DNA of 64,000 nucleotides from an uncultured beta proteobacterium (GTDB lineage: Bacteria > Pseudomonadota > Gammaproteobacteria > Burkholderiales > Burkholderiaceae_C): positions 1 through 64,000 of the forward strand of contig CAINUX010000093.1 in NCBI GenBank assembly GCA_903853895.1, in the 5' to 3' direction. Both the position numbers and the translations under genes were made by a program. The notes beneath the pieces are model-generated. The model saw only the letters and a list, made by a program, of their open reading frames with translations, was not told the origin of the DNA and searched no databases. Position 1 is the stretch's first letter, and each line of letters starts with the position of its first letter. Of the stretch, positions 1 through 64,000 are shown piece by piece.

Positions 1-673
1 AGGTGGCTTTTCTCGAATGAATCTAAGCAAATCTAAGCGCGCGCTGGTGACGGGTTGATCTGAGTCAAGGGAGAGAACCCCGGACCGGGACGGTGTAACG
101 ACCGGTTCGGACCGACTGGCTTACAGCGAAACAGGCTTCAGCGCCCGTACTGCTTGCGTAATAAGCTAAACGTGCATTCAAAGAACAGGGGACTGGTTCA
201 TGTGCAAAAACTCTACGAACGGCGACTGACTGGCACCAAAGTTTGATTCAATTGGACCGCAGGTAACCTGCCGTTCGTAGCGGTCGGCTTCTGCCCCCAC
301 ACCTGTCCCAGGGTTTCCCTCCGCCAAGGTCAGCAATATGATTCTGTCGAGCTGAGTTGAAGGCTGCTATATTGAACTCCGCAGTCAATCCGGTGAGTTT
401 TCCATGTTGGGTTCTACGACCGGTATCGGGCAGGGATTTCGGCAAATTCAAATTCGGCTTGGGGCACGTTTGAGTCGCTGGCTTCCGTCAGGTTTCGAGC
501 AAGTCCGCGTGGCAAATTTCGACATCCAGATTGCTGCCATTCGTGAGCGTCGGCAGATGACCCTAAATTGAATCCTCGGCCGACATATAGCATCGTTTTC
601 CCCATTGTTTTTCACATGAATCGCGATTGCGCGCGGATGCAATAGGACGCAAGAGCCGTTGGGCGTCGCCTTG
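1..673. other. Gene-poor left edge with an inverted repeat
   Basis: I see no convincing gene here; the short open frames carry no recognisable domain and overlap one another on both strands. The visible structure is a perfect 11-bp inverted repeat, CTACGAACGGC at 213-223 and its complement at 270-280, separated by 46 bases. The right arm lies inside a sequence that recurs in degenerate form near 23.16 kb. Base composition appears more mixed than in the GC-rich core genes. It could be a remnant of a mobile element or a decayed gene; neither is shown. Confidence 0.4.
254..302 (-). repeat. Degenerate dispersed repeat, copy A
   Basis: Read on the minus strand, this segment matches 23138-23186 on the plus strand. 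The 25-base core (254-278 against 23162-23186) agrees at about 21 of 25 positions and starts with ACGAACGGCA in both. The similarity continues weakly through a GCTTCyGCCCC block. Two copies in non-coding DNA suggest an old dispersed element. Its function is unknown. Confidence 0.4.
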
Positions 674-1315
674 TCATGCCCATTGTTTGCGGGCCTTGCT
701 TTGCTTCTTCCAGGACCGCTGAGGGACACGCAAGAAGTCATCCCAGGCCGTTGGCAGATTCTTTGCGCTACGCGCCGCCCGAGCTGGCACTTCGCCTTCG
801 TCGTTTAGTACCAGCGCATGAATCCTCTTTTCCTGGCTGGTATGGATGGTCCTGAACCAGCGGAATCCACCACGCCGTTTGCGAATTCCTCGAACGGGTC
901 CGTGTCCCCGCTCACCGCGGCGCAAGCGTCCGCTACCGGTGCCCTGGAGGTAAGCCAACAAGTCGAATTCACGCAGGAGCTGACGAACCGGTAGCGGTTG
1001 ACCATTCTCTCCGTACGGCTCAAAGGTCTTCCACTCAACGCGGGTTCGCCAAGTGGCTCCAAAGCGCGTGTGCTCCGCTTGGTATGGCGTCTCGCGAATC
1101 CATTGAATACTCACCCCGCGCTCATCCACAAGAGTATGGGGCGCGCGAGGACCGGACTTTATGTGGTGATCTATCCTCTGTGTCGCCTTGTACAGGCGTA
1201 ACGCCAGATCCCTCGCGAGGGATGTACGGTTTTCAAAGTAATACCATGCCTCACCCGCGGGCGAGACGATGTGAAGGCCGTAGGCCCGGCTGCGCGTCGG
1301 CTTGGATGCTGACAT
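674..1315 (-). CDS. Hypothetical protein, basic, 213 aa
   Basis: I do not recognise the family. The frame starts with ATG at 1315 and encodes 213 residues rich in arginine, with no signal peptide or membrane segment. The middle has a strongly basic stretch (GIRKRRGGFRWFR). The C-terminus is also basic and ends in RKQWA after a Trp-rich block, a pattern that looks conserved rather than random. The frame is long and uninterrupted for this low-GC segment and shows normal protein-like composition, so I judge it a real gene. It is monocistronic. A hyphenated palindrome lies 9-25 bases upstream of the start and could be an operator. A nucleic-acid-related role would suit the charge but is only a guess. 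Confidence 0.55.
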   Translation of the reverse strand: MSASKPTRSRAYGLHIVSPAGEAWYYFENRTSLARDLALRLYKATQRIDHHIKSGPRAPHTLVDERGVSIQWIRETPYQAEHTRFGATWRTRVEWKTFEPYGENGQPLPVRQLLREFDLLAYLQGTGSGRLRRGERGHGPVRGIRKRRGGFRWFRTIHTSQEKRIHALVLNDEGEVPARAARSAKNLPTAWDDFLRVPQRSWKKQSKARKQWA

Positions 1316-1756
1316 ACGAACTCCTAGTTGTTGTAACTAGAAGTCCGTAGCGCCCCCTTGGTTGGATATGATTTCCATGGGCGTATTCTAGGCGTGGTGA
1401 CGACATCCGACTCATACAGTTAATGACGAGGAATCTGCCGAACGGAACCGTCCTGTTGATCTATTGAATGGACTTCACCCGCTTCAACAAGCTGGCGTTG
1501 CTCGAAGGCGTTCGCAACGGAATGACCGCTCTGGCCCAGGGTTGACCCTGACCAGTTGCCTTCCATTGATGCAATCGTTACGCTGGTAATTTCTTATCGG
1601 TGGCAGCAAATACTTGGTTCATTGCTGCTCATTGCTATAGAAATAGCCGTTGTCATTTTTATGACAATGGATGACAACAGGCTTTGGAAAGGCTGTTGCT
1701 ACCCTGGTGACAGCGGGGAACTCCAGGTAAACGCGGGCCGATATTTCGTGCAATGG
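1316..1756. other. Intergenic region without a supported gene
   Basis: About 440 bases lie between two minus-strand hypothetical genes. Only tiny open frames are present, for example 14 codons from 1423 and 25 codons from 1468 on the plus strand. They are back to back and have no recognisable similarity. The region should hold the promoter of the 674-1315 gene at its left end and the 3' end of the upstream transcript at its right end. I see no clear terminator. Confidence 0.4.
1324..1340. promoter_or_regulatory. Hyphenated palindrome upstream of the 213-aa hypothetical gene
   Basis: CTAGTT (1324-1329) and AACTAG (1335-1340) form a perfect 6-bp dyad with a 5-base centre, placed just upstream of the minus-strand ATG at 1315. 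The position suits an operator or a 5' UTR hairpin. No regulator is assigned. Confidence 0.3.
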
Positions 1757-2692
1757 TCAGTTTTCGGTCGGCGGCAACACTTTCAGGCTTCGACGTATGT
1801 CTGCATCAAACCTTTCCTTCACTGACTGATCTTCAACACCTCTTATGAAGTCATCCGTGCCGAAGGCGCAGTATGCAATCAAAGTCAATTTCGCGCGCTT
1901 AACCGTTTCTGCCCCTGCCATCCAGCCCGCACACATTGAATTGGAATGGCGGACCCAGACTGATGCTGCGTCTTTCACGGTTACATCGAGGCCAAGTTCT
2001 TTTAGCGCTGCTTGCACGTTGACCGCATCCTTGCGCATCTTTTTGTCAAGGGGGTCTTTTTCGGGGTCGTAGCATCCTCTGCACTTATTGACCAGTCGAG
2101 TCAAATTGACCTGAAGATTTTTGGCGTCTTCTTCCATCAACCTTTCAAAGTCTGGACTGCCGAATTCGCGCCCCACCGGCGCCATGTCTAGCCATTCTTG
2201 TTCTTCTTTGGATCTGGGGACACTCGGATCACATTGCGCCAGAAGGCTTTCCAAGGATGTTCTGTCACGCCCAGCAGCTGCACCCGACTCCTTGGCGGCG
2301 ATTCGTTTGTTGCTTGCCGCTATGAACGCCATGGCATCGTCAATTGCTGCTCCTGCCCGATCTGCTGCGCCCTTTGCTGTATCCGCAAGGCCCGTCATCG
2401 TGAGTCCGCGCCAATGCATTTTCTCGATGATCATTCTCCCGTAACGGATTGATTTCCTGTTTCTGTACCACAGCCCATCTTTCCAATAGTGCCTGGCATT
2501 GCATTCCTGGCAGTCATACCAGCCCTCTCGTACGGGTGAGTGCAATTTGGCATCGAACCAGGGGGTCATGTTTTGTGGCTTGTGCATAGGGCTAGACAAA
2601 CTGTGCAATTGAAACTCGGGGCGATCGAAGTAATCAGCACCGTCAAATTGGCATGGACCGAGCGTTTCATAGTCAACCCGTGAGCCCTGCAC
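1757..2692 (-). CDS. Hypothetical protein, about 311 aa
   Basis: No recognised family. The longest frame starts with GTG at 2692 and overlaps the end of the upstream BPSL0761-like gene by 20 bases. A later ATG could be the true start. The N-terminal part holds a CxxC pair (DCQECNARHYW), and a second Cys pair (NKCRGCYD) lies near the middle, so a small metal site is possible. Residues 90-130 are Ala-rich and predicted helical. There is no signal peptide. Its position at the end of a four-gene minus-strand run with small accessory proteins suggests it belongs to the same acquired unit. The function is unknown. Confidence 0.5.
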   Translation of the reverse strand: MQGSRVDYETLGPCQFDGADYFDRPEFQLHSLSSPMHKPQNMTPWFDAKLHSPVREGWYDCQECNARHYWKDGLWYRNRKSIRYGRMIIEKMHWRGLTMTGLADTAKGAADRAGAAIDDAMAFIAASNKRIAAKESGAAAGRDRTSLESLLAQCDPSVPRSKEEQEWLDMAPVGREFGSPDFERLMEEDAKNLQVNLTRLVNKCRGCYDPEKDPLDKKMRKDAVNVQAALKELGLDVTVKDAASVWVRHSNSMCAGWMAGAETVKRAKLTLIAYCAFGTDDFIRGVEDQSVKERFDADIRRSLKVLPPTEN

Positions 2693-3125
2693 ACAAGTCC
2701 AGGGTCATATGGTCAATCTCATAGGTCGCTGGAAAGTGACGAAGCACATACTTGAGCGTGTGCTCCTGCTTGTGGGTCAAGTTATTCGAATTTCCCTTCT
2801 TCAGTTCCAAGCTGAAAAAATCATAGGCATCGGTCAATGCCTTTAGACGTTCCTGTGGCGATGTCGGTCCCCGGTCGACAGAAAATGGAACATCTGGGTC
2901 GGGCGCGGATACCAAAGCGGCGTGGTCCTCAGGGGCAAGCATTGGCGCGAACAAATCCTTGCTTGCGACAGCCCACTGGTCTATTTCTGAGGTGCTGGGG
3001 TAGTGCCTGAGAATCGCCTGCGCTGCAGTTTGCTGGGCAGTTGACAGGTTGGTAGCGGACCGCAGTTCCCAGAGGAATTCCCACCCCCAACGTAGGGACC
3101 TGGCCCTCTCAACTGGCGTTGTCAT
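2673..3125 (-). CDS. BPSL0761-like protein with tandem internal repeat
   Basis: This 150-residue protein resembles the BPSL0761 family of small Burkholderiales proteins of unknown function, which typically begin MT-P-ERTRA and end a single unit with a LRHYPS motif. Here the unit occurs twice. The first copy covers about residues 6-55 (WEFLWEL, then ILRHYPSTSEID). The second covers about residues 90-142 (YDFFSLEL, then VLRHFPATYEID). A Pro/Asp-rich linker joins them. The start is ATG at 3125. The stop overlaps the next gene by 20 bases, so the two are probably translationally coupled. The family assignment comes from motif memory. The internal duplication is visible directly. Confidence 0.6.
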   Translation of the reverse strand: MTTPVERARSLRWGWEFLWELRSATNLSTAQQTAAQAILRHYPSTSEIDQWAVASKDLFAPMLAPEDHAALVSAPDPDVPFSVDRGPTSPQERLKALTDAYDFFSLELKKGNSNNLTHKQEHTLKYVLRHFPATYEIDHMTLDLCAGLTG

Positions 3126-3179
3126 GTCATGTTCCTATAAACAAAATCGAATAGATACGACTATGCAGCAGGTGACTGA

Positions 3180-3347
3180 TGTCCTTTTCCTCTTGCACAG
3201 ACTAATCACTTCATACCTCTACCAGAAGGTTGCAATACGGAATACGAGCAGGACGGCATTGAGGCATATGAAACTTACGTGGCCAATGGGTCGCAGTACT
3301 ATGACGCGCGCCAGTTCGCCAATGACCCTTTCTGCTCACCCATATAA
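3180..3347 (+). pseudogene. Possible C-terminal coding fragment
   Basis: On the plus strand one frame is open from just after a TGA at 3177-3179 to a TAA at 3345-3347. It reads like protein, with Tyr/Glu/Asp-rich composition and motifs such as EYEQDGIEAYETY and YYDARQFANDPFC near the end. There is no ATG, GTG or TTG placed to start a useful protein. It lies between two genes of the opposite strand. I read it as the remnant 3' end of a lost gene, but chance coding character cannot be excluded. Confidence 0.25.
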
Positions 3348-3560
3348 GCCATGTTGAATCTGCCCAAGCAGGTTTGAAATCATCTCTACCCCATCCTCTG
3401 TGTCTAAGTACTCAGCAGGACTTTTGCCTCCAAGCGCTCCAATGGGCATGCTCAACCATTTTGCGAGCCATTTGTCCACCTCAAACCCCTCGGAGTTTCC
3501 AGACTCCTGGACTATCGTCACCACTTGCTCTCTCAACCTTTCAAACGCATCCGCCTTCAT
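3336..3560 (-). CDS. DUF2384 (MbcA/ParS/Xre-type) antitoxin-like protein
   Basis: This 74-residue protein matches the C-terminal toxin-binding half of the MbcA/ParS/Xre antitoxin family (DUF2384). A Trp-Leu pair is followed by a Pro, then the LGGKSPAEYLDT block (residues about 43-54). A helix ends in LLGQIQHGLYG, which corresponds to the family's typical I-x-x-G-x-Y ending. The N-terminal HTH found in full-length members is absent. Family members usually pair with a RES-domain NAD-degrading toxin, but no RES gene is visible nearby. The start is ATG at 3560, seven bases after the stop of the upstream gene, so the two are probably cotranscribed. It may be an orphan antitoxin or have another regulatory role. 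Confidence 0.6.
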   Translation of the reverse strand: MKADAFERLREQVVTIVQESGNSEGFEVDKWLAKWLSMPIGALGGKSPAEYLDTEDGVEMISNLLGQIQHGLYG

Positions 3561-3566
3561 CTGTAT

Positions 3567-3815
3567 TCACCATCCGGGCCCTGACAAACCGCTTGACTTT
3601 CGGTAGATGGCACTGCCCTGCATGCCGAACGCTGGACACACCAAAATGGACTCAGGCAGACCATCGGCATCGAACTCCGTTGAACCTCCACAGATGAAAT
3701 ACTGACCAGAATTCTCTGGAAGCAGATGTCTAAGGATGGTAATTAGCCGTTCGTTTTCTGCCAGTAATTTCTCAATCTCATGAGGGTGCATGGCTTGCTC
3801 GTCTTTGGGGGACAT
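3567..3815 (-). CDS. Small conserved hypothetical protein
   Basis: The encoded protein has about 82 residues from ATG at 3815; ATG at 3791 and GTG at 3851 are alternatives, and none has a convincing Shine-Dalgarno site. After a short coiled region (IEKLLAENERLITILRHLL) comes a block reading ICGGSTEFDADGLPE, then VCPAFG and a Tyr-Arg end. Similar small proteins with an ICG-x-DGLPE-VCP pattern occur in phage and accessory regions of proteobacteria; this is from memory. Two Cys in an ICGG/VCP arrangement hint at a small metal or redox site. It lies directly upstream of the DUF2384 gene. Confidence 0.45.
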   Translation of the reverse strand: MSPKDEQAMHPHEIEKLLAENERLITILRHLLPENSGQYFICGGSTEFDADGLPESILVCPAFGMQGSAIYRKSSGLSGPGW

Positions 3816-3851
3816 GAGTCCAAGCGTAACGAGAAACGAAAAAACTTTCAC

Positions 3852-4337
3852 GCATAACTAGGGACTTTTGCGAAATAAATTCACCGCCGTGATTCCACTA
3901 TGGAAAACGCAGTTTCCGCAAACCGGTACAGGTGTCTACGACATCAGAATACGGGTCGTTTGACTCCAATAGCCTCGTTGCGTGGGATGTTTAATCGCAG
4001 CTGAAATTCGTCCTCAAACCGGCAACTTGACAATACCGAATCGCAGCAAAACCCAACTACATATTTTGTATTGCGAAATATGGTGTGGGAATCGTATCGC
4101 ATTGAACAGGCAATTAAGTCGCAAGACAAGCTTCAAAGCGGTTCACCGCGCCAAATTGAGAGAACACCTAGTTTGTCTTCAACTTTAATCGAAAGAGTCC
4201 ATTCTGATGGCTCGCGTAACACGTTGTTTTTATTGCAGTAGGTGTCGTCCACTCTATTTGTAGAAACCATTTCCCCTGTATCCAGATAGGGAAATTTTCC
4301 AGGCGCAGTGCGTCCGGCAGACGGCGAGAGCACTGAT
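3852..4337. other. Intergenic region, low GC, no supported gene
   Basis: The segment separates the accessory cluster from the ABC exporter operon. Open frames of 60-68 codons occur on both strands, but none has a recognisable domain, ribosome binding site or protein-like composition that I trust. The base composition looks clearly more AT-rich than the flanking exporter genes, which suggests a boundary of acquired DNA near 4.3 kb. The ABC operon reads toward this region and must terminate here; I find no strong terminator hairpin. Confidence 0.35.
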
Positions 4338-5018
4338 TTACGTCAGCAACTGCCCATCCACAATTTGAATCTGCCGCGCACAGCGGCTGGCCAGTGCAGG
4401 GTCATGCGTGACGATCAGACAGGCTGACTTCTGTGTTTGGTTGACGCTCTGTAGCAATTCAAAAATATCATTGGCGCTGTGCGTGTCCAGGTTGCCAGTG
4501 GGTTCGTCAGCCAGTATCAGGCGCGGTGACAGTGACAGGGCGCGGGCCACTGCCACCCGCTGCTGCATGCCGCCAGAGAGTTGCGATGGCCGTTTGTGCG
4601 CAGCATCCTTGAGCCCTACCTGGTCGAGCAGGCGCAGTGCCGTCTCTTGTGCCTGCGCGGTGGGCCAGCCCGCGTCAATGATGGACGGCATCATGACGTT
4701 CTCCAGCGCGGTGAAACCGGGCAGCAGGTGGTGAAACTGGAAAATGAAACCGATGCTGCGCCCGCGCAATGCGGTGATGGCGGCGTCATTCAGACCGGCT
4801 GTGTCATGCCCGCCTACCAACAGTTGGCCGCTGGTGGGCTTTTCCAGCAGACCGATCAGGTTGAGCAGCGTGCTTTTTCCCGAGCCTGACGGGCCGGTCA
4901 GTGCCGCAAATTCGCCCTCCTGAATCAATAGATCAATGCCGTGCAGCACTTCAGTGGCCACCGGTGTGCCAAGGCCGTAGCTCTTGCGGATCTGGTGAAG
5001 TTCAATAATGGGTGTCAT
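4338..5018 (-). CDS. ABC transporter ATP-binding protein, LolD/MacB type
   Basis: This 226-residue protein is the ATPase that should drive the neighbouring FtsX-type permease at the inner membrane. Walker A GPSGSGKST lies at 42-50, a Q-loop near FQFHHLL (93-99), the signature LSGGMQQR at 147-154, Walker B LILADEP at 167-173 and the H-loop in VTHDPA. Length and motif spacing match the LolD/MacB-ATPase/FtsE class that works on substrates in the periplasm or outer membrane leaflet. ATG at 5018 was chosen because it lies 14 bases after the permease stop and begins the usual strand before Walker A; longer upstream reading would overlap the permease. It is the last gene of a three-gene operon. Confidence 0.88.
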   Translation of the reverse strand: MTPIIELHQIRKSYGLGTPVATEVLHGIDLLIQEGEFAALTGPSGSGKSTLLNLIGLLEKPTSGQLLVGGHDTAGLNDAAITALRGRSIGFIFQFHHLLPGFTALENVMMPSIIDAGWPTAQAQETALRLLDQVGLKDAAHKRPSQLSGGMQQRVAVARALSLSPRLILADEPTGNLDTHSANDIFELLQSVNQTQKSACLIVTHDPALASRCARQIQIVDGQLLT

Positions 5019-5032
5019 GGCCGCTGGGTTTT

Positions 5033-6253
5033 TCAAACGCGTATGGCCTGTACCGGGTCCATCCGGGCGGCTCGGCGTGCGGGCAGTGCCGCCGCCAGCA
5101 GTCCGACGACCAGCGCCAGAGCACAAGCCGATATGACCACCGAGACATCCAGCTCACCGCTGACCAGGGCTGTGCCGTCGGCATTGCGGGTGATCTTGGC
5201 GAAGAAATTGAGCAGGCCGAATGCCAGCGCCGAGCCCAGGGCCGACCCCATCAGACCGTAAAACCCGCCCTGCAGCAGAAACACCGACATGATGCGCCGT
5301 GGACTAGCCCCCATGGCGCGCAGGATGCCAATTTCCTTCTGCTTTTGCACGACCGATACCACGAGCACGCTGGCTATGCCCACCGCCACGATCACGGTCA
5401 CAAAGAAGCGGATCAGGTTGTTGGACATGCTCTGGCTGTTCAGTGCAGACAGCAGCTGGGCATTGGTCTGCATCCAGCTGTCCACCGTGAGCCCGGTTTG
5501 CGCCTGCAACTGGCGTGCCGTGGCCTCGGCTGCAAACAGGTCGTCGACTTGCAGGTCCAGCTGTGTGATGCCACCCGGCAGGTCCAGCAGCGACTGCGCC
5601 ACCTTGATGCTGGTGAACACCCAGCGGCGGTTCAGATCGCGGTTGCCAATGTCAAAAATGCCGGAGACGCTGAACAGGTCATTGCGCCCGTCCATGGTGA
5701 CCAGTCGCAGCTTGTCGCCCACGACGATGCCCAGGTCTTTGGCCAGCTCGCTGCCGATGACAGCGTTGGTTCCGCCCACCTCAAACCCGCCGCTTTGCAG
5801 GTACTTTGGCATGCGCACAATGCGCTGAAAAGCCTCGGGGTCGACGCCCATCAGCGCAATCGACTGGCTGGCATCGGCCCGCACGGCAAACCCGGCGCCT
5901 GACAGCATGGGTGACACGGCCAGCACGCCCGGCGTCTGTGTGGCCAGCTGCGCCACCGACGCCCATTGGTCGACACTGCGCAGACGTTGGGCGCGGGGCT
6001 GGATGATGGCCGCCGTGCTGTCGGGTGGTAATGTGGTGTGGTTCATCGCCCGCGGTGGGCGTATCACGATGTGCGCCTGGCTGCCCAGTGTCTTGTCAAT
6101 GATGGACACCTGCAGCTGGCTGATCAACGTGGTCAGGAAAATGATGACCGCCACGCCGCCCGTGACACCGGCCAGGATCAACACGGTCTGCATGCGCCCC
6201 TCGCGCAGGTAACGCAGGCAGACCATCCAGGCAAAGGGCAGACGTACAGACAT
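5033..6253 (-). CDS. ABC transporter permease, FtsX/MacB-like
   Basis: The 406-residue protein has the four-helix layout of FtsX-type permeases. One transmembrane helix lies near residues 22-45. A large periplasmic MacB-PCD-like domain follows (about 50-275), then three helices in the C-terminal third (about 280-395). The cytoplasmic coupling segment QKQKEIGILRAMGASPRRI is typical of LolC/LolE/MacB relatives. The protein ends with RRAARMDPVQAIRV, the common DPxxAIR ending. It lies between the adaptor gene (23-base gap) and the ATPase gene (14-base gap), forming an adaptor-permease-ATPase exporter. The substrate is unknown; macrolide, lipoprotein or peptide export are possible. No TolC homologue is present in the window. 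Confidence 0.88.
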   Translation of the reverse strand: MSVRLPFAWMVCLRYLREGRMQTVLILAGVTGGVAVIIFLTTLISQLQVSIIDKTLGSQAHIVIRPPRAMNHTTLPPDSTAAIIQPRAQRLRSVDQWASVAQLATQTPGVLAVSPMLSGAGFAVRADASQSIALMGVDPEAFQRIVRMPKYLQSGGFEVGGTNAVIGSELAKDLGIVVGDKLRLVTMDGRNDLFSVSGIFDIGNRDLNRRWVFTSIKVAQSLLDLPGGITQLDLQVDDLFAAEATARQLQAQTGLTVDSWMQTNAQLLSALNSQSMSNNLIRFFVTVIVAVGIASVLVVSVVQKQKEIGILRAMGASPRRIMSVFLLQGGFYGLMGSALGSALAFGLLNFFAKITRNADGTALVSGELDVSVVISACALALVVGLLAAALPARRAARMDPVQAIRV

Positions 6254-6276
6254 ACTTGGAGAAACGGACTGTCTGG

Positions 6277-7482
6277 TTAGCGCAGACGCTGTTCACGCAC
6301 CCGGTCGCCCGCTTCAGCCGATGTAGAGGGGGTGATGACATGGTCCCCAGCCGCCAGTCCTTTGACAACCTGGGTCGTGCCAATGCCGCGCAACCCCAAA
6401 GTCAGGGCTACCTTTTCGGCGCGGCCCTCGCGGTTGACCAGGGCGTAGGCGTCGCCCGCCGTATCGCGGAGCACGGCGTCGCTGGGCAGCTTCAGCGCGT
6501 TTGGTTCCTGGGCGGTGATGATCTCCACGCTGACGGTCATGTCCGGGCGCAGGTAATCCACGGCTTTGTCCACCCTAAGCTTCAGGTCGACTGTGCCGCG
6601 CTGGGCATCCACCGCGGGTGCAATGAAGGTCAGCGCGGCATCGAAGGGGCGCTGGGGGTAGGCGTCGGCTGTGGCGCGGGCGGTCTGCCCCAGCTTGAGG
6701 TAGCCCAGGTTTTTCTCGTCCACGCTGGCCTGGATACGGGTCTCGTCCCCACTGACAACTGTCAGAATGGCACGACCTATTTGCGCCGTGTCGCCAGGGT
6801 CTGCCGCGCGGCTGATGACGGTGCCAGCTGCGGGTGCACGCAGGCTGAGCTGGTCCAGTCGGGTGGCTGCCGCCTTTTCTGCGGCCAGTGCCTGCTCCAG
6901 GCGGCTTTGTGCCAGAGCGGCCTCGGCACCACTGGCACCATTTCCGGCAGCCTGTGCGCTGGCTGATCGTACGGCTGCCGAACTGGCAGTGGCGGCGCGC
7001 TGTGCATCATCCACGCGCGACTGGGATACAAAGCCCTGCTTCAACAGGTCGCGCGCGCGTTCCAGTTCGCGTACGGCCTGAATGTCTGCCGCACGGGCCT
7101 GCTCCAGTTGCTGGGCGCTCACCGGTTCCTGGACCGTGATGAGCTGGCGCATACGCCCACGCGCCTCGGCGACCGCGGCCTTGGCCTGAGCCAGATTGGC
7201 GGTGGCCTCGTCGTCGCGTAGGCGCACCAGCACCTGACCTGCCCGCACCGTGTCGCCCTCGCGCACCAGAATCGCCTCGATGCGCGCCGTGCTCTGGCTG
7301 GCGATGTCGTTGCGCGCCACGCTGGCGATACGACCTGTGGTCACCACGGACTGCACCATCGGCCCCTGTGTGACGACAACAACCTCCACCGCCTTGCCCC
7401 GGCGGGAATAAATAATGGTCAAACCAAGAATGCCTGCTACCAGAACGGCGAGCAGGACCCACTGTGTGCGCGTGAACTTCAT
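6277..7482 (-). CDS. Periplasmic adaptor (HlyD/MacA/RND-MFP family)
   Basis: This protein of about 401 residues is a membrane fusion protein that links an inner membrane exporter to an outer membrane channel. A single N-terminal transmembrane helix (about 8-27) anchors it. Next comes the first half of a lipoyl domain (VTTGRIA, then VREGDTVRAGQVLVRLRDD), a long Ala/Glu/Arg-rich coiled-coil hairpin, the second lipoyl half (LRAPAAGTVISR), and beta-barrel and membrane-proximal segments. ATG at 7482 was chosen because it directly precedes the charged-hydrophobic anchor. It is the first gene of the exporter operon and would pair with the FtsX-type permease downstream, as MacA pairs with MacB, though here permease and ATPase are separate proteins. 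Confidence 0.87.
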   Translation of the reverse strand: MKFTRTQWVLLAVLVAGILGLTIIYSRRGKAVEVVVVTQGPMVQSVVTTGRIASVARNDIASQSTARIEAILVREGDTVRAGQVLVRLRDDEATANLAQAKAAVAEARGRMRQLITVQEPVSAQQLEQARAADIQAVRELERARDLLKQGFVSQSRVDDAQRAATASSAAVRSASAQAAGNGASGAEAALAQSRLEQALAAEKAAATRLDQLSLRAPAAGTVISRAADPGDTAQIGRAILTVVSGDETRIQASVDEKNLGYLKLGQTARATADAYPQRPFDAALTFIAPAVDAQRGTVDLKLRVDKAVDYLRPDMTVSVEIITAQEPNALKLPSDAVLRDTAGDAYALVNREGRAEKVALTLGLRGIGTTQVVKGLAAGDHVITPSTSAEAGDRVREQRLR

Positions 7483-7601
7483 TGCATGATTGTGCTTGAT
7501 TGCAGTGGGCGCGGTTGGTGTACTGGCGTACAAACCCCCGCTGGTCACGCGATGGCCGGAACTTTGGGATACTGGTGGCTAGTCGAACCGCCAAAACTTT
7601 T

Positions 7602-8699
7602 ATGCAAACCCCAACTACAAGCGCTGCACCGTACCAACAGCCGGTCAACGAGCCCCGCTTGACCTCGCTCTCCCACGGCGGCGGCTGCGGTTGCAAGATC
7701 GCCCCGGGCGTGCTGTCGCAGATCCTGAAGACCACCGCCGCCATGCCCATGCCGCCCGAATTGCTGGTGGGTATCGAAACGGCGGACGACGCGGCGGTCT
7801 ACCAGCTCAATGCCGAACAGGCGCTGATTGCCACCACCGACTTCTTCATGCCCATCGTCGACGATCCGTTCGACTTTGGCCGCATCGCGGCCACCAATGC
7901 CATCTCGGACGTCTACGCCATGGGCGGCACACCCATCATGGCGCTGGCGCTGGTGGGCATGCCCATTAACGTGCTGTCGCTGGACACGATCGGCCAGATC
8001 CTGGCCGGGGGCGCGGCGGTGTGCAAGGCGGCGGGCATCCCCATCGCCGGTGGCCACACCATTGATTCGGTGGAGCCCATCTATGGTCTGGTGGCGCTGG
8101 GACTGGTGCACCCCAAGCGCGTCAAGCGCAATGCCGATGCCCGCGTGGGCGACCGGCTGATTTTGGGCAAGCCGCTGGGTGTGGGCATTCTGTCTGCGGC
8201 CCTGAAGAAAGAGGCGTTGGATGCGGCGGGTTATGCCCGCATGATTGCTGTGACCACCCAGCTCAACACGCCTGGCCCCGAGCTGGCGGCGCTGGATGGC
8301 GTGCACGCGCTGACCGACATCACGGGGTTTGGCCTGGCCGGGCATGCGCTGGAAATTGCGCGTGGTGCCAAGTGTGTGGTGCAAATCGATTGGGCGCGTG
8401 TTCCATTGATCGACGGGGTGCACGCGTTGGCCAGCGCCGGTATGGTGACCGGTGCGTCAGGCCGCAACTGGGCGGGTTACGGGCATGAGATTGGATTGCC
8501 CGAGGGTTTTGCCGCCGTGGACCAGGCCCTGCTCAGTGACCCGCAGACCAGTGGCGGGTTGCTGGTGAGTTGCGCGCCTGAGGCTGTGCCAGCGGTGCTG
8601 GAGATCTTTGCGCGCCACGGCTTTGGCGCTGCGGCAGACATCGGGGAGGTGTGTGCCAGCGGGGCGGCAGAAAGCGACGTCCGGCTTCGGGTGTGCTGA
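7602..8699 (+). CDS. selD: Selenide, water dikinase (selenophosphate synthase)
   Basis: SelD makes selenophosphate from selenide and ATP, the selenium donor for selenocysteine and selenouridine synthesis. The 365-residue protein has the glycine-rich N-terminal active site GGGCGCK with Cys29, Cys31 and Lys32, matching the essential Cys17/Lys20 region of E. coli SelD. It uses cysteine, not selenocysteine. The AIR-synthase-like ATP-binding motifs ATTDFFMP and LADG-like GGHTID and the C-terminal DPQTSGGLLV motif are all present. ATG at 7602 is preferred because it gives the usual short leader before the catalytic loop. No selA, selB or tRNA-Sec is in the window. The convergent neighbour is the oxidoreductase commonly fused to SelD. 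Confidence 0.95.
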   Translation: MQTPTTSAAPYQQPVNEPRLTSLSHGGGCGCKIAPGVLSQILKTTAAMPMPPELLVGIETADDAAVYQLNAEQALIATTDFFMPIVDDPFDFGRIAATNAISDVYAMGGTPIMALALVGMPINVLSLDTIGQILAGGAAVCKAAGIPIAGGHTIDSVEPIYGLVALGLVHPKRVKRNADARVGDRLILGKPLGVGILSAALKKEALDAAGYARMIAVTTQLNTPGPELAALDGVHALTDITGFGLAGHALEIARGAKCVVQIDWARVPLIDGVHALASAGMVTGASGRNWAGYGHEIGLPEGFAAVDQALLSDPQTSGGLLVSCAPEAVPAVLEIFARHGFGAAADIGEVCASGAAESDVRLRVC

Positions 8700-8708
8700 T
8701 TGAGACAA

Positions 8709-8767
8709 ATTGCTATGTAAATGATAGCAATATGTCATTATTCTACGTGGGCTAGAGGCCGATTTTT
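8709..8767 (+). repeat. Dispersed hairpin repeat, copy 1
   Basis: This is one of five copies of an approximately 60-bp intergenic element. TTGCTAT (8710-8716) and ATAGCAA (8724-8730) form a 7-bp stem with a 7-base loop. An AT-rich spacer follows, then the conserved core ACGTGGGCTAGAGGCC and a T-rich end. It lies just after the selD stop, between convergent genes, where it could act as a transcript end. Other copies are at 22.8, 41.3, 55.0 and 61.5 kb. Confidence 0.75.
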
Positions 8768-8796
8768 CCAAAAATCTTGCCACTTTTTTCAAAACA

Positions 8797-8815
8797 AACC
8801 CATTTTGGGGTTTTT
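8797..8815 (+). terminator. Possible weak terminator after selD
   Basis: AACCC and GGGGTT flank a short loop and are followed on the plus strand by a run of five T residues, in the convergent gap between selD and the minus-strand oxidoreductase gene. The stem is only about 5 bp, so the call is tentative. The dispersed hairpin repeat just before it may add to termination. Confidence 0.35.
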
Positions 8816-8841
8816 GACTGACGAGCAGTCGTTGGCAGTCT

Positions 8842-9921
8842 TTAGTCGGTCACGTTGCAGCGGGCCGCAAAGCGCCGGTCGATCCGGTTCTTGAGCCACC
8901 ACAGCCACCAGCCTTGCGCACTGAATGACGCCCAAGTGCCAACAGCGTAGCGGTTACCACACGAGAGCAGGTGCAAGCTGGCGGCTGGTGGGTGGTGGGG
9001 CTTGAGCGCTGTGCCCGCTATAGCGGCCGCCAGGTTGCGGGTCAGTGCCGGTGCAAATACCCGGTTGTGGCTGGTGGAGCGCTGGCACACGTCAATCGCC
9101 AGAGAGCCATGTGCATCCAGCGCCAATCCGCTGTCTGCCAGCCACTGTGGGGCTTGCCCCCGGGTGACCAACAGGGGCACGTCGCAGGCCAGATCGGCGC
9201 CGCACCCCAGTTGCACGGAATCGGCCTTCATGCCAACCGCCACATCCTGCAGCACCGTGACCTTGCGTTGTTTGAGTATTGCCAACAGTCGCTGCTGCAT
9301 GCCGGGAGAGTGGTTGGCACCCGGCGGCACGGGGCCGCACACCAGCGTGACGGCGCAGGCGGGCAGTCGGTGGCGTACTGCCAGTGCCAGTTCAAAGCCG
9401 GGGGCCCCCGTACCGATCACGGCGATGCGCAGGGGCCGCGCGTCGCCCATTTCCGTCACGCGGGGCCACAGGGCGGCGAATGCCTCGACCGGGCGAACGA
9501 ACAGGGCATGTTCCCGGGCACCGGGCAACTCGCGTTCAATGCTTTCCCGATCCTGGACATTGCCGGTGTTGATCGACAGCCAATCGAACGGCACGGTACT
9601 GCCGTCGTCGAGCGTCACAGTCTGATGCTGCGGGTCCAGGGCCGTGATACCGCGTTGTATCCAGCGGATGCCACCGCGCCGGACCAATGGCGCAAGCGCA
9701 ATTTCACAGTCTTGCAGGGTGTAATGGCCGGCCACATAGCCCGGCACCATGCTGGCGACCATCGGCCGCGGCTGCGATGCGATCAGGGTGACAACCGTCC
9801 CGACCAGGGGCTGCGCGGCCAGCTGGGACAGGATTTGCAAATGGGCGTGACCGGCGCCCAGCAGAACCAGTTGCTGGGGTTGGTGTGCAGGGCTTGGTGA
9901 TGGGTTGGCGGCGACCGTCAT
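8842..9921 (-). CDS. FAD-dependent oxidoreductase of the SelD N-terminal type
   Basis: The 359-residue protein is a pyridine nucleotide-disulfide oxidoreductase-like flavoprotein. An N-terminal dinucleotide-binding motif LLGAGHAHL lies at about 20-28 and a second Rossmann motif IAVIGTGAPGFE at about 165-176. The GAGHAH pattern and the overall length match the family that in many bacteria is the N-terminal part of a fused SelD (TIGR03169-type, from memory). Here it is a separate protein encoded convergently with selD. No redox CxxC is visible near the flavin site, so it is more like NADH dehydrogenase type II than thioredoxin reductase. It probably supplies reduced selenium or a redox function for SelD, which is an inference. 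It lies 5 bases after the mutarotase gene. Confidence 0.8.
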   Translation of the reverse strand: MTVAANPSPSPAHQPQQLVLLGAGHAHLQILSQLAAQPLVGTVVTLIASQPRPMVASMVPGYVAGHYTLQDCEIALAPLVRRGGIRWIQRGITALDPQHQTVTLDDGSTVPFDWLSINTGNVQDRESIERELPGAREHALFVRPVEAFAALWPRVTEMGDARPLRIAVIGTGAPGFELALAVRHRLPACAVTLVCGPVPPGANHSPGMQQRLLAILKQRKVTVLQDVAVGMKADSVQLGCGADLACDVPLLVTRGQAPQWLADSGLALDAHGSLAIDVCQRSTSHNRVFAPALTRNLAAAIAGTALKPHHPPAASLHLLSCGNRYAVGTWASFSAQGWWLWWLKNRIDRRFAARCNVTD

Positions 9922-9926
9922 GCCGC

Positions 9927-10826
9927 CTATTGTTTCATGGGTGAGACCTGCAACCGCTGCACCATGCGGTGGTGGGCCCCGGGCGCGAGGGTGACGCTGT
10001 CGTCCCCCGCGTTGCTGGCCTCCACACAGAAGAACTGCGTCCAGCCGTCGTCGGGCACGTCCGCCATGGCGCGCGCACCCACCGGGCCAGGGTTCCAGAG
10101 CACTACGGACTGGCTGCCTTTGGTGGTGATGTGGATTTGCCGATGCCCGTCGGGGTCCATGACGGTGTAGTGGTGCTGTGCGGAGAGGGACGCTTGCTGG
10201 TAGACCCTGTCGCAGGCGTTTTCCAGCACAAAGCCACCCGTTTGCAGCTGGTCACCAGCGCCCAGCAGTTTGTCGTCATACCGCAGGCCATCCAAACCTT
10301 CGATGCGCACCCGGCTGGCGTTGGCCACCGCAAAATAGGTGTGCAGGGCCTGGGTCAGGCTGTAGTCGTCCGCGCCCTGGTTGTGGGTGTGCAGGGTTTG
10401 GGTCAGGTGCTCGTCCAGGTCCACCCGCAGGCTTACGCGCAGGTCGCTGGCAAAGTGGTTTAACGGGTCTTCGGGTGACGCGGTGGTGGTGGGCGCCAGT
10501 TCGATGCTGACGCAATCCGGTCCATCGGCGTGGACACAGGTCACTTCCCAGGCGCGGTTGCGTACCGGCCCGTGCTGCATGCCTCCATCGGGCATGCACT
10601 GCTTGCCAAACCAGGGCCAGCACACCGGCACACCCCCGCGAATGGCCGCTGGCTCGGGCATGGCCAATGGCGATAGCCAGAACACCTCACCCTGACCGGT
10701 TGGCACCCACGAGAGCAGTTGGGCACCGTGCGGCGCCAGCACGGCCGTGCCATGTTGGGTCTGCAGATGCAGGCAACGGTGGCCTGCGTAGTCAACGGTG
10801 TGGATGTGCTGCGTGTCTTGGAGCAT
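9927..10826 (-). CDS. D-hexose-6-phosphate mutarotase (YeaD-like aldose 1-epimerase)
   Basis: This 299-residue cytoplasmic enzyme should interconvert the alpha and beta anomers of hexose 6-phosphates. It has the galactose mutarotase-like fold signature of the YeaD family. The GGVPVCWPWFG motif lies near residues 63-73, HGPVRNRAW supplies the first catalytic-region His, and QALHTYFAV supplies a second conserved His near residue 155. An acidic partner is expected in the FCVEASNAGD region near the C-terminus. ATG at 10826 gives the full-length family protein. It lies 8 bases after the GH18 gene and 5 bases before the oxidoreductase gene, so all three may be cotranscribed. In a GlcNAc locus it could accelerate use of fructose-6-P or glucose-6-P, which is an inference. 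Confidence 0.85.
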   Translation of the reverse strand: MLQDTQHIHTVDYAGHRCLHLQTQHGTAVLAPHGAQLLSWVPTGQGEVFWLSPLAMPEPAAIRGGVPVCWPWFGKQCMPDGGMQHGPVRNRAWEVTCVHADGPDCVSIELAPTTTASPEDPLNHFASDLRVSLRVDLDEHLTQTLHTHNQGADDYSLTQALHTYFAVANASRVRIEGLDGLRYDDKLLGAGDQLQTGGFVLENACDRVYQQASLSAQHHYTVMDPDGHRQIHITTKGSQSVVLWNPGPVGARAMADVPDDGWTQFFCVEASNAGDDSVTLAPGAHHRMVQRLQVSPMKQ

Positions 10827-10834
10827 CCCCTAGA

Positions 10835-11923
10835 TTAACGCAAACCCCAGGCAAATGCACGCGCAAATGCCAGCGCCGTATGGCCCTGGATGCCGTTGCA
10901 GGTCGGGGAGACAACTTTCTTGTCGGCCTCGCAGGGGGTGTCGCGGTCCAGTGACCAGAAGTGCAGGCCACCGAGTTTTTCGGTTTTGACGAAGTTCGCC
11001 AGCTTGATGGCGTCGCCCGGCAGGAAGATGTTTTCGACGACGTCGTTGATACCGATCATGGGCGTGAGCTCGATCTGCGCCAGCGGCACACCGAGTTTCT
11101 GGTGCAGGTTGCGTGCGGCCTGCTGGGCCGAGGCGGCCATGTCGCAGCGGCCCTCGCGCACCACACACACCGCCGGTGCTGCGGCACCAAAGTCCATGAC
11201 CATCAGATTGATGAAGTAGCGTTCCAGCCCCACCGCCCGGATGGCGGCCAGCACCTGTTGTCCCTGGGCGTTCAGGCTGGCCTGGCTGCCGTCGCTGGCG
11301 GCAAACGTCGCCAGCGTGAAGCTCATGCGCAGGTGTGGGCGGCGCTGCTGGGCGGTCTTGATGTGCTTCAGCAGCGCGCCAATCATCTCGGGTGTCTGAC
11401 CGGCTTCGATGTCGAAGTCAAAGCCCACCAGGCTGGGGCTTTCGTAGCGCGCCACGAAGGCTTCCATGCCCGCGTCGCTGTTGCAGGTAAAGACATTGCC
11501 TTCCCCGCCGGTAGAGATGGTGTAGCGCAGGCCCGCCGCATGCAGGCTGGCCATGTTGGCTGCGGCCACTTGCGCTGCGTCCAGCTGCGCCCAGCGCTCT
11601 TGCCCGCACTCGCCCGAGGCAAAGGCCAGCGTGACACCGGTGGCGTTGGGCATCAGCGCATCAGGCGCACCGTCCGCCAGGCCCAGCGGTGAGCCCTTGA
11701 CGCGTGTGCTGGCGGCCAGGCTGGGCGCCTCCAGCGCGGTGTTCAGGTGCTTGTAGGGACCGAAGGAAAAATCGCTTTTGCTTTTGGCCGCGGGCGCGGT
11801 CGGTGCCGGCGCCTCGGCTGGCGCGGCACGGGCCGCCAGGCTGCAGCACAGTGCGGCTATGGCCAGTGCCAGGGTGCGCGAGAAAGTGGAGGTGAATCGG
11901 AAAGTGGGGTGTGTGCCGGTCAT
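10835..11923 (-). CDS. Secreted GH18 family glycosidase (chitinase-like)
   Basis: This 362-residue protein has a signal peptide (hydrophobic core about 17-31, Ala-rich cleavage region AARAAP) followed by an Ala/Pro linker and a GH18 barrel. The family's DxxDxDxE catalytic signature is visible as GFDFDIE, with Asp169, Asp171 and the acid/base Glu173. GH18 enzymes use the substrate N-acetyl group, so chitin, chito-oligosaccharides or other beta-GlcNAc glycans are expected. ATG at 11923 was chosen because AGGAG lies 8 bases upstream; a further in-frame ATG at 11950 is less well placed. A strong terminator for the upstream receptor gene ends only 38 bases before this start, so the gene needs read-through or a very close promoter. 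Confidence 0.85.
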   Translation of the reverse strand: MTGTHPTFRFTSTFSRTLALAIAALCCSLAARAAPAEAPAPTAPAAKSKSDFSFGPYKHLNTALEAPSLAASTRVKGSPLGLADGAPDALMPNATGVTLAFASGECGQERWAQLDAAQVAAANMASLHAAGLRYTISTGGEGNVFTCNSDAGMEAFVARYESPSLVGFDFDIEAGQTPEMIGALLKHIKTAQQRRPHLRMSFTLATFAASDGSQASLNAQGQQVLAAIRAVGLERYFINLMVMDFGAAAPAVCVVREGRCDMAASAQQAARNLHQKLGVPLAQIELTPMIGINDVVENIFLPGDAIKLANFVKTEKLGGLHFWSLDRDTPCEADKKVVSPTCNGIQGHTALAFARAFAWGLR

Positions 11924-11960
11924 GGCGCGGGCTCCTGGTTGCTGGGACATGCATTCAAAC

Positions 11961-11998
11961 ATAAAAAAAATGGGCAGGAAAATCACTTTTCCTGCCCA
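11961..11998 (-). terminator. Rho-independent terminator of the TonB receptor gene
   Basis: A perfect 12-bp stem, TGGGCAGGAAAA (11971-11982) and its complement (11987-11998), encloses a 4-base loop. On the minus strand it is followed by eight T residues. It lies about 55 bases after the receptor stop codon and is the strongest intrinsic terminator seen in the window. Its position directly before the GH18 start suggests control of the receptor to enzyme ratio. Confidence 0.92.
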
Positions 11999-12052
11999 CC
12001 AAACAGACTGCGTTCGCCCCCGATTCAGGCAGCCCCCATCGCTCAGGAAAAA

Positions 12053-14812
12053 TTACATTTTTGCGCGCAGTGTCACGTAGTACTGGGCACCGTTGGTATA
12101 GAAAGCACGGGGCTGTTCTGTGGTGTCACCGTAGTACTTCAGGGTCGGGTTGTTCAGGTTCAAACCGTCCAGGCTGATGGTGAAGGTGTCGTTGATCTTG
12201 TAGTTGATCGACGCGGCCAGGGTTCCCACATCATCCATGTGCATCTTCACGCCACGGTCGTAGCTGCCGTAGAAGCTGGAGCGGTAGCTGTAGGCCACGC
12301 GGGCGCTGAGCTTGTCGTCTTCATAGTAGCCTTCCAGGTTGTACGTGTTCTTGGAGTTGCCTGACATTTCGCCGCCACCGTCCACTGAGCCGTTGGCGTA
12401 GGTGTAGTTGGCATTGACGCCGAAGTTGCCAAACAGCGGCTGCTGGTAGCCCAACTCAATTCCCTGGTTCTTGGCGCCCACATTGATCGGCTTGGTGATG
12501 TTGTAGGTCTCCATCTGCTTGTGCAGATCGCTGAAGTAGGTTCCCGGTGTGACCTTGTAGTCCACAAAGGACTCAAAGTCTTGGTAGAACAGGCCAATCG
12601 AAACCATGGATCGCGGCGCGAAGTACCACTCGGCCGACAGGTCAAAGTTGGTCGAACGCACGGGGTCCAGCGCGGGGTTGCCGCCAGTGCCGGTGTTCAG
12701 CTGGTCATTGACCGAAGTGGTCGAGCTCAAAGCCGTGTAGTCCGGGCGTGCCATCGTCTTGGCCAGTGCGCTGCGCAGGACCAGTTCCTTGGACACGGCG
12801 TAGCGGATGTTGGCGCTGGGCAGCACGTCGGTGTAGGTGCGCTCGGTGAATTCCTTCACGAATGGACCAAACAGCGACGAGCTGTCAATGCGGCTGGCCG
12901 GGTCTTGCGATGTGGGGCTGCGCAAGGTGGAGTAGCTGCCCTTGGTCTCGACCACACGCACGCCGGCGTTGGCACGCCAGTTGCTGCCGACGAAGTTGCC
13001 CATGGCGTAGGCGGCCTTGGTTTTTTCGCTGACGTCAAAGTCGTTGCTCCACTCGTGGCGCTGCACCGGGTCGTAGTTGAATACGGCGTTGGGGTTGGGG
13101 TTGGCAACGGTCGATGTGGTGGCCCAGCGGTTCAGGTCGTCCTGGGTCAGGCGGAACATGCCGGTGAACGGTGCGCCAAACGCGGAACCGAAGTTGGATG
13201 GGTACTGACCGGAGGCGGTTGGCAGCGCCGTGCCGACATTGGGATTGGCCCAGTTGGGGCCGCTGGAGAGCCAGTTGCCGTTGTTGCGGGAATGGTCGGT
13301 GAAACGGGCGCCAAACTTGATGGACTCGAGCACACCAGCGTCGACGGCCCACTCGGCGTCCGCGCTGCTGTAGCTTTCGGTGTCGGGCACGGTGACCTGT
13401 GCGCCGTAGTTCCAGTTCCAGACCTGGTTGGCGTAGGAGCGGAAGTCTTTGCCGGTGGAGTTGGCCAGTGTCACGCCCGGTGCGCCACCCAGGCCGCGCA
13501 TGTTGTAGCCCAGTGCAAACGGAACCGCACCGGCGCCGCCGACGTTGCCGACTTCAGACGAGTATTCCAGTGACTGGCCCTTGCCTTCGGTGCGGCCAAT
13601 CTGGCCCTTGATGGTCCACCGGTCATTGACATTCCACTTGCCGTCCAGGTTGATGTATCCGGAATCTTGCGCGGCGCCGGGGCGCACGGAGGAGTCATTG
13701 ATGATGGCGTTGGAAACCGAGGTTTGTGGGAAGTTGGCGGACAGCAGGGTCTTGCCGTCGGCGCTGACCGTGGCGCTGGTGGGCGCAACGCCGGCCTGCA
13801 GCAACCATTTGGGCGACACCATGAAATTGGTGTTCATGTTCTGGTCGTCCACGTGCGAGCGGAAGGCCGACAGGCCCAGGGTCACGTCGCTGGTGGGCTT
13901 TATCTGCACTTCCATGGCAGCGCCAGAGCGGTTGCGTTCCTGCTCGAACAGGCTGGCACCGATCAGGCTGGGGGCCAACACGCCGTTCAGGTTGGCCGTG
14001 GGAGCGGACACGCCATTGATGACGGTGGTGCTGCCTGCGGCAAACGGTGTCTTGTCGATCTTGAAGTAGCCCAGAATCTCGGAGCCGTCGCGGCGCAGTT
14101 TCTGCTTCTGGCTGAAGACCTGCAGAATCGCACCGGCTGTGCGCTCGTCATTGCGCCAACCCACCATGCCGGTGAGCTGGGGCGATGTGGATTCGGCCAA
14201 CGTGGAGTGCATGGCACCAACCGCCACTTCGGCGCTGACGCCTTTCTTCAGGTCCAGAGGACGGCGGGTTTCGATGTTGACCGCACCCGCGACGCCGCCT
14301 TCGGGCAGGTCGGCGGTGGCGCTCTTGTGCACGGTGACTTTGCCGACCAGTTCAGAGGGCAACAGGGAGTAGCTGGCGCTGCGCCCCACGGTGGTACCAA
14401 ACAGGTTCAGCACGAACCAGTCGCCGGTGGACACGGCATGGCCATTGATCAGGGTTTGCGTCAGGCTGGGGCTGGTGCCGCGAATGCTGACGCGGTCGTT
14501 TTCCGAGAAGCCACCTTCACCACCGGCACTGGAGGCAATGTTGACACCGGGTACGCGCTGGATGGCGTCGGCCACGTTCTTGTCGGGCATCTTGCCGATG
14601 TCTTCGGCAGTCACCACGTCGACCAACGAGTCGGAATTGCGCTTGGCGTCCAGGGACTTCTCACGCGACGCACGGATACCGGTCACCGTCACGGCATCGA
14701 GCACCGGAGCAGCAGCTGGTTTGGTAGTGGTCTGCTGCGCCTGTGCGGCGGCGGCGACGCTCAGCAGGGTGATGGCCACGGCGGCGGCGATCGGGGTGCG
14801 GTTGAGTTTCAT
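12053..14812 (-). CDS. TonB-dependent receptor for chito-oligosaccharide-type glycans
   Basis: This 919-residue outer membrane receptor has a signal peptide of about 25 residues ending in AQAQ. The TonB-box/plug region (VTVTGIRASREKSLDAKR, then DVVTAEDIGKMPDKNVADAIQRVPGV) and a plug of about 130 residues follow. A long beta-barrel ends in the aromatic-rich strand YYVTLRAKM. The plug wording is typical of the Xanthomonas/Caulobacter-type subfamily that often imports complex carbohydrates. Its place among GH18, GH16, GH3 and nag genes points to GlcNAc oligomers as substrate, an inference from context. The start ATG at 14812 is preceded by AAGGA. The transcript ends at the strong terminator at 11961-11998. 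There is no N-terminal signalling extension, so it does not act through an anti-sigma factor. Confidence 0.9.
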   Translation of the reverse strand: MKLNRTPIAAAVAITLLSVAAAAQAQQTTTKPAAAPVLDAVTVTGIRASREKSLDAKRNSDSLVDVVTAEDIGKMPDKNVADAIQRVPGVNIASSAGGEGGFSENDRVSIRGTSPSLTQTLINGHAVSTGDWFVLNLFGTTVGRSASYSLLPSELVGKVTVHKSATADLPEGGVAGAVNIETRRPLDLKKGVSAEVAVGAMHSTLAESTSPQLTGMVGWRNDERTAGAILQVFSQKQKLRRDGSEILGYFKIDKTPFAAGSTTVINGVSAPTANLNGVLAPSLIGASLFEQERNRSGAAMEVQIKPTSDVTLGLSAFRSHVDDQNMNTNFMVSPKWLLQAGVAPTSATVSADGKTLLSANFPQTSVSNAIINDSSVRPGAAQDSGYINLDGKWNVNDRWTIKGQIGRTEGKGQSLEYSSEVGNVGGAGAVPFALGYNMRGLGGAPGVTLANSTGKDFRSYANQVWNWNYGAQVTVPDTESYSSADAEWAVDAGVLESIKFGARFTDHSRNNGNWLSSGPNWANPNVGTALPTASGQYPSNFGSAFGAPFTGMFRLTQDDLNRWATTSTVANPNPNAVFNYDPVQRHEWSNDFDVSEKTKAAYAMGNFVGSNWRANAGVRVVETKGSYSTLRSPTSQDPASRIDSSSLFGPFVKEFTERTYTDVLPSANIRYAVSKELVLRSALAKTMARPDYTALSSTTSVNDQLNTGTGGNPALDPVRSTNFDLSAEWYFAPRSMVSIGLFYQDFESFVDYKVTPGTYFSDLHKQMETYNITKPINVGAKNQGIELGYQQPLFGNFGVNANYTYANGSVDGGGEMSGNSKNTYNLEGYYEDDKLSARVAYSYRSSFYGSYDRGVKMHMDDVGTLAASINYKINDTFTISLDGLNLNNPTLKYYGDTTEQPRAFYTNGAQYYVTLRAKM

Positions 14813-14896
14813 GGTGTCCTTTTCTTCAATAGGTCAGGGTAGGGTGCAGGGTAAATCTCATAGGGTTGTGGAACGTTTGACATGCTCAATCTATTT

Positions 14897-14972
14897 AATA
14901 CCACATCAAAATTCTCAGATGCCACTATGCTACCAATTATGTGGAAAAGCAAGAAAAATGAAATAATTGGTA
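14897..14972. promoter_or_regulatory. Candidate regulator sites upstream of the TonB receptor gene
   Basis: Three TGGTA-type half-sites cluster upstream of the receptor start. TACCAATTAT (14931-14940) and its exact complement ATAATTGGTA (14963-14972) form a 10-bp inverted repeat with a 22-base spacer. A third half-site, AATACCACA, lies near 14898-14906. HutC-type GntR regulators such as NagR/DasR/YvoA often bind TGGTnTAnACCA-like sites, and the operon upstream encodes one. The link is an inference. Similar ATACCA repeats lie before the nagK start. Confidence 0.45.
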
Positions 14973-15083
14973 CTCGGTGAAAACCCTTGCTGTAGCTTTT
15001 TTTCATCGGTTCAACGTGGTGCGTGCGCCCATGCACTGCACCCGCCTGGCGTGGTCGCAGCGCTGGTGGACTGGTGGGGCCGC

Positions 15084-16022
15084 TCAGAAATCGCAGGTGC
15101 TGGGAACTGCCGGTATGGCTGCAGGTACGGTATCCACTGCGAAGTGCTGCTGGCTGCGCAGAGTCAGCACCAGGGCGTCAATCTGCTGTGGCGTGATGAG
15201 CTGGTCTTTCGCGTGCAGAACCCAGTCCACGTCTTGCTCATACACACGCTGGGTTTTTGATACCGGTAAGAGACCACCCGGTGAAAACCAGAGGTTAAAG
15301 TTCATCGACATGGGGACCACGGGGTAGTTTCTGCCACCGTGTTCGGCGACGCGCACCCCATCGAGCCAATGCTGTGTTTTGCCGTCCTTGATCTGCAGGA
15401 TCAGTGTGTGCCAACCGGCCACGGAGCGTTTTTCCTCGTGGGCCTGGTTGTGGGCCTGCCAGGGTTCCAGACGGACGGTCTGCCAGGTGATGCCATAGAG
15501 CCGTGTGGTGGGGTCACCCCAGCCGCCATTGGGCAGATATTCCCAATCCACCTCGCTGAACGTCGGGTCGAAGTCGTGGCGCAGGGGGCTTACCAGGTAA
15601 AAGGTCTGGACCACGACGTCGCCGTCCGGGCCGCTTACCGGCTCGTCGGAAAAGCGCACCCGGGCGGCGTAGGTGCCCTCCAGGTACTTTCTGGCGTGGC
15701 ACACCTGGGCCTGGGTAGTGCCGTGCGAGGTGCCGTCGGTGCTGGCGCGCAGGCGCAGAAACTGGTTGCCCGGCAACTGCGGGTCCGCCACCAGCGCGAC
15801 GGTGTCAGGACCCCACTGCGCCCCCGAAATGCCGGGGTGACCCGCTGTACTGCGGTGTTTCCAGCCGTGCGCCGCAAATGCGCTCAGGTCGGCGTGTCGA
15901 AAGTCGTCGAAAAACAGACCCTCAGTAGTGGCTGCCTGCGCTTGTGCACAAACGATGGCGCCCGCCAAGCTTGCCAATCCAGCCAATCCATTGAAACCGG
16001 CCCAGCGGCGCGCGTGTTGCAT
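15084..16022 (-). CDS. Secreted GH16 family glycoside hydrolase
   Basis: The 312-residue protein has a signal peptide (about 1-30, ending AQAQA) and a beta-jelly-roll domain of GH16 type. The catalytic ExDxxE-like block is seen as SEVDWEYLP, with Glu157, Asp159 and Glu161. Family members cut beta-1,3/1,4-glucans, galactans or related beta-linked polymers by a retaining mechanism. Finding one in a GlcNAc operon is uncommon; a GlcNAc-containing polymer such as a poly-LacNAc-like or chitin-glucan material would reconcile the two, but this is speculation. It lies 9 bases after the AmpG-like permease gene, so it is in the same operon. The C-terminal 50 residues include a short Cys-containing tail ending STCDF. 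Confidence 0.82.
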   Translation of the reverse strand: MQHARRWAGFNGLAGLASLAGAIVCAQAQAATTEGLFFDDFRHADLSAFAAHGWKHRSTAGHPGISGAQWGPDTVALVADPQLPGNQFLRLRASTDGTSHGTTQAQVCHARKYLEGTYAARVRFSDEPVSGPDGDVVVQTFYLVSPLRHDFDPTFSEVDWEYLPNGGWGDPTTRLYGITWQTVRLEPWQAHNQAHEEKRSVAGWHTLILQIKDGKTQHWLDGVRVAEHGGRNYPVVPMSMNFNLWFSPGGLLPVSKTQRVYEQDVDWVLHAKDQLITPQQIDALVLTLRSQQHFAVDTVPAAIPAVPSTCDF

Positions 16023-16031
16023 GGCGAACCC

Positions 16032-17309
16032 TTAGGGTGCCGCAGCTTCGGGCGCGGGAAATTTGACAAAGGCCATCAACACCAGGGCCGGTACACCGCA
16101 GGCGATGGTCCACAGGAAGAAGTGTTCATAGCCCATGCTGATCTGGATATCGCCGCTGATGGTCTTGGAGATGATGAAGCCCAGTTGCATCACGCCCGAG
16201 CCCAGTGCGTAGTGGGCGGTCTGGAAGCGCCCGGGCGCCACGGCCTGCATGATGAAGAGAATCATGCCGACAAAGCCGAAGCCATAGCCAAACATCTCCA
16301 GTGCCACGGCGGCACCGATGTGCAGCATGTCAGTGGGCAAGGTGCTGGCCAGGTAATAGAACACGGCATTGGGCACGGCCATGGCGACGATCAGTACGGG
16401 CATGGCGCGGCGCAGGCTCAGCCACGACGTGAAGTAGCCCCCGAGAATGCTCCCTACCAGAAAGGCGCCGGTGCCCACCGTGCCGTAGATGCCGCCGACC
16501 TGTTCGGTGGTCAGACCCAGGCCGCCCTGGGCGCGCGACTCAATCAGGAACAGGGGGCCAATGGTTTGCACCTGGCCTTCGGCAAACCGGAACAGCACGA
16601 TGAACAGAATCGCCAGCCAGATGCCGGGCTTTTGCAAGAAGTCTTGGACCACTTCCCTCAGGGTCTGCCAGACACCGGCCACGGTCAGGTCTGCATGTTC
16701 GGTGTTCAGCGTGCCGGGCAAGGCCCAGGCGTTGTAGCTGGCCAGCGCGGCCAGCACCACGGCCAGCAACACAAAGATGGCCGACCAGGCATTGAACACG
16801 CCAAAGCGGGTCTCCAGGTTGCCCGCCAGCACCAGCAAACCGCCCAATGTCAAAAATTTGGAGGCGTTGAAGAAGGCGCCCTGCCAGCCCGCGTAGGCGG
16901 CTTGCTGCTTGTCGTTCAGGCTGGCCATGTACAAGCCGTCACAGGCAATGTCATGCGTGGCCGAGGCATAGGCCAGCACAAAGAACACCGCGATACTGGC
17001 CGCAAAGTACATGGGCATCTGCAGGGCCAGCGCCATCAGCGCCAAACCGGCAGCACCGGTGAACTGCATGGCCACGACGATCAGTTTCTTGCTGCGCGCC
17101 ATCTCCAGAAACGGGCTCCACAAGGGCTTGAAGGCCCAGGCCAGACCCAGCAGGCCGGTCCAGCGCGCAATCTGGTCATTGGGCACGCCCATGTTCTTGA
17201 ACATCAGGCCGGCAATCAGCATGACCACAAAGAACTGCATGCCCTGCACAAAGTACAGACTGGGGACCCAGGTGATGGGGGATCGCGAACCGGGGGTGGG
17301 AGTGGTCAT
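16032..17309 (-). CDS. MFS permease, AmpG/NagP-like
   Basis: This protein of about 425 residues has roughly twelve hydrophobic helices and the AmpG-type opening WVPSLYFVQGMQFFVV, with KPLWSPFLE in the first cytoplasmic loop and SATHDIACDGLYM in helix 4-5. It is clearly paralogous to the AmpG-like protein encoded at 45055-46344. Within a GlcNAc operon it most likely moves GlcNAc or small GlcNAc-containing saccharides across the inner membrane. ATG at 17309 is preferred over the upstream TTG at 17327 because of codon type and the short cytoplasmic N-terminus. It lies between the GH3 gene (37-base gap) and the GH16 gene. Confidence 0.87.
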   Translation of the reverse strand: MTTPTPGSRSPITWVPSLYFVQGMQFFVVMLIAGLMFKNMGVPNDQIARWTGLLGLAWAFKPLWSPFLEMARSKKLIVVAMQFTGAAGLALMALALQMPMYFAASIAVFFVLAYASATHDIACDGLYMASLNDKQQAAYAGWQGAFFNASKFLTLGGLLVLAGNLETRFGVFNAWSAIFVLLAVVLAALASYNAWALPGTLNTEHADLTVAGVWQTLREVVQDFLQKPGIWLAILFIVLFRFAEGQVQTIGPLFLIESRAQGGLGLTTEQVGGIYGTVGTGAFLVGSILGGYFTSWLSLRRAMPVLIVAMAVPNAVFYYLASTLPTDMLHIGAAVALEMFGYGFGFVGMILFIMQAVAPGRFQTAHYALGSGVMQLGFIISKTISGDIQISMGYEHFFLWTIACGVPALVLMAFVKFPAPEAAAP

Positions 17310-17346
17310 GGGTGTCCAGTCAATCAAAAAGGTTCAGGCTTGCGGT

Positions 17347-18834
17347 TCAGGCTTGCGTGAGTGCCACCGGTGCCAAACCGGCTGCGGACACTTCGCCCTG
17401 CAGCCAGGCTTTGAGGGCAACCGTCGCGCCGTCCGCGTATCCCCAGGTCACAAGCGCAGGTGCATGGATGTCCAGCACCTGAAATGGGTTCCAGATCGCC
17501 AGGTGCAGGTCGATAGCGGTGGAGCTTGTTGCGTTTTGGTAGCGGCCATGGTGGTTGGATACCAGCACATTGCAGCGGCCGTCGCGTGGCAGGGCATCCA
17601 CGTCCAGCGCGCTCAGCTTGGCCACCGGTAAAAGCGTCACATCGTCAAAACCGGCAAACAAAGCCTGCACCTGCTCCAGAGGCAGGCCCGCCTCGGACAC
17701 ACCATCACTGACCACGGAGGCCTGCGTGATGACCCGCAGCGGCGTGGTGCGTGCGGGGGGCGACGGGTTGCCTACGGCGGTCAAGCCACGCGTCCAGGCT
17801 TGCAGCATCAGGGTACGGTCAGCTGCCTCCTGTGCATCGGTATACGGCGTGGTGCGCAGCGGAAACCGCTCAGCCAGGCTATCAATGCGTGCGCGCGCCT
17901 GCAACAGTGCGGCCGCATCCAGTGCCCCACCTTCCAATGCCGCCCCAATGGCCTGCACGGCCGCGAGTTGTTCGGGGCGTTCACCTTGGGCCAGCACCAG
18001 ATCAGCACCGGCCTGCAGCGTGAGTACCGAGGCGCGGGCGTGGCCGTAGCGGTCGTGTACGGCCTTCATCATCAGGGCGTCGGTAATCACCACGCCGTCA
18101 TAGCCGATGGCGTCGCGCAGAACGCCAGTCAACACCTTGTGCGACAGCGTGGCGGGGTGCTCGGGATCGATCTGCGGGTACACGATGTGCGCCGTCATGA
18201 CGGCGGGCGCCACGCCGGCCAGCGCGCGGAACGGAATCAGTTCCAACTGCTCCAGCTCGGCCAGCGATTTGTCGACGGCGGGCAGGGCGTGGTGGGAGTC
18301 GGTGTGGGTGTCGCCGTGACCGGGGAAGTGTTTGACGCAGCAGGCCACGCCCTCGGACACGGCGCCCTCCATCCAGGCGCCGGCCATGCGTGCCACTGCC
18401 ATCGGGTCAGCGGAGAAGCTGCGCTCGGCAATCACCGGGTTGGCGGGGTTGTTGTTGACGTCCAGCACCGGGGCGAAATTCCAGTTGATGCCCAGGCTGG
18501 CCAGCCCGCGCGACACGGCGGCGCCCACCTGGCGGGCCTGCTCCAGGTCGCCACAGGCGCCCAGCGCCATGGCCGCCGGTGCCTGCGGTAAGAACGTTGC
18601 GCGGATCACCGAGCCACCTTCCTGGTCAATGCCAATCAGGGCGCCGGGGCCCATGGCGTCGCGCAGGTCGGCGGTGAGCTGGCGCACCTCGGCGGCAGTG
18701 CCCAGGTTCTTGCGGAACAGGCAGACCGCACGGATGTGGTGGGTGCGCAAAAAATCGGCGGTATCGGCGTCGAGGGCGGTGCCCTCCATGTCCACCATGA
18801 CCAGCTGGCCAGGGTGCAAAGTGCGGTGCTGCAT
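17347..18834 (-). CDS. nagZ: GH3 beta-N-acetylhexosaminidase, NagZ-like
   Basis: This enzyme releases terminal beta-GlcNAc from chito-oligosaccharides or from GlcNAc-anhydroMurNAc peptides. The diagnostic NagZ loop KHFPGHGDTHTDSHH lies at 168-182, giving the Asp179/His181 catalytic dyad that replaces the usual GH3 acid/base. The nucleophile is Asp252 in VVITDALMM. The glycone-binding region IGIDQEGG is at 67-74. At 495 residues it is much longer than typical Gram-negative NagZ (about 340); residues 360-495 form an extra C-terminal domain as in some Bacillus and marine enzymes. No signal peptide is visible, so it should act in the cytoplasm on imported oligomers. It follows the SIS deaminase gene by 17 bases. 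Confidence 0.9.
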   Translation of the reverse strand: MQHRTLHPGQLVMVDMEGTALDADTADFLRTHHIRAVCLFRKNLGTAAEVRQLTADLRDAMGPGALIGIDQEGGSVIRATFLPQAPAAMALGACGDLEQARQVGAAVSRGLASLGINWNFAPVLDVNNNPANPVIAERSFSADPMAVARMAGAWMEGAVSEGVACCVKHFPGHGDTHTDSHHALPAVDKSLAELEQLELIPFRALAGVAPAVMTAHIVYPQIDPEHPATLSHKVLTGVLRDAIGYDGVVITDALMMKAVHDRYGHARASVLTLQAGADLVLAQGERPEQLAAVQAIGAALEGGALDAAALLQARARIDSLAERFPLRTTPYTDAQEAADRTLMLQAWTRGLTAVGNPSPPARTTPLRVITQASVVSDGVSEAGLPLEQVQALFAGFDDVTLLPVAKLSALDVDALPRDGRCNVLVSNHHGRYQNATSSTAIDLHLAIWNPFQVLDIHAPALVTWGYADGATVALKAWLQGEVSAAGLAPVALTQA

Positions 18835-18851
18835 GCGGGGGAGTTCTGTGT

Positions 18852-19874
18852 TCAGTGGGTTTTGGTGACCTTGGCCAGGAAGCGGGGCTCATCCGGGTTG
18901 CGGCCGCGTGCGCGCGCCAGGGCTTCGACCAGGGGGTAGAAGCTCTGGATCAGCGAAATCGGGTCGAGGTCGCTTGATGCGGTTTCCACGATGGGCAGGT
19001 TGGCGCCTGGCGTGCCCGCCGGTGCCGCCAGCAGCACCTTGGCGCCGCGCAGGCGCATTTCCTCGGCCAGCGCCAGCAGGCCGGCCTGGGCCGGGCCGCG
19101 CGGGGCGAACACCAGCAGGGGGTAGCCTTCCTCGATCAGGGCCATGGGGCCGTGTTTGACCTCGGCACTGGAAAACGCCTCGGCCTGGATGCCGCAGGTT
19201 TCCTTGAACTTGAGCGCCGCCTCCAGCGCCACCGGCATGCCGGTGCCGCGACCAATGACAAACAGGCGGTCCACACCTTGCAGCACGTCCAGCGCGACCG
19301 ACCAGTCCATCTGCGCCGCGCGGGCCAGTACATTGGGCAGCCCTGATAGAGCGGACTGCAGTTCCGCATCGCCCTGCCACGCCGCAACGACACGGGCACC
19401 GGCCACCAGCTGCGCGATGTAGCTCTTGGTGGCGGCCACGCTGGCCTCGGTTCCTGCGTGCAGCGGGAACACCCATTGCGCGGCCTGGGCCAGTGGAGAG
19501 TCGGCCTTGTTGACAAAGGCCGCGGTCACTGCGCCACCCTCAGAAAAAAAGCGGGTCGGCGCCACCAGGTCCGGGCTTTGGCCGGACTGCGAGAAGGCGA
19601 GCGAGACCAGCCCCTTGCAGGCAATCTGCGACTGGTACAGCGTGATCAGCGACATCGGCAGCGAGGTCACCAGGCGGCCCATGCGGGCCATCACCAGGTA
19701 GGCCAGAAAGTGCGCGGCGTGGTCCGAGCTGCCACGTGCCACGGTCAGCACCGCGGTCGGATTTTGCTGGCGCAGCAAGTCGCCAAACGCGCGGTATTCG
19801 TCGGCGTTGTGGGCCAGCTGATCGGCCACGGCATGGGGCGCCTCTCTGGCCTCAGCGAGCATCAGTGTGTTCAA
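18852..19874 (-). CDS. SIS-domain glucosamine-6-phosphate deaminase (NagB-II type)
   Basis: The 340-residue cytoplasmic protein contains two SIS domains like the isomerase half of GlmS but has no glutaminase domain. Motifs include ARGSSDHAAHF (about 45-55), FSQSGQSPD (about 94-102), GTEASVAATKSY (about 141-152) and a C-terminal histidine region. In proteobacterial GlcNAc operons this form (NagB-II) converts glucosamine-6-phosphate to fructose-6-phosphate and ammonia, replacing classical NagB. The likely start is TTG at 19874, because AAGGA lies 7 bases upstream; ATG at 19862 lacks such spacing. It overlaps the end of nagA by 23 bases, which indicates translational coupling. Confidence 0.88.
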   Translation of the reverse strand: MNTLMLAEAREAPHAVADQLAHNADEYRAFGDLLRQQNPTAVLTVARGSSDHAAHFLAYLVMARMGRLVTSLPMSLITLYQSQIACKGLVSLAFSQSGQSPDLVAPTRFFSEGGAVTAAFVNKADSPLAQAAQWVFPLHAGTEASVAATKSYIAQLVAGARVVAAWQGDAELQSALSGLPNVLARAAQMDWSVALDVLQGVDRLFVIGRGTGMPVALEAALKFKETCGIQAEAFSSAEVKHGPMALIEEGYPLLVFAPRGPAQAGLLALAEEMRLRGAKVLLAAPAGTPGANLPIVETASSDLDPISLIQSFYPLVEALARARGRNPDEPRFLAKVTKTH

Positions 19875-20985
19875 TGGAATGTCCTTCTACGTAAACAGAT
19901 TGCAGGGTGAGATCGCGGTCCAGCACCACCACGTCGGCCCAGGCGCCAGTGGCCAGGCGACCGCGGTCGCCCACGCCCAGGTAGTCGGCGGCGTGGGTGG
20001 AGACGCGCCGGGACGCATCCAGTACCGACAGGCCCAGGGTGTCCACCAGGTTGCGCAGGGCCTGGTCCAGCGTCAGCGTGGAGCCGGCCAGCGTGCCGTC
20101 AGCCAGGCGTACCCCGCCCAGGCACTTGAAGACCTGGTGGCTGCCCAGGCGGTATTCGCCGTCGGGCATGCCGGTGGCGGCGGTGGAGTCGCTGACGCAG
20201 TACAGGCAGGGTATGGCGCGCAGGGCCACGCGGATGGCGCCGGGATGCACGTGGATCAGGTCGGGGATGCACTCCGCATACTGGGCATGGGCCAGCGCTG
20301 CGCCTACCATGCCGGGTTCGCGGTGGTGCATGCCGGTCATGGCATTGAACAGGTGGGTAAAACCCCGCGCGCCCTTGGCCATGGCCTGCACGCCGTCTTC
20401 GTAGGTGCCCATGGTGTGGCCGATCTGCACGCGGTAGCCAGCGTCACACAGCGACTCAATCAGGTCCATATTGCCCGGCACCTCGGGTGCCATGGTGATC
20501 AGGCGGATCGGTGCCAGCTGGTTCAGGTGGCTCAACTCGTCGGTCTGGACCGGCCGCGCAAACGCCGGTTGCGCGCCGAGCTTGTCGTCGTTGATGTACG
20601 GGCCCTCCAGGTGCACGCCCAGCACCCGCGCGCCGCCGGGCGCGCGCTGCTGGCAGATGGTGGTCAGGCTCTGCATGGCGGACACCAGGTCCTCCATCGG
20701 CGCTGTCATGGTCGTGGCCAGCATGGACGTGGTGCCGTGGCGGGCATGCACCTGGCTCACGCGCACGGCCGCGTCGCCGCCTTCCATGATGTCGCGGCCA
20801 CCTGCGCCATGCACATGCAGGTCAATGAAGCCTGGCAGCACCAGGGGCAGGCCCGATGCACGGGCCGCGTCTTCACTGATGGCCTTGCCCTGGATGCTGT
20901 GGATGCGCCCCTCGGGTGTGAAGGCCATGGAGCCGTGGACGAAGCCCGACGGCGTCAGGATGTTGCCAAGGATCGGAGTCATCAT
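19852..20985 (-). CDS. nagA: N-acetylglucosamine-6-phosphate deacetylase
   Basis: NagA removes acetate from GlcNAc-6-P, the shared entry point for sugars from this locus and from the murein locus at 38.8-61.5 kb. The 377-residue amidohydrolase has the metal motif DLHVHG (His57, His59), the metal-bridging Glu127 in HLEGPY, His residues in QIGHTMGT and in THLFNAMTGMHHREPG, and a catalytic Asp in CVSDSTAATGMPDG. The reading start is marked by GTG ATG ATG; ATG at 20985 overlaps the stop of the GntR gene, consistent with coupled translation. Length and motif order are standard for the family. Confidence 0.95.
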   Translation of the reverse strand: MMTPILGNILTPSGFVHGSMAFTPEGRIHSIQGKAISEDAARASGLPLVLPGFIDLHVHGAGGRDIMEGGDAAVRVSQVHARHGTTSMLATTMTAPMEDLVSAMQSLTTICQQRAPGGARVLGVHLEGPYINDDKLGAQPAFARPVQTDELSHLNQLAPIRLITMAPEVPGNMDLIESLCDAGYRVQIGHTMGTYEDGVQAMAKGARGFTHLFNAMTGMHHREPGMVGAALAHAQYAECIPDLIHVHPGAIRVALRAIPCLYCVSDSTAATGMPDGEYRLGSHQVFKCLGGVRLADGTLAGSTLTLDQALRNLVDTLGLSVLDASRRVSTHAADYLGVGDRGRLATGAWADVVVLDRDLTLQSVYVEGHSIEHTDAR

Positions 20986-21725
20986 CACTCGCGCCTCATT
21001 TCAGCCACGAAGTCGTAGTAGTCGCTGCGGCAGTAGGAGTGCGTCAACTCCACCGCCTGGCCGGATTCGAGGTAGCCAATGCGGGTGATGAACAACACCG
21101 CCTGGCGTTCGGGAATGCCCAACTGTTCGGCCAGCAGGGGTTGGGCGTTCATGGCACGGATGTGCTGCAGCGCCCGCACCGGCGCCTGGTGCACGCTGTC
21201 CAGGTATTCATACAGCGAGCTGCCCACCAGCATGGGGTCGGCAATGACGGTCTGTGGCAACACGCTCATCTCATAGGCCATGACCACGTTGTCGGCCAGG
21301 CGCAGGCGCTCCAGCCGCACCACTTTGGCGCCGGGAGACAAGCCCAGCGTCAGCTGCTCATCGGTCATGGCCAGGTCGACCTTACGCTCCAGCCAGCGCG
21401 ACGACGGCGTGTAGCCACGGCGCAGCAGTTCTTCGGAGAAGCTGGTCAGCTGGGACAGCGGTTGCTCCAGCATGGGCGCAATGTAGTTGCCCGAGCCGCG
21501 CCTGCGCACGATCAGGCCCTGGGTGACCAGTTGGTCAATGGCCGAGCGGGCGGTTACGCGGGACACATTCAGCGTCTCGGCCAGCACGCGCTCAGAGGGC
21601 AGGGCTTCGTCGGGCTTGTAGCGCCCTTCGCGGATCAGCTGGGCCAGCCTGCGCGAGAGTTGCATGTAAATGGGCGAGCTGTCGCGGGGGTCCGGCTCGA
21701 ACGTCAAAACTTCGCCAGCGGTCAT
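20985..21725 (-). CDS. nagR: GntR/HutC-family regulator of the GlcNAc locus
   Basis: The 246-residue protein has an N-terminal winged helix (about 16-85) with PSERVLAETLNVSRVTARSA as the recognition region and a C-terminal UTRA effector domain (about 95-240). HutC-type regulators of this build (NagR, DasR, YvoA) sense GlcNAc-6-P or GlcN-6-P and repress nag genes. The gene overlaps nagK by 4 bases upstream and nagA downstream, so it is part of the operon it probably controls. Candidate ATACCA/TGGTAT binding sites lie just before nagK and before the TonB receptor gene. The symbol is given by function and context rather than by strict orthology. Confidence 0.85.
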   Translation of the reverse strand: MTAGEVLTFEPDPRDSSPIYMQLSRRLAQLIREGRYKPDEALPSERVLAETLNVSRVTARSAIDQLVTQGLIVRRRGSGNYIAPMLEQPLSQLTSFSEELLRRGYTPSSRWLERKVDLAMTDEQLTLGLSPGAKVVRLERLRLADNVVMAYEMSVLPQTVIADPMLVGSSLYEYLDSVHQAPVRALQHIRAMNAQPLLAEQLGIPERQAVLFITRIGYLESGQAVELTHSYCRSDYYDFVAEMRRE

Positions 21726-22597
21726 GGTGTCTCTTCCAGTAATTGTTGAACGAGTGTCAGGGCGCCGTATGCGGCGTCTTGCGGTGTTGGAGTGCAGCGG
21801 TCGCGCGTGGCAGGCGCCAGGCGCGGCATCAGCGCGCGGCCGACGCTGCCGTAGATGGCCAGCGGCAGCGCGGCTTTGGGGTCTAAGGCGGCGGCCATGC
21901 TTTCGAGGGCCAATGCCGCGTCACGTAACAGGCTCTCGGCCGCAGGGTCGCTGTGCGCGCAATCAAAGACGGTGCGCGCCAGTTGGGCGTAGTCATATTG
22001 GCGGGCCGCGGCGCACCATTGCTGCAAGGTCTGGCGGCTGCCACCGCAGTGCTGCAAGATTTGGTCTGCCAGCGGGCTGCCCGGCGTGCGGCCGTCCACG
22101 GCCTGCTGGGCGTGGGACATGGCGCGCAGTCCCATCCAGGCGCCGCTGCCTTCATCGCCCACCGGAAACCCCCAGCCACCCACCTGGCGGCGCGTGCCAT
22201 CGGCGTACAGCGCCTCGGCAATGCTGCCGGTGCCCGCCGCCACCATGACGCCGGCCTGCCCGCCATGCGCGGCCAGCAGGGCGGTGTAGGCATCGCTTTC
22301 AAGGGCGATCCGGGCAAACCCGGGGTTCATGGCCAAAAACTGCTCACGCCAAAGCTGGTTGTTGACGCCTGAAAGCCCCGCCCCCAGAACGCACTGGTAC
22401 CAGACCGGTGTTTCCTGCTGCAGATCCTGAAATGCTGTTTTGATTGCGCTCAGGATGGACTGCCAGGCCGCCGCGACGCCCTGCCCGAGAGCGGACGGGC
22501 CCGCGCTGGCCTGTGCCAGCACCACCCCGTGGCGATCCGCCACCAGGACACGGGTCCCGGTGCCACCGCCATCTACACCGATCAAATGCGAAATCAT
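21722..22597 (-). CDS. nagK: N-acetylglucosamine kinase, BadF/BadG/BcrA type
   Basis: This 291-residue ASKHA-fold kinase should phosphorylate imported GlcNAc to GlcNAc-6-P, the NagA substrate. The phosphate-1 loop GVDGGGTGTR lies at about 7-16, GAGLSG and AAGTGS contribute to nucleotide binding, and GDEGSGAWMG forms the conserved region near the sugar site. ATG at 22597 is chosen because it opens directly onto the first beta-strand before the glycine loop; upstream in-frame starts would add an unrelated tail. It is the first gene of the nag operon. Direct repeats of ATACCA lie 14 bases upstream. A paralogue is encoded at 41384-42301 in the murein locus. Confidence 0.88.
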   Translation of the reverse strand: MISHLIGVDGGGTGTRVLVADRHGVVLAQASAGPSALGQGVAAAWQSILSAIKTAFQDLQQETPVWYQCVLGAGLSGVNNQLWREQFLAMNPGFARIALESDAYTALLAAHGGQAGVMVAAGTGSIAEALYADGTRRQVGGWGFPVGDEGSGAWMGLRAMSHAQQAVDGRTPGSPLADQILQHCGGSRQTLQQWCAAARQYDYAQLARTVFDCAHSDPAAESLLRDAALALESMAAALDPKAALPLAIYGSVGRALMPRLAPATRDRCTPTPQDAAYGALTLVQQLLEETP

Positions 22598-22610
22598 GGC
22601 CAATAGTAAC

Positions 22611-22627
22611 ATACCAATGAGATACCA
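22611..22627. promoter_or_regulatory. Direct repeat before nagK, candidate GntR operator
   Basis: ATACCA occurs at 22611-22616 and again at 22622-22627, which reads as two TGGTAT direct repeats on the transcribed strand with an 11-base period, one helical turn. They lie between 14 and 30 bases upstream of the nagK ATG, so a bound protein would block initiation. The related TGGTA half-sites upstream of the TonB receptor gene support a shared regulator, probably the GntR protein of this operon. Confidence 0.45.
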
Positions 22628-22804
22628 GTAGCGGTTTTTTGCATCAAAGTGTGTGCTTTTAGCCCGGCCGGGCGGGATGGGCGTCGGCAAACCAGTTGGC
22701 TACCAGATAAATGTGGCGGGTTTGGTTGGCGGTATATGGCGCACACTTCGAGAGGGTTGCTGGTCACCGCGTTGCCTGAGCGGGTTCAGCGGAAAATGTA
22801 TATG

Positions 22805-22864
22805 AGAAATCGGCCTCTAGCCCTCGTATACATTGGGTATGTAGCTATTGATATAATAGCAAAT
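22805..22864 (-). repeat. Dispersed hairpin repeat, copy 2
   Basis: Read on the minus strand, GCTATT and AATAGC form a 6-bp stem, followed by an AT-rich spacer, the core ACGAGGGCTAGAGGCC and GATTTC. It lies about 210 bases upstream of nagK in non-coding DNA and matches copy 1 over the whole core. Confidence 0.75.
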
Positions 22865-22935
22865 CTGAGTTACGTTGGGTATCTTCACTTGAGGTGGCGG
22901 ATATGGCTGCGTCCACGAGTGGCAGCTGAGCGTGG

Positions 22936-23085
22936 GGCTGGCGGACCGGGTGCCCGTTCCCTGGCCTCAGTCGCAGGCGACCATGTGGGGTTGGCAGGCA
23001 CCCTTTTGTCAACGCTGTGATGGGCATGCAAGTTCTGTGGCAACCGCGAGTTGAGGCCGATGAACGGACACCCGGTCCGCCAGCC
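22936..23085. repeat. Long inverted repeat, 24-bp arms
   Basis: The arm at 22936-22959 begins GGCTGGCGGACCGGGTG, and its reverse complement occurs at 23062-23085 with one mismatch in 24. Weaker similarity extends about 25 bases further inward, giving arms near 50 bp around a core of roughly 55-100 bases. The structure could be a decayed miniature transposable element or a large cruciform. No transposase is present and no target duplication is clear. Confidence 0.6.
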
Positions 23086-23137
23086 GGGCGGCGTGGTTTG
23101 GGCACGTGAGATGGATTGATGCAGCAGGTTTTCGGCG

Positions 23138-23186
23138 GTTTCGGGGCGGAAGCGGGTACTGACGAACGGCAAGTTACGAGCAGTCC
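23138..23186 (+). repeat. Degenerate dispersed repeat, copy B
   Basis: This matches 254-302 on the opposite strand, with a core starting ACGAACGGCAAGTTACGAGC (23162 onward). About 21 of 25 core positions agree. Both copies lie in gene-poor DNA. Confidence 0.4.
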
Positions 23187-23517
23187 ATCTGGGCCCCGAT
23201 CAGCTGGCAGACGCAGACTTCATGTCTGCCGCGATTCCTGATGTTCGCAGTGAGCCTGGAATTTCTGTCGATTTCGACCCGCGGATTGGGTGGTGACGGA
23301 AAAGGTCAGACATTCACACCCAGTCGTCCAGTCGTAGCTCTACCGCTTGTCGGACATCCAATGAACGACAACATCAACAGCTTTCTGCTCAACACCGTTG
23401 AAGCCGTGATGACCCCTAGCCCCACAAGGGTTGCCCGTCGAATCTCCCCCGTCAATCCGTTCAATGCTATTGGATGGCGCAGCGATCAGGTGCTTCTCGC
23501 TTATTTCGAAACGATGC

Positions 23518-24333
23518 TCAGGGCGTATATTTCCTTTCAATCCGGGCTAATGTGCCGTCTCTTTCCATGCTGGCTAGGCCCTTGTCCATAGCCGCCTGCG
23601 CTTGGAGGATATAGGGCTTCGCTTTAGAAAAGGCCATATAGGTGGGGCTGTCGCTGCTGTAAACCAGGGGTTGGCGAGCGAGTGCATCTTTGACACCCAT
23701 CTGCTGGATTTCCCATGCGCCGGCCAAGCCATTCACCACGATGTAATCCGTGCGCCCGGCAAGCAACATGGTCACTGTACTGCTAAGGTCCTTGCCCGGC
23801 TCAATTCTGACGGTAGTGTGAACCGGCTTGACTATTGCATCTGGGTAAAAGAAGCCCGACGACACTCCTAACGCCTTCCCATCCAGATCCTCCAATTGGG
23901 TCAAGGACTGCGTATGTGAAGCGCGGGCGTAAAAGTGGTAGCGAACCCAGTTTCGATACCCTCGGCTCCACACCAAATACCGGTCCCGATCGCCGCTACG
24001 GCTGATCGTTGTGGTCAAATCGGCCTCCCCGCGTTCGAGCATAAGCAAGGCACGTTTCCACGGAACAAACAGGGTTTCCAGCTCATAACCACCCCTACGC
24101 ATTGCTTCACGTGCGATTTCGATGTCCATGCCCTCCCCAAGCTGACTACCCGCCTCGTGGACAAATGGCGGGTAGGCTGCGGTGACCAACAACAGCTTGA
24201 GCGGCCCCGGCGAAAGTCGTTGCGCCAAAACGGGCTCGCATAGGGTGAAAATGAGCAACAGGCAGGCACACAGAGTGGCTGCCATTCCAAGCACTTTCGA
24301 TCCGCATCGCCCGAGAGTCTTCATAAGCAACAT
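23518..24333 (-). CDS. Lone periplasmic solute-binding protein (SBP family 3)
   Basis: The protein of about 271 residues has an N-terminal signal (hydrophobic stretch about 13-32, ending PVLAQ) and the bilobal family 3 layout of amino-acid-binding proteins. LLLVTAAYPPFVHEAG opens the first lobe, GMDIEIAREAMRRGGY follows, then RGEADLTTTISRS and GKALGVSSGFFYPD. It ends MERDGTLARIERKY, the common family ending. Many such stand-alone proteins in betaproteobacteria are not linked to ABC permeases and may serve sensing instead. No permease or ATPase for it is adjacent. ATG at 24333 and ATG at 24324 are both possible starts. It is flanked on both sides by non-coding DNA. Confidence 0.75.
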   Translation of the reverse strand: MLLMKTLGRCGSKVLGMAATLCACLLLIFTLCEPVLAQRLSPGPLKLLLVTAAYPPFVHEAGSQLGEGMDIEIAREAMRRGGYELETLFVPWKRALLMLERGEADLTTTISRSGDRDRYLVWSRGYRNWVRYHFYARASHTQSLTQLEDLDGKALGVSSGFFYPDAIVKPVHTTVRIEPGKDLSSTVTMLLAGRTDYIVVNGLAGAWEIQQMGVKDALARQPLVYSSDSPTYMAFSKAKPYILQAQAAMDKGLASMERDGTLARIERKYTP

Positions 24334-24684
24334 TGTGTCAGACCTGTTCCTCGTGCCGATAGCTTTCAGGGTCGGGGCGAAACGCATGAGTGGCGTCAGT
24401 TGCCGACAGAATTCCGCTAGGAGCTCTGCGACTTTGCGTTACCGACACGGCACACAGAACCACGGTCGGCCAAGTGTGATAGCGACGGCGGCTACCAACA
24501 GTGGTTGGGACCGTCAAGTCGAAGTCGTATGACTACGCCTATGCCGCGTATGTCTGAATTGGGCTTACCAAAATGGCTGTCACGGCGTAGGCTTCTGAGG
24601 TCGCGTTTGAATGACGACTTTGGGGCGAACGACTTGAGGTCCCCACTGACAGCTATGCGTCTGAGCAGCAGTAGAAATACTGCA
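24334..24684. other. Intergenic region between binding protein and ABC importer operon
   Basis: About 350 bases with no supported gene, no clear terminator for the importer operon that ends at 24685 and no member of the hairpin repeat family. It should contain the promoter for the binding-protein gene at its left end. I see nothing else. Confidence 0.35.
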
Positions 24685-25473
24685 TCAACGCCCAGTCAAA
24701 CGCCCCGCCCGCACAAACCCACCCGAAGCCTCCATCAGCCTGCGCGTATAGTCCTTTTGCACCCGGCGCGCCGCCAGGTCGGCAGCCGACACCCGCTCCA
24801 CCGTCTGGCCGCGCTGCATCACCAGAATATCGTCGCACAGGTGGGTGACCACGGCCAGGTCGTGGCTGACCATGATGAAGGTCAGGCCTAGGCGCTCACG
24901 CAAATCTTCCAGCAGGTTCAGCACTTCGGCCTGCACGGATGCATCGAGCGCAGAGGTGGGCTCATCCAGCAGCAGCACCTGGGGTTGCAGGATGAGTGCA
25001 CGTGCCAGGGCCACGCGCTGGCGCTGCCCGCCGGAAAGCTGGTGGGGGTAGCGAAAGCGGAATCCGCCCCCCAGGCCCACATCGTCGAGCGCGCGCTCAA
25101 TGCGGGTTTGCTCGTCCTGCACACCATGGATCGCCAAGGGCTCGCTCAGGATGCGGTCCACGGTCTGGCGCGGGTGCAGCGACCCATAGGGGTCTTGAAA
25201 CACCATTTGCACCAGACGGCGAAACGGCTTGCTGCCAGGGCGGGGCAGTGTGTCGGTGTGGTCAGCATCTGCCACCAGTTTGACACTGCCAGTGCTCAGA
25301 GGCGCCAAGCCACAAATGGCCCGCAGCACGGTGGACTTGCCAGATCCGGACTCGCCGACGATGCCAAAGCTGGCACCGGGTTCGACCCGGAAGCTGGTGT
25401 CGGCCACGGCCACAAAGTCGCCGTAGACCACACGCAGGCCTTGTACTTCCAGCCCTGTGGACGCCTGGCTCAC
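24685..25473 (-). CDS. dppF: Peptide ABC importer ATPase (DppF-like)
   Basis: This 262-residue ATPase energises import of di- or oligopeptides with the DppD-like protein. Walker A GESGSGKST, the Q-loop VFQDPYGSLHPR, the signature LSGGQRQRVALARAL, Walker B VLLLDEPTSALD and the H-loop VSHDLAVV are all intact. GTG at 25473 was chosen because it overlaps the stop of the upstream ATPase gene in a GTGA arrangement; any longer frame would run deep into that gene. It is the last gene of the five-gene operon. It lacks most of the C-terminal oligopeptide extension with the Fe-S cysteines seen in some DppD/OppD proteins. Confidence 0.88.
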   Translation of the reverse strand: MSQASTGLEVQGLRVVYGDFVAVADTSFRVEPGASFGIVGESGSGKSTVLRAICGLAPLSTGSVKLVADADHTDTLPRPGSKPFRRLVQMVFQDPYGSLHPRQTVDRILSEPLAIHGVQDEQTRIERALDDVGLGGGFRFRYPHQLSGGQRQRVALARALILQPQVLLLDEPTSALDASVQAEVLNLLEDLRERLGLTFIMVSHDLAVVTHLCDDILVMQRGQTVERVSAADLAARRVQKDYTRRLMEASGGFVRAGRLTGR

Positions 25474-26339
25474 AGCGACCACTCCGCCTGCCGGTCCAGC
25501 ACGGGCAATGGGTGGCGGCTCTGGCCGAGTTGGGGCAGGCAGCCCAGCAGGCCGCGCGTGTAGGGGTGTTGGGCGTTGCCCAGATCGGTGGCCGCAATTT
25601 CTTCCACGATCTTGCCGGCATACATCACCAGAACCCGGTCGCAAAAGCTGGCGACCAGTCGCAAATCGTGCGACACAAAAATGAGGCCCATGCCGCTCTG
25701 TGCGACCAGTGTGTCCAGCAGGGCCAGCACCTCCAGCTGCACGGTGACATCGAGCGCCGATGTGGGCTCGTCAGCGATCAGCAGCTCGGGGTTGGCAATC
25801 AGCATCATGGCGATCATGGCGCGCTGGCCCATGCCGCCGGATACCTCATGCGGGTAGAGCGCAAACACGCGCTCGGCGTCTTCAATCTGCACGGCACGCA
25901 GCGCAGCCAATGCACGTTCGCGCGCCTCACTTTTGGACAGCTTGGCGTGGGCGCGCAGCGACTCCACCACCTGGGCGCCAATCGTCATCACGGGGTTGAG
26001 CGAATACTTGGGGTCTTGCAGCACCATGGCTATGCGCCCGCCGCGCATCTGACGGCGCTGCTTGGGCGCGCAGTGCAGCAGGTCGATACCGCGAAACTCC
26101 AGCCGGCGCGCGGTGACGACGCCACCCGGTGCGGTCAGGCCCAAAATGGCCCGCCCGGTTTGCGATTTGCCGGAGCCCGATTCGCCCACCAGCCCCAGGC
26201 GCTCGCGCCCCAGCGTGAAAGACACGCCGCGCACCACATCGACCAGCACACCGTCTCGGTTGGGGTAGGCCACATGCAGGTCTTCCACGACCAGGATGGG
26301 GCCGTGGGTGTCCGCAGTGGGAGGTGTGGCCAGCGTCAT
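25470..26339 (-). CDS. dppD: Peptide ABC importer ATPase (DppD-like)
   Basis: The 289-residue protein is the partner ATPase of the peptide importer. Walker A reads GESGSGKSQ, with Gln in place of the usual final Ser/Thr, a substitution common in DppD/OppD. VLQDPKYSLNP is the Q-loop, VSGGMGQRAMIAMML the signature and LLIADEPTSALD Walker B. The C-terminal oligopeptide-type segment includes HPYTRGLLGCLPQL. It overlaps dppC by 4 bases and dppF by 4 bases. The substrate is inferred to be short peptides, possibly murein stem peptides given the locus downstream. Confidence 0.88.
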   Translation of the reverse strand: MTLATPPTADTHGPILVVEDLHVAYPNRDGVLVDVVRGVSFTLGRERLGLVGESGSGKSQTGRAILGLTAPGGVVTARRLEFRGIDLLHCAPKQRRQMRGGRIAMVLQDPKYSLNPVMTIGAQVVESLRAHAKLSKSEARERALAALRAVQIEDAERVFALYPHEVSGGMGQRAMIAMMLIANPELLIADEPTSALDVTVQLEVLALLDTLVAQSGMGLIFVSHDLRLVASFCDRVLVMYAGKIVEEIAATDLGNAQHPYTRGLLGCLPQLGQSRHPLPVLDRQAEWSL

Positions 26340-27244
26340 TTGGTCGACTTGGGGTCCAGCGCGTCACGCAGGCCATCGCCCAGCAGGTTGAAGGCCAGGC
26401 TGACGATGAAGATGGCCGCGCCCGGCGCTGCGGCCACCCACCATTGGTCCAGCACATACATGCGCCCGTTGGCGATAAGGGCGCCCCATTCGGGCATGGG
26501 GGGCTGGGCGCCCAGGCCCAGAAAGCCCAAGCCAGCGGCGGTCAGAATGATCCCCGCCATGTCCAGCGTGACCCGCACAATGACCGACGACACACACAGC
26601 GGCATGATGTGGCGCAGCACAATGCGCCAGGGTGACGCGCCGATCAACTGCACCGCGGCAATGTAGTCGCTGTTGCGTATCTGCAGGGTCTCTGCGCGGG
26701 CAATGCGGGCGTAGGGCGGCCACGACGTGATGGCGATGGCCAGTGCCGCGTTGGTGATGCCCGGCCCCAGGGCGGCGACGAAAGCCAGTGCCAGGATGAG
26801 CCGGGGAAACGCCAGAAACACATCGGTCACGCGCATCAGCACTGCATCGACCCAGCCGCCCGCATAGCCCGCGACGGTGCCCACCAGCAGGCCAATGGGC
26901 GCCGCCAATACGGCCACCAGTATGACCACGGTGAGGGTAATGCGCGAACCCACCAGTACGCGGGAAAAAATGTCACGCCCCTGGTCATCCGTGCCAAACC
27001 AGTGCGCGCTGGAGGGTTCCAGCAAGCGCGTGGTGCGCAGGTCGCCAATGTAGGGGGAGTAGGGCGCCAGTACATCGGCAAATATGGCGACCAGCACCAG
27101 CGCCACCACAATGGCCAGCCCCAGCAGCGCCAGGCGGTTGCGGGCAAACCCCCGCCACGCCACATAGGCACGCCCCCAGGCGGCCTGCCGGCGGGAGAGC
27201 GGACGCTCAGCCATCAGCCAGGCGTGCAGGCTTTTGGTTGTCAT
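26336..27244 (-). CDS. dppC: Peptide ABC importer permease (DppC-like)
   Basis: The 302-residue inner membrane permease has an N-terminal cytoplasmic segment, a first helix at about 37-58, and five more helices. The conserved HWFGTDDQGRDIFSR region follows the first periplasmic loop. The EAA-type cytoplasmic motif AAVQLIGASPWRIVLRHIMP couples to the ATPases. ATG at 27244 overlaps the stop of dppB (ATGA); the frame is open further upstream, but that would run far into dppB. Together with DppB it forms the translocation pore. Confidence 0.9.
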   Translation of the reverse strand: MTTKSLHAWLMAERPLSRRQAAWGRAYVAWRGFARNRLALLGLAIVVALVLVAIFADVLAPYSPYIGDLRTTRLLEPSSAHWFGTDDQGRDIFSRVLVGSRITLTVVILVAVLAAPIGLLVGTVAGYAGGWVDAVLMRVTDVFLAFPRLILALAFVAALGPGITNAALAIAITSWPPYARIARAETLQIRNSDYIAAVQLIGASPWRIVLRHIMPLCVSSVIVRVTLDMAGIILTAAGLGFLGLGAQPPMPEWGALIANGRMYVLDQWWVAAAPGAAIFIVSLAFNLLGDGLRDALDPKSTK

Positions 27245-28260
27245 CGCGCGCGCGTCCTCGGGTCCAGCAGTTGGTACAACAGGTCTGACACCAGGTTCAG
27301 CCCGATGAAGACCGAGCCCACCACAATCGTGGCGCCCAGCACCGCATTCATGTCGGCGTTTTGCAGCGAGTTGGTGAGGTACAGGCCCAGGCCAGGCCAG
27401 GCAAACACGGTCTCGGTCAGCACCGAGCCCTCCAGCAGGCCGGCATACGACAGCGCGATCACCGTGACCAGCGGCACCATGGCATTGCGTAGCGCATGGC
27501 GCCAGATGATGCGGGTCTCGGACAAGCCCTTGGCACGTGCCGCCACCACATACTCCTGCGACAACTCGTTGAGCATGAAGGAGCGCGTCATGCGGCTGAT
27601 GTAGGCCAGTGAAAAATAGCCCAATAGCGAGGCCGGCAGGATCAGGTGCGACAGCGCGTTGCGAAACGCCTCCCACTCACCGCCCAGCGCAGCGTCAACC
27701 AGCAAAAGGCCGGTCACCGGCTGCAGCGTGTACTGGTAGACCACGTCGATGCGGCCCGGCCCGCTGACCCAGCCCAGGCGGGCGTAAAACAGCACCAGCG
27801 CCATGAGCCCGAGCCAGAAGATCGGGACCGAATAGCCGATCAGACCCATGACCCGCACCACCTGGTCCACCAGCCCGCCGCGCCGCACCGCCGCCCACAC
27901 GCCCAGGGGCACGCCGACCGTCACACCGATCAGAATGCCCAGCGTTGCCAGTTCCAGTGTCGCCGGGAAGGTGCGGGCGATGTCCTGCAGCACGGGGTTC
28001 GCGGTCAGCACCGAGGTGCCAAAGTCGCCGTGCGCGACCTTCTGAATGTAGATGGCGAATTGTTCGTAGAGGGGCTTGTTCAGGCCCAGTTCCTCGCGCA
28101 CGCGGGCCACCACGTGCTCGGGGGCCCGGTCGCCCACGATGGCCAGCACCGGGTCGACCGGAATCACGCGGCCAATGAAGAAGGTGACTGCCAGCAAGCC
28201 CAGGTAGGTCAGGGCCAGCACCAGCACGAAGCGGCCAGTGGCTTTGAGGGCAGCTAGCAT
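27241..28260 (-). CDS. dppB: Peptide ABC importer permease (DppB-like)
   Basis: This 339-residue permease shows the DppB/OppB pattern. An N-terminal helix (about 10-30) is followed by the RVIPVDPVLAI region, the periplasmic ELGLNKPLYEQF segment, five further helices, and the EAA motif VAARAKGLSETRIIWRHALRNA near residues 230-250. The C-terminus ends LLDPRTRAR, as is normal for the family. It starts with ATG at 28260, 15 bases after the binding-protein gene, and overlaps dppC by 4 bases. Confidence 0.9.
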   Translation of the reverse strand: MLAALKATGRFVLVLALTYLGLLAVTFFIGRVIPVDPVLAIVGDRAPEHVVARVREELGLNKPLYEQFAIYIQKVAHGDFGTSVLTANPVLQDIARTFPATLELATLGILIGVTVGVPLGVWAAVRRGGLVDQVVRVMGLIGYSVPIFWLGLMALVLFYARLGWVSGPGRIDVVYQYTLQPVTGLLLVDAALGGEWEAFRNALSHLILPASLLGYFSLAYISRMTRSFMLNELSQEYVVAARAKGLSETRIIWRHALRNAMVPLVTVIALSYAGLLEGSVLTETVFAWPGLGLYLTNSLQNADMNAVLGATIVVGSVFIGLNLVSDLLYQLLDPRTRAR

Positions 28261-28275
28261 GCGCGCGCGTCGGCC

Positions 28276-29892
28276 TTAGCGCTTGGACACACCAAACAGG
28301 TAGGTGGAATCCGAAGTAGGGCCCAGCTTCAGGCCGTCCACATTGCTGCGGTAGGCGGCCACTTCGGTCTGCTGGAACAGCATGACAAAGGGGCTGGTCT
28401 TGCGGAACTCGGCTTGCATGGCGTCGTACAGGGCGCGTCGCTTGGCCGGGTCGCGTTCCAGCACGGCGGCGTCGGCCTTCTTGGTGAGTTCGGGAATGGC
28501 CCAGGCATTGCGCCAGGTCAACGGTTTGGACTTGGCGTCGTCCGCGTTGTCGGGGTTGCGCACAAAGGTGTCGGCGTTGGTGTGCGGGTCCCAGTAGTCG
28601 GCACCCCACTGGCCAATGTACATGTCGTGGGTTCGGGCACGGTATTTGGTGAGGGTCTGCTTGCCGTCGCCGGGCAAAATCTCAATCTCGATACCGGCGC
28701 GCTTGGCGGTTTGTTGTACGGCCTCGGCAATGCCTTGCACCGGTTGCACGGTGCGCACATCCATGGTGAGCTTGAAACCGTTGGGCAGACCCGCCTTGGC
28801 CAGCAGGCTCTTGGCCTTGTCCACGTCCAGCTTGTAGGGGTTGACCGTGCTGGCACCCAGCAAGCCAATGGGCAGAAAATTCTGGTGCACCACGCCGATG
28901 TTCTTCATCAGCGTGTCGCCAATGGCGGCGTAGTCCACCAGGTATTTGATGGCCTCACGCACCTCCGGCTTGGCCAGGTTGGGGTTCTTCATGTTCATGC
29001 TGAAGTAAAACAGCGTGCCCTTGGGCGTGGACGTGGTCTTGATGTCGGCGTTGCTGGCCAGCGCGGTCAGGTCCTGCGGCGACAGGTTGCGGGCGATATC
29101 AATGTCGCCTTTTTCCAGCAGCAGGCGCTGCGTGGCGGCTTCCTTGACGTGGCGGTAAATCACGCGCACCAGTTTGGACTTGTCACCGTGGTACTGGTCA
29201 TTGCGCTCCAGCGTCAGGATTTCATTGGCACGCCACTCACGGATTTTCAGGGGGCCGGAACCGGCATAGTTGGTCTTGAGCCAGGCATAGCCCATGTCAC
29301 TGCCTTGCTCTTTGGACAGCAGCAGCTTTTTGTCGACGACGCTGGCCACGTTGGCGGTCAGGCAATTCAGCACAAAGGTGGTGGCGTAGGCCTTGTCGGT
29401 TTCCAGGGTCAGCGTCAGCGGGCCGGTGGCTTTGACCATGTCGCGAACATTGGCTTTACTGAGCCCGAACTGGGTCAGGATGAAGGCGGGTGTTTTGTCC
29501 AGCAGCACCGCGCGCTGCAGCGAAAACGCCACGTCCTCGGCCGTCAGCGGGTTGCCGGACGCAAACTTGAGACCAGGTTTGATCTCGAAGCTGAACGTCT
29601 TGCCATCTGCCGATACGGTCCAGGACTTGGCCACATCACCGTACAGTTTGGCCGGGTCTTTGACATCAAAGCGGATCAGACGGTCATAGGCATTGCCCAT
29701 GACTTCCCCGGCTGAAATCTCAAAAGCTTCGGCCGGGTCCATGGTGATGATGTCGTCAAACGCAAAGGCCAGCACCAGCGTGTCTTTGGGGGTGGCGGCC
29801 AGCGCGGGCGTCAGGGCCGTGCCGACACACAACAGGGCGCTGATGGCAACGTGGACCGCGCGGCGGCTCAGGGTAATGGAATCATGGTTCAT
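28276..29892 (-). CDS. dppA: Peptide-binding protein of the ABC importer (DppA/MppA-like, SBP family 5)
   Basis: The 538-residue periplasmic protein has a signal peptide (hydrophobic core about 13-30, cleavage after ALAA) and the family 5 fold. The DDIITMDPAEAFE opening is followed by YDRLIRFD, LKFASGNPLTAEDVAFSL, SGPLKIREW, and a C-terminal DYWDPHTNADTF segment. Family members bind dipeptides, oligopeptides, murein tripeptide (MppA), haem or sugars; the specificity cannot be read here. ATG at 29892 gives a normal signal sequence. It is the first gene of the operon and is divergent from the murA-vanY pair, with a 213-base shared promoter region. Confidence 0.88.
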   Translation of the reverse strand: MNHDSITLSRRAVHVAISALLCVGTALTPALAATPKDTLVLAFAFDDIITMDPAEAFEISAGEVMGNAYDRLIRFDVKDPAKLYGDVAKSWTVSADGKTFSFEIKPGLKFASGNPLTAEDVAFSLQRAVLLDKTPAFILTQFGLSKANVRDMVKATGPLTLTLETDKAYATTFVLNCLTANVASVVDKKLLLSKEQGSDMGYAWLKTNYAGSGPLKIREWRANEILTLERNDQYHGDKSKLVRVIYRHVKEAATQRLLLEKGDIDIARNLSPQDLTALASNADIKTTSTPKGTLFYFSMNMKNPNLAKPEVREAIKYLVDYAAIGDTLMKNIGVVHQNFLPIGLLGASTVNPYKLDVDKAKSLLAKAGLPNGFKLTMDVRTVQPVQGIAEAVQQTAKRAGIEIEILPGDGKQTLTKYRARTHDMYIGQWGADYWDPHTNADTFVRNPDNADDAKSKPLTWRNAWAIPELTKKADAAVLERDPAKRRALYDAMQAEFRKTSPFVMLFQQTEVAAYRSNVDGLKLGPTSDSTYLFGVSKR

Positions 29893-29962
29893 AGCGTGTG
29901 CACGGTGGCGGTGGCTGCGATGAATCCAGTGTACGGGAAGTGATGGCCTCACCGCAGCCGTA

Positions 29963-29989
29963 ATGCACCACTTTCATGGGGGGGTGCAT
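29963..29989. promoter_or_regulatory. Inverted repeat in the dppA/murA divergent promoter region
   Basis: ATGCACC (29963-29969) and GGTGCAT (29983-29989) form a 7-bp dyad with a 13-base spacer, midway between the dppA and murA starts. The arms resemble an NtrC half-site, but the spacing is wrong for NtrC, so the regulator is unknown. It is well placed to control both divergent units. Confidence 0.35.
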
Positions 29990-30105
29990 AACCTTTTAGC
30001 ATGACCCGATTGCAACCGGAGATGTGCTCTGCCGACGTCACCTGTACGTGGCAAAATCAGCAAATTCCCATTCGGTCATTGCGACCGCACCACCCATTCC
30101 CAACC

Positions 30106-31383
30106 ATGTCCACATTTGAAATTGAAGGCGGCGTACCGCTACGCGGCACCGTGCGCGCATCCGGCAACAAAAACGCCATATTGCCGATGATTGCGGCCTG
30201 CATCCTGACCGACCAGGAAGTGGTTCTGGACAACGTGCCCGACATCATCGACGTGCGGCACATGCTGGATGTGATCGTGGCGCTGGGCGGCAAGGTCGAG
30301 CGTAGCGGCGAGCGCATCAGCGTGCACGTGGCCAGCGTCAACACCAGCGAGATCAGCCGGGAGCTGTGCAACAAGGTGCGCACCTCGATCCTGTGCGTGG
30401 CTCCGCTGTTGCACCGTACCGGCAAGGCCACGCTGTTCCCACCCGGTGGCGACGTGATCGGGCGGCGGCGCCTGGACACGCATTTCTACGGACTGCAAAA
30501 GCTGGGCGCCACCGTCGAGCTGGGTGACAGCTACGACTTCACGGTGCCCAATGGCCTGCACGCGTCCGACTTGTTTTTTGACGAACCCTCGGTCACGGGG
30601 ACTGAGCACATCTTGATGGCGGCCGTGGTGAGCCAGGGCCACACCATCATCCGCAATGCCGCCTGTGAGCCCCATGTGCAGGATCTGGCGAACATGCTCA
30701 ATGCCATGGGTGCCAGGATCAGCGGCATTGGCACCAACCAGCTCAATATCGATGGTGTGGATTCACTGACGGGGACCAGCCACCAGGTCTGCCACGACCA
30801 TATCGAGGCGGCGTCCTACCTGGCACTGGCCGCTGCCACGGGCGGCGAGATCAAGGTCGAAGGCACGGACCTGCATTCGTACTGGATGTGCAAGCGCGTG
30901 TTCGCCACACTGGGCGTGAAGATCGAGCTGTACAAGGACCACATTCACCTGCCAGCTGCACAGGAGATGCGTGTGCTGCGCGACTACGACGGCTCCATGC
31001 CCGTGATTGGCGACGGCCCCTGGCCGCAATTTGCCACCGACCAGATGAGCTGCATGATCACGCTTGCCACGCAGGTCGAAGGCAATGTGCTGTTCTTCGA
31101 GAAAATGTTCGAATCGCGCCTGTACTTTGTGGACCGCCTGATTGCCATGGGCGCCAATGCGGTGGTCTGTGACCCGCACCGCGTGGTCATCAGTGGCAAA
31201 TCGCGCCTGCGCGGCACCACCATGGTGTCGCCGGACATTCGGGCCGGCATGGCGCTGCTGGGTGCCGCACTGTGCGCCACCGGCAAGAGCACAGTACAAA
31301 ACGCCAACATGATCGAGCGCGGCTATGAGCGCGTGGAAGAAAAGCTGCTGTCGCTGGGCGCACGGATCAGCCGGCGTGCCTGA
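30106..31383 (+). CDS. murA: UDP-GlcNAc enolpyruvyl transferase paralogue with Asp at the fosfomycin site
   Basis: MurA transfers enolpyruvate from PEP to UDP-GlcNAc, the first committed step of murein synthesis. The 425-residue protein has Lys22-Asn23 in SGNKNA, the catalytic loop PPGGDVIGRRRLDTH at about 112-126, the ATDQM motif with the general base Asp, and the C-terminal DIRAGMAL and IERGYERVEEKL blocks with the conserved Arg. Position 116, equal to the reactive Cys115 of E. coli, is Asp (codon GAC at 30451-30453). The same Asp makes mycobacterial and chlamydial MurA insensitive to fosfomycin. ATG at 30106 gives the standard N-terminus, without a clear Shine-Dalgarno. The gene lies outside the usual hisG-linked place of betaproteobacterial murA, so it is probably a second copy. 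Confidence 0.88.
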   Translation: MSTFEIEGGVPLRGTVRASGNKNAILPMIAACILTDQEVVLDNVPDIIDVRHMLDVIVALGGKVERSGERISVHVASVNTSEISRELCNKVRTSILCVAPLLHRTGKATLFPPGGDVIGRRRLDTHFYGLQKLGATVELGDSYDFTVPNGLHASDLFFDEPSVTGTEHILMAAVVSQGHTIIRNAACEPHVQDLANMLNAMGARISGIGTNQLNIDGVDSLTGTSHQVCHDHIEAASYLALAAATGGEIKVEGTDLHSYWMCKRVFATLGVKIELYKDHIHLPAAQEMRVLRDYDGSMPVIGDGPWPQFATDQMSCMITLATQVEGNVLFFEKMFESRLYFVDRLIAMGANAVVCDPHRVVISGKSRLRGTTMVSPDIRAGMALLGAALCATGKSTVQNANMIERGYERVEEKLLSLGARISRRA

Positions 31384-31387
31384 GACG

Positions 31388-31930
31388 ATGACTGACATTC
31401 AGGCGACGCTGCAAGAGTTGGGTATTGCACCGCACTGGATAGAGCGCCGTCAGCTGGTGGCGCACCATGAGCCGCAGTCATTGGTGGTGGCCCACACCGG
31501 GTTGGCCGGGCGTGAGTTCCTGCTCACACCACCGGCCACAGCCGCCTGGTTGGCCATGCGGCAACAGGCCAGCACGGACCAGATCACGCTGGCGCTGGTG
31601 TCTGCATTTCGCAGCGTGGCGCGCCAGCGGGAGATTGTTCTGGAGAAGCTGGGGCAGGGCCTGTCGATTGAAGCGGTGCTGCAATCGGTGGCGCCACCTG
31701 GCTTTAGCGAGCACCATACCGGGCGTGCCATCGACATCGGTACATCCGAAGACTGCGCGCTGGAAGAAGTGTTTGAGACCACACCGGCCTACCAGTGGCT
31801 GACACTGCACGCGGCGGACTTTGGTTTCCACATGTCTTACCCCCGTGACAACCTCTGCGGCTTTGTGTTCGAGCCGTGGCACTGGTGTTACCACGAGACA
31901 CGTGTCGCAATGCGAAACAGCAATCAATAG
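31388..31930 (+). CDS. VanY/LdcB-type D,D- or L,D-carboxypeptidase without signal peptide
   Basis: This 180-residue M15B metallopeptidase removes C-terminal D-alanine from murein peptides or precursors. The zinc motif SEHHTGRAID at 107-116 gives His109 and Asp116, and FEPWHW at 161-166 gives Glu162 and His165. VSAFRSVARQ at 71-80 is the conserved substrate-binding segment. No signal peptide, lipobox or membrane helix is present, so it should act in the cytoplasm, unlike most VanY proteins. It follows murA by 4 bases and is certainly cotranscribed. A cytoplasmic role on imported tetrapeptides or on new UDP-MurNAc-pentapeptide is possible. Confidence 0.87.
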   Translation: MTDIQATLQELGIAPHWIERRQLVAHHEPQSLVVAHTGLAGREFLLTPPATAAWLAMRQQASTDQITLALVSAFRSVARQREIVLEKLGQGLSIEAVLQSVAPPGFSEHHTGRAIDIGTSEDCALEEVFETTPAYQWLTLHAADFGFHMSYPRDNLCGFVFEPWHWCYHETRVAMRNSNQ

Positions 31931-31938
31931 ATTAGTGT

Positions 31939-32760
31939 TCATTTCTGTCCCCCAACTGAATTTCTAGCCAGCTTGGAAAAGTCCATCATTGGCACAGCAC
32001 CACCGGTGACCTGCGGTAGGTGACCATCCCACTTCTCTATGGTGCGCAGCGCCAATACGTCAGGCGTTACCTCCTGGCGTTGCAACCGCAGTGACTCTGC
32101 TTCAGCCCGAGCGGAGGCGATCTTTTGTTCGGCTTCCACGCGAATGCGCATCAAGTCTCGCTCGGCCTTGAGGTTGGCCTGTTCGGCGTTTACCTTGGCT
32201 TCGATGGCTGCAGTGAACGATGGCGAGAAAGCAAAGTTGACGATGGCAAATTCGTCCAGTATCAGTCCATGGCGGGTCATCTTTTCACGCAATAGAGCGG
32301 CAATCTGTTCGCGCACCTGGGTGCGTTTGGTGATCAGTTCCTCAGCGGTGAACTGGGCAGTGACGGCCTTGACTGCCTCAGGTCGGGCCGGTTCCAGAAT
32401 GCGTGCTACTACGTCGTCTGTGCTTTGCCCCACGTCCCGAAACGCCTTAGCCACCACGGCAGGGTCGAGGTGGTAATTCACCGCCACCTTTACGCGCACC
32501 TGCTGCAGGTCCTTGGATGCAGCGTCACCTTCGCCTTCGCTCTTGGAAATCCGTACATCCATCAGATGCATTTGCTGAAAGATGGGAATGCGTAAGTGAA
32601 TGCCTTCGCCATAGACGTCTTCAGAGGGCTTGCCCATGGTGGTCATAACGCCACGAGAGCCAGCTGGCACGATGGCGAAGGGTGCGAGTGCCGTGGCCAA
32701 TAGCAACGTAACCAGGATGCCGGCGCCCCATTTGACGAAGCGAAGATTGATATTGTTCAT
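31939..32760 (-). CDS. SPFH/prohibitin-family membrane protein
   Basis: The 273-residue protein has one N-terminal transmembrane helix (about 10-30), then a prohibitin/SPFH domain with GSRGVMTTMGKPSEDVYGEGIHLRIP and VAVNYHLDP. A long charged coiled-coil (about 170-235, rich in EAKVNAEQ and AEAESLRLQ repeats) and a short tail follow. Such proteins form ring-like membrane scaffolds that organise lipids or proteases. ATG at 32760 directly precedes the hydrophobic helix. It is the last gene of a minus-strand run with the TAXI protein and two membrane proteins, separated from the TAXI gene by a hairpin. It converges with vanY, whose stop lies 8 bases away. Confidence 0.85.
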   Translation of the reverse strand: MNNINLRFVKWGAGILVTLLLATALAPFAIVPAGSRGVMTTMGKPSEDVYGEGIHLRIPIFQQMHLMDVRISKSEGEGDAASKDLQQVRVKVAVNYHLDPAVVAKAFRDVGQSTDDVVARILEPARPEAVKAVTAQFTAEELITKRTQVREQIAALLREKMTRHGLILDEFAIVNFAFSPSFTAAIEAKVNAEQANLKAERDLMRIRVEAEQKIASARAEAESLRLQRQEVTPDVLALRTIEKWDGHLPQVTGGAVPMMDFSKLARNSVGGQK

Positions 32761-32867
32761 GGTGAGTCCCTTCTTTGGTGTCTCTTTGAGTTGGAGATTG
32801 ATGTGTGGTGACATATGTGCACTTTGCTCGTTGGTGTGAAAACGTTCAACTGCTCCCTTACGCGAAC

Positions 32868-32891
32868 CCCCTGCGTACTACTACGCAGGGG
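32868..32891. terminator. Hairpin between TAXI and SPFH genes
   Basis: CCCCTGCGTA (32868-32877) and TACGCAGGGG (32882-32891) form a perfect 10-bp stem with a 4-base loop. On the plus strand it is followed by only three T residues, and on the minus strand by a non-T sequence. It may act as an attenuator or an RNA stabiliser between the two minus-strand genes rather than a full terminator. Confidence 0.5.
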
Positions 32892-32912
32892 TTTCCCCCG
32901 AGATTGGTGCTG

Positions 32913-33869
32913 CTATCGCCTGCCTGCAGCCACATACTTGGGCCAGCCATAGGTTTCTGAGGTGTTTTTGACCTCGGCCCAGGCGGGTTCGAACTTGCCT
33001 TCCTGCAGTGTTCTCAAGTTTTTCTGTATGCAGACTTGCAGGGCAGCAGCAGCTTTGCCGTTGGCCCCGGTGTTGGAGAACGGACGCATGACCAGCAAGT
33101 TTGGCGCCGCAAGAAATCCGTGGTTGAAGGTGTCCAGGTTTTCATAGTTCTTCTTGACCAGCTGGTAAGGCGGCTGCACGGCCAAGTCAAACGGCAACAA
33201 CTTGGCGTTGGAATCACGCTTGAGTTTTTGGATCGGCCCACTGGGCCAGCCACTGGTGCTGAGCATGCCCGCAACCTCACCGGACTTGAGTTTGGCCATT
33301 GCCTGCTCATCGGTATCCACATCGACGAAGCGCATATTCATCACGAAGCGCCGGTCCAGCACACGGCCCAGTGCGCGGGCGGAACCGACCACAGCGACCG
33401 GCAGGTTCTTCAGGTCGGAGAACTTGTCTACCGAGACGGTGATGGTTTCAGTAGGGAGTGGCCAGATGCGTTTTGGCCCCGGGTAGCTGAAGCTATCGGA
33501 CCGAGCCAAGATGTGCAGCAAATTGGCGTTCAGGGGCATGAGCGCCAGTAAGTTGCCGATGTTTTCGTCCGAACCCTTCAAATCCTGCAGGGTGTCCAAC
33601 TGCACAAAGCCCAGTTCGGCCTGATTGGCCGCCAGCGTGGTCAGGTTCTGGAGGCCGCCCTCGGTTTCCACTTCGGTGATGGCAACCTGGTTGCCGCAAA
33701 CCGCGCGAAGATCGGCAAAAAGTTTGGAGTAGCCCTTGCCTTTTTTTCCGGTGGCAATGCGCAGGCCGTCACTGGGCTCAGCAGGTGTGTCCTGCGCATA
33801 GATGGACAGCGGGGCAGCAGCCAACAGAGCGATTGCGAGTGCTGTAAGGGTGGAATTGAATGTTTTCAT
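32913..33869 (-). CDS. TAXI-family TRAP-type solute-binding protein
   Basis: The 318-residue periplasmic protein has a signal peptide (about 1-25, ending SIYAQ) and the TAXI layout. LRIATGKKGKGYSKLFADL opens the mature protein, VETEGGLQNLTTLAANQAELGFVQLD lies in the first lobe, and KSGEVAGMLSTSGWPSGPI in the second. TAXI proteins deliver ligands such as glutamate-like or dicarboxylate compounds to a fused DctQM permease. No such permease is in the window, so this is an orphan. The start ATG at 33869 has AAGGAG 6 bases upstream, an excellent ribosome site. Confidence 0.82.
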   Translation of the reverse strand: MKTFNSTLTALAIALLAAAPLSIYAQDTPAEPSDGLRIATGKKGKGYSKLFADLRAVCGNQVAITEVETEGGLQNLTTLAANQAELGFVQLDTLQDLKGSDENIGNLLALMPLNANLLHILARSDSFSYPGPKRIWPLPTETITVSVDKFSDLKNLPVAVVGSARALGRVLDRRFVMNMRFVDVDTDEQAMAKLKSGEVAGMLSTSGWPSGPIQKLKRDSNAKLLPFDLAVQPPYQLVKKNYENLDTFNHGFLAAPNLLVMRPFSNTGANGKAAAALQVCIQKNLRTLQEGKFEPAWAEVKNTSETYGWPKYVAAGRR

Positions 33870-33912
33870 ATTGATCTCCTTGATGTAAATGGGATGCCTT
33901 GAATAGGGGAAG

Positions 33913-34086
33913 TCAGAGACCCGTGGTCCCGTTCGTTTGCGAGCCAGGAAGCACAATGGACTCACGGGGTTGGGGATTGGTCGAGAGAGTCGACGCCGGT
34001 TGCATCAGCGCGCCAACCGTCGCTACCACTGCCAGCAGCAGCACGATCGCGCTGCCGATGAGTCGTAGTCTTTTCCAGAAGTTCAT
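33913..34086 (-). CDS. Small single-span membrane protein, 57 aa
   Basis: The reading frame starts with ATG at 34086, preceded by AAGGAG at good spacing, and overlaps the end of the upstream gene by 4 bases, so it is translated. The protein begins MNFWKRLRLIG and continues with one transmembrane helix (about 9-28). A periplasmic Pro/Ser/Thr-rich tail follows. No family is recognised. Position between a coiled-coil membrane protein and the TAXI protein suggests it is a small subunit of the same membrane assembly. Confidence 0.7.
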   Translation of the reverse strand: MNFWKRLRLIGSAIVLLLAVVATVGALMQPASTLSTNPQPRESIVLPGSQTNGTTGL

Positions 34087-34868
34087 TGATTGCTCCTTGT
34101 TGTGGTCATAGTCATGTTTTCTGGCAAGTGCAGCGCATCCATGCGGTCCAGGCTGCGGTTGTCCAACAGGGTGCGGGTGGGGCCGTCGGAGCTGGTCATT
34201 TGCACGTCGAGTTCGGCGAACACGCAGTTGAAGCGGTCTTGTACGGTGCGCAGGGCGGTGTCCGTCAGCAGGTCCTGCATCAAGTTGTCGGTGGCATGCG
34301 GATCCATCATCTCGCTGGCGTCTCCGATAGCCAGTGCTATGCGCCAATCGCTCTCCTTGCGTTTGACGGTGTCCTGAAACTCCTTCAGCGCGTTGTTGGC
34401 TTCCCGCAATTTGCCCAGGTTGATGCTGTGAAACTGCTGCAGGCGGGCCAAGGCGCGCTCCTGGGCAACAGGTACGTGGTTCGGGTCACGTTTGCGGCTT
34501 TCTTCCAGCATTTGCTCAATGGACTCAATCTGACCGCCTACCTTGACCAGCGCACCGCGAAACGCCTTCAAGCGGTCCGCCCTGCGCAGCACTTCGTTCT
34601 GTAACTGCTCAATGGGGCTGCGCCGTGCTTCTGCCTTGCGAGCGGCCAGCAGGCCGTTTTCCAGTTTTTGGCCCAACAGTGGAAGCGCCTGCACTGCTGC
34701 AAAGCCGGCGATCAGTACGCCGCCGAGTACCAGCAGACCGACACCACCCGTGGCGGCCAACCACACAATGGGTGAAAGCAGGGCCAGTCCGACTAAGCCG
34801 GCTGTCACGGACAGGACGCGTACCCACGGCACATGCTTGGCGTGGATTCGTTTGTGATGTGGGTTCAT
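34083..34868 (-). CDS. Membrane protein with coiled-coil domain, unknown
   Basis: The protein of about 261 residues has two closely spaced transmembrane helices (about 15-35 and 41-62). A long cytoplasmic charged helical region (about 70-190) follows, with heptad-like spacing that resembles PspA-type coiled coils in style, and then a C-terminal domain rich in Asp and Met. No family was recognised with certainty. ATG at 34868 follows a GAGGAG ribosome site. It is the first of a tight group with the 57-residue protein, the TAXI protein and the SPFH protein. Together these suggest a membrane scaffold or stress assembly, which is an inference. Confidence 0.6.
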   Translation of the reverse strand: MNPHHKRIHAKHVPWVRVLSVTAGLVGLALLSPIVWLAATGGVGLLVLGGVLIAGFAAVQALPLLGQKLENGLLAARKAEARRSPIEQLQNEVLRRADRLKAFRGALVKVGGQIESIEQMLEESRKRDPNHVPVAQERALARLQQFHSINLGKLREANNALKEFQDTVKRKESDWRIALAIGDASEMMDPHATDNLMQDLLTDTALRTVQDRFNCVFAELDVQMTSSDGPTRTLLDNRSLDRMDALHLPENMTMTTTRSNQ

Positions 34869-34991
34869 AGTTTCTCCTCTGGTTGCTGTGAAATTTGGGC
34901 GTAGCTTGTCCCCGCAGCGCTCGTGGCACTGCAAAACTTCGGGACGGTTTGGGTTGAGACTGGGGTGGGCCAGTCGTGGTCGGCTAGCCGC

Positions 34992-36047
34992 CTATGGCGG
35001 TGGTCCGTTGAGGGCGTCCAATGCTCTCAGCGTCTCAACGCTGATCCAGCCCTGTGCCTCTTTGTAGACGGGTAGCAATGCGGTGCGCCACTGGTTCAAC
35101 TCTTGTGGCGTGGCTGTGTGAACGGTCAACTTGCCACTGGCTTTGATGTGCTCCAGCGCTTTGGTGTTTTCGGCACCTGCGATGCTGTTCTCGAAAACGC
35201 TGGCATCGTGCAGCGCACCTTCCAGGGCGATGCGGATGTCGGCTGGTAGCTTGTCCCAGAAGGGCTTGTTCACAATAACTGCATATGCCAGGTAACCATG
35301 GTTGGATACGGTCAGATGTCTTTGCACATCGTGCAGCCGTTGCGTCTCGATATTGGTGGGCGTGTTCTCCTGACCATCGAGCTGGCCGCTGCGCAGTGCC
35401 TCATAGACGTTTGCCAAAGGCGACACCGATGCCTGCGCACCCAGCGTCTTCATCTGTGATACCAGTACACGCGAAGCCTGCACCCGAACTTTCAAGGCCT
35501 TGAAGTCGTCCACCGATTGCAAAGGTCGATTGGCGCTGAAAACCTTGAAACCATTGTCCCAGAAGGCCAGTCCCTTGACACCATGCGGCTCCAGCTTCCC
35601 GAGCAGTGATGCGCCCACAGGGCCGTTTACCGCGGCCCTGAAGGCAGCTCGGTCCTTGAACAGGAACGGGAGGTCAAAAACTTCGAAGTCCCCGCCACCC
35701 AGGCTTGCGAGTTTCGACAGCGATGGTGCAATCATCTGCACCGCGCCCAGTCGCAGTGCGTCCAACTCTTCACGGTCCTTGTAAAGTTGGCTGTTGGGAT
35801 AGATCTCAACGCGCACCTTGCCGCCGGTGCGGCTTTCTGCCAGTTCCTTGAATCGCAACGCAGCTTTGCCCTTGGCGGTGTCGGGTGTGACCACATGGCT
35901 GAACTGGAGCACGATGGGGGTTTGCGCGCTGGCAGGGCCGTACCCCGCAAGGGCTGCTACTGCGAGTCCACCGGCAATCCATCGGGTCAGAGTCCTACGG
36001 GCTGCGGTGGGCTGCGTGGCGGTGAGGGGTCTGGTGTGGTTCATCAT
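34992..36047 (-). CDS. DctP-type TRAP solute-binding protein
   Basis: The 351-residue periplasmic protein has a long Tat- or Sec-like leader (RRTLTRWIAGGLAVAALAG, cleavage after ASAQ) and the DctP fold. Motifs include LQFSHVVTPDTAKGKAALRF, the conserved VRVEIYPNSQLYKDREELDALRLGAVQM block, and KVRVQASRVLVSQMKTLGA with the carboxylate-binding Arg. DctP proteins normally bind organic acids for a DctQM permease. None is encoded here. The gene is divergent from a histidine kinase gene across a 134-base region containing a 32-bp dyad, which points to control by, or signalling to, that kinase. Confidence 0.85.
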   Translation of the reverse strand: MMNHTRPLTATQPTAARRTLTRWIAGGLAVAALAGYGPASAQTPIVLQFSHVVTPDTAKGKAALRFKELAESRTGGKVRVEIYPNSQLYKDREELDALRLGAVQMIAPSLSKLASLGGGDFEVFDLPFLFKDRAAFRAAVNGPVGASLLGKLEPHGVKGLAFWDNGFKVFSANRPLQSVDDFKALKVRVQASRVLVSQMKTLGAQASVSPLANVYEALRSGQLDGQENTPTNIETQRLHDVQRHLTVSNHGYLAYAVIVNKPFWDKLPADIRIALEGALHDASVFENSIAGAENTKALEHIKASGKLTVHTATPQELNQWRTALLPVYKEAQGWISVETLRALDALNGPPP

Positions 36048-36097
36048 GGTTTCCCGTTTGGTGCCTGAAGTCTAGTCGTGGCTTTGGGGTGCCAGAA

Positions 36098-36129
36098 GTG
36101 TGGCCATCCACAGATGTGGCTTTCCACAC
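36098..36129. promoter_or_regulatory. 32-bp dyad between dctP and kinase genes, candidate operator
   Basis: GTGTGG (36098-36103) pairs with CCACAC (36124-36129), and inside it CCACA (36108-36112) pairs with TGTGG (36115-36119), all around one centre. Twelve of fifteen arm positions are symmetric. The position between divergent promoters and next to a response regulator gene fits an operator for that regulator. Confidence 0.5.
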
Positions 36130-36181
36130 CTCGGGCGGGAAAGTCCCGTTTGAACGAGGCTAGGCAACCTAGAATTTGTCG

Positions 36182-38137
36182 ATGCCCCTCGTTCAATTCC
36201 CTCAGGCGCTCGCGCCGCACCAGATAGAGTCGATTGCCAAGCGCTTGTTCTGGTTGCTGCCGGCTGTATTGGCGTTGGTGTTTGTGGCCATGATGGCCCT
36301 CTGGGCAGAGTTCAACGATGCACAGTCGCGCAAGGTCTACCAGGAAACGCTCTTAGCAGACGCGCTGAGTGTGGAGGCTCAACTGACCGCTCGTCAGGAC
36401 ATGGAAAAGGTACGCCTGAAAGATGTCGCAAGCCGTCTGCCACTCGGTGCCAAAGACCCCGTTGCAAGTCTGGCCCTCATGCCTGAAGTGGTTGCAGGGC
36501 TGGACCGGTTGTGGAACCGTCTGGTCTGGCTGGATGACAACAATCAGGTGATTGCCCGTGCCGAGCGCAAGGCGCCCATTTCTGCCAATAGCAGTGACGA
36601 ACTTCGCATCCAGTCCACAGGGCAGGCAGATCACTATGTAGCGCCATTGCAGGACACGCAGGGTTTCAACCGTGGCAAATTGCTGGCACGGTTTGACATC
36701 ACTGACTTGTTGCGCAGTACCGATCTGGTTTGGCTGAACCGGCGTTACGAGGTGAACTTCGTCTCCGAGCTCGGTCAGGTCATTGCCACAACGGCGTCCG
36801 CCGCCAGACCCCCTTTGGGCACGGGATATGAAAAACCGCTGGCCGGCTTCAAAGATACAACCTTGCGCCTGACACCCTTTGATGCGCCTGAGTCGTGGCG
36901 CCAGCACCCGAAGACATTGGCGCTGCTGGGCGGGCTGTTGCTGCTGGGCATGGCGGCTTCTGCGCTGACGCGCCACGAAATGCGCCTGGTCGCGCGTGCC
37001 AATGCACAAACGCAAACCGAGATTGCCTGGCGTCAAGCGATGGAAGACTCGGCGTTCGTTGGTCTTCGTGCCCGGGATGCCGATGGCCGGATTTTGTATG
37101 TCAACAAGACGCTGTGCGATATGGTCGGCTATAGCCGCGCCGAACTGGTCGGGTTGATGCCACCACTGCCATTTTGGCCGCCGGATGCGGTGGACGACCT
37201 GATGGCGCGCAACCTGAAAACACTGGCTGGCTATACGCCAACAACGGGTTTCGAGACGCGGTGGCGGCACAGGGATGGACACTTGGTCGACGTCATGATC
37301 TTCGAGTCACGACTGGTCAACGCGCGGGGAACTCACATCGGCTGGATGGGCTCCATCATCGACATCAGCGAGCGCAAGCGGCTGGAAGAAAGAGACCGCC
37401 AACACGGCGAAACGCTGGCCCAGCATGCACGTCTGAATGACATGGGGTTGCTGGCGTCGGAGCTTTCACATGAACTCAACCAGCCGCTGACAACCATACT
37501 GAGCTACAGCGCCGGTCTGAACATGTCGCTGAAACAGTTGCCCGGCGTGGACCCGGACGACCTGGTTGCCATCAACGAGATCGTTCGGCACGCGGGCAAA
37601 GCCGGTGAAATCGTTAACTGGATCCGCCGACAGGCATCCCGCTCGGAGCCGGTGCGCAAGCAGTGCGATCTGAATGCCATCATTACCGATGTGCTGCAAT
37701 TGCGAAAGCGACACATCCAGCAGGCCCACGCCAAGCTGGTTACCGATTTGTCACTCCATGGCGCTGATGTGATTGCGGACCGTATTGGCATTGAGCAGGT
37801 CATCTCCAACTTGGTACGAAACGCTGCAGACGCGGTGAATGGCCAGTCTGGCAGAGGCATCATTGGCATTGCTACCAAGGTATTGGGCGGTTCTGAAGGG
37901 GGCAAGAAGAGCATCGAGGTTGCTGTGCGCGATAACGGGCCAGGCTTGCAGGGTCGCACCATAGACATGCTGTGCACCACGTTCTATTCCACCAAGAGCG
38001 ACGGCATGGGCTTGGGTCTGGGTATCTGCCGCACCATTGTGGAATCCCATGGCGGCAACCTGTTTGCGGAAGAAGCCCTGGGCGGTGGTGCCCAATTCAG
38101 GTTCACCCTGCCACTCGTGACTCCATCTGCTCCTTGA
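36182..38137 (+). CDS. PAS-containing sensor histidine kinase
   Basis: The 651-residue inner membrane kinase has a first transmembrane helix (about 22-45), a periplasmic sensor domain (about 46-240) and a second helix (about 243-262). Next come a PAS domain (about 280-395, including GRILYVNKTLCDMVGYSRAELVG) and a HisKA domain with phospho-acceptor His430 in SELSHELNQPLTT. The HATPase domain has NLVRNAADAV (N box), DNGPG (G1) and GMGLGLGIC (G2). The layout resembles DctS/FixL-type kinases for organic acids. ATG at 36182 is preferred over the TTG six bases earlier. The response regulator gene follows by 7 bases. It is divergent from dctP. Confidence 0.9.
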   Translation: MPLVQFPQALAPHQIESIAKRLFWLLPAVLALVFVAMMALWAEFNDAQSRKVYQETLLADALSVEAQLTARQDMEKVRLKDVASRLPLGAKDPVASLALMPEVVAGLDRLWNRLVWLDDNNQVIARAERKAPISANSSDELRIQSTGQADHYVAPLQDTQGFNRGKLLARFDITDLLRSTDLVWLNRRYEVNFVSELGQVIATTASAARPPLGTGYEKPLAGFKDTTLRLTPFDAPESWRQHPKTLALLGGLLLLGMAASALTRHEMRLVARANAQTQTEIAWRQAMEDSAFVGLRARDADGRILYVNKTLCDMVGYSRAELVGLMPPLPFWPPDAVDDLMARNLKTLAGYTPTTGFETRWRHRDGHLVDVMIFESRLVNARGTHIGWMGSIIDISERKRLEERDRQHGETLAQHARLNDMGLLASELSHELNQPLTTILSYSAGLNMSLKQLPGVDPDDLVAINEIVRHAGKAGEIVNWIRRQASRSEPVRKQCDLNAIITDVLQLRKRHIQQAHAKLVTDLSLHGADVIADRIGIEQVISNLVRNAADAVNGQSGRGIIGIATKVLGGSEGGKKSIEVAVRDNGPGLQGRTIDMLCTTFYSTKSDGMGLGLGICRTIVESHGGNLFAEEALGGGAQFRFTLPLVTPSAP

Positions 38138-38144
38138 AAACACT

Positions 38145-38804
38145 ATGAAAACCAACCAAACGATTTACCTTTGCGACGACGATGAGGGGGTGCGCAACGC
38201 ACTGTCGTACCTATTGAAGAAACATGGATTCACCGTGAGTGCCTATGGCAGTGGCCCTGAGCTGCTCGCTGCGATCGATGCTGCATCGAAACCAGTGCGT
38301 GGGCTCTTTGTGCTGGATGGCCGCATGGAGCCGATGTCGGGTGCCGTGGTGCATGAGCAACTGCGTTGCAGAGGACTCGAAAGGCGCAATCCAGTCATCT
38401 TTTTGAGTGGCCATGGTGACATTCCTGCGGCGGTGACAGCAATGGAGAGGGGCGCCCTGAGCTTCGTCGAGAAACCCCACACCGAAGAGAAGCTGCTTCC
38501 CCTGATTCACCAGGCTCTGGAACTGGAGGAGAAGTGGCAGGCCGCTGCTCGGCGCAGTGACTTTTTGCAGTCCATGTGGGCGAGCCTGACTCAGCGGCAG
38601 CGCCAGATAGCCCTTTACAAGGCTGACGGCGAGTTGAACAAGATCATCGGTGCCAAACTGGATATTGGCGAGCGCATGGTTGAGGAGCACTGGGTCAAGG
38701 TGCGCGACAAACTGGGCGTGGACACAGTCGCTGCACTGGCCACTACCGTTGCTGAGTTGCGTGTTTGCGGAGTTGATCTGTCTGTTGATGCCGTTGCGCC
38801 ATGA
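38145..38804 (+). CDS. Response regulator, FixJ/DctR type
   Basis: The 219-residue protein has a receiver domain (1-120) with acidic pair Asp11/Asp12, phospho-acceptor Asp58 in FVLDGRMEPMSG, LSGHGD and the conserved Lys in VEKPH. A LuxR/FixJ-like HTH domain (about 148-205) begins LTQRQRQIALYKADGELNKIIGAKL. The HTH is more divergent than usual: the common GxxNKxIA motif reads GELNKIIG. It should act as a DNA-binding partner of the kinase encoded 7 bases upstream. The likely target is the 32-bp dyad between dctP and the kinase gene. Confidence 0.87.
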   Translation: MKTNQTIYLCDDDEGVRNALSYLLKKHGFTVSAYGSGPELLAAIDAASKPVRGLFVLDGRMEPMSGAVVHEQLRCRGLERRNPVIFLSGHGDIPAAVTAMERGALSFVEKPHTEEKLLPLIHQALELEEKWQAAARRSDFLQSMWASLTQRQRQIALYKADGELNKIIGAKLDIGERMVEEHWVKVRDKLGVDTVAALATTVAELRVCGVDLSVDAVAP

Positions 38805-38820
38805 CGGGTCCAACGTGCGT

Positions 38821-40182
38821 TTAAGGCCTTTGTACAGCCAGTCGCCACAGCGCGTCCAGCGTGCGCTCCTGCCAGACCGAGTACGCCGAGTAGTGGCCCC
38901 GGTTTTGATCGGGGTCTGCGCTGACCCCGCCAATCGCATAGACCACTCCGTTGCGGGTCAGCGGGTCGAAGATGAAGCCTGACTCCAGTCCATAGGCAAA
39001 GCCCATATGCCCGACCCCGGTGAGCCCACCGTGTTCCAGAAAGCGGTCGCCGGTTGAAGGGCCGCTCACATCCACAAACCGCTGCGTGCCCAGCCCCCAG
39101 GCGTGCATAAAACCGTTCCCGGTGTCGCCGTTGTCGTGGTTCGGGTTCGCACGCCATTGCGGCTGCAGCATGGCCGACACAGCCTGCGGGCTCAGCATGC
39201 GCACCCCGTTCAGCGTGCCGCGGTTCATCAGCATTTGCATGACCAGGCCCAGGCCCCCCACGCTGGTGCGCAGCCCACCCTGCGGACCAAAGCCGGTTGC
39301 GTTGGTGCCGGGCACATAGGCGTCCAGGCCCGCGCGCGGGGTGGGCGTCTTGCCCTGGAAGTCGTCGACCTGGGGCACCCAGGGGCCGTTGGCATCCCAC
39401 ACGTTGTCGCGACCCTTGCGGTACAACACCGCGACATGGGCGATGTCGGCGGCGGCCAATGTTTCGGGTGTGAAGCCTCCGGCGATCCCCAGCGGCTGTA
39501 GCACCTCCTTTTGCATATAGAGGTCAAAGCGCTGCCGCGTGATGGCCTCGATGACGGTGCCCACCACGCCGAAATTGAGGTTGCAGTAGGTGAAGTAGCG
39601 TCCGGGCGAGTGGTCTGACTTCGGTTCAGGTACGGCCCAGATTGCGCCTTGCCCGGCCCTGCCAACTGCCTGTTGCAGTACGTTCTTTAGCGATGTTTCA
39701 AGGGAAAAGAAGTAGCCGCCATCGTCCCGCAGCGATGAGGTGTGGTTGAGCAACATGCGGGTGGTGATGGGCGTGTCGGCAAAGTGCGGGTTGCGCACCT
39801 TGTAGCCCAGGTACTGGCCGATGTCGGCATCGAGATCAAGCTGTCCTGCATCCACCAGCCGCATGGCGCCTATGGTGGTCACCAGTTTGGAAATGGATGC
39901 CATGCGGTACAGCGTGTCATGGTCAGGCGCCATGCCCTTATCCGAACTACCCGCGATGCCCGCATTGCCAGTCGCAACCACGCGCTGCCCGTAGTGGCCC
40001 TCAAAGACGACCTGCCCGCCACGAATCACCAGCGCCGACAGGCTGCTCAAGGGTCTTGCAGGGTCTGAAACAATGGCCTGCAGCGTGCTGGACAGTGCGG
40101 GGTTGGCGGGGCTGGCGGCGTGGATGCTGGGCATGGTAATCAGGACAGTGGTGGCTAGCAGCAGGAGTCGCAATGCGCGCAT
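38821..40182 (-). CDS. Secreted serine beta-lactamase-like hydrolase (class C/EstB/DD-peptidase fold)
   Basis: The 453-residue protein has a signal peptide (about 1-23, ending SIHA) and the serine beta-lactamase fold. The SxxK motif is Ser96-Ile-Ser-Lys99, YCN gives the YxN motif near residue 200, and HGG near residue 400 takes the place of KTG. Such proteins include AmpC, esterases, D-aminopeptidases and DD-peptidases; sequence alone does not choose between them. The location at the end of the murein operon makes a D-amino-acid peptidase plausible. ATG at 40182 gives a clean signal peptide. The gene starts 9 bases after the epimerase stop, so they are cotranscribed. Confidence 0.85.
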   Translation of the reverse strand: MRALRLLLLATTVLITMPSIHAASPANPALSSTLQAIVSDPARPLSSLSALVIRGGQVVFEGHYGQRVVATGNAGIAGSSDKGMAPDHDTLYRMASISKLVTTIGAMRLVDAGQLDLDADIGQYLGYKVRNPHFADTPITTRMLLNHTSSLRDDGGYFFSLETSLKNVLQQAVGRAGQGAIWAVPEPKSDHSPGRYFTYCNLNFGVVGTVIEAITRQRFDLYMQKEVLQPLGIAGGFTPETLAAADIAHVAVLYRKGRDNVWDANGPWVPQVDDFQGKTPTPRAGLDAYVPGTNATGFGPQGGLRTSVGGLGLVMQMLMNRGTLNGVRMLSPQAVSAMLQPQWRANPNHDNGDTGNGFMHAWGLGTQRFVDVSGPSTGDRFLEHGGLTGVGHMGFAYGLESGFIFDPLTRNGVVYAIGGVSADPDQNRGHYSAYSVWQERTLDALWRLAVQRP

Positions 40183-40191
40183 CTCGGCTCC

Positions 40192-41292
40192 TCAGTACTG
40201 TTGCACATCGGTCAGGCCGAGCACGGCCGTGATACCCAGACCGGGCGCATCGCTTAAGTTGATCCACGGGCCGTTCATCGTCAGACCGCCAGTGATGGCG
40301 CTGCCCTGGCACAGCTGAGGCCCGTCAAGGTCAACCAGCGTGACGACGTCGGCATGGGCTACCGCAAAGTGCGCGGCGGCGGTGACGCTGATGCCGCTTT
40401 CCAGCATGCAGCCCACCATGCAGGTGCGGTGGTGCTGGCGCGTGAGGTTGGCCACTTCTATGGCCTGGCTGATGCCACCGGTTTTCATCAGCTTGATGTT
40501 GACGATGTCGGCGCTGTAGGTGCTCAAAATGTGCAGCGCGTCTTTTACCGAAAACACGGCCTCGTCGGCCAGGATGGGGGTGAGCGTGTGGTCGGTGACG
40601 AACTTCAACCCTGCCACGTCATCCGCCTTCACCGGTTGCTCGACAAACTCCAGTTCCACGCCTGCGGCCTCCAGCGCCTGTATCACTTGTACGGCCTGCT
40701 TGGGCGTCCATCCCTGATTCGCGTCCAGACGCAAGGCCACTTTGGGCCCCACGGCGTGGTGGATGGCCAGCGTGCTCTGCACGTCCTCGCGCCAGCTGCG
40801 CCCTCCGACCTTGACCTTCAGCGCATCAAAGCCTTCGGCCACTGCGCGCAAGCAGTCTTGCACCATGGTGGCGCTGTCGTTGACGCTGATCGTCACATCG
40901 GTTTTGAGGCGCGGTGTTCCACCCCCCAGCAACTGGTACAGCGGCACGCCAAATTGCTGGGCGCGCAAGTCGTACAGCGCGATCTCGAGTGCTGCCTTCA
41001 GGCTGGTGTGGTGCACGACGGCATGGTGCACGGTGGCCAGCAGTGCGTTGAAATCCAGCAGGTCCCGGCCCAGCAGCCGGGGCGCGATCAGGGCCAGTGC
41101 GGCGCGCATGGAACCCAGCAGGTCGCCGGTGATGACGGCCGTTGCCGGTGCTTCGCCGTAGCCCTTGAGACCAGTATCAGTTTCGATGATGAGGACCAGA
41201 TCGTGCACTTCGGTCACGGTGCGCAGGGCGGTCTTGAACGGCACTTTCAGCGGCAGCCGGATCTCGCCAACGGTGATACGTTGAATCAGCAT
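40192..41292 (-). CDS. L-Ala-D/L-Glu epimerase (dipeptide epimerase, enolase superfamily)
   Basis: This 366-residue cytoplasmic enzyme converts L-Ala-D-Glu, released from murein peptides, to L-Ala-L-Glu, which ordinary peptidases can use. It has the muconate lactonizing enzyme fold. The catalytic Lys pair is in ALKVKVGG (about 155-162). Metal ligands are Asp in LRLDANQGW, Glu in EFVEQP and Asp in LADEAVFS. The second catalytic Lys is in NIKLMKTGG, and a DLDGP motif near the C-terminus is typical of dipeptide epimerases. ATG at 41292 starts the canonical first strand. A copy of the hairpin repeat lies just upstream, between this gene and the kinase gene. Confidence 0.92.
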   Translation of the reverse strand: MLIQRITVGEIRLPLKVPFKTALRTVTEVHDLVLIIETDTGLKGYGEAPATAVITGDLLGSMRAALALIAPRLLGRDLLDFNALLATVHHAVVHHTSLKAALEIALYDLRAQQFGVPLYQLLGGGTPRLKTDVTISVNDSATMVQDCLRAVAEGFDALKVKVGGRSWREDVQSTLAIHHAVGPKVALRLDANQGWTPKQAVQVIQALEAAGVELEFVEQPVKADDVAGLKFVTDHTLTPILADEAVFSVKDALHILSTYSADIVNIKLMKTGGISQAIEVANLTRQHHRTCMVGCMLESGISVTAAAHFAVAHADVVTLVDLDGPQLCQGSAITGGLTMNGPWINLSDAPGLGITAVLGLTDVQQY

Positions 41293-41327
41293 GGGCGTGG
41301 CTCCCTGGGTAGTTGTCGTTCTTGTGG

Positions 41328-41384
41328 TGCTATCGTAAATATAGCGACATAGTCATATTCCACGAGGGCTAAAGGCCAGTTTTT
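41328..41384 (+). repeat. Dispersed hairpin repeat, copy 3
   Basis: GCTAT (41329-41333) and ATAGC (41341-41345) form the stem, followed by an AT-rich spacer and the core ACGAGGGCTAAAGGCC with a T-rich end that reaches the stop codon of the kinase gene (41384-41386). It lies between two genes of the same operon direction. Confidence 0.75.
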
Positions 41385-42301
41385 CATATGGAAAGAGCCA
41401 GCCGGGCGGCCGTGACGTGGGCTGCCAGATCGGGCGTGGTGCGCAGCGCAATGTCTGCTGGCAGGGCCTGGCGCATGCCCTGCTCCAGCAGGGGGCTGAG
41501 CAGCAGCGCCCGCCCGCCAGCGGTCACCGGGCGCGGGCCAAACCGCTGGATCATGCTGTGTGCCAGCTCTCCCAGGGCGGTGCCGGCCCGCAGCAACAGG
41601 GCGTGCGCCAGAGGGTCGTCGTGCGCCGATGCGGCAACCTGCAGTGCCAGTTTCCCCATCGCGCCCCGGTCACTGCCGTAGACAAATGCCCGCGAGGCAT
41701 TCCAGTCGCTGCCACCGATGGCCGCGAACAGCCGCTGCGCCATGGGAGAGCGTTTCCAGGCACCGGGCGCGTGGTCTTCTTCCCGCCAGATGTGGGCCAT
41801 CGCCTCGCGCGCGATCCAGTAGCCACCGCCTTCGTCACCCAGCACCGCACCACGTCCACCGGCGCGGTGCTCCTGGCCCGCCTCATCAATGAAGGCCGAT
41901 ATCGCCCCGGTGCCGGCATACACCAGATAGCCGGCACCGGGCGCAAAGGCGGCCCGGTAGGCAATGTCCATGTCGTGGGTCAGCGTCGCGGACTGCGCTT
42001 GCACCGGGAGCTGTTCCTGCAGCAGCAACAGCAGGGCGGCTTTGTCCAGCTGCGCACCCAGCCCCGTGAAACCACCGTACAGCGCCAGTGAATGGCCTTG
42101 TGCCGCGGAGCGGACGGACTGGGCCAGGGCTCGTATCGCGCTGCGCAGATCCGCCAGACCCTGTGGGGAGTGCAACTGCAAACCACTCATGCCAGCCACG
42201 TGGCCCTGATCCAGCAGCGTGCCCCGTGTGTCGGCCAGCGCCCAGCGGGTTTGGCTGCCGCCTGCGTCGAGTCCAAGCCCCAAAACGGGTGCCGGGATCA
42301 C
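41384..42301 (-). CDS. BadF-type N-acetylglucosamine/N-acetylmuramic acid kinase
   Basis: The 305-residue ASKHA kinase is paralogous to the nagK product at 21722-22597. The phosphate loop LGLDAGGSQTRWAL lies at about 9-22, VYAGTGAISAF binds nucleotide, and GGRGAVLGDEGGGYWIAREA is the conserved sugar-site region. In a locus with murQ, a kinase that accepts MurNAc (as MurK does) would produce MurNAc-6-P for the etherase. GlcNAc may also be a substrate. GTG at 42301 overlaps the upstream glycosidase gene by 4 bases (GTGA). The stop codon touches the hairpin repeat. It is one of the central genes that separate this locus from simple murein recycling. Confidence 0.83.
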   Translation of the reverse strand: MIPAPVLGLGLDAGGSQTRWALADTRGTLLDQGHVAGMSGLQLHSPQGLADLRSAIRALAQSVRSAAQGHSLALYGGFTGLGAQLDKAALLLLLQEQLPVQAQSATLTHDMDIAYRAAFAPGAGYLVYAGTGAISAFIDEAGQEHRAGGRGAVLGDEGGGYWIAREAMAHIWREEDHAPGAWKRSPMAQRLFAAIGGSDWNASRAFVYGSDRGAMGKLALQVAASAHDDPLAHALLLRAGTALGELAHSMIQRFGPRPVTAGGRALLLSPLLEQGMRQALPADIALRTTPDLAAHVTAARLALSI

Positions 42302-43908
42302 GCAGCACTCCCTTTCGTCAAGGCGATGCCGACACGCGGTGATTCATTGCCGACCCGGTCCAGCGCGGAGATGACCAGGCCATTGAGCGGAGCGCTGGCA
42401 TCGCCCGACTGGAACGCCGCCAGCGTGAACCTGCGCTGTTGAACGACCTGAAACACCCATTGGGCTCCGTAGCGCTGCCACACCGCCCAGCGCAGCACGG
42501 GCTTGCTGGCACCCGGCGTGTCCAGCGTCAGCTCCACGCTGCCGTTTGGACGGGCATTCACCTGCACGGTGGGCGCAGCCGGGGTGCCGGCTTCAAGCCA
42601 GGGCGAGGATGGCACCAGGGCCACCGTGTCATAGGTTTGCGCCTTCAGGGTGTCAGCCAGCCCTTGGCGGTTTTGCAGCAGCGCCACCATGCTGAAGTGC
42701 ACATGGCCACTGCCGGGTGCACGGCTGCGCACGGCGGCAATTTGGTTGGTGATTTCTTCCGGTGCCCAGGCAGCCTTGGTGTCGGCACCGGGGGCTGCCA
42801 GTTTGCTCGTGAACAGGCCAGCGTAAACATTGCGGCCCTGAGGGTTTTGCGCATGCCAGTAGTCCAGCAGCGGAACAAAGGCCTGCGCGGTCTGGTCCAT
42901 GCGCCAGTACAGCTGCGGCACCAGGTAGTCCAGCCAACCGTGTTGCAGCCAGCGTTCGACGTCGGCATACAGCTTGTGGTACTGGCTGAAGCCCTGAATG
43001 CCGGGTGGGCGCAGTTCCGGGCGCCCCAGTCCAAACGGACTCACGCCAAAGCGTACCCAGGGTTTGGCGCTGCGGACCCCTGCATAGATGCGTTCTATCA
43101 GTGCATCGACCTGGCTGCGCCGCCAGTCGTTGCGCTCCAGTGTTCCGCCGCCGTCCACATAGCGCTGCCATGCGCTCTGATCGGGAAAGTCCACCTCCAC
43201 CTTGGGTTCCTGGCCTTGCGTCACCGGGTAGGGATAGAAGTAGTCGTCGATGTGGATGCCGTCTAGGTCATAGCGGCGCAGCACATCCATGAAGACGGCC
43301 AGTGTGTGGTCGGCAGCGGCGGGCTCGCCCGGGTCTATCCACAGCTGGTCACCGTAGGTTTTGACCCAGGCGGGCTGCGTCTGGCTCAGGTGGTTGGCGG
43401 CGGGGTTCGACTTGGCCTGGCTCTGCCGCGCCCGAAACGGGTTGAACCAGGCGTGCAGCTCCAGTCCCCGTGCGTGGGCCTGTTCAATCCACAGTGCCAG
43501 CGGATCGTAGAAAGGTTCCGGTGCCTGGCCCTGTGTGCCAGACAGGTATTCGCTCCACGGCTCCAGCGCAGATGCATAGAACGCGTCGGCACTGGTGCGG
43601 ACTTGCAGGATCAGGGCGTTGAGCCTGAGCGACACGGCCTGGTCCAGGATGGTGTGCATCTCGGCCTGCTGCTCGGCACTGCTCAATCCTTTGCGGCTGG
43701 GCCAGTCGATGTTGGCCACGGTGGCGACCCAGGCGGCGCGGAACTCGCGCGGTGCCGGTGGGGCCTGTGCGTCCAGCTCGGGGGCCAGGCGGTGGGACGT
43801 CGTGCCCAGACCTTCGATCAGGCTGCCGCAGCCATCCAGACCCGCTGCGATCAGCGTGGCTGCGCCGCTCACCCCCAGAATCCGCCGTCGGCTCCATGCT
43901 TGCATCAT
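42298..43908 (-). CDS. GHL10-type glycosidase, DigH-like (Tat signal)
   Basis: The protein of about 536 residues belongs to the GHL10 (DUF187) family. E. coli DigH of this family cuts peptidoglycan strands that lack stem peptides. Family blocks are visible: EFRAAWVATVANIDWPS, LNALILQVRTSADAFY, HAWFNPFRARQS, DGIHIDDYFYPYP with the acidic catalytic region, and YLVPQLYWRMDQ. A C-terminal beta domain (about 440-536) follows. The N-terminus has a twin-arginine motif SRRRILG with a hydrophobic stretch and LDGC, which could be a lipobox, so export by Tat as a lipoprotein is possible. ATG at 43908 lies 1 base after the nagX stop; ATG at 43905 is equally possible. Confidence 0.85.
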   Translation of the reverse strand: MMQAWSRRRILGVSGAATLIAAGLDGCGSLIEGLGTTSHRLAPELDAQAPPAPREFRAAWVATVANIDWPSRKGLSSAEQQAEMHTILDQAVSLRLNALILQVRTSADAFYASALEPWSEYLSGTQGQAPEPFYDPLALWIEQAHARGLELHAWFNPFRARQSQAKSNPAANHLSQTQPAWVKTYGDQLWIDPGEPAAADHTLAVFMDVLRRYDLDGIHIDDYFYPYPVTQGQEPKVEVDFPDQSAWQRYVDGGGTLERNDWRRSQVDALIERIYAGVRSAKPWVRFGVSPFGLGRPELRPPGIQGFSQYHKLYADVERWLQHGWLDYLVPQLYWRMDQTAQAFVPLLDYWHAQNPQGRNVYAGLFTSKLAAPGADTKAAWAPEEITNQIAAVRSRAPGSGHVHFSMVALLQNRQGLADTLKAQTYDTVALVPSSPWLEAGTPAAPTVQVNARPNGSVELTLDTPGASKPVLRWAVWQRYGAQWVFQVVQQRRFTLAAFQSGDASAPLNGLVISALDRVGNESPRVGIALTKGSAA

Positions 43909-43909
43909 G

Positions 43910-45058
43910 CTATACCTTGACAAACCAGCCCTTGCGCCACATGGCCCAGGCGATCACAAAATGGCATGCCGTGAACAGCAATGCAAACAACAGCGACGCG
44001 TCCACGGGTGCCAGGCCCAAAGCCTGAATGGGCGCATACAGCCAGGCCTTGAGCGTTTGTTGTGGTGCGGTGTGGATGAAGCCCAGGAGCTTTGCGACGA
44101 GGCCGGACAGGGCAAACAAAAACAGGGCGTTCATGCCAAACATCATCAGTGGCCGGGCCCAGTACGTTGCGGTCGCGCGGTCTGTGGGGTCGGGCATGGC
44201 GTCCAGCAGCCAGTAGAAAACACCCAGCACCAGGCAGGCCCACCCGCTCATCAAAATGACATAGGCCGGGCTCCACAGGCTTTTGTTGATGGGCATGCTC
44301 CATGCACCCAGCACCTGACCGATCCACAGCAGCCCCAGACCGGCCACCAGCATCCAGACGGTCTTCTCTATCGGCGCGCGCTGGCTCGCCAACCAATGTC
44401 CCACCAGCACGCCTGCCAGTTGGCTGGCCACTGCCGGTACGGTGGACAGCAGGCCCTCCGGGTCCCAAGTTTTGCTAGTGCGCCACAAATGGCCATCCAT
44501 CAGCGCGCGATCCAGCCAGGCGCCCACGTCTTCACCGGGCAGCAGGGAGCCGGTGTGCCACACGCCGGCCGCATCGGGCACGCTCACCCACATCTGTACA
44601 CCGGTGTAGGCCAGCAGCAAGCCGAGTAGCCAGACCAGCTGGGCACGCCAGCCGCAATACAACACGATGGGTGCTGCGAGGATGGTGCAAAGCCCCAGGC
44701 GTTGCAACACGCCAGGAATGCGCAGGGTCGCCAGATCGAAGTTAGGAATCAGGTTGAGCAACAGACCGATCCCAATGATGATGGCCCCGCGCTGCACGGT
44801 TTGTTGCAGCAGGTGCAACTTGTTGTCGCCCAGTGCAGCACGCCGACCCAGACTCAGAGTCATGGAGATGCCGCTGATGAACACGAAGAAGGGGAAGATC
44901 CAGTCAGTGAATGTCCATCCATCCCATGCAGCGTGCCTCAACGGTGCATACAGGTTGCCCCAGTCTCCCGGGTTGTTGACCAGCAGCATGGCGGCGATGG
45001 TGAAGCCACGGAACGCGTCCAGCGACAGCAGTCGTTGGTTCGGGCTCACTGGTCTCAT
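43910..45058 (-). CDS. nagX: NagX-like membrane acetyltransferase (heparan-alpha-glucosaminide N-acetyltransferase family)
   Basis: This 382-residue protein has about ten transmembrane helices and the family opening RLLSLDAFRGFTIAAMLLVNNPGDW with the periplasmic catalytic-loop region WDGWTFTDWIFPFFVFISG. Relatives in bacterial GlcNAc loci (NagX, DUF5009-type) are thought to N-acetylate glucosamine at the membrane. In a murein locus it could re-acetylate de-N-acetylated glucosamine or muramic residues, common in Gram-positive walls, before catabolism. This is an inference. It overlaps ampG by 4 bases and the GHL10 gene follows after 1 base. Confidence 0.83.
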   Translation of the reverse strand: MRPVSPNQRLLSLDAFRGFTIAAMLLVNNPGDWGNLYAPLRHAAWDGWTFTDWIFPFFVFISGISMTLSLGRRAALGDNKLHLLQQTVQRGAIIIGIGLLLNLIPNFDLATLRIPGVLQRLGLCTILAAPIVLYCGWRAQLVWLLGLLLAYTGVQMWVSVPDAAGVWHTGSLLPGEDVGAWLDRALMDGHLWRTSKTWDPEGLLSTVPAVASQLAGVLVGHWLASQRAPIEKTVWMLVAGLGLLWIGQVLGAWSMPINKSLWSPAYVILMSGWACLVLGVFYWLLDAMPDPTDRATATYWARPLMMFGMNALFLFALSGLVAKLLGFIHTAPQQTLKAWLYAPIQALGLAPVDASLLFALLFTACHFVIAWAMWRKGWFVKV

Positions 45059-46344
45059 ACCGGGGACCTCTTTCCAAACCCTTCAGGGATTTTGATCAAC
45101 GCGGCCATGGCAAAGGACGGAATGGTGGCCACCAGTACCCAGACGAAGAATGGCAGGTATCCGATCTGCTGTTGCAGCCAGCCGCTCCACATGCCCGGCA
45201 GCATCATCCCCAGGGCCATGAAGCCGGTGCAGATGGCGTAGTGCGCCGTCTTGTGTGGGCCATCCGCTACAAGAATCATGTACATCAGATAGGCGGTAAA
45301 GCCCAGCCCGTAACCAAACTGCTCCACGGCCAGCGCCGCGCTGACGATGACCACGTCCTGGGGTTGGGCCACAGCCAAAAATACAAACACGGCATTGGGT
45401 ACGTGCATGAGCAGGATCAGCGGCCACAGCGCGCGTTTCAATCCCACTCTGGAAATGACCCAGCCGCCGAGCAAGCCGCCCAGGGTCAGCGCAGTCAGTC
45501 CGACCGTGCCATAGGCAATGCCCACCGCCTTGGTGCTCAGCCCCAGGCCACCCAGCTCGGTCTTGTCCAGTAAGAATGGTGTGGCCAGCTTGAGCAGCTG
45601 CGCCTCGGGAAAGCGGTAGAGCAGCAAAAAGCCCAACACCACCAGAATGCCGGGCTTCTTGAAGAACTCTGCAAACACCTGAATGAACTCTTGGGATAGT
45701 TCGCCGACCTTGGCGTGGCCAGAGCCGCGCACGTCTGAAGCCGGTCGGGGCAGTACCAGCCAGTGGTACAGCGCCATCGCCACAAAGAGGGCGGTCAGCA
45801 CGGCAAATACGATGCTCCACGCGGTCTGCATGCTGCCGGTGCGCTCCTGCATTTCCCCGGCCAGATAGACCAGCCCACCTTGCCCACCGATATTGGCCAA
45901 CCGGTAAAACGTCGAACGCACCCCAACAAACGCAGCCTGGCTATGCTCCGGTAGCGCCAGCATGTAGAAACCGTCGGCCGCAATGTCGTGTGAAGCCGAT
46001 GCAAATGCCATCAGCCAGAACACCGCCAGCGTCATCTTGAAATACCCCGGGCCGGGAATCGTCAGTGCTACGCAGGCCAGCGCAGTACCCACCGCAAACT
46101 GCAGCGCCACGATCCACACCCGCTTGGTGCTGAACAACTCGATCAACGGTGACCACAGTGGCTTGATGACCCATGGCAAATACAGCCAGCTGGTGTAGAG
46201 GGCAATGTCGGTGTTGTTGACCCCCATGTTCTTGTACAGGATGACGGACAGCGTCATCACCACCACATAGGGAATGCCCTGCGCGAAGTAGAGCGAGGGA
46301 ATCCAGGCCCAGGGGTTGGGTGCCGTGCTGCGCTGGGCCGTCAC
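45055..46344 (-). CDS. ampG: AmpG-like muropeptide permease
   Basis: The 429-residue MFS protein has about twelve helices and AmpG motifs: WIPSLYFAQGIPYVVVM, KPLWSPLIELFSTKR, SASHDIAADGFYMLAL and LYRFPEAQLLKLATPFLLD. AmpG imports GlcNAc-anhydroMurNAc and its peptides in exchange for protons. The length fits short AmpG forms without the extra C-terminal helices. The gene sits directly after murQ with a GTGA overlap (start GTG at 46344) and directly before nagX (ATGA overlap). It is a paralogue of the permease encoded at 16032-17309, which probably has a smaller GlcNAc-type substrate. Confidence 0.87.
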   Translation of the reverse strand: MTAQRSTAPNPWAWIPSLYFAQGIPYVVVMTLSVILYKNMGVNNTDIALYTSWLYLPWVIKPLWSPLIELFSTKRVWIVALQFAVGTALACVALTIPGPGYFKMTLAVFWLMAFASASHDIAADGFYMLALPEHSQAAFVGVRSTFYRLANIGGQGGLVYLAGEMQERTGSMQTAWSIVFAVLTALFVAMALYHWLVLPRPASDVRGSGHAKVGELSQEFIQVFAEFFKKPGILVVLGFLLLYRFPEAQLLKLATPFLLDKTELGGLGLSTKAVGIAYGTVGLTALTLGGLLGGWVISRVGLKRALWPLILLMHVPNAVFVFLAVAQPQDVVIVSAALAVEQFGYGLGFTAYLMYMILVADGPHKTAHYAICTGFMALGMMLPGMWSGWLQQQIGYLPFFVWVLVATIPSFAMAALIKIPEGFGKRSPV

Positions 46345-47225
46345 GCCAGGTCCAGTGCGCGTCGCACGCTACCGCCTGCTGCAGCCAGTCGTTCGCGCGC
46401 GGTGGCCACACTGGTTCCCAGCCGGATGGCCACCACGGCCACCTTAACGTGGTGATCGCAGGCCAGCAGTGTCTCGCGGGCCAGTGCCTCGTCGCACCCC
46501 GCTGCGTGCATGGTCAAAGCAATCGCGCGCCGCACCAGTTTGGCATTGGTGGCTTTCAGATCGACCATCAGGTTGCCGTACACCTTGTTCAACCGCACCA
46601 TCAAGGCACTGGAGAACGTGTTCAAAGCCATCTTTTGGGCGCTTCCGGCCTTGAGCCGGGTGCTGCCAGAGATGACCTCGGGTCCGGTGTCCAGGGTGAT
46701 GCCGATGTCGGCCTGTTCGGTGACGGGGGCATGTGGGTTGTTGGCAAAGCCCACGGTCAGTGCCCCGGCACTGCGTGCGGCCTGCAAGGCACCCATTACA
46801 TAAGGTGTGGCCCCCGACGCTGCCAGTAGCAGGACTACGTCGTTTGCCGCCACGTGGACGGACAGGACGTCGCGTTCGCCCTGGGATGCATCGTCCTCTG
46901 CCCCCTCAACGGCTGTAAACATGGCGCCGGCACCACCGGCCAACAACCCGATGGCACGGTCGTGCGGCCAGGAAAAAGTGGGGTACAGCTCCACACTATC
47001 AAGCACCCCGAGGCGCCCGGATGTGCCCGCACCGACGTAAATCAGACGCCCGCCTTCCAGCATGCGCGCCGTGGCGGCATCCACGGCACCGGCGAGTTCG
47101 GCACCGGCGGCCCGCACCGCATCGACGGCATGGACCTGGTCCTCTATCAAGATCGACACCAGATCCGAAGTGCCATAGAGGTCCAACTCAGTGTGCTGGG
47201 TGCTGGGGCTTTCGGTGTTGAGCAT
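46341..47225 (-). CDS. murQ: N-acetylmuramic acid 6-phosphate etherase
   Basis: MurQ removes the lactyl ether from MurNAc-6-P to give GlcNAc-6-P and D-lactate. The 294-residue protein has the SIS phosphosugar loop YVGAGTSGRLGVLDSVEL, with the conserved Glu that corresponds to E. coli Glu83, and AVEGAEDD with the second catalytic Glu. LLLAASGATPYVMGAL, the STRLKAGSAQKMALN signature and the KVYGNLMVDL block follow. ATG at 47225 gives the usual N-terminal LxTE-type start (LNTESPST). The GlcNAc-6-P product feeds NagA of the locus at 19.9 kb. It follows the M14-type hydrolase gene by 4 bases. Confidence 0.94.
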   Translation of the reverse strand: MLNTESPSTQHTELDLYGTSDLVSILIEDQVHAVDAVRAAGAELAGAVDAATARMLEGGRLIYVGAGTSGRLGVLDSVELYPTFSWPHDRAIGLLAGGAGAMFTAVEGAEDDASQGERDVLSVHVAANDVVLLLAASGATPYVMGALQAARSAGALTVGFANNPHAPVTEQADIGITLDTGPEVISGSTRLKAGSAQKMALNTFSSALMVRLNKVYGNLMVDLKATNAKLVRRAIALTMHAAGCDEALARETLLACDHHVKVAVVAIRLGTSVATARERLAAAGGSVRRALDLA

Positions 47226-47229
47226 GTCT

Positions 47230-48210
47230 TTAATCACCAATAATCTTCCGGCTACTGGGGTGGGCCAAATAGAACCACTCGTTCCCTGCTTTGGCATTGG
47301 CATCGGGGAACACGATGTAGCCATCCCGTGGCGCGCGCACTGGCGTGCCGTCGTGGCGCACGCCAATGGCATCGCCTGCACTAACCCGGTCGTAGCTGGA
47401 CCAGGAGCGGGTGAAATGGTCATCCGCATGGTGGCGGTCAACGACCTCGGCCAGGCGTAAAAACTCAATGTCCGTCCGTGCGGGCGGTGGCGCTTCGTCC
47501 ACCAGTCCCAGATGCGCCAGCGTGTTGCGAATCGCCCGGTAGGCCACCTCGGGTGCGGCGAGGTCGTCGTGCTGGCCGCATTCCAGCGTGATCGCATAGC
47601 CACCCGTGGTGCGCATGTATTCGGTGGTGCCCATGCCGTAGCTGGGGTGGGTGCTGAGCAGCTCGGCGCGCTCGGTCGCTTGCGTGCGCGCCAGCCGCTG
47701 TTGTACGCCCACGGCGTAGGTGGAGAGCCAGCCCTCGACGATCCGCCGGGGCCCCAGCCGCAGTGCCATGGCCTGTTCCTGTGCGGCGTGGCGCACCGGC
47801 TCCAGATCAGCCGTATTGTTGGGTGGACCGATCATGGCGAATGGTTCGCCCCCGGCCCGGAAGGAATGCAGGTCCAGCAATACGTCATGCTGTGCCAGCA
47901 GGGGGCACAACACGTTGGCGATGCGGTCTTCGTTGTCCTGTGGCTGTTCGCTCGGTTGCAGGTTGCGGTTCAGGTTGCGGTCCCCGTTGCGTTCGCCCTT
48001 GCTGTAGGCCAGGGGGTTGGTGACCGGCACCAAGGTGAGGCTGCCGCGGACCACCGCGAGAGCACCACTCTCCAGCTCGGACAACACCCGTTCAATGCCC
48101 CGCGCGCCACAGGTTTCACTGCCATGCACGGCACCGGTCACAATCAAACGCGGACCGGGCAGTAGCGCCAAAAACTGGTGAATTCGTAGGTTCCCGGTGG
48201 GATATTTCAT
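47230..48210 (-). CDS. M14-type zinc hydrolase of the succinylglutamate desuccinylase/aspartoacylase family
   Basis: The 326-residue protein is a zinc hydrolase related to AstE and AspA. Zinc ligands are His29 and Glu32 in VTGAVHGSETCG and His115 in DLHSF. The catalytic Glu lies in AITLECGQHD (about 210-219). A C-terminal beta domain (about 275-326, GTPVRAPRDGYIVF) is typical. These enzymes hydrolyse amide bonds at acidic residues. In this locus the logical task is the gamma-D-Glu-diaminopimelate bond, done in E. coli by MpaA, also an M14 peptidase but of another subfamily. No signal peptide is visible, so it should be cytoplasmic. It is the first gene of the minus-strand murein operon, divergent from the AmiD-like gene. 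Confidence 0.8.
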   Translation of the reverse strand: MKYPTGNLRIHQFLALLPGPRLIVTGAVHGSETCGARGIERVLSELESGALAVVRGSLTLVPVTNPLAYSKGERNGDRNLNRNLQPSEQPQDNEDRIANVLCPLLAQHDVLLDLHSFRAGGEPFAMIGPPNNTADLEPVRHAAQEQAMALRLGPRRIVEGWLSTYAVGVQQRLARTQATERAELLSTHPSYGMGTTEYMRTTGGYAITLECGQHDDLAAPEVAYRAIRNTLAHLGLVDEAPPPARTDIEFLRLAEVVDRHHADDHFTRSWSSYDRVSAGDAIGVRHDGTPVRAPRDGYIVFPDANAKAGNEWFYLAHPSSRKIIGD

Positions 48211-48337
48211 CTGGGGATACTCGGCGAAAAACGAAAAATCATTGTAGTCACGCCCTTTTGGATGAGCCTATTGAAGCGCAGCTACCCTCCATAATCAAAA
48301 GATATGGTTGGCGGGGCGTTTCCCATGTTGAATGGTT

Positions 48338-48353
48338 ATGTGTCGCGGCACAT
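48338..48353. promoter_or_regulatory. Dyad in the divergent promoter region of the murein locus
   Basis: ATGTG (48338-48342) and CACAT (48349-48353) flank TCGCGG in the 212-base region between the M14-type hydrolase gene and the AmiD-like gene. The position suits an operator controlling both halves of the locus, possibly for the LysR protein encoded at 50567. No matching second site was found. Confidence 0.35.
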
Positions 48354-48422
48354 TTGACATGGGGCTCACGCCCGTGCACGTAGTAAGCTGAAATGATATT
48401 TGTCCACTGGATGCACACCGTT

Positions 48423-49310
48423 ATGGAACCTGGTTTTTTTAGCCCTATGCGAGCCCTCAGGCGCTGCGCCACCAGTGGCAGTTGCATCCTGGCGGCGCTG
48501 TTGTTGAGTGCCTGCGCCTCGGGCGTGCGCATCGATACCAGCTACACATCGGAAAATCAGGACAGCCGGGCGCTGTTTCTCGTCCTGCACTACACGGTGG
48601 GAGATTTCGAGAGCTCGTTGCAGACACTGACCAAGCCCTCCAATCGCGCGGTGTCCAGCCACTATCTGGTGCGCGATGAGCCCGTGATCACCTATCGACT
48701 GGTGGATGAGAACCGCAGAGCCTGGCACGCAGGACCGAGCTACTGGAAGGGATTCAGCAACCTCAACGCCAGTTCCATTGGTATTGAAATTGTGAATGCG
48801 GGCCCGGTCACTGGCGCGGACGGGTCGGTCCGCTACAGTCCCTTTGGTCCCGCGCAACTGGATGAGGTGATTGCGCTGTGCAAGGAAATCGTGGCGCGCC
48901 ACCAGATCAAGCCGGATCGCATCATTGGGCATAGCGACATTGCACCGGGGCGCAAGCAGGACCCCGGCCCGCTGTTCCCGTGGAAACGCCTGGCCGACGA
49001 GGGGTTGATCGCGTGGCCGGACGCAGCCATGGTGGCGGCCAAGCGGCCGCTGTACGAATTTCAGCTCCCCGATGCGAAATGGTTCCAGGACAAGTTGGCC
49101 GACTTTGGCTACAACACATCCCGCAGCGGCGAGTGGGATGCGTTGACGCAAGACAGCCTGATCAGTTTTCAGATGAAGTACCGGCCCGAAAAATACGATG
49201 GCCGACCTGACGCTGACATCGCCGCACTGCTGGATGTGGCAAATAGCGCGCAAGGGATGGTTCTGTCCAAGCCCCTTGTAGGCAGCCAACCGTATACAGC
49301 CGGCTGGTAA
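48423..49310 (+). CDS. amiD: N-acetylmuramoyl-L-alanine amidase lipoprotein (AmiD/AmpD family)
   Basis: The amidase separates stem peptides from MurNAc or anhydroMurNAc. The protein of about 295 residues has a lipoprotein signal with lipobox LLSAC (Cys31), so it is anchored in the outer membrane as AmiD is. The amidase 2 domain has zinc His56 in LVLHYTVG, AWHAGPSYW, the SIGIEIVNAG block with the catalytic Glu, and the second zinc His and Asp/Lys region GHSDIAPGRKQDPG. A C-terminal peptidoglycan-binding domain (about 220-285, with ALTQDSLISFQMKYRP) follows. ATG at 48447 is an alternative start; neither has a good ribosome site. It starts the plus-strand half of the locus. Confidence 0.9.
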   Translation: MEPGFFSPMRALRRCATSGSCILAALLLSACASGVRIDTSYTSENQDSRALFLVLHYTVGDFESSLQTLTKPSNRAVSSHYLVRDEPVITYRLVDENRRAWHAGPSYWKGFSNLNASSIGIEIVNAGPVTGADGSVRYSPFGPAQLDEVIALCKEIVARHQIKPDRIIGHSDIAPGRKQDPGPLFPWKRLADEGLIAWPDAAMVAAKRPLYEFQLPDAKWFQDKLADFGYNTSRSGEWDALTQDSLISFQMKYRPEKYDGRPDADIAALLDVANSAQGMVLSKPLVGSQPYTAGW

Positions 49311-49318
49311 GCGTACGT

Positions 49319-50557
49319 ATGGCACTTTCCTATATCTGGTCAGGCTTCTTTCTGGTGGGTTTTGCGGCCGCGTTGGCGCAATGGTTGTTCTTGGGTGATG
49401 TGGAGGTTTTCAAGCGCATCATCGACGGCACCTTCAGTTCTGCCAAGGTGGCCGTGATGGACATCGCGTTGCCGCTGGCCGGGGTCATGACCCTGTGGCT
49501 AGGGCTGCTCAACATAGGAGAGAAGGCAGGCGCCATCGAGTTTGTGGCGAAGTTGATAGGCCCGTTCTTCTCCCGCATCTTTCCAGGCGTGCCCAAGGAC
49601 CATCCGGCATCGGGCCACATGGTGATGAATTTTTCGGCCAATTTCCTGGGCCTGGACAACGCCGCCACGCCCTTTGGCCTCAAGGCCATGGACAGTCTGC
49701 AAAGCATCAACCCCAATAAGGAAGAAGCCAGCGACGCGCAGATCATGTTTCTGGTGCTGCAGACATCGGGCCTGACCCTCATACCCCTGTCCATCATTGC
49801 CCAGCGGGCCGTCTTGGGTGCCAAGGATCCCTCCGATGTCTTTCTGCCGATCCTGATTGCCACTTACGTAGCGACCGTGGTGGCCTTGGTCAGCGTGGCT
49901 ATTCGGCAGCGCATCAACCTGTTTGATCGCGTGATTGTCGGCTGGGTGGGAGGTATCACCGCCGCCATTGGTGGCATGGTGTGGTACTTGGTGAACTACA
50001 TGAGCCGCACCGAGATTGAACTCTTTTCCAAGGTGGCCAGCAACCTGGTGCTGGCGTCCATCATTGCTGCCTTTCTCATAGGTGCTATGCGAAAGAGGGT
50101 CAATGTTTTTGACGCCTTCATTGATGGCGCCAAGGGGGGCATTCAAACGTCGTTGACCATCATTCCGTATCTGGTGGGTATGCTGGTAGCCATCAGTGTG
50201 CTGCGCAACTCCGGTGTGCTGTCTTTTGTGGTGAGCGCATTCACCTGGGTATTTTCGCAACTGGGCATGAACACCGACTTCACACCGGCCCTGCCCACAG
50301 CCCTGATGAAGCCTGTCAGCGGCAGCGGTGCCCGCGCCATGATGCTCGATGCCATGCAGGTCTACGGGGTTGATTCCTTTGTCGGCCGGCTAGCCTGTGT
50401 GCTGCAAGGGGCGACCGACACCACCTTCTATATCATTGCGCTGTATTTTGGTTCAGTGGGCATCAAGCGGGCACGTTACGCTATTGGCTACGGTCTATTG
50501 GCCGATCTGGCTGGCGTGGTGGCTTCGGTTTGGGTTGCGTATCTATTTTTTCATTGA
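49319..50557 (+). CDS. SpmA/SpmB-like nucleoside-recognition (Gate) membrane protein
   Basis: The 412-residue protein combines two Gate domains that correspond to spore maturation proteins SpmA (N-terminal half) and SpmB (C-terminal half). The first half includes NFSANFLGLDNAATPFGLKAM. The second includes ALMKPVSGSGARAMMLD and LQGATDTTFYIIALYFG. About eight to ten helices are expected. In Bacillus, SpmA/SpmB affect spore cortex and core dehydration; their molecular role is not settled. Placed 8 bases after the amidase gene and before a LysR regulator, it is a candidate importer or exporter for murein peptides or D-amino acids. That is an inference. No spore genes are expected in this organism. 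Confidence 0.85.
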   Translation: MALSYIWSGFFLVGFAAALAQWLFLGDVEVFKRIIDGTFSSAKVAVMDIALPLAGVMTLWLGLLNIGEKAGAIEFVAKLIGPFFSRIFPGVPKDHPASGHMVMNFSANFLGLDNAATPFGLKAMDSLQSINPNKEEASDAQIMFLVLQTSGLTLIPLSIIAQRAVLGAKDPSDVFLPILIATYVATVVALVSVAIRQRINLFDRVIVGWVGGITAAIGGMVWYLVNYMSRTEIELFSKVASNLVLASIIAAFLIGAMRKRVNVFDAFIDGAKGGIQTSLTIIPYLVGMLVAISVLRNSGVLSFVVSAFTWVFSQLGMNTDFTPALPTALMKPVSGSGARAMMLDAMQVYGVDSFVGRLACVLQGATDTTFYIIALYFGSVGIKRARYAIGYGLLADLAGVVASVWVAYLFFH

Positions 50558-50566
50558 TCGGGTTTC

Positions 50567-51469
50567 ATGCGGCTGCGACATATTGAGGTTTTTCACGCCA
50601 TCATGCAGGCGGGAACGATCACGGGTGCCGCACAGATACTGCATATTTCGCAGCCCGCAGTGACCAAGGTTTTGCAGCATTGCGAACTGCAACTGGGCAT
50701 TCCGCTGTTTAACCGGGTGCGGGGCAAGTTGTACCCGACACCCGAGGCGCAGCGGCTGCGCATAGAGATTGACAAGCTCAACAAGGATTTGGTCTCTATT
50801 CGCCGACTGGCATCCAACCTGCGCACTGGTGAGTTTGAGCTTTTGCGCCTGGTATCCACTCCGGCTCTCGGGGTTTCGGTCCTGCCATCGGCAATTGTGC
50901 AATGGTGCAACGCATACCCCCATGCACGCTGCACGCTAGCCACGCACCATACGCGCGAAATCATCAGTGCGCTGTTGCTGAATGAGGCCGATCTGGCCCT
51001 GTCACTGCACGACCCCTGCTATCCCGGCATCGTCGCCGAACCCATTGCTGCCGGACTGATGATGGCGCTGTGTCCATTGAATAGCCCTGAAGGCGCGGTG
51101 GGCGGAGCCCTGAAGGTCGCAGACATCCAAACGCCATTGATCGCCATCGCCGAAGGTGATCCGTTGGGGAATCTGGTGATGGGTGCTTTTGAGTCAGAGG
51201 ATATCCACCCCCAGAGTCGCATCACGGTACAGACCTACCAGTTGGCACGTTCCCTGGTGGAGGCCGGTGCCGGCATGACGGTGGTGGACCCGTTCACTGC
51301 GGCCGCTGCCGACCCTACGCGGGTGCGGGTGCGTGCGCTGGAGCCCAGCGTGCCGGTGCAGCTGTACCTGTTGACCGCGGTCAGCTCCCCCCCGGCGCAG
51401 TCGGCCCGGCGCCTTGTCAAATTCCTCGGCGAGACGGCGCGTGCCAGTCTGGCCACGGTCGGCGCGTAA
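50567..51469 (+). CDS. LysR-family regulator
   Basis: The 300-residue protein has an N-terminal winged HTH (RLRHIEVFHAIMQAGTITGAAQILHISQPAVTK), a linker helix and a periplasmic-binding-protein-like effector domain (about 90-295) with LRLVSTPALGVSVLP. LysR regulators of this subgroup often respond to amino acids or peptides; a stem peptide or D-alanine is a reasonable guess. It lies 9 bases after the SpmA/B-like gene and 3 bases before the vanX-type gene in the same direction, so it is embedded in the operon it may control rather than divergent from it, which is unusual for LysR genes. Confidence 0.87.
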   Translation: MRLRHIEVFHAIMQAGTITGAAQILHISQPAVTKVLQHCELQLGIPLFNRVRGKLYPTPEAQRLRIEIDKLNKDLVSIRRLASNLRTGEFELLRLVSTPALGVSVLPSAIVQWCNAYPHARCTLATHHTREIISALLLNEADLALSLHDPCYPGIVAEPIAAGLMMALCPLNSPEGAVGGALKVADIQTPLIAIAEGDPLGNLVMGAFESEDIHPQSRITVQTYQLARSLVEAGAGMTVVDPFTAAAADPTRVRVRALEPSVPVQLYLLTAVSSPPAQSARRLVKFLGETARASLATVGA

Positions 51470-51472
51470 AGC

Positions 51473-52093
51473 GTGCTGCACAAGGCCAGCGTGATCGCGT
51501 GTGAAGACATTCCCACCCACGCCGATTTCATGGCGCTCAAGGATCTGGCGGCCATTGACGTGGATTTGCGCTACACCACCCGCAACAACTTTCTGATGCG
51601 GGTGCTGTACCAGGGCATTGACTGCGCCTACCTCCGGGTGGAGGCAGCGCTGGCGCTGGAACAGGCTGCGCGTTGGCTGTCAACCCACCGGCCCGGAACC
51701 CGCATTCGGGTACTGGACGCCCTGCGGCCCCAGCGGGTGCAGGAGCAACTGTACAAAGAGCTGGAGAACACGCCGCAGGCCATGTACCTGGCGCATCCAG
51801 AGCGAGGCTCGATTCACTCTTTTGGCATGGCGCTGGACGTGACCCTGCTGGACGAAACGGGCAAAGAACTGGACATGGGGTCTGCCTTTGATGAGATGAC
51901 TCTGGTATCCCATCCTGATCGCGAAGCCGAACACCTGGCCACGGGTGTGCTGACACCAAGTCATCTGGTTAGTCGCGGCTGGCTGCGCGCGGCCATGCGC
52001 GAGGCGGGGTTTCATGGCATTCACTCGGAGTGGTGGCATTTTGATTTTGGTGACCGCGATGTGGTGCGCCGCGACCTTCCCCGCGTCATGTAG
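51473..52093 (+). CDS. ddpX: D-Ala-D-Ala dipeptidase (VanX/DdpX type)
   Basis: This M15D zinc peptidase hydrolyses the free dipeptide D-Ala-D-Ala. The 206-residue protein has the motif SIHSFGMALDVTL with zinc ligands His115 and Asp122, and SEWWHF with catalytic Glu186 and zinc His189. LDALRPQRVQE supplies the conserved Arg that aids catalysis. No signal peptide is seen, so it should be cytoplasmic, as DdpX is. The start is GTG at 51473, three bases after the LysR stop; an internal ATG at 51530 is possible. In E. coli DdpX belongs to a D-Ala-D-Ala scavenging operon with a peptide importer; here it is inside a wider murein locus. Confidence 0.92.
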   Translation: MLHKASVIACEDIPTHADFMALKDLAAIDVDLRYTTRNNFLMRVLYQGIDCAYLRVEAALALEQAARWLSTHRPGTRIRVLDALRPQRVQEQLYKELENTPQAMYLAHPERGSIHSFGMALDVTLLDETGKELDMGSAFDEMTLVSHPDREAEHLATGVLTPSHLVSRGWLRAAMREAGFHGIHSEWWHFDFGDRDVVRRDLPRVM

Positions 52094-52108
52094 CTGGATG
52101 CATTTCCC

Positions 52109-53173
52109 ATGACCGTACAACGACGCCAGTTTGTTCAGTCCCTGTCCGTTGGCGCAGCGACTATGGGAACTGCGGCACTGGGCGCAGTGCCGGCCGCTGG
52201 CACGGTGCCTGTGGTGTGGCCGACCTTGCTGGCTCCGCGATTGCGCCCGGGCGACACGCTGGGTTTGGTCAGCCCAGCCAATGCAACCTATGAGCGCGAG
52301 CCCCTTCAGATTGCCATCGAGGCCTTGCAGGCGCTGGGGTTCCAGGTCAAGGTGGGCACCCATGCGCGCGCACGCTATGGCCACTTCGCCGGAACGGATG
52401 CCCAGCGGGCCAGTGACATCAATGGTTTTTTTGCCGACGATGCGGTTGCCGGGCTGATTGCAGTGACCGGCGGCTCCGGCTGCAACCGGATCATCGACAA
52501 GCTGGACTACGCGCTGATACGCGCCAAACCGAAGTTCTTTGGCGGCTTCTCGGACCTGACGGCCTTGGTCAATGGCATTCAGCGCCAGACCGGGCTGGTG
52601 ACCTTCCATTGCCCGGTGGCCGAGTCGGAGTGGAACGATTTCAGCGTGGCCCACTTCAAGGCCATGGTGATGCAGGCGCAAGCGCCGCTGTTGCGCAACC
52701 CGACGGGTGAGCGTGGTGACAATCTGGTGCAAACCCAGGACCGGATCATGACGCTGCGCCCGGGCAAGGCACGTGGTCGCCTGGTGGGTGGAAACCTGTC
52801 GGTGCTGGCATCTCTGGCCGGTTCGCCCTATATGCCCGACTGCCGCGGTGGCGTGCTGTTCCTGGAAGACATCAACGAGTACATCTACCGGGTCGACCGG
52901 ATGCTGTCGACCTTGCGCCTGTGTGGCGCGCTGGACGGTCTGGCCGGAGTCGTCATTGGAAAGTTCACCAAGTGCGAGCCGGGTGAAGGAAAGTACGGCA
53001 CGCTGACCTTGGACGAGGTTTTTGATGACTACTTTCTGCCGCTCAATGTGCCAGTGTTTCGCGGGGCCATGATTGGCCACATCCGACGAAAATTCACGAT
53101 TCCGGTGGGGCTGGGTGTGGAAATGGACGCCGATGCGGGTACCTTGCAGTTGCTGGGTCCCGCCGTGCAATGA
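52109..53173 (+). CDS. ldcA: Murein L,D-carboxypeptidase (S66) with Tat-type signal
   Basis: LdcA removes the terminal D-Ala from the L,D bond of murein tetrapeptides. The 354-residue serine peptidase has nucleophile Ser148 in GGFSDLTAL, catalytic Glu253 in VLFLEDINEYIYR and His324 in GHIRRKFTIPVG. The N-terminus carries QRRQFVQSLSVGAATMG, a twin-arginine signal with a hydrophobic core and an Ala-rich cleavage region. Most LdcA proteins are cytoplasmic recycling enzymes, so export is notable. It follows the dipeptidase gene by 15 bases and overlaps mepA by 4 bases. Confidence 0.9.
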   Translation: MTVQRRQFVQSLSVGAATMGTAALGAVPAAGTVPVVWPTLLAPRLRPGDTLGLVSPANATYEREPLQIAIEALQALGFQVKVGTHARARYGHFAGTDAQRASDINGFFADDAVAGLIAVTGGSGCNRIIDKLDYALIRAKPKFFGGFSDLTALVNGIQRQTGLVTFHCPVAESEWNDFSVAHFKAMVMQAQAPLLRNPTGERGDNLVQTQDRIMTLRPGKARGRLVGGNLSVLASLAGSPYMPDCRGGVLFLEDINEYIYRVDRMLSTLRLCGALDGLAGVVIGKFTKCEPGEGKYGTLTLDEVFDDYFLPLNVPVFRGAMIGHIRRKFTIPVGLGVEMDADAGTLQLLGPAVQ

Positions 53174-54120
53174 ACCGTATGCCTGCCATGCCAACCATCC
53201 TTAAAGCCGGCGCCCTGTTGTTGTCTTTGTTTCTGGGCCATTGCTGGGCACAGGACAAAGGCACGCTCACACCCCAGCTGTTGCCCCCGTTGACCAACCC
53301 GGCGGACGCCAATACACCGGCCAAGGCCCTGTTTGGGCGGGCCATCGACGCGGCGGCGCTCGAGCCCGAGCCCATTGGGTTCTATTCCAGAGGGTGCCTT
53401 GCGGGTGCCCAGGCACTGGCGCCGGATGGCCCGCACTGGCAAGCCATGCGACCGTCGCGCAACCGCAATTGGGGTCACCCGGAGCTGATCCGTTTCGTGG
53501 AGCGCTTTGCACCGGCTGCGGCGCAGGCCAGTGGCTGGCCCGGCATTCTGGTGGGCGACATGGCACAACCGCGCGGTGGCCCCATGCTGACTGGCCACGC
53601 CTCTCATCAGTTGGGGCTGGATGCCGACATCTGGCTCAGGCCCATGCCTGTGCAACGCCTGTCTCGTGCGGAGCGCGAGGAAGAGTCGTCGTTCACCGTG
53701 GTGCGTGCAGACCGACTCGACACCGACACCACCACATGGACAGCGGCGCACCAGGCGGTGCTGCGCACGGCCGCCATGGACCCGCAAGTGCAACGCATCT
53801 TTGTGAATGCCGCCATCAAGCGCGCAATGTGCCGAACCGCGAAGGGCGAGCCGTGGTTGCGCAAGATTCGCCCGGAACACGGGCACGACTACCACTTTCA
53901 TGTGCGACTCTCTTGCCCCGCAGGTGCAGAGAAGTGCAGCCCGCAGGATCCGACACCAGAAGGAGACGGATGCGATGCCACCCTGGAATGGTGGTTTACC
54001 GAAGAAGCGCTGCATCCCAAACCGCCCGCCACCCCGCCGCCGCCCCTGACCCTGGCGAAATTGCCGTCCCAGTGTCGTCAGGTTCTGGAAGCAGACGGGC
54101 TGGTGAGGGTGCGTCAGTAA
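53170..54120 (+). CDS. mepA: Penicillin-insensitive murein endopeptidase
   Basis: MepA cleaves D-Ala-mDAP cross-links in sacculi. The 316-residue protein has a signal peptide (about 10-27, ending CWAQ) and the M74 zinc motif TGHASHQLGLDADIW with His143 and Asp151. A second ligand block, RPEHGHDYHFHVRL, contains His239/His242/His244. Conserved Cys pairs (near 76, 221, 249, 255 and 267) suggest disulfides in the periplasm. ATG at 53170 overlaps the ldcA stop. It is the last plus-strand gene of the operon and converges with the phosphodiester glycosidase gene, 17 bases away. Confidence 0.93.
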   Translation: MNRMPAMPTILKAGALLLSLFLGHCWAQDKGTLTPQLLPPLTNPADANTPAKALFGRAIDAAALEPEPIGFYSRGCLAGAQALAPDGPHWQAMRPSRNRNWGHPELIRFVERFAPAAAQASGWPGILVGDMAQPRGGPMLTGHASHQLGLDADIWLRPMPVQRLSRAEREEESSFTVVRADRLDTDTTTWTAAHQAVLRTAAMDPQVQRIFVNAAIKRAMCRTAKGEPWLRKIRPEHGHDYHFHVRLSCPAGAEKCSPQDPTPEGDGCDATLEWWFTEEALHPKPPATPPPPLTLAKLPSQCRQVLEADGLVRVRQ

Positions 54121-54137
54121 TTGGTGCCGGGTTCCGG

Positions 54138-54998
54138 CTAGGGCTGGCACACCGCTGCCCAGTCAATGTCTGGCCGGGTGCTAACGATCCATGCATTGGC
54201 AATCGGTCTGGCGTGTGGTTCATTGTCGGGGCGACGGGTGCGTGCCGCTGTCTCAACGTGCAGGGCCGTGCTGCCACCGCCGTCAAAATTGACGGCATCT
54301 GCCACCCCTTGCATCACCATGCGCAGGGCCAACTCTGCCAAAGGCATACCGGTGGCCGACAGCTGGCGCCCTTCCGCCGCGACCCACACCATGGTCTGCC
54401 GACTGGAGTCCAGGCCGATCGCCGAGCGGGGGTGGGGGGTGGTGCAAAATTTTCCGCATTGCGCATCGTCTGCCGCTGTGCGGGGTGCGCCAGATTGCAC
54501 CAGGGAATGCACGCCTGCGGCTGCGTGGTTCCACTCGGGTGCGACCTGTGCCGGTGCCTGGTGCAACACCTCGCACTGGCGGTCTGCTGTGCAGGCCAGC
54601 AACGGGCTCTCCAGCGTGCGGTAGTTTCCTGTCCACTGCGTTCCGTGCGATACCGTGTGTCCCAGGGTGAAGAATTCCTTGGTGAAAAACGAGGCATTCA
54701 GGCTGGCAACAATGGGCTCCCGGTCCAGTGCGGTCATGCGCAGTCCGGCGCAGGCTGGGGGCGTCAATGCAAGGTGCAGGTCCGGCTGCGTCAGGCTCAG
54801 CCGCAACCAGTGCAGGCGGTGCACCGTGGCCGATCCTTCTATGGGGATGTCCTGGCGGGCGTAGAGCAACCCGGGGCGAATCTGTTCCCATGCCAGATCT
54901 GCCTGCGCGTTTTGAAGGGCGAGGGCGCTGTGCGAAGGGGCCCAAAGGCACAGTGCAAGCGCCGCACTTCGCCAGATTGAGTGGCAAAGTGCTATCAA
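54138..54998 (-). CDS. Secreted phosphodiester glycosidase (NAGPA/DUF2233 family)
   Basis: The 286-residue protein has a signal peptide (about 9-28, ending HSALA) and the NAGPA domain. Diagnostic motifs are VASLNASFF, HPRSAIGLD and AVNFDGGGSTAL. The animal member removes GlcNAc from a GlcNAc-1-phosphodiester on mannose. Bacterial members are poorly known, and some act on cell-wall or exopolymer phosphodiesters. The only usable start in frame is TTG at 54998, which lies inside a hairpin repeat copy that replaced the original upstream sequence. Translation may therefore be weak. The gene follows dacB in direction and could share its transcript. Confidence 0.83.
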   Translation of the reverse strand: MIALCHSIWRSAALALCLWAPSHSALALQNAQADLAWEQIRPGLLYARQDIPIEGSATVHRLHWLRLSLTQPDLHLALTPPACAGLRMTALDREPIVASLNASFFTKEFFTLGHTVSHGTQWTGNYRTLESPLLACTADRQCEVLHQAPAQVAPEWNHAAAGVHSLVQSGAPRTAADDAQCGKFCTTPHPRSAIGLDSSRQTMVWVAAEGRQLSATGMPLAELALRMVMQGVADAVNFDGGGSTALHVETAARTRRPDNEPHARPIANAWIVSTRPDIDWAAVCQP

Positions 54999-55043
54999 TG
55001 GTATAGCATGTAATGTATATTTTACGAGGGCTAGCAGCGAAAG
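54986..55043 (+). repeat. Dispersed hairpin repeat, copy 4
   Basis: TGCTAT (54990-54995) and ATAGCA (55003-55008) form the stem, followed by the spacer and the core ACGAGGGCTAGCAGC, which diverges at its end. The copy covers the start codon of the phosphodiester glycosidase gene and lies 11 bases from the dacB stop. Confidence 0.75.
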
Positions 55044-55053
55044 ATGTCCAGGT

Positions 55054-56535
55054 TCATTGCTGGCCCGCTACCCACTCCACAACGCTGTCCAGGACCGGGC
55101 TCCCTCTTTTTGAAGCTTCATCATGGTTCAGCAGTGCCACCACCACCCACATCCGGTCCTGTTGGTCCAGAACATAGCCGGCCAGAGCGACGACGTTGCG
55201 CAGGGTTCCGGTTTTCAGGCGTGCCCGCCCTTCCACCGCAGTGCCTTTGAAGCGGCGAGACAGGGTGCCGTCAAGGCCCGCGACCGGCAAGCTGGTCAGC
55301 AGTTCGGGCGCAAAGGGACCTTTGTACGCGGTGGCCAGGACCGCCGCCATTTGCTGCGCCGTGATGCGCTCGCTGCGCGACAGGCCTGAGCCGTTGTCCA
55401 TTGTCAGGCCATCCTTGGGAATGCCATGGGCCGCAAACCACTCGTGAACGGAACGTGCTGCGGCGGCCAGAGTGGGCTCGCCATCGACAGCAGCCTTCGC
55501 ACCCAGCCGCAGGTAGGTCAACCGGGTCAAAGGGTTGTCTGATCGTTTCATCATCCCGCGTGCCACCTCGGCAAAGGGGCGACCTTGGTGACCGGCCAGA
55601 ACCACCGCCTGGGCCGGGGTCGATCCCTCGATGTCCGGGCCACTGATCTGGCCCCCGAGTTGTCTCCAGATCTGGCGCACCACACGGGTGGTGACCCACT
55701 GGCGATCGACCAGGTTGAGATCCAGCTGCTGCGTGCAATTGCGTGGAAACTGGCCCTGGAAACGCAGTTGCTGGGTGCCCTGGGACACTTGCAATTCCGG
55801 CAACACCCAGGTGCTCTCCCATTTCGCGCATGCGTTGTCATTGAGCACCAGTGCGCGGGTGTCCAAGACCAGATCGGGCAGTGCGGGGCTGGTCCGTACC
55901 GACAGGGTCTTGTCGTCCGACTGCAGCACAAAGCCGAGCAGGCTGGTGTTGAGGTTCAGGGCATCCGGAATCACGTTGTACTGGAATTCCGGCGACTCAT
56001 CAAACGGCGCCAGGCCGACATCCATGCGGGACGGGTTGAAGAGGTTGCGGTCCACCACCAGGCCACCCTGGATGTGGGTGACGCCTTGTTCACGCACTTG
56101 GCGCAACATGCCCCACAGCACACCCCAGTCCAGGTCAGTATCCGCACCACCCCGCAGGTACAACGGGCCTTTGATGACTCCCGCTTCGGGCTTGTCGGTG
56201 GCCAGTAGGTCGGTGCGGCCCCGCGCATTGGTGCCCAGGCGCTCCAGGGCAACGATGGTGGTGACCACTTTCATGGTCGATCCGGGTTGCTGGGGCCGGT
56301 CCGGGTTCAGCCGCAATCCGCGCGTGGGGCCGGTCAGAGGATAGGCGACGACTCCCAACACCGCTTCCGTCATTTCTGCCTTTTGCAAAGCCGCGGTGAC
56401 CGTGGGTGGCAGGGGGCTGTCGTGTTGCAGCGCTGCGCAGCCCGTCAGTGCCAGAAGGCAGGCCGCCCCCAGAAGGCGGGCCAACGCCTGCCAACTGTAG
56501 CCGTCGCGAAGTTTGTCTTCTGGTGTCAGATGCAT
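55054..56535 (-). CDS. dacB: D-alanyl-D-alanine carboxypeptidase/endopeptidase, PBP4 type, lipoprotein
   Basis: PBP4 (peptidase S13) removes terminal D-Ala and cuts D-Ala-mDAP cross-links. The 493-residue protein has a lipoprotein signal with lipobox ALTGC (Cys33) and the active-site triad Ser86-Thr-Met-Lys89. SDN lies in KRSDNPLTRL (about 318-327) and KTGT in RLKTGTLRNV (about 450). The large insert between SxxK and SDN is typical of class C PBP4. E. coli DacB is soluble in the periplasm; this one should be membrane-anchored. ATG at 56535 starts a normal signal. It is divergent from the TonB receptor gene across 274 bases. Confidence 0.92.
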   Translation of the reverse strand: MHLTPEDKLRDGYSWQALARLLGAACLLALTGCAALQHDSPLPPTVTAALQKAEMTEAVLGVVAYPLTGPTRGLRLNPDRPQQPGSTMKVVTTIVALERLGTNARGRTDLLATDKPEAGVIKGPLYLRGGADTDLDWGVLWGMLRQVREQGVTHIQGGLVVDRNLFNPSRMDVGLAPFDESPEFQYNVIPDALNLNTSLLGFVLQSDDKTLSVRTSPALPDLVLDTRALVLNDNACAKWESTWVLPELQVSQGTQQLRFQGQFPRNCTQQLDLNLVDRQWVTTRVVRQIWRQLGGQISGPDIEGSTPAQAVVLAGHQGRPFAEVARGMMKRSDNPLTRLTYLRLGAKAAVDGEPTLAAAARSVHEWFAAHGIPKDGLTMDNGSGLSRSERITAQQMAAVLATAYKGPFAPELLTSLPVAGLDGTLSRRFKGTAVEGRARLKTGTLRNVVALAGYVLDQQDRMWVVVALLNHDEASKRGSPVLDSVVEWVAGQQ

Positions 56536-56796
56536 GGAAGCATTTTCACTACATTCCAGCGCCCGGTGGCTGCGCGCTGTGCGCATTCCTGCGACAGAGT
56601 TGTGTCAACGTATTCCCGCAAGTTATGCTTTCCCAGCAAGCATTCATTGCGTCAAAGCGACATTTCGGGGCTTTACCTATGGTTTGCACTACTTTTCTGC
56701 GTCAACATGCAGACAGTGCCGTACAGAAATTTTGCCGAGCTCAATTTCCGCCGTGGCGATTGTTTTTCCTGAATGTCACCCGTCAATTTGCAATCA

Positions 56797-56802
56797 AAGG
56801 AG
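56797..56802 (+). promoter_or_regulatory. Ribosome binding site that sets the receptor start
   Basis: AAGGAG lies 7 bases before the GTG at 56810. An ATG two codons later would have a 13-base spacing. The site supports GTG initiation for the TonB receptor gene. Confidence 0.7.
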
Positions 56803-56809
56803 TTCTACT

Positions 56810-59653
56810 GTGAACATGAAGAAGCTGACCCGAAGCCTGGCTCTGCTGGGATTGAGTACCCATCTGGTGGGTATGGCCCAAACACCGCCTACAACCCAGG
56901 CCTTGGGGCGCGTCGAAATCACGGGCTCCAGCATCAAGCGGATTCAGTCGGAAGGCGCCCTGCCGATTGAGATTTTGACCTCAGAGGATATGGTCAAGCG
57001 CGGGATTGGCTCAGTCGAACAAATTCTGAACCAGTTGTCTGGCAATGCATCCGGTGCAGACAATGCGGTGTCGAACAACAACATTTTTGGGGGTGACACG
57101 GATCGGTTGACCGGCGGTTCGTCCAACGCCAATCTTCGTGGATTCGGACCGGGCAGCACCCTGGTGCTTCTCAATGGTCGGCGCATCAGCACCCATGGTA
57201 TGAGCGGCGGCGGTGTCGATCTCAACACCATTCCCTTTGCTGCCATTCAGCGGGTTGAAATCCTCAAGGATGGCGCTTCCGCGATCTACGGAACGGACGC
57301 CATTGGCGGGGTCATCAACTTTATCCTGAAGAAAGACTACGAAGGCGTGTCCATTGGGGTTGATGGTTCCCGGCCGTTTCAGTCCTCTGCAGGCACAACC
57401 CGTCAGGTGTCTTTGACAGCCGGTAAAGGCACGCTGGAAAAAGACGGGTTCAATGTGATGGCCAGTCTGGCAGTTGTCAAGAACGACATCCTTCGCGGAG
57501 CGGATCGTGATTGGTCCAATGGTTTCAATCCAGCGATGGGCTTGTCACCCAACTCCAGCAGCTCTCCCTTTGCCAACATCATCACCGCAACCGGTACGGC
57601 AATGGGTACCGCAGGGTCTCGCGTGGGTACGACGGATGCGACCAAATACACCCGTATCAACTTGCTGAGCATGCAGAACCAGTGCGATGCGGTGACCGAG
57701 GGCGTCCAGTTCCAGCCCGCACTGTGGACCACTCCAACGGCCTCAGCGGCAACCCGCGCAGGCAATATCGCCAGCGGACGATACCTGTGCAACACGGACT
57801 ACGGCAGCCAGTACATGCTGGCCACACCAAAAGAGGCGACCAATCTGGTGATGCGCGGCAGCATGAAGCTGGCCGAAAACCACACGGCCTCGGTAGAGCT
57901 GACTGGGTCGCGAACTGGTGTGCGATCGGAGTTGACCCCCTCCCAGTTCAGCGCCAGTTCTTCAAGCAATGCGGCCATTGGGAACAATTTTTATCCAGTC
58001 AACGGTCCCCATTACCTCAACCTGAAGAACTATGGGGTTCTGGATTTCGATCCGACCAAGCCCATTGCTTACCGTCTGCGGATGCAGGATTGGGGTAATC
58101 GGGTCATTGACAACATCTCCAGCAACGGCCGTTTGCTCGTGGCGCTCGACGGTATGGTCGGCAAATATGACTACAAGCTGGGCTTGTCCACCGCCCAGGC
58201 CGAGGCCTATTCGGATTTGTATGACGGCTATGCCTACTCGACCAAGCTCCATGCGGCTTTGAAGACGGGCATCATTAACCCATGGGTTTTGCCAGGACAG
58301 GCCCAGACGCCGCAGGCGATGGCCCTCATCGAGTCCACCAAGGCGCGGGGACGCGTCATGGGCGGCAAGACCGGTTTGACCCAGATGGATGGTTCGTTGT
58401 CGGGCGAGTGGATGAATCTGCCCGCAGGACCGCTGGGCTTCGCCGTTGGATTTGATTTGCGCAAGGAAACCTACGAGTTCGCCAATACCACCGGTGACCC
58501 GACCGCGGCCATCACCTGCGTCAGCACGCTGTTGACGACCGTCGCATCCGACGTGCTGTTGTGCCCGGGCAATACCGGCGTGCCGCTGGTTTCCCGCAAC
58601 ATCCAGGCGGTGTACGGTGAGCTGGCCGTGCCTGTGACCAAGGGGTTGGAACTGCAACTGGCGTTGCGCACCGACAAGTACGAAGGTTTTGGCACCACCA
58701 CCAATCCCAAGATTGCCTTCCGTTACCAGCCCGTTGAATCTTTCCTCATGCGCGGTTCGGTTAATTCGGGCTTCAAGGCCCCATCGTTCCAGCAGCAGCA
58801 GATCAACAATGCACCGCAGTTGGACGTCACCAAGTGGTCTGACCCGGTTCGTTGCCCGGTCGACCCCACCCAATGCGACATCCAGGTGAATTACACCAGC
58901 AGCGGCAATCCTGACTTGAAACCAGAGAAGTCGAAGCAAGGCACTCTGGGCTTTGTCTGGGCGCCTGCCAGCGCCGTGACGCTGTATGCCGACTACTGGC
59001 GTGTGGACCTGTCCGACCGCATTCGAACCCTGACCATTGGGGATCTGCGCAACAACTATGGTCTCTTTACGGATCGTTTCGTGCGTGACGCCAGCGGCAA
59101 CGTTGCGCTGGTCAAGGCGGGCTGGGTCAACGCGGCAGGAAGCTCCACCAAAGGTATCGATTGGGGCGCAAGTGGGGCCTTTAACGCGATGGGAAGCAAG
59201 TGGATTGCGGCCATCAACGGCACGCACATGTTGAGCCACATGGAATCTCCGCTGGAGAATCTGCCTATGGTGGAGTACGTGGGAAGCTTCGGTACCCGCA
59301 CCCTGTATCTGCGCAACAAGTTCACCACCAGTCTGACCTGGAACGAAGGGCCCTGGAGCAGTACGCTGACCGGAACCTTCAAGTCCGGCTACAAAGACCA
59401 GGACTTGACCAACCGCGCCACGATGCCCGCGACCGCCAACACCGATGTCGATAGTTACACCACGTTCGGGCTCAGCGCGACCTACAAGGGTTTCAAGAAT
59501 GCGACCATCACGGTCGGTATTCGCAACCTGCTGGATGTGAAGCCACCGTTCACGCACCATGACGTGGATGACGTCGCGGGTGCCGGTTGGGACCCCCGCG
59601 TGGCGGACCCCTTTGGGCGCACCCTGACGGTGGCAATGAAGTACGACTTCTAA
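56810..59653 (+). CDS. TonB-dependent receptor of the murein locus
   Basis: The protein of about 947 residues is an outer membrane active transporter. It has a short signal (LALLGLSTHLVGMAQ) and a TonB box-like VEITGSSIKR. The plug has the conserved PIEILTSEDM, NLRGFGPGSTLVLLNGRR, IQRVEILKDGASAIYGTDAIGGVINFIL blocks, and a beta-barrel ends in LTVAMKYDF. The plug subtype (SSNANLRGFG, SAIYGTDAIGGV) is the one often linked to peptides or complex organic ligands rather than iron. Flanked by dacB and dadA, it is the best candidate for uptake of murein fragments too large for porins. GTG at 56810 is the chosen start. A strong terminator follows the stop codon. Confidence 0.9.
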   Translation: MNMKKLTRSLALLGLSTHLVGMAQTPPTTQALGRVEITGSSIKRIQSEGALPIEILTSEDMVKRGIGSVEQILNQLSGNASGADNAVSNNNIFGGDTDRLTGGSSNANLRGFGPGSTLVLLNGRRISTHGMSGGGVDLNTIPFAAIQRVEILKDGASAIYGTDAIGGVINFILKKDYEGVSIGVDGSRPFQSSAGTTRQVSLTAGKGTLEKDGFNVMASLAVVKNDILRGADRDWSNGFNPAMGLSPNSSSSPFANIITATGTAMGTAGSRVGTTDATKYTRINLLSMQNQCDAVTEGVQFQPALWTTPTASAATRAGNIASGRYLCNTDYGSQYMLATPKEATNLVMRGSMKLAENHTASVELTGSRTGVRSELTPSQFSASSSSNAAIGNNFYPVNGPHYLNLKNYGVLDFDPTKPIAYRLRMQDWGNRVIDNISSNGRLLVALDGMVGKYDYKLGLSTAQAEAYSDLYDGYAYSTKLHAALKTGIINPWVLPGQAQTPQAMALIESTKARGRVMGGKTGLTQMDGSLSGEWMNLPAGPLGFAVGFDLRKETYEFANTTGDPTAAITCVSTLLTTVASDVLLCPGNTGVPLVSRNIQAVYGELAVPVTKGLELQLALRTDKYEGFGTTTNPKIAFRYQPVESFLMRGSVNSGFKAPSFQQQQINNAPQLDVTKWSDPVRCPVDPTQCDIQVNYTSSGNPDLKPEKSKQGTLGFVWAPASAVTLYADYWRVDLSDRIRTLTIGDLRNNYGLFTDRFVRDASGNVALVKAGWVNAAGSSTKGIDWGASGAFNAMGSKWIAAINGTHMLSHMESPLENLPMVEYVGSFGTRTLYLRNKFTTSLTWNEGPWSSTLTGTFKSGYKDQDLTNRATMPATANTDVDSYTTFGLSATYKGFKNATITVGIRNLLDVKPPFTHHDVDDVAGAGWDPRVADPFGRTLTVAMKYDF

Positions 59654-59701
59654 AGAGTCGAACCCTGCGCAGGGCTTGCGCTTTCTCTCAAGGGTTTTCA
59701 C

Positions 59702-59735
59702 GACCCGCCCGGTGCAAACCAGGCGGGTCTTTTTT
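59702..59735 (+). terminator. Rho-independent terminator after the murein-locus receptor
   Basis: GACCCGCC (59702-59709) and GGCGGGTC (59722-59729) form an 8-bp GC-rich stem with a 12-base loop, followed by TTTTTT. It lies about 50 bases after the receptor stop and overlaps the 3' end of the convergent dadA gene. Confidence 0.88.
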
Positions 59736-60984
59736 ATGCGCGGAGTTGCAAGCCGTCCAGGCTCAGCGGGCTTGGGCGCCCTGCAATCAGGTCGGCCACG
59801 ATGCGCGCCGAGCCAAAGGACATGGTGAAGCCCAGTGCGCCGTGGCCCACGTTGAGCCACAGCCCTTGCACCGGGGTAGCTCCCAAAATGGGGGCGCCGG
59901 AGGGCGTTGCAGGGCGCAGGCCCGCCCATTCGTCCGACGCGTCATAGTCGGCGGCCAGCGGAAACGTCGCTTTGACCGAACGGTACAGCGACGCCATGCG
60001 GGCTGGGTCTATCCGGGTGTCTTCACCCACCAGGTCGGCCATGGCGGCGACGCGCAAACCACTACCAATCTGGGCGTAGAGAATCTTCTTCTCCACGTCA
60101 GTCACACTGACCACTGGCGGCTTGTGCTCTGGTCCGATCGGTGCGGTCAGGCTGTAACCCTTCAGTGGGTAGATCGGCAGGCGTATGCCCGCTGTCAGGG
60201 CCAGGGTGCGGCTTTGCAGGCCTGCCGCAATCACGAACGCATGGGCTTCCAGGCTGCCGCGATTCGTTTGCAGGGCAACAGCCCGGCCGTCCCGGATGAC
60301 AAAGCCCTGTGCCTGCGCCTGCACGAAGCCCTTGAAGTGGGAGTGCGCGCGCAGGCGTTCGGCCAGCTGCAAAGACAAGGCGTAGCAATCGGCAACCGCT
60401 TCGCCCGCAGTGAACACACCGCCGGCCAGTGGGACCGGGCTGTGGGCCAACGCGGGTTCGACGCGCAGGCACTCCTGATAGTCCAGAACCTGCTCCACGT
60501 TGTGGGGGTCGCTGCGTAACCGGGATGCCACGGTCGTAAATTCTGCGGCGTTGCGGTAGATGACCAGCTTGCCGGGTGTGCGCAGCGCCACACCTTCGAG
60601 CTCGGCGCGGGCATACAGTCCCGAAAACGAGGCCTGGCTAAACGCGCCCAGCGCCAGCAGGCGCTGCGTGGTGCGGCGGTTGACCGAGCCGCGGCAATTG
60701 CTGAGGAATGACGCCAGCCAGGTCCACTGGGGCAAGCTCCATTCGGGCTTGAAGCGCAGGGGGCCGTCTGGTTCGAACAGCCAGCGGAGTGCCTTCAACG
60801 GGACCCCGGTGTCCGCCAGCGGTGATACGTAGCGGTAGCTGAGCTGACCGCCGTTGGCACGGCTGGCGCCCTGCGCCAGCGCAGATTCGCGTTCCACCAG
60901 GCTGACCTCGAACCCGGCCTCCAGCAAAGACCAGGCCGTTGTCAGACCGACAACGCCTCCTCCAATGACCATCACATGCTGCAT
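59734..60984 (-). CDS. dadA: D-amino acid dehydrogenase
   Basis: DadA oxidises D-alanine, the main D-amino acid released from murein, to pyruvate and ammonia and passes electrons to the respiratory chain. The 416-residue flavoprotein has the FAD motif VIGGGVVGLTTAW at about 6-18, ANGGQLSYRYVSPLAD, PLKGYSLT, ADLVGEDTRIDPARM and the C-terminal LWLNVGHGALGFTMSFGSA, all typical of DadA. ATG at 60984 begins the usual MQHVMVIGGG-like N-terminus; the GTG at 61050 would add an unrelated extension. The gene follows the Rieske protein gene by 68 bases. Confidence 0.92.
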   Translation of the reverse strand: MQHVMVIGGGVVGLTTAWSLLEAGFEVSLVERESALAQGASRANGGQLSYRYVSPLADTGVPLKALRWLFEPDGPLRFKPEWSLPQWTWLASFLSNCRGSVNRRTTQRLLALGAFSQASFSGLYARAELEGVALRTPGKLVIYRNAAEFTTVASRLRSDPHNVEQVLDYQECLRVEPALAHSPVPLAGGVFTAGEAVADCYALSLQLAERLRAHSHFKGFVQAQAQGFVIRDGRAVALQTNRGSLEAHAFVIAAGLQSRTLALTAGIRLPIYPLKGYSLTAPIGPEHKPPVVSVTDVEKKILYAQIGSGLRVAAMADLVGEDTRIDPARMASLYRSVKATFPLAADYDASDEWAGLRPATPSGAPILGATPVQGLWLNVGHGALGFTMSFGSARIVADLIAGRPSPLSLDGLQLRA

Positions 60985-61052
60985 GTTCGCCCGTGTACAA
61001 AATTGATCAGGAGCGTAAGTTGTTTCAGCAGATGAAACCAATGAATGCACGC

Positions 61053-61460
61053 CTACGTGTCATAACCCGGGTCAATGGCCAGTTGGCCATCGGCCGACTG
61101 GCTTAGTGGCACGGACATCAGGGATTCGCCCTCGCATTCACCGGATTCACAGCTGCCGTCGGTCCAGCGATAGCGGGCGTAGTGCACATTGCAGGTGATG
61201 CTGGCGTGGGGCTGGTAAATCAATTGGGCCTGCCGGGTGGCCAGCGGCACACCAAAGTGGGCGCAGCGGTTGACATAGGCCCGAACCTCGGCGCCGCTGC
61301 GAAGGAGCAGTAGCCGAAACGGTTGGTTGGGGCCACCCCCGGTGTCGAGTTCACGCAACGTTGGCACGCCGTCAGGTAGTGCGTCGATGGGGCCCAACGC
61401 AGTGCCTGGCACCGGGGCGTGCGGCAGTTGGTGCCAGTGCAAGAGAGGTGATGCGGACAT
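61053..61460 (-). CDS. Rieske-type [2Fe-2S] protein
   Basis: The 135-residue protein has the Rieske cluster motifs NRCAHFG (Cys66, His68) and ITCNVHYARY (Cys90, His93). Cys-x-His and Cys-x-x-His with 21 residues between them fit Rieske ferredoxins. No signal peptide or membrane helix is present, so it is a soluble cytoplasmic electron carrier or a subunit of an oxygenase. Its position directly before dadA suggests that it could work with the D-amino acid dehydrogenase, which is an inference. A second short Cys pair (SCESGEC) near residues 103-109 is unusual. Confidence 0.83.
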   Translation of the reverse strand: MSASPLLHWHQLPHAPVPGTALGPIDALPDGVPTLRELDTGGGPNQPFRLLLLRSGAEVRAYVNRCAHFGVPLATRQAQLIYQPHASITCNVHYARYRWTDGSCESGECEGESLMSVPLSQSADGQLAIDPGYDT

Positions 61461-61520
61461 GACAGCCTCTAGAAAATACCCAATATGGGTTTATTTAGCG
61501 ATGACAAAGGCGAATTTTGG

Positions 61521-61580
61521 AGAAATAGCCTTCTAGCCCTCGTAGAATATACACAATACGCTATATAATCGATAGCAAAT
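61521..61580 (-). repeat. Dispersed hairpin repeat, copy 5
   Basis: Read on the minus strand, GCTAT and ATAGC form the stem with a 7-base loop, followed by the core ACGAGGGCTAGAAGGC and ATTTC. It runs up to the stop codon of the Hsp70-like gene and lies upstream of the Rieske gene, so it separates the murein locus from the Hsp70 gene. Confidence 0.75.
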
Positions 61581-62878
61581 CAGTTCGAAAACGAGCCTGC
61601 TTGCGCACCCATCGTCGCCCCCGCATACGCCAACCCGGCGGCCACACCTCCAAAGCGGTTGCCCTCGACCAGGGTGGCATCGGGCATGGCGGTGCGCAGG
61701 GCTTCCATCAGTGGGCGCAGGGCGGATGATCCACCGGTCAAGTAAACGGCATCCACGCCGCTCAATCCCGAGCGCTGCACGCACAGCTGGGCGCACTGCA
61801 CCACCTGGGCCAGGGCCTGTTGCAAGGTGTCCGCCATGACGGGCACGGTCACGGTGGCGCCCAGGTGCTCGCTGGGTCCGTGGCCCAAAAAGTCCAGGTC
61901 CACCAGTGCGTCCTCGCCGCTGATCGAGCAGGCAATCTTGGCGGCCTCCACTCCCGCCAGCATGCGGTGGCCGTGCTGGCCCTCCAGCGCGTCCATCAGG
62001 CGGGCGTGCAGAGTCTGGTCGGTGTAGTCGGTCCACAACTCCTTGGCAAAGTGCATGGACTTGCGGGTGTAGGCCTGGTGGATCAAATGCCAGGTGGTCA
62101 GATCGAAGAACACGCTGTTGGGTACCGGGCGCCCACCCGTGCCGATGTGGCGGTAGCCCAGAAGAGGCATCACGGTGGAGAGGTCCAGCAGGCGGTCAAA
62201 GTCGGTACCACCGATGTGCACGCCAGTGGTGGCCAGGATGTCGGCGCTTCTGTCGCTGATCTGGCTGCGCTTGGGGTTCAGGCGGATCACCGTGAAGTCG
62301 GACGTGCCGCCGCCAATGTCCACCACCAGGGCGGTAGTCTCTTTGTCCACGCGCTGCTCGTAATCCAGCGCGGCAGCAATCGGTTCGAGCTGGAAAGCAA
62401 TCTCGGTAAAGCCGGCCTCCAGCGCGGCGCGGCCCAATGTCTCCTGTGCCAGGGCATCGCGCTCCGCACTGTCGTCGACAAAGTGCACCGGGCGGCCCAG
62501 CATGGCGCGTTTCAAAGGCTGGCCCGCCTGGGCCTCGCAGCGGCGCTTGAGCTCTTTGAAGAACAGCACCACGATGTCAAAGAATTTGATGCTCTGGCCG
62601 TTGACCGCCGTGTATTCGTCCATCAGGCGGCTGCCCAGAAGGCTCTTGAGCGAGCGCAGCAGGCGCCCCTCCGTGCCCGCCAGATAGGCCTGCATGGCTT
62701 CGGAGCCATACAGCACGGTGTGGGTTTCGCTGGCGAAGAACAAGGCGGTGGGCATCTCGGAGCGCGTGCCGTCCAGTGCGATGGTGTGCATCTGGCCGTC
62801 GGCACCAATCAGCGCGGCCGCCGAGTTGGAGGTGCCGAAGTCAATGCCCAGCACCAGCGGGTGGGTGCGCGCGCTCAC
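61580..62878 (-). CDS. yegD: Hsp70-family chaperone-like ATPase, YegD type
   Basis: The 432-residue protein has the actin/Hsp70 ATPase fold: phosphate-1 motif LGIDFGTSNSAAAL near residues 10-23, phosphate-2 motif VVDIGGGTSDFTVI and adenosine motif YLTGGSSALRPLMEA. It lacks the substrate-binding and lid domains of DnaK, as YegD-like proteins do, so it is unlikely to be a general chaperone. GTG at 62878 starts the protein. Its role is unknown in related bacteria. It is separated from the murein locus by a hairpin repeat and is probably not part of it. Confidence 0.87.
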   Translation of the reverse strand: MSARTHPLVLGIDFGTSNSAAALIGADGQMHTIALDGTRSEMPTALFFASETHTVLYGSEAMQAYLAGTEGRLLRSLKSLLGSRLMDEYTAVNGQSIKFFDIVVLFFKELKRRCEAQAGQPLKRAMLGRPVHFVDDSAERDALAQETLGRAALEAGFTEIAFQLEPIAAALDYEQRVDKETTALVVDIGGGTSDFTVIRLNPKRSQISDRSADILATTGVHIGGTDFDRLLDLSTVMPLLGYRHIGTGGRPVPNSVFFDLTTWHLIHQAYTRKSMHFAKELWTDYTDQTLHARLMDALEGQHGHRMLAGVEAAKIACSISGEDALVDLDFLGHGPSEHLGATVTVPVMADTLQQALAQVVQCAQLCVQRSGLSGVDAVYLTGGSSALRPLMEALRTAMPDATLVEGNRFGGVAAGLAYAGATMGAQAGSFSN

Positions 62879-62950
62879 GCGGAAGGCACGGGCAGGTTTC
62901 GCCGCCGGGCCGCCCCAAGGCGAAACGCGGCCCCCGTGGGGGGCAGGGCG

Positions 62951-63649
62951 CTACACATGGTGAGCAACCGTGGGGGCAGCATCGTCCAGCACCTGCTTCA
63001 GGAAGGCGGCGATATCGGCGATTTCGCGGGGGTGCACGGCGTGCTGCATGGGGTAGGTGTGCCACTGCACCGGGTGGCCCATGGCGGCCAGCGCGTCGCG
63101 CGAGCTCTCTCCGCGTGCCAGCACCACCACCGGGTCCTGGGTGCCGTGCGCCATGAAGACCGGCGTTTGTGCATTGGCTTGCATCCGTTCAGTCGCAAAG
63201 CGGTCCGCCAGCGGCAGATAGCCCGACAGCGCCATGATGCCGGCCAGGCGGTGCGGCAGGCGCAGTCCGGTGTGCAGCGCCATGGCGCAGCCCTGGCTGA
63301 ATCCGGCCAGCACGATGCGCTCATACGGGATGCCGCGGGCTACTTCATGCTCGATCAACGCGGTGATGGCCCGCTCGGACTTCTGAATGCCAGGAGCGTC
63401 CTGGCGGTCCACCAGGTTCAGGCCCAGGATGTCGTACCAGGCTGGCATGATGTAGCCACTGTTCAGCGTGACCGGGATGCTGGGTGCATGCGGAAAGACA
63501 AAGCGGATGGGCGGGCAGCCCTCCAGGTCCAGTTCCGGTACCAGGCCGGCAAAGTCATTGCCGTCAGCGCCCAGGCCATGCAGCCAGATGACAGCGGCCG
63601 TTGGGTGGGGGGCGGATTCGAGTTCGATGCGGGGCAGTAAGGCGGTCAT
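62951..63649 (-). CDS. Carboxylesterase/phospholipase, alpha/beta hydrolase
   Basis: The 232-residue cytoplasmic enzyme belongs to the bacterial carboxylesterase II family. The oxyanion region is IWLHGLGADGNDF (about 21-33), the nucleophile Ser118 lies in LAGFSQGCAM, Asp in GTQDPVVVL and His in MQHAVHPREI, giving a complete catalytic triad. Substrates are short-chain esters or lysophospholipids. ATG at 63649 is the chosen start. It lies 72 bases upstream of the Hsp70-like gene in the same direction and may share its transcript. Confidence 0.9.
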   Translation of the reverse strand: MTALLPRIELESAPHPTAAVIWLHGLGADGNDFAGLVPELDLEGCPPIRFVFPHAPSIPVTLNSGYIMPAWYDILGLNLVDRQDAPGIQKSERAITALIEHEVARGIPYERIVLAGFSQGCAMALHTGLRLPHRLAGIMALSGYLPLADRFATERMQANAQTPVFMAHGTQDPVVVLARGESSRDALAAMGHPVQWHTYPMQHAVHPREIADIAAFLKQVLDDAAPTVAHHV

Positions 63650-63715
63650 GGTGCGGGTTCAGGGGCGATTGCAAAACCCCAGATTGTCCGCGATGGCCGG
63701 GCAGCTCGGATGTAG

Positions 63716-64000
63716 CTAGAAAAAGCAATCCGGGTAGACCAGTCGTGCCTGCGCCATGGCGCGGTCGCCCAGCGCCACCAGATCGTGCACGCGGTGTTCA
63801 GCCAATGGCGCGTGGGCCAGGCCGGCGATGTCTTCAAGGTGCCGGTTGGCCGCCAGTATCTGGTGCAGGTCCTGAATGGTCATGTCCAGCAATTCAAAGG
63901 CCAGCTGGATTGCCATGGCCCGGCTGCCGTCCTGTTGTCGCGGTAGCACGCCGTGCAGGTAGAGGGTGCCCAGGCACAGGGCATAGATGCCCTCGTGGGC
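63716..64000 (-). CDS. Unknown protein, 5' end outside the window
   Basis: The minus-strand frame is open from the window edge to a stop at 63716. At least 94 residues are present. A GTG at 63949 is only a possible internal start, and the frame continues through the edge with plausible coding sequence. The segment is mostly helical, with MAIQLAFELLDMTIQDLHQILAA near the middle and an ending VYPDCFF. I do not recognise a family. It is separated from the esterase gene by 66 bases. Confidence 0.55.
   Translation of the reverse strand, partial: AHEGIYALCLGTLYLHGVLPRQQDGSRAMAIQLAFELLDMTIQDLHQILAANRHLEDIAGLAHAPLAEHRVHDLVALGDRAMAQARLVYPDCFF

Follow-up and report, generated by a model that had tools for sequence, protein, structure and literature searches.

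What does a Gate-domain protein do amid genes for the breakdown of murein? The question arises from the window, the whole 64,000-nucleotide stretch of contig CAINUX010000093.1 (uncultured beta proteobacterium) that was analysed here. Gate proteins are already known, and a spore role of SpmA and SpmB has been described yet not explained: they are listed among sporulation genes without activity data (PMC3533761), and how they work is described as not understood (PMC5376575). A sequence-only reading of the window had proposed that an SpmA/SpmB-like fusion moves products released from murein, and had offered linkage of its homologues to murein genes across proteobacteria as a check.

At the level of the protein, that reading was accurate. 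The open reading frame starts with ATG, and the Pfam Gate model (PF07670) matched its product in two stretches at 92 bits (gathering cut-off 29.6). In a profile search of the source genome (292 contigs, 93.55% complete), each half individually exceeded the cut-off, with 56.1 and 54.4 bits, and the other Gate matches fell in one gene, on contig C274, which we read by eye from its sequence as FeoB. An identity as FeoB iron transporter was rejected for the window protein, since the N-terminal GTPase domain is absent from its 412 amino acids (Pfam). CNT nucleoside transporters carry N- and C-terminal Pfam domains along with Gate; both are absent here, Gate being the sole Pfam match at E ≤ 0.001, and membership in that family was also rejected. 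No NCBIfam model scored above its cut-off against the protein, in a library that may or may not include SpmA/SpmB models; PRK10519, which we take to be YjiG, matched the C-terminal half with 28.9 bits (cut-off 111). We likewise take SpmA and SpmB to be Gate proteins. Of 59 class-wide loci, 57 had a Gate ORF called by script (all but L037 and L080); in 16 of these, including the interrupted L063, two ORFs covered the N and C halves in A-B order. Thus, 'SpmA/SpmB-like fusion' seems a fair label. Profile-profile alignment of the two halves found no similarity with shallow profiles (Neff about 2), though both match the Gate model, and the sequence search for solved relatives returned none that was credible (best E 0.19, an endonuclease).

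The neighbours named before were confirmed by Pfam: an amidase upstream, and LysR, dipeptidase, LdcA and MepA downstream (Table 1). These six genes are co-directional, with gaps of 8, 9, 3, 15, and -4 bases, so they likely form one transcription unit; the gaps, as those of the Gate-dacB pairs described below, depend on choosing the first start codon. The cluster exceeds the earlier list and adds MurQ, an AmpG-type MFS transporter, NagX-like, NagK-like, GHL10 and epimerase-like proteins, DacB, a TonB receptor, and DadA. The window DacB lies about 4.5 kb from Gate on the opposite strand, and same-strand pairing was seen in relatives only. Export signals (lipobox, signal-like and Tat-like) were read by eye from the translations, predictor-free. 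LdcA is probably exported because of its Tat-like N-terminus, and no evident signal peptide was seen by eye on DdpX, the AstE-type hydrolase, or the epimerase-like protein. The AstE/AspA-type hydrolase is possibly a murein-peptide amidase.

Table 1. Features of the murein and amino-sugar cluster in the window, with profile scores in bits and the cut-off of each model where given.
Feature	Position	Strand	Evidence
L-Ala-D/L-Glu epimerase-like enolase-superfamily protein	40192..41292	-	NF041118 223.2, below cut-off 500
NagK-like (BadF/BadG) kinase	41384..42301	-	PF01869; NF046058 58.5, below cut-off 370
GHL10 glycosyl hydrolase-like protein	42298..43923	-	PF02638 208; lipobox-like start by eye
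NagX-like transmembrane acetyltransferase	43910..45058	-	PF07786; NF046061 155.6, below cut-off 480
AmpG-type MFS transporter	45055..46344	-	TIGR00901 186.8, below cut-off 350
MurQ N-acetylmuramic acid 6-phosphate etherase	46341..47225, start approximate	-	TIGR00274 312.8, above cut-off 302
AstE/AspA-type zinc hydrolase	47230..48210	-	PF24827
AmiD-type N-acetylmuramoyl-L-alanine amidase with PG-binding domain	48393..49310	+	PF01510, PF01471; lipobox-like LLLSAC by eye
Gate-Gate (SpmA-SpmB-like) fusion, predicted membrane transporter	49319..50557	+	412 aa, PF07670 in two stretches
LysR-family regulator	50567..51469	+	PF00126, PF03466; PRK11013 125.4, below cut-off 288
D-Ala-D-Ala dipeptidase (DdpX/VanX type)	51473..52093	+	PF01427; PRK10178 129.2, below cut-off 176
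LD-carboxypeptidase LdcA	52109..53173	+	PF02016, PF17676; Tat-like N-terminus QRRQFVQS by eye
MepA murein endopeptidase	53170..54120	+	PF03411; PRK09429 355.9, above cut-off 272; signal-peptide-like start by eye
S13 DD-carboxypeptidase/endopeptidase DacB (PBP4)	55054..56586	-	TIGR00666 186.9, above cut-off 107.8; PF02113; lipobox-like start by eye
TonB-dependent outer-membrane receptor	56801..59653, start approximate	+	named by eye; homologues near Gate in relatives
D-amino acid dehydrogenase (DadA type)	59734..60981	-	PRK00711 400.6, above cut-off 383

Counting the window's own genome each time, Gate relatives were found in 60 of 369 genomes of the class draw, 101 of 299 of the family draw, and 10 of 100 of the genus draw. 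In the family draw, matches of at least 74% occurred in five genomes including the window's, and the remaining full-length matches reached at most 53%. A scan of named genomes covered the best 80 of 571 relatives, so the clade is partly sampled. It gave 47 counted betaproteobacterial loci of 67–92% identity (Comamonadaceae and Oxalobacteraceae among the names, some titled just Burkholderiales or Proteobacteria) and 33 others of 53–64% (Bacteroidota and Chlorobiota, one titled 'uncultured bacterium').

We counted murein linkage by tblastn with ten murein-type window proteins within 10.5 kb of Gate, which made the counts independent of the greedy scripts that called ORFs and mislabelled some (a shadow ORF over the window DdpX and LdcA; the Gate ORF of L163 lost). 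Within the top 80 of 571 relatives, the 47 betaproteobacterial loci included 36, 31, and 22 with at least one, two, and three murein types, respectively; for the 33 loci on the Bacteroidota side, where the window-derived searches may have lower sensitivity, all three counts were 0. The same-family branch of about 50% identity gave 2, 1, and 1 of 36 loci, taken from 96 family genomes with a match outside the clade (mostly high-identity and non-random), and the class-wide loci gave 1, 0, and 0 of 59. Many loci sit on cut-short contigs, which lowers all these counts, and Fisher values for them are not probabilities of independent events because the loci are related. The murein link of Gate is real within the betaproteobacterial clade of the window protein, independently of gene order. 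As a general proteobacterial rule it was rejected, given the single same-family locus outside the clade, and none class-wide, with at least two murein genes. Clustering of the neighbours of the general Gate family yielded just scattered or lineage-bound groups. Besides, DdpX and any Gate homologue occurred together in 21 of 299 family genomes, with about 17 expected by chance; this co-occurrence is thus unsupported and counts against the reading we prefer.

Linkage that persists while gene order changes is more telling than the Fisher statistics. Within the best 80 of 571 relatives, the group of the window keeps the order amidase-Gate-LysR-DdpX-LdcA-MepA, some relatives being short of certain genes. 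All 18 loci titled Massilia, Janthinobacterium or Rugamonas have Gate followed by a DacB homologue on the same strand, the two genes being -17 to 23 bases apart. In many of these loci a family-5 binding protein is encoded divergently (by clustering in 16; Pfam on L173 only). Clustering placed a NagA-like gene divergent from a Gate-x-Ddl series in L153, L158, L160, and L186, and in L177 with MurQ instead; the Ddl of L158 was confirmed by Pfam. The protein between Gate and Ddl is conserved in these five loci, and its copy in L158 (4993-6015) had no Pfam match. Other orders are NagK-amidase-AmpG-Gate (L159), LdcA-Gate (L157), an amidase divergent from Gate (L182 and L183), and Gate ahead of peptide ABC genes, DacB and DdpX lying beyond these (L150 and L152). 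In L120, a 49%-identical Gate of another branch sits among homologues of the TonB receptor, LysR, DdpX, LdcA, DacB, AmpG, and NagX. Clustering dropped L163, L165, L166, L174, L175, and L180 from the Gate group; they were placed by a separate analysis of the loci.

Murein linkage is absent from the seven Undibacterium-titled loci among the same 80, which, like its absence on the Bacteroidota side, also goes against the preferred reading. One of them, L148, has an M14 zinc carboxypeptidase gene (11397-13319) beside Gate and no murein cluster, and the protein cluster that holds this carboxypeptidase recurs in seven loci. In L102, a gamma-glutamyltranspeptidase gene (7227-10325) lies directly upstream of an approximately 80%-identical Gate on the same strand.

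Within the genus, Gate was present at 86% or above in nine of 100 genomes (in G734 as two contig pieces), and a tenth genome had a 37% relative. The cluster LysR was found in eight genomes and DacB of at least 61% also in eight, all of them within the nine Gate-positive ones. The genome without a LysR match was G712, where the contig ends inside LysR (L223), and the one without DacB was G687, an assembly of 980 contigs. Another 33 genus genomes had DacB of 32–38% only. In G712, G716, and G675 the DacB of at least 61% lies on a different contig from Gate, hence its nearness is open to doubt there. In this genus draw, the presence of Gate thus goes along with that of LysR and of the additional DacB.

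A quick tree of 98 of the 170 available rows (L211 left out) was built with SH-aLRT support alone and a midpoint root, and carries a long-branch warning for the class rows. Its 51 betaproteobacterial sequences formed one group (support 99, starred), nested within a wider Bacteroidota-side group. Runella and Dyadobacter neighbour the betaproteobacterial group, with a joint branch support of 98 (starred), and the proteobacterial sequences of about 50% identity fell outside this grouping. The tree is most simply read, and likely so, as showing that Burkholderiales received the Gate gene by lateral transfer out of Bacteroidota.

The AF2 model of the Gate protein, made with 48 sequences, had a mean pLDDT of 85.3 and a pTM of 0.82, and by eye repeated its helix pattern in both halves. 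The Foldseek matches were transporters for phosphate, dicarboxylate, and arsenite and those of the AbgT and TRAP types; only one had an E-value below 0.001 (7.1e-4). VIA-align listed 50 rows, of which the first 49 are SLC13, CNT, Pho90, ArsB, TRAP, AbgT or MleN-type transporters by title, with Z from 13.4 to 7.7 and rmsd of 4.2–7.0 Å; the next row had a Z of 4.9. According to the program's own note, helical models with Z below about 13 may reflect a mere common arrangement, and only the first two rows, NaDC1 (13.4) and CNT3 (13.2), clear that value. The transporter families matched here are of elevator type. The predicted fold thus resembles that of CNT/SLC13-type secondary transporters, a likeness that by itself proves no function. 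Across the whole aligned family, conservation is strong at or next to the breaks between helices, e.g., at L112, N114-P118, S334-G335, and T368-T369, so the core chemistry may be common to murein-linked and unlinked members.

The Gate protein shares features with several known systems. As in SpmA/SpmB of Bacillus and Clostridium, it has two Gate-type halves, in A-B order where split in its relatives. Relatives in the 18 loci mentioned above also pair with a DD-carboxypeptidase gene (Gate-dacB), and in B. subtilis the operon dacB-spmA-spmB combines such a gene with spmA and spmB downstream of it (PMC13188902). Unlike SpmA and SpmB, the window protein is fused in one chain and set in a murein-catabolism island, and its DacB partner is of the S13 type, whereas sporulation DacB proteins carry S11 domains, according to a statement on Clostridium in PMC5376575. 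For AmpG, described as an MFS protein for anhydro-muropeptides in a paper that never mentions SpmA (PMC13046382), the likeness lies in the setting, since the window cluster holds AmpG-type, MurQ, NagK-like, LdcA, and epimerase-like genes of peptidoglycan recycling; the Gate protein, however, is unrelated to AmpG and would serve another product. In E. coli, YjiG is annotated as Gate family and the YjiH/YjiG gene pair lies beside the peptidase gene iadA, and the presumed YjiG model matches the C-terminal half below its cut-off; the differences are two separate genes, another peptidase, and no murein hydrolase annotated within the 12 kb shown. CNT and SLC13/DASS symporters are alike in the fold match; as differences, Gate is the sole Pfam match of the window protein, and identity in their VIA-align rows is 7–14%.

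We consider the Gate fusion an inner-membrane secondary transporter that would import a small murein product, most likely free D-alanine, with a probability of roughly one half; import of D-alanine or peptides, taken together, is quite probable. Clade linkage and the transporter-like predicted fold speak for the murein-product transporter first suggested, and the missing linkage in proteobacterial relatives at large speaks against it. Transport itself, its direction, the coupling ion, and the substrate are all inferred. D-alanine is released by DacB and LdcA and consumed by Ddl and DadA. For this reason, and because spmA and spmB follow dacB in Bacillus, it is favoured as substrate; the comparative evidence suggests D-alanine first and a short murein peptide second, with a little more for D-alanine than for the tripeptide. 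The protein would probably be an elevator-type carrier whose two fused halves are equivalent to SpmA and SpmB. Burkholderiales probably acquired its gene from Bacteroidota and would have recruited it into murein-catabolism islands. There, exported enzymes, namely the lipoprotein-like amidase, MepA, DacB, and the apparently Tat-exported LdcA, would release D-alanine along with short peptides into the periplasm. AmpG would import the sugar-linked fragments, and the Gate permease what AmpG cannot, most likely free D-alanine, which in the cytoplasm would be oxidised by DadA or, in relatives, relinked by Ddl.

In a tentative alternative, the imported product is a short murein peptide, either D-Ala-D-Ala destined for DdpX or L-Ala-D-Glu-mDAP, and Gate does the work of a DppA/MppA-type binding protein together with an ABC permease. 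Imported peptides would be the substrates of DdpX, the AstE-type hydrolase, and the epimerase-like protein, on which no signal peptide is evident by eye. Moreover, in 11 of 40 family DdpX loci (40 fetched of 51), a protein that clusters with the family-5 binding proteins stands beside LysR where Gate would otherwise be (Pfam on L239 only), and nine of those 11 are in genomes without any Gate match. The iadA dipeptidase gene beside yjiHG, the M14 carboxypeptidase of Undibacterium (L148), and the gamma-glutamyltranspeptidase of L102 likewise favour short peptides; iadA and the L102 gene fit dipeptides or amino acids generally, not D-alanine alone, and so count against our choice of substrate. 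However, adjacency to DacB and Ddl is better explained by D-alanine, and a peptide role would be redundant where Gate directly precedes Dpp-type ABC genes (L150 by Pfam, L152 and L154 by gene order) or adjoins a family-5 binding protein (L173). Several Gate loci (L150, L145, L173) contain genes for peptide ABC import or for the corresponding binding protein, which goes against D-alanine import too; since the two systems co-occur there, both may be needed, for different products.

That Gate is a general transporter of nucleosides, amino acids or ions merely travelling with the island seems improbable. In its favour, murein linkage is missing from most relatives beyond the clade, and linked and unlinked branches hardly differ at family-wide positions, with three clade-specific ones by chosen thresholds. 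Yet linkage survives repeated rearrangement, a second Gate branch joined the same type of cluster (L120), and the cluster LysR and DacB track Gate within the genus. The least probable of the readings weighed here is export of D-amino acids or another envelope precursor, tuning cross-linking from outside. The catabolic setting, with MurQ, DadA, LdcA, AmpG-type and NagK-like genes, argues against it. It would agree with the fold match 4r1i, titled as an efflux pump (Foldseek and VIA-align), with an spmAB sporulation phenotype that concerns core water (PMC13188902 and PMC5376575), and with a vesicle-production screen in another bacterium, which recovered an insertion separating a Gate-domain gene from its promoter and from that of a neighbour gene.

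Import of D-alanine or murein peptides, if true, would give peptidoglycan recycling a transporter in addition to AmpG and the ABC systems. A fused Gate tied to murein catabolism in a non-spore setting gives a testable list of substrates in tractable Gram-negative bacteria. Because the Bacillus genes for SpmA and SpmB follow dacB, the finding in the window clade is also relevant to what these two proteins do, which is still unexplained. It is doubtful, though conceivable, that the whole SpmA/SpmB (Gate) family are permeases for D-alanine or a D-Ala-terminated small murein product, clearing what DD- and LD-carboxypeptidases release; if true, the unsolved part that SpmAB plays beside DacB in spore formers would be explained. 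Among open-licence PubMed Central papers, we found no link of Gate to murein catabolism, which is weak evidence of absence, and no report of the clade-restricted reshuffled murein linkage, the probable Bacteroidota origin, or the Massilia-type Gate-dacB pair.

Elsewhere in the window, further genes touch on the same subject. The best NCBIfam model of the cluster LysR is PRK11013, which we take to be the E. coli LysR that senses diaminopimelate; a murein-derived effector is conceivable for the cluster LysR, and a scan for LysR boxes gave 530 matches, its pattern being too loose to inform. A family-5 solute-binding protein gene followed by a Dpp-type permease gene (by eye) lies at 27241-29952, about 20 kb from Gate, and this pair is possibly a peptide importer of the Gate gene's island. 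A second amino-sugar cluster at 15084-22690 on the reverse strand contains a GH3 NagZ-like gene above its cut-off and AmpG-like MFS genes; by eye, SIS, NagA-like, GntR-like, and kinase genes were recognised there as well. Finally, a MurA-like gene (by eye) is found at 30001-31383, and similar genes occur upstream of the Gate gene in L150, L152, and L154.
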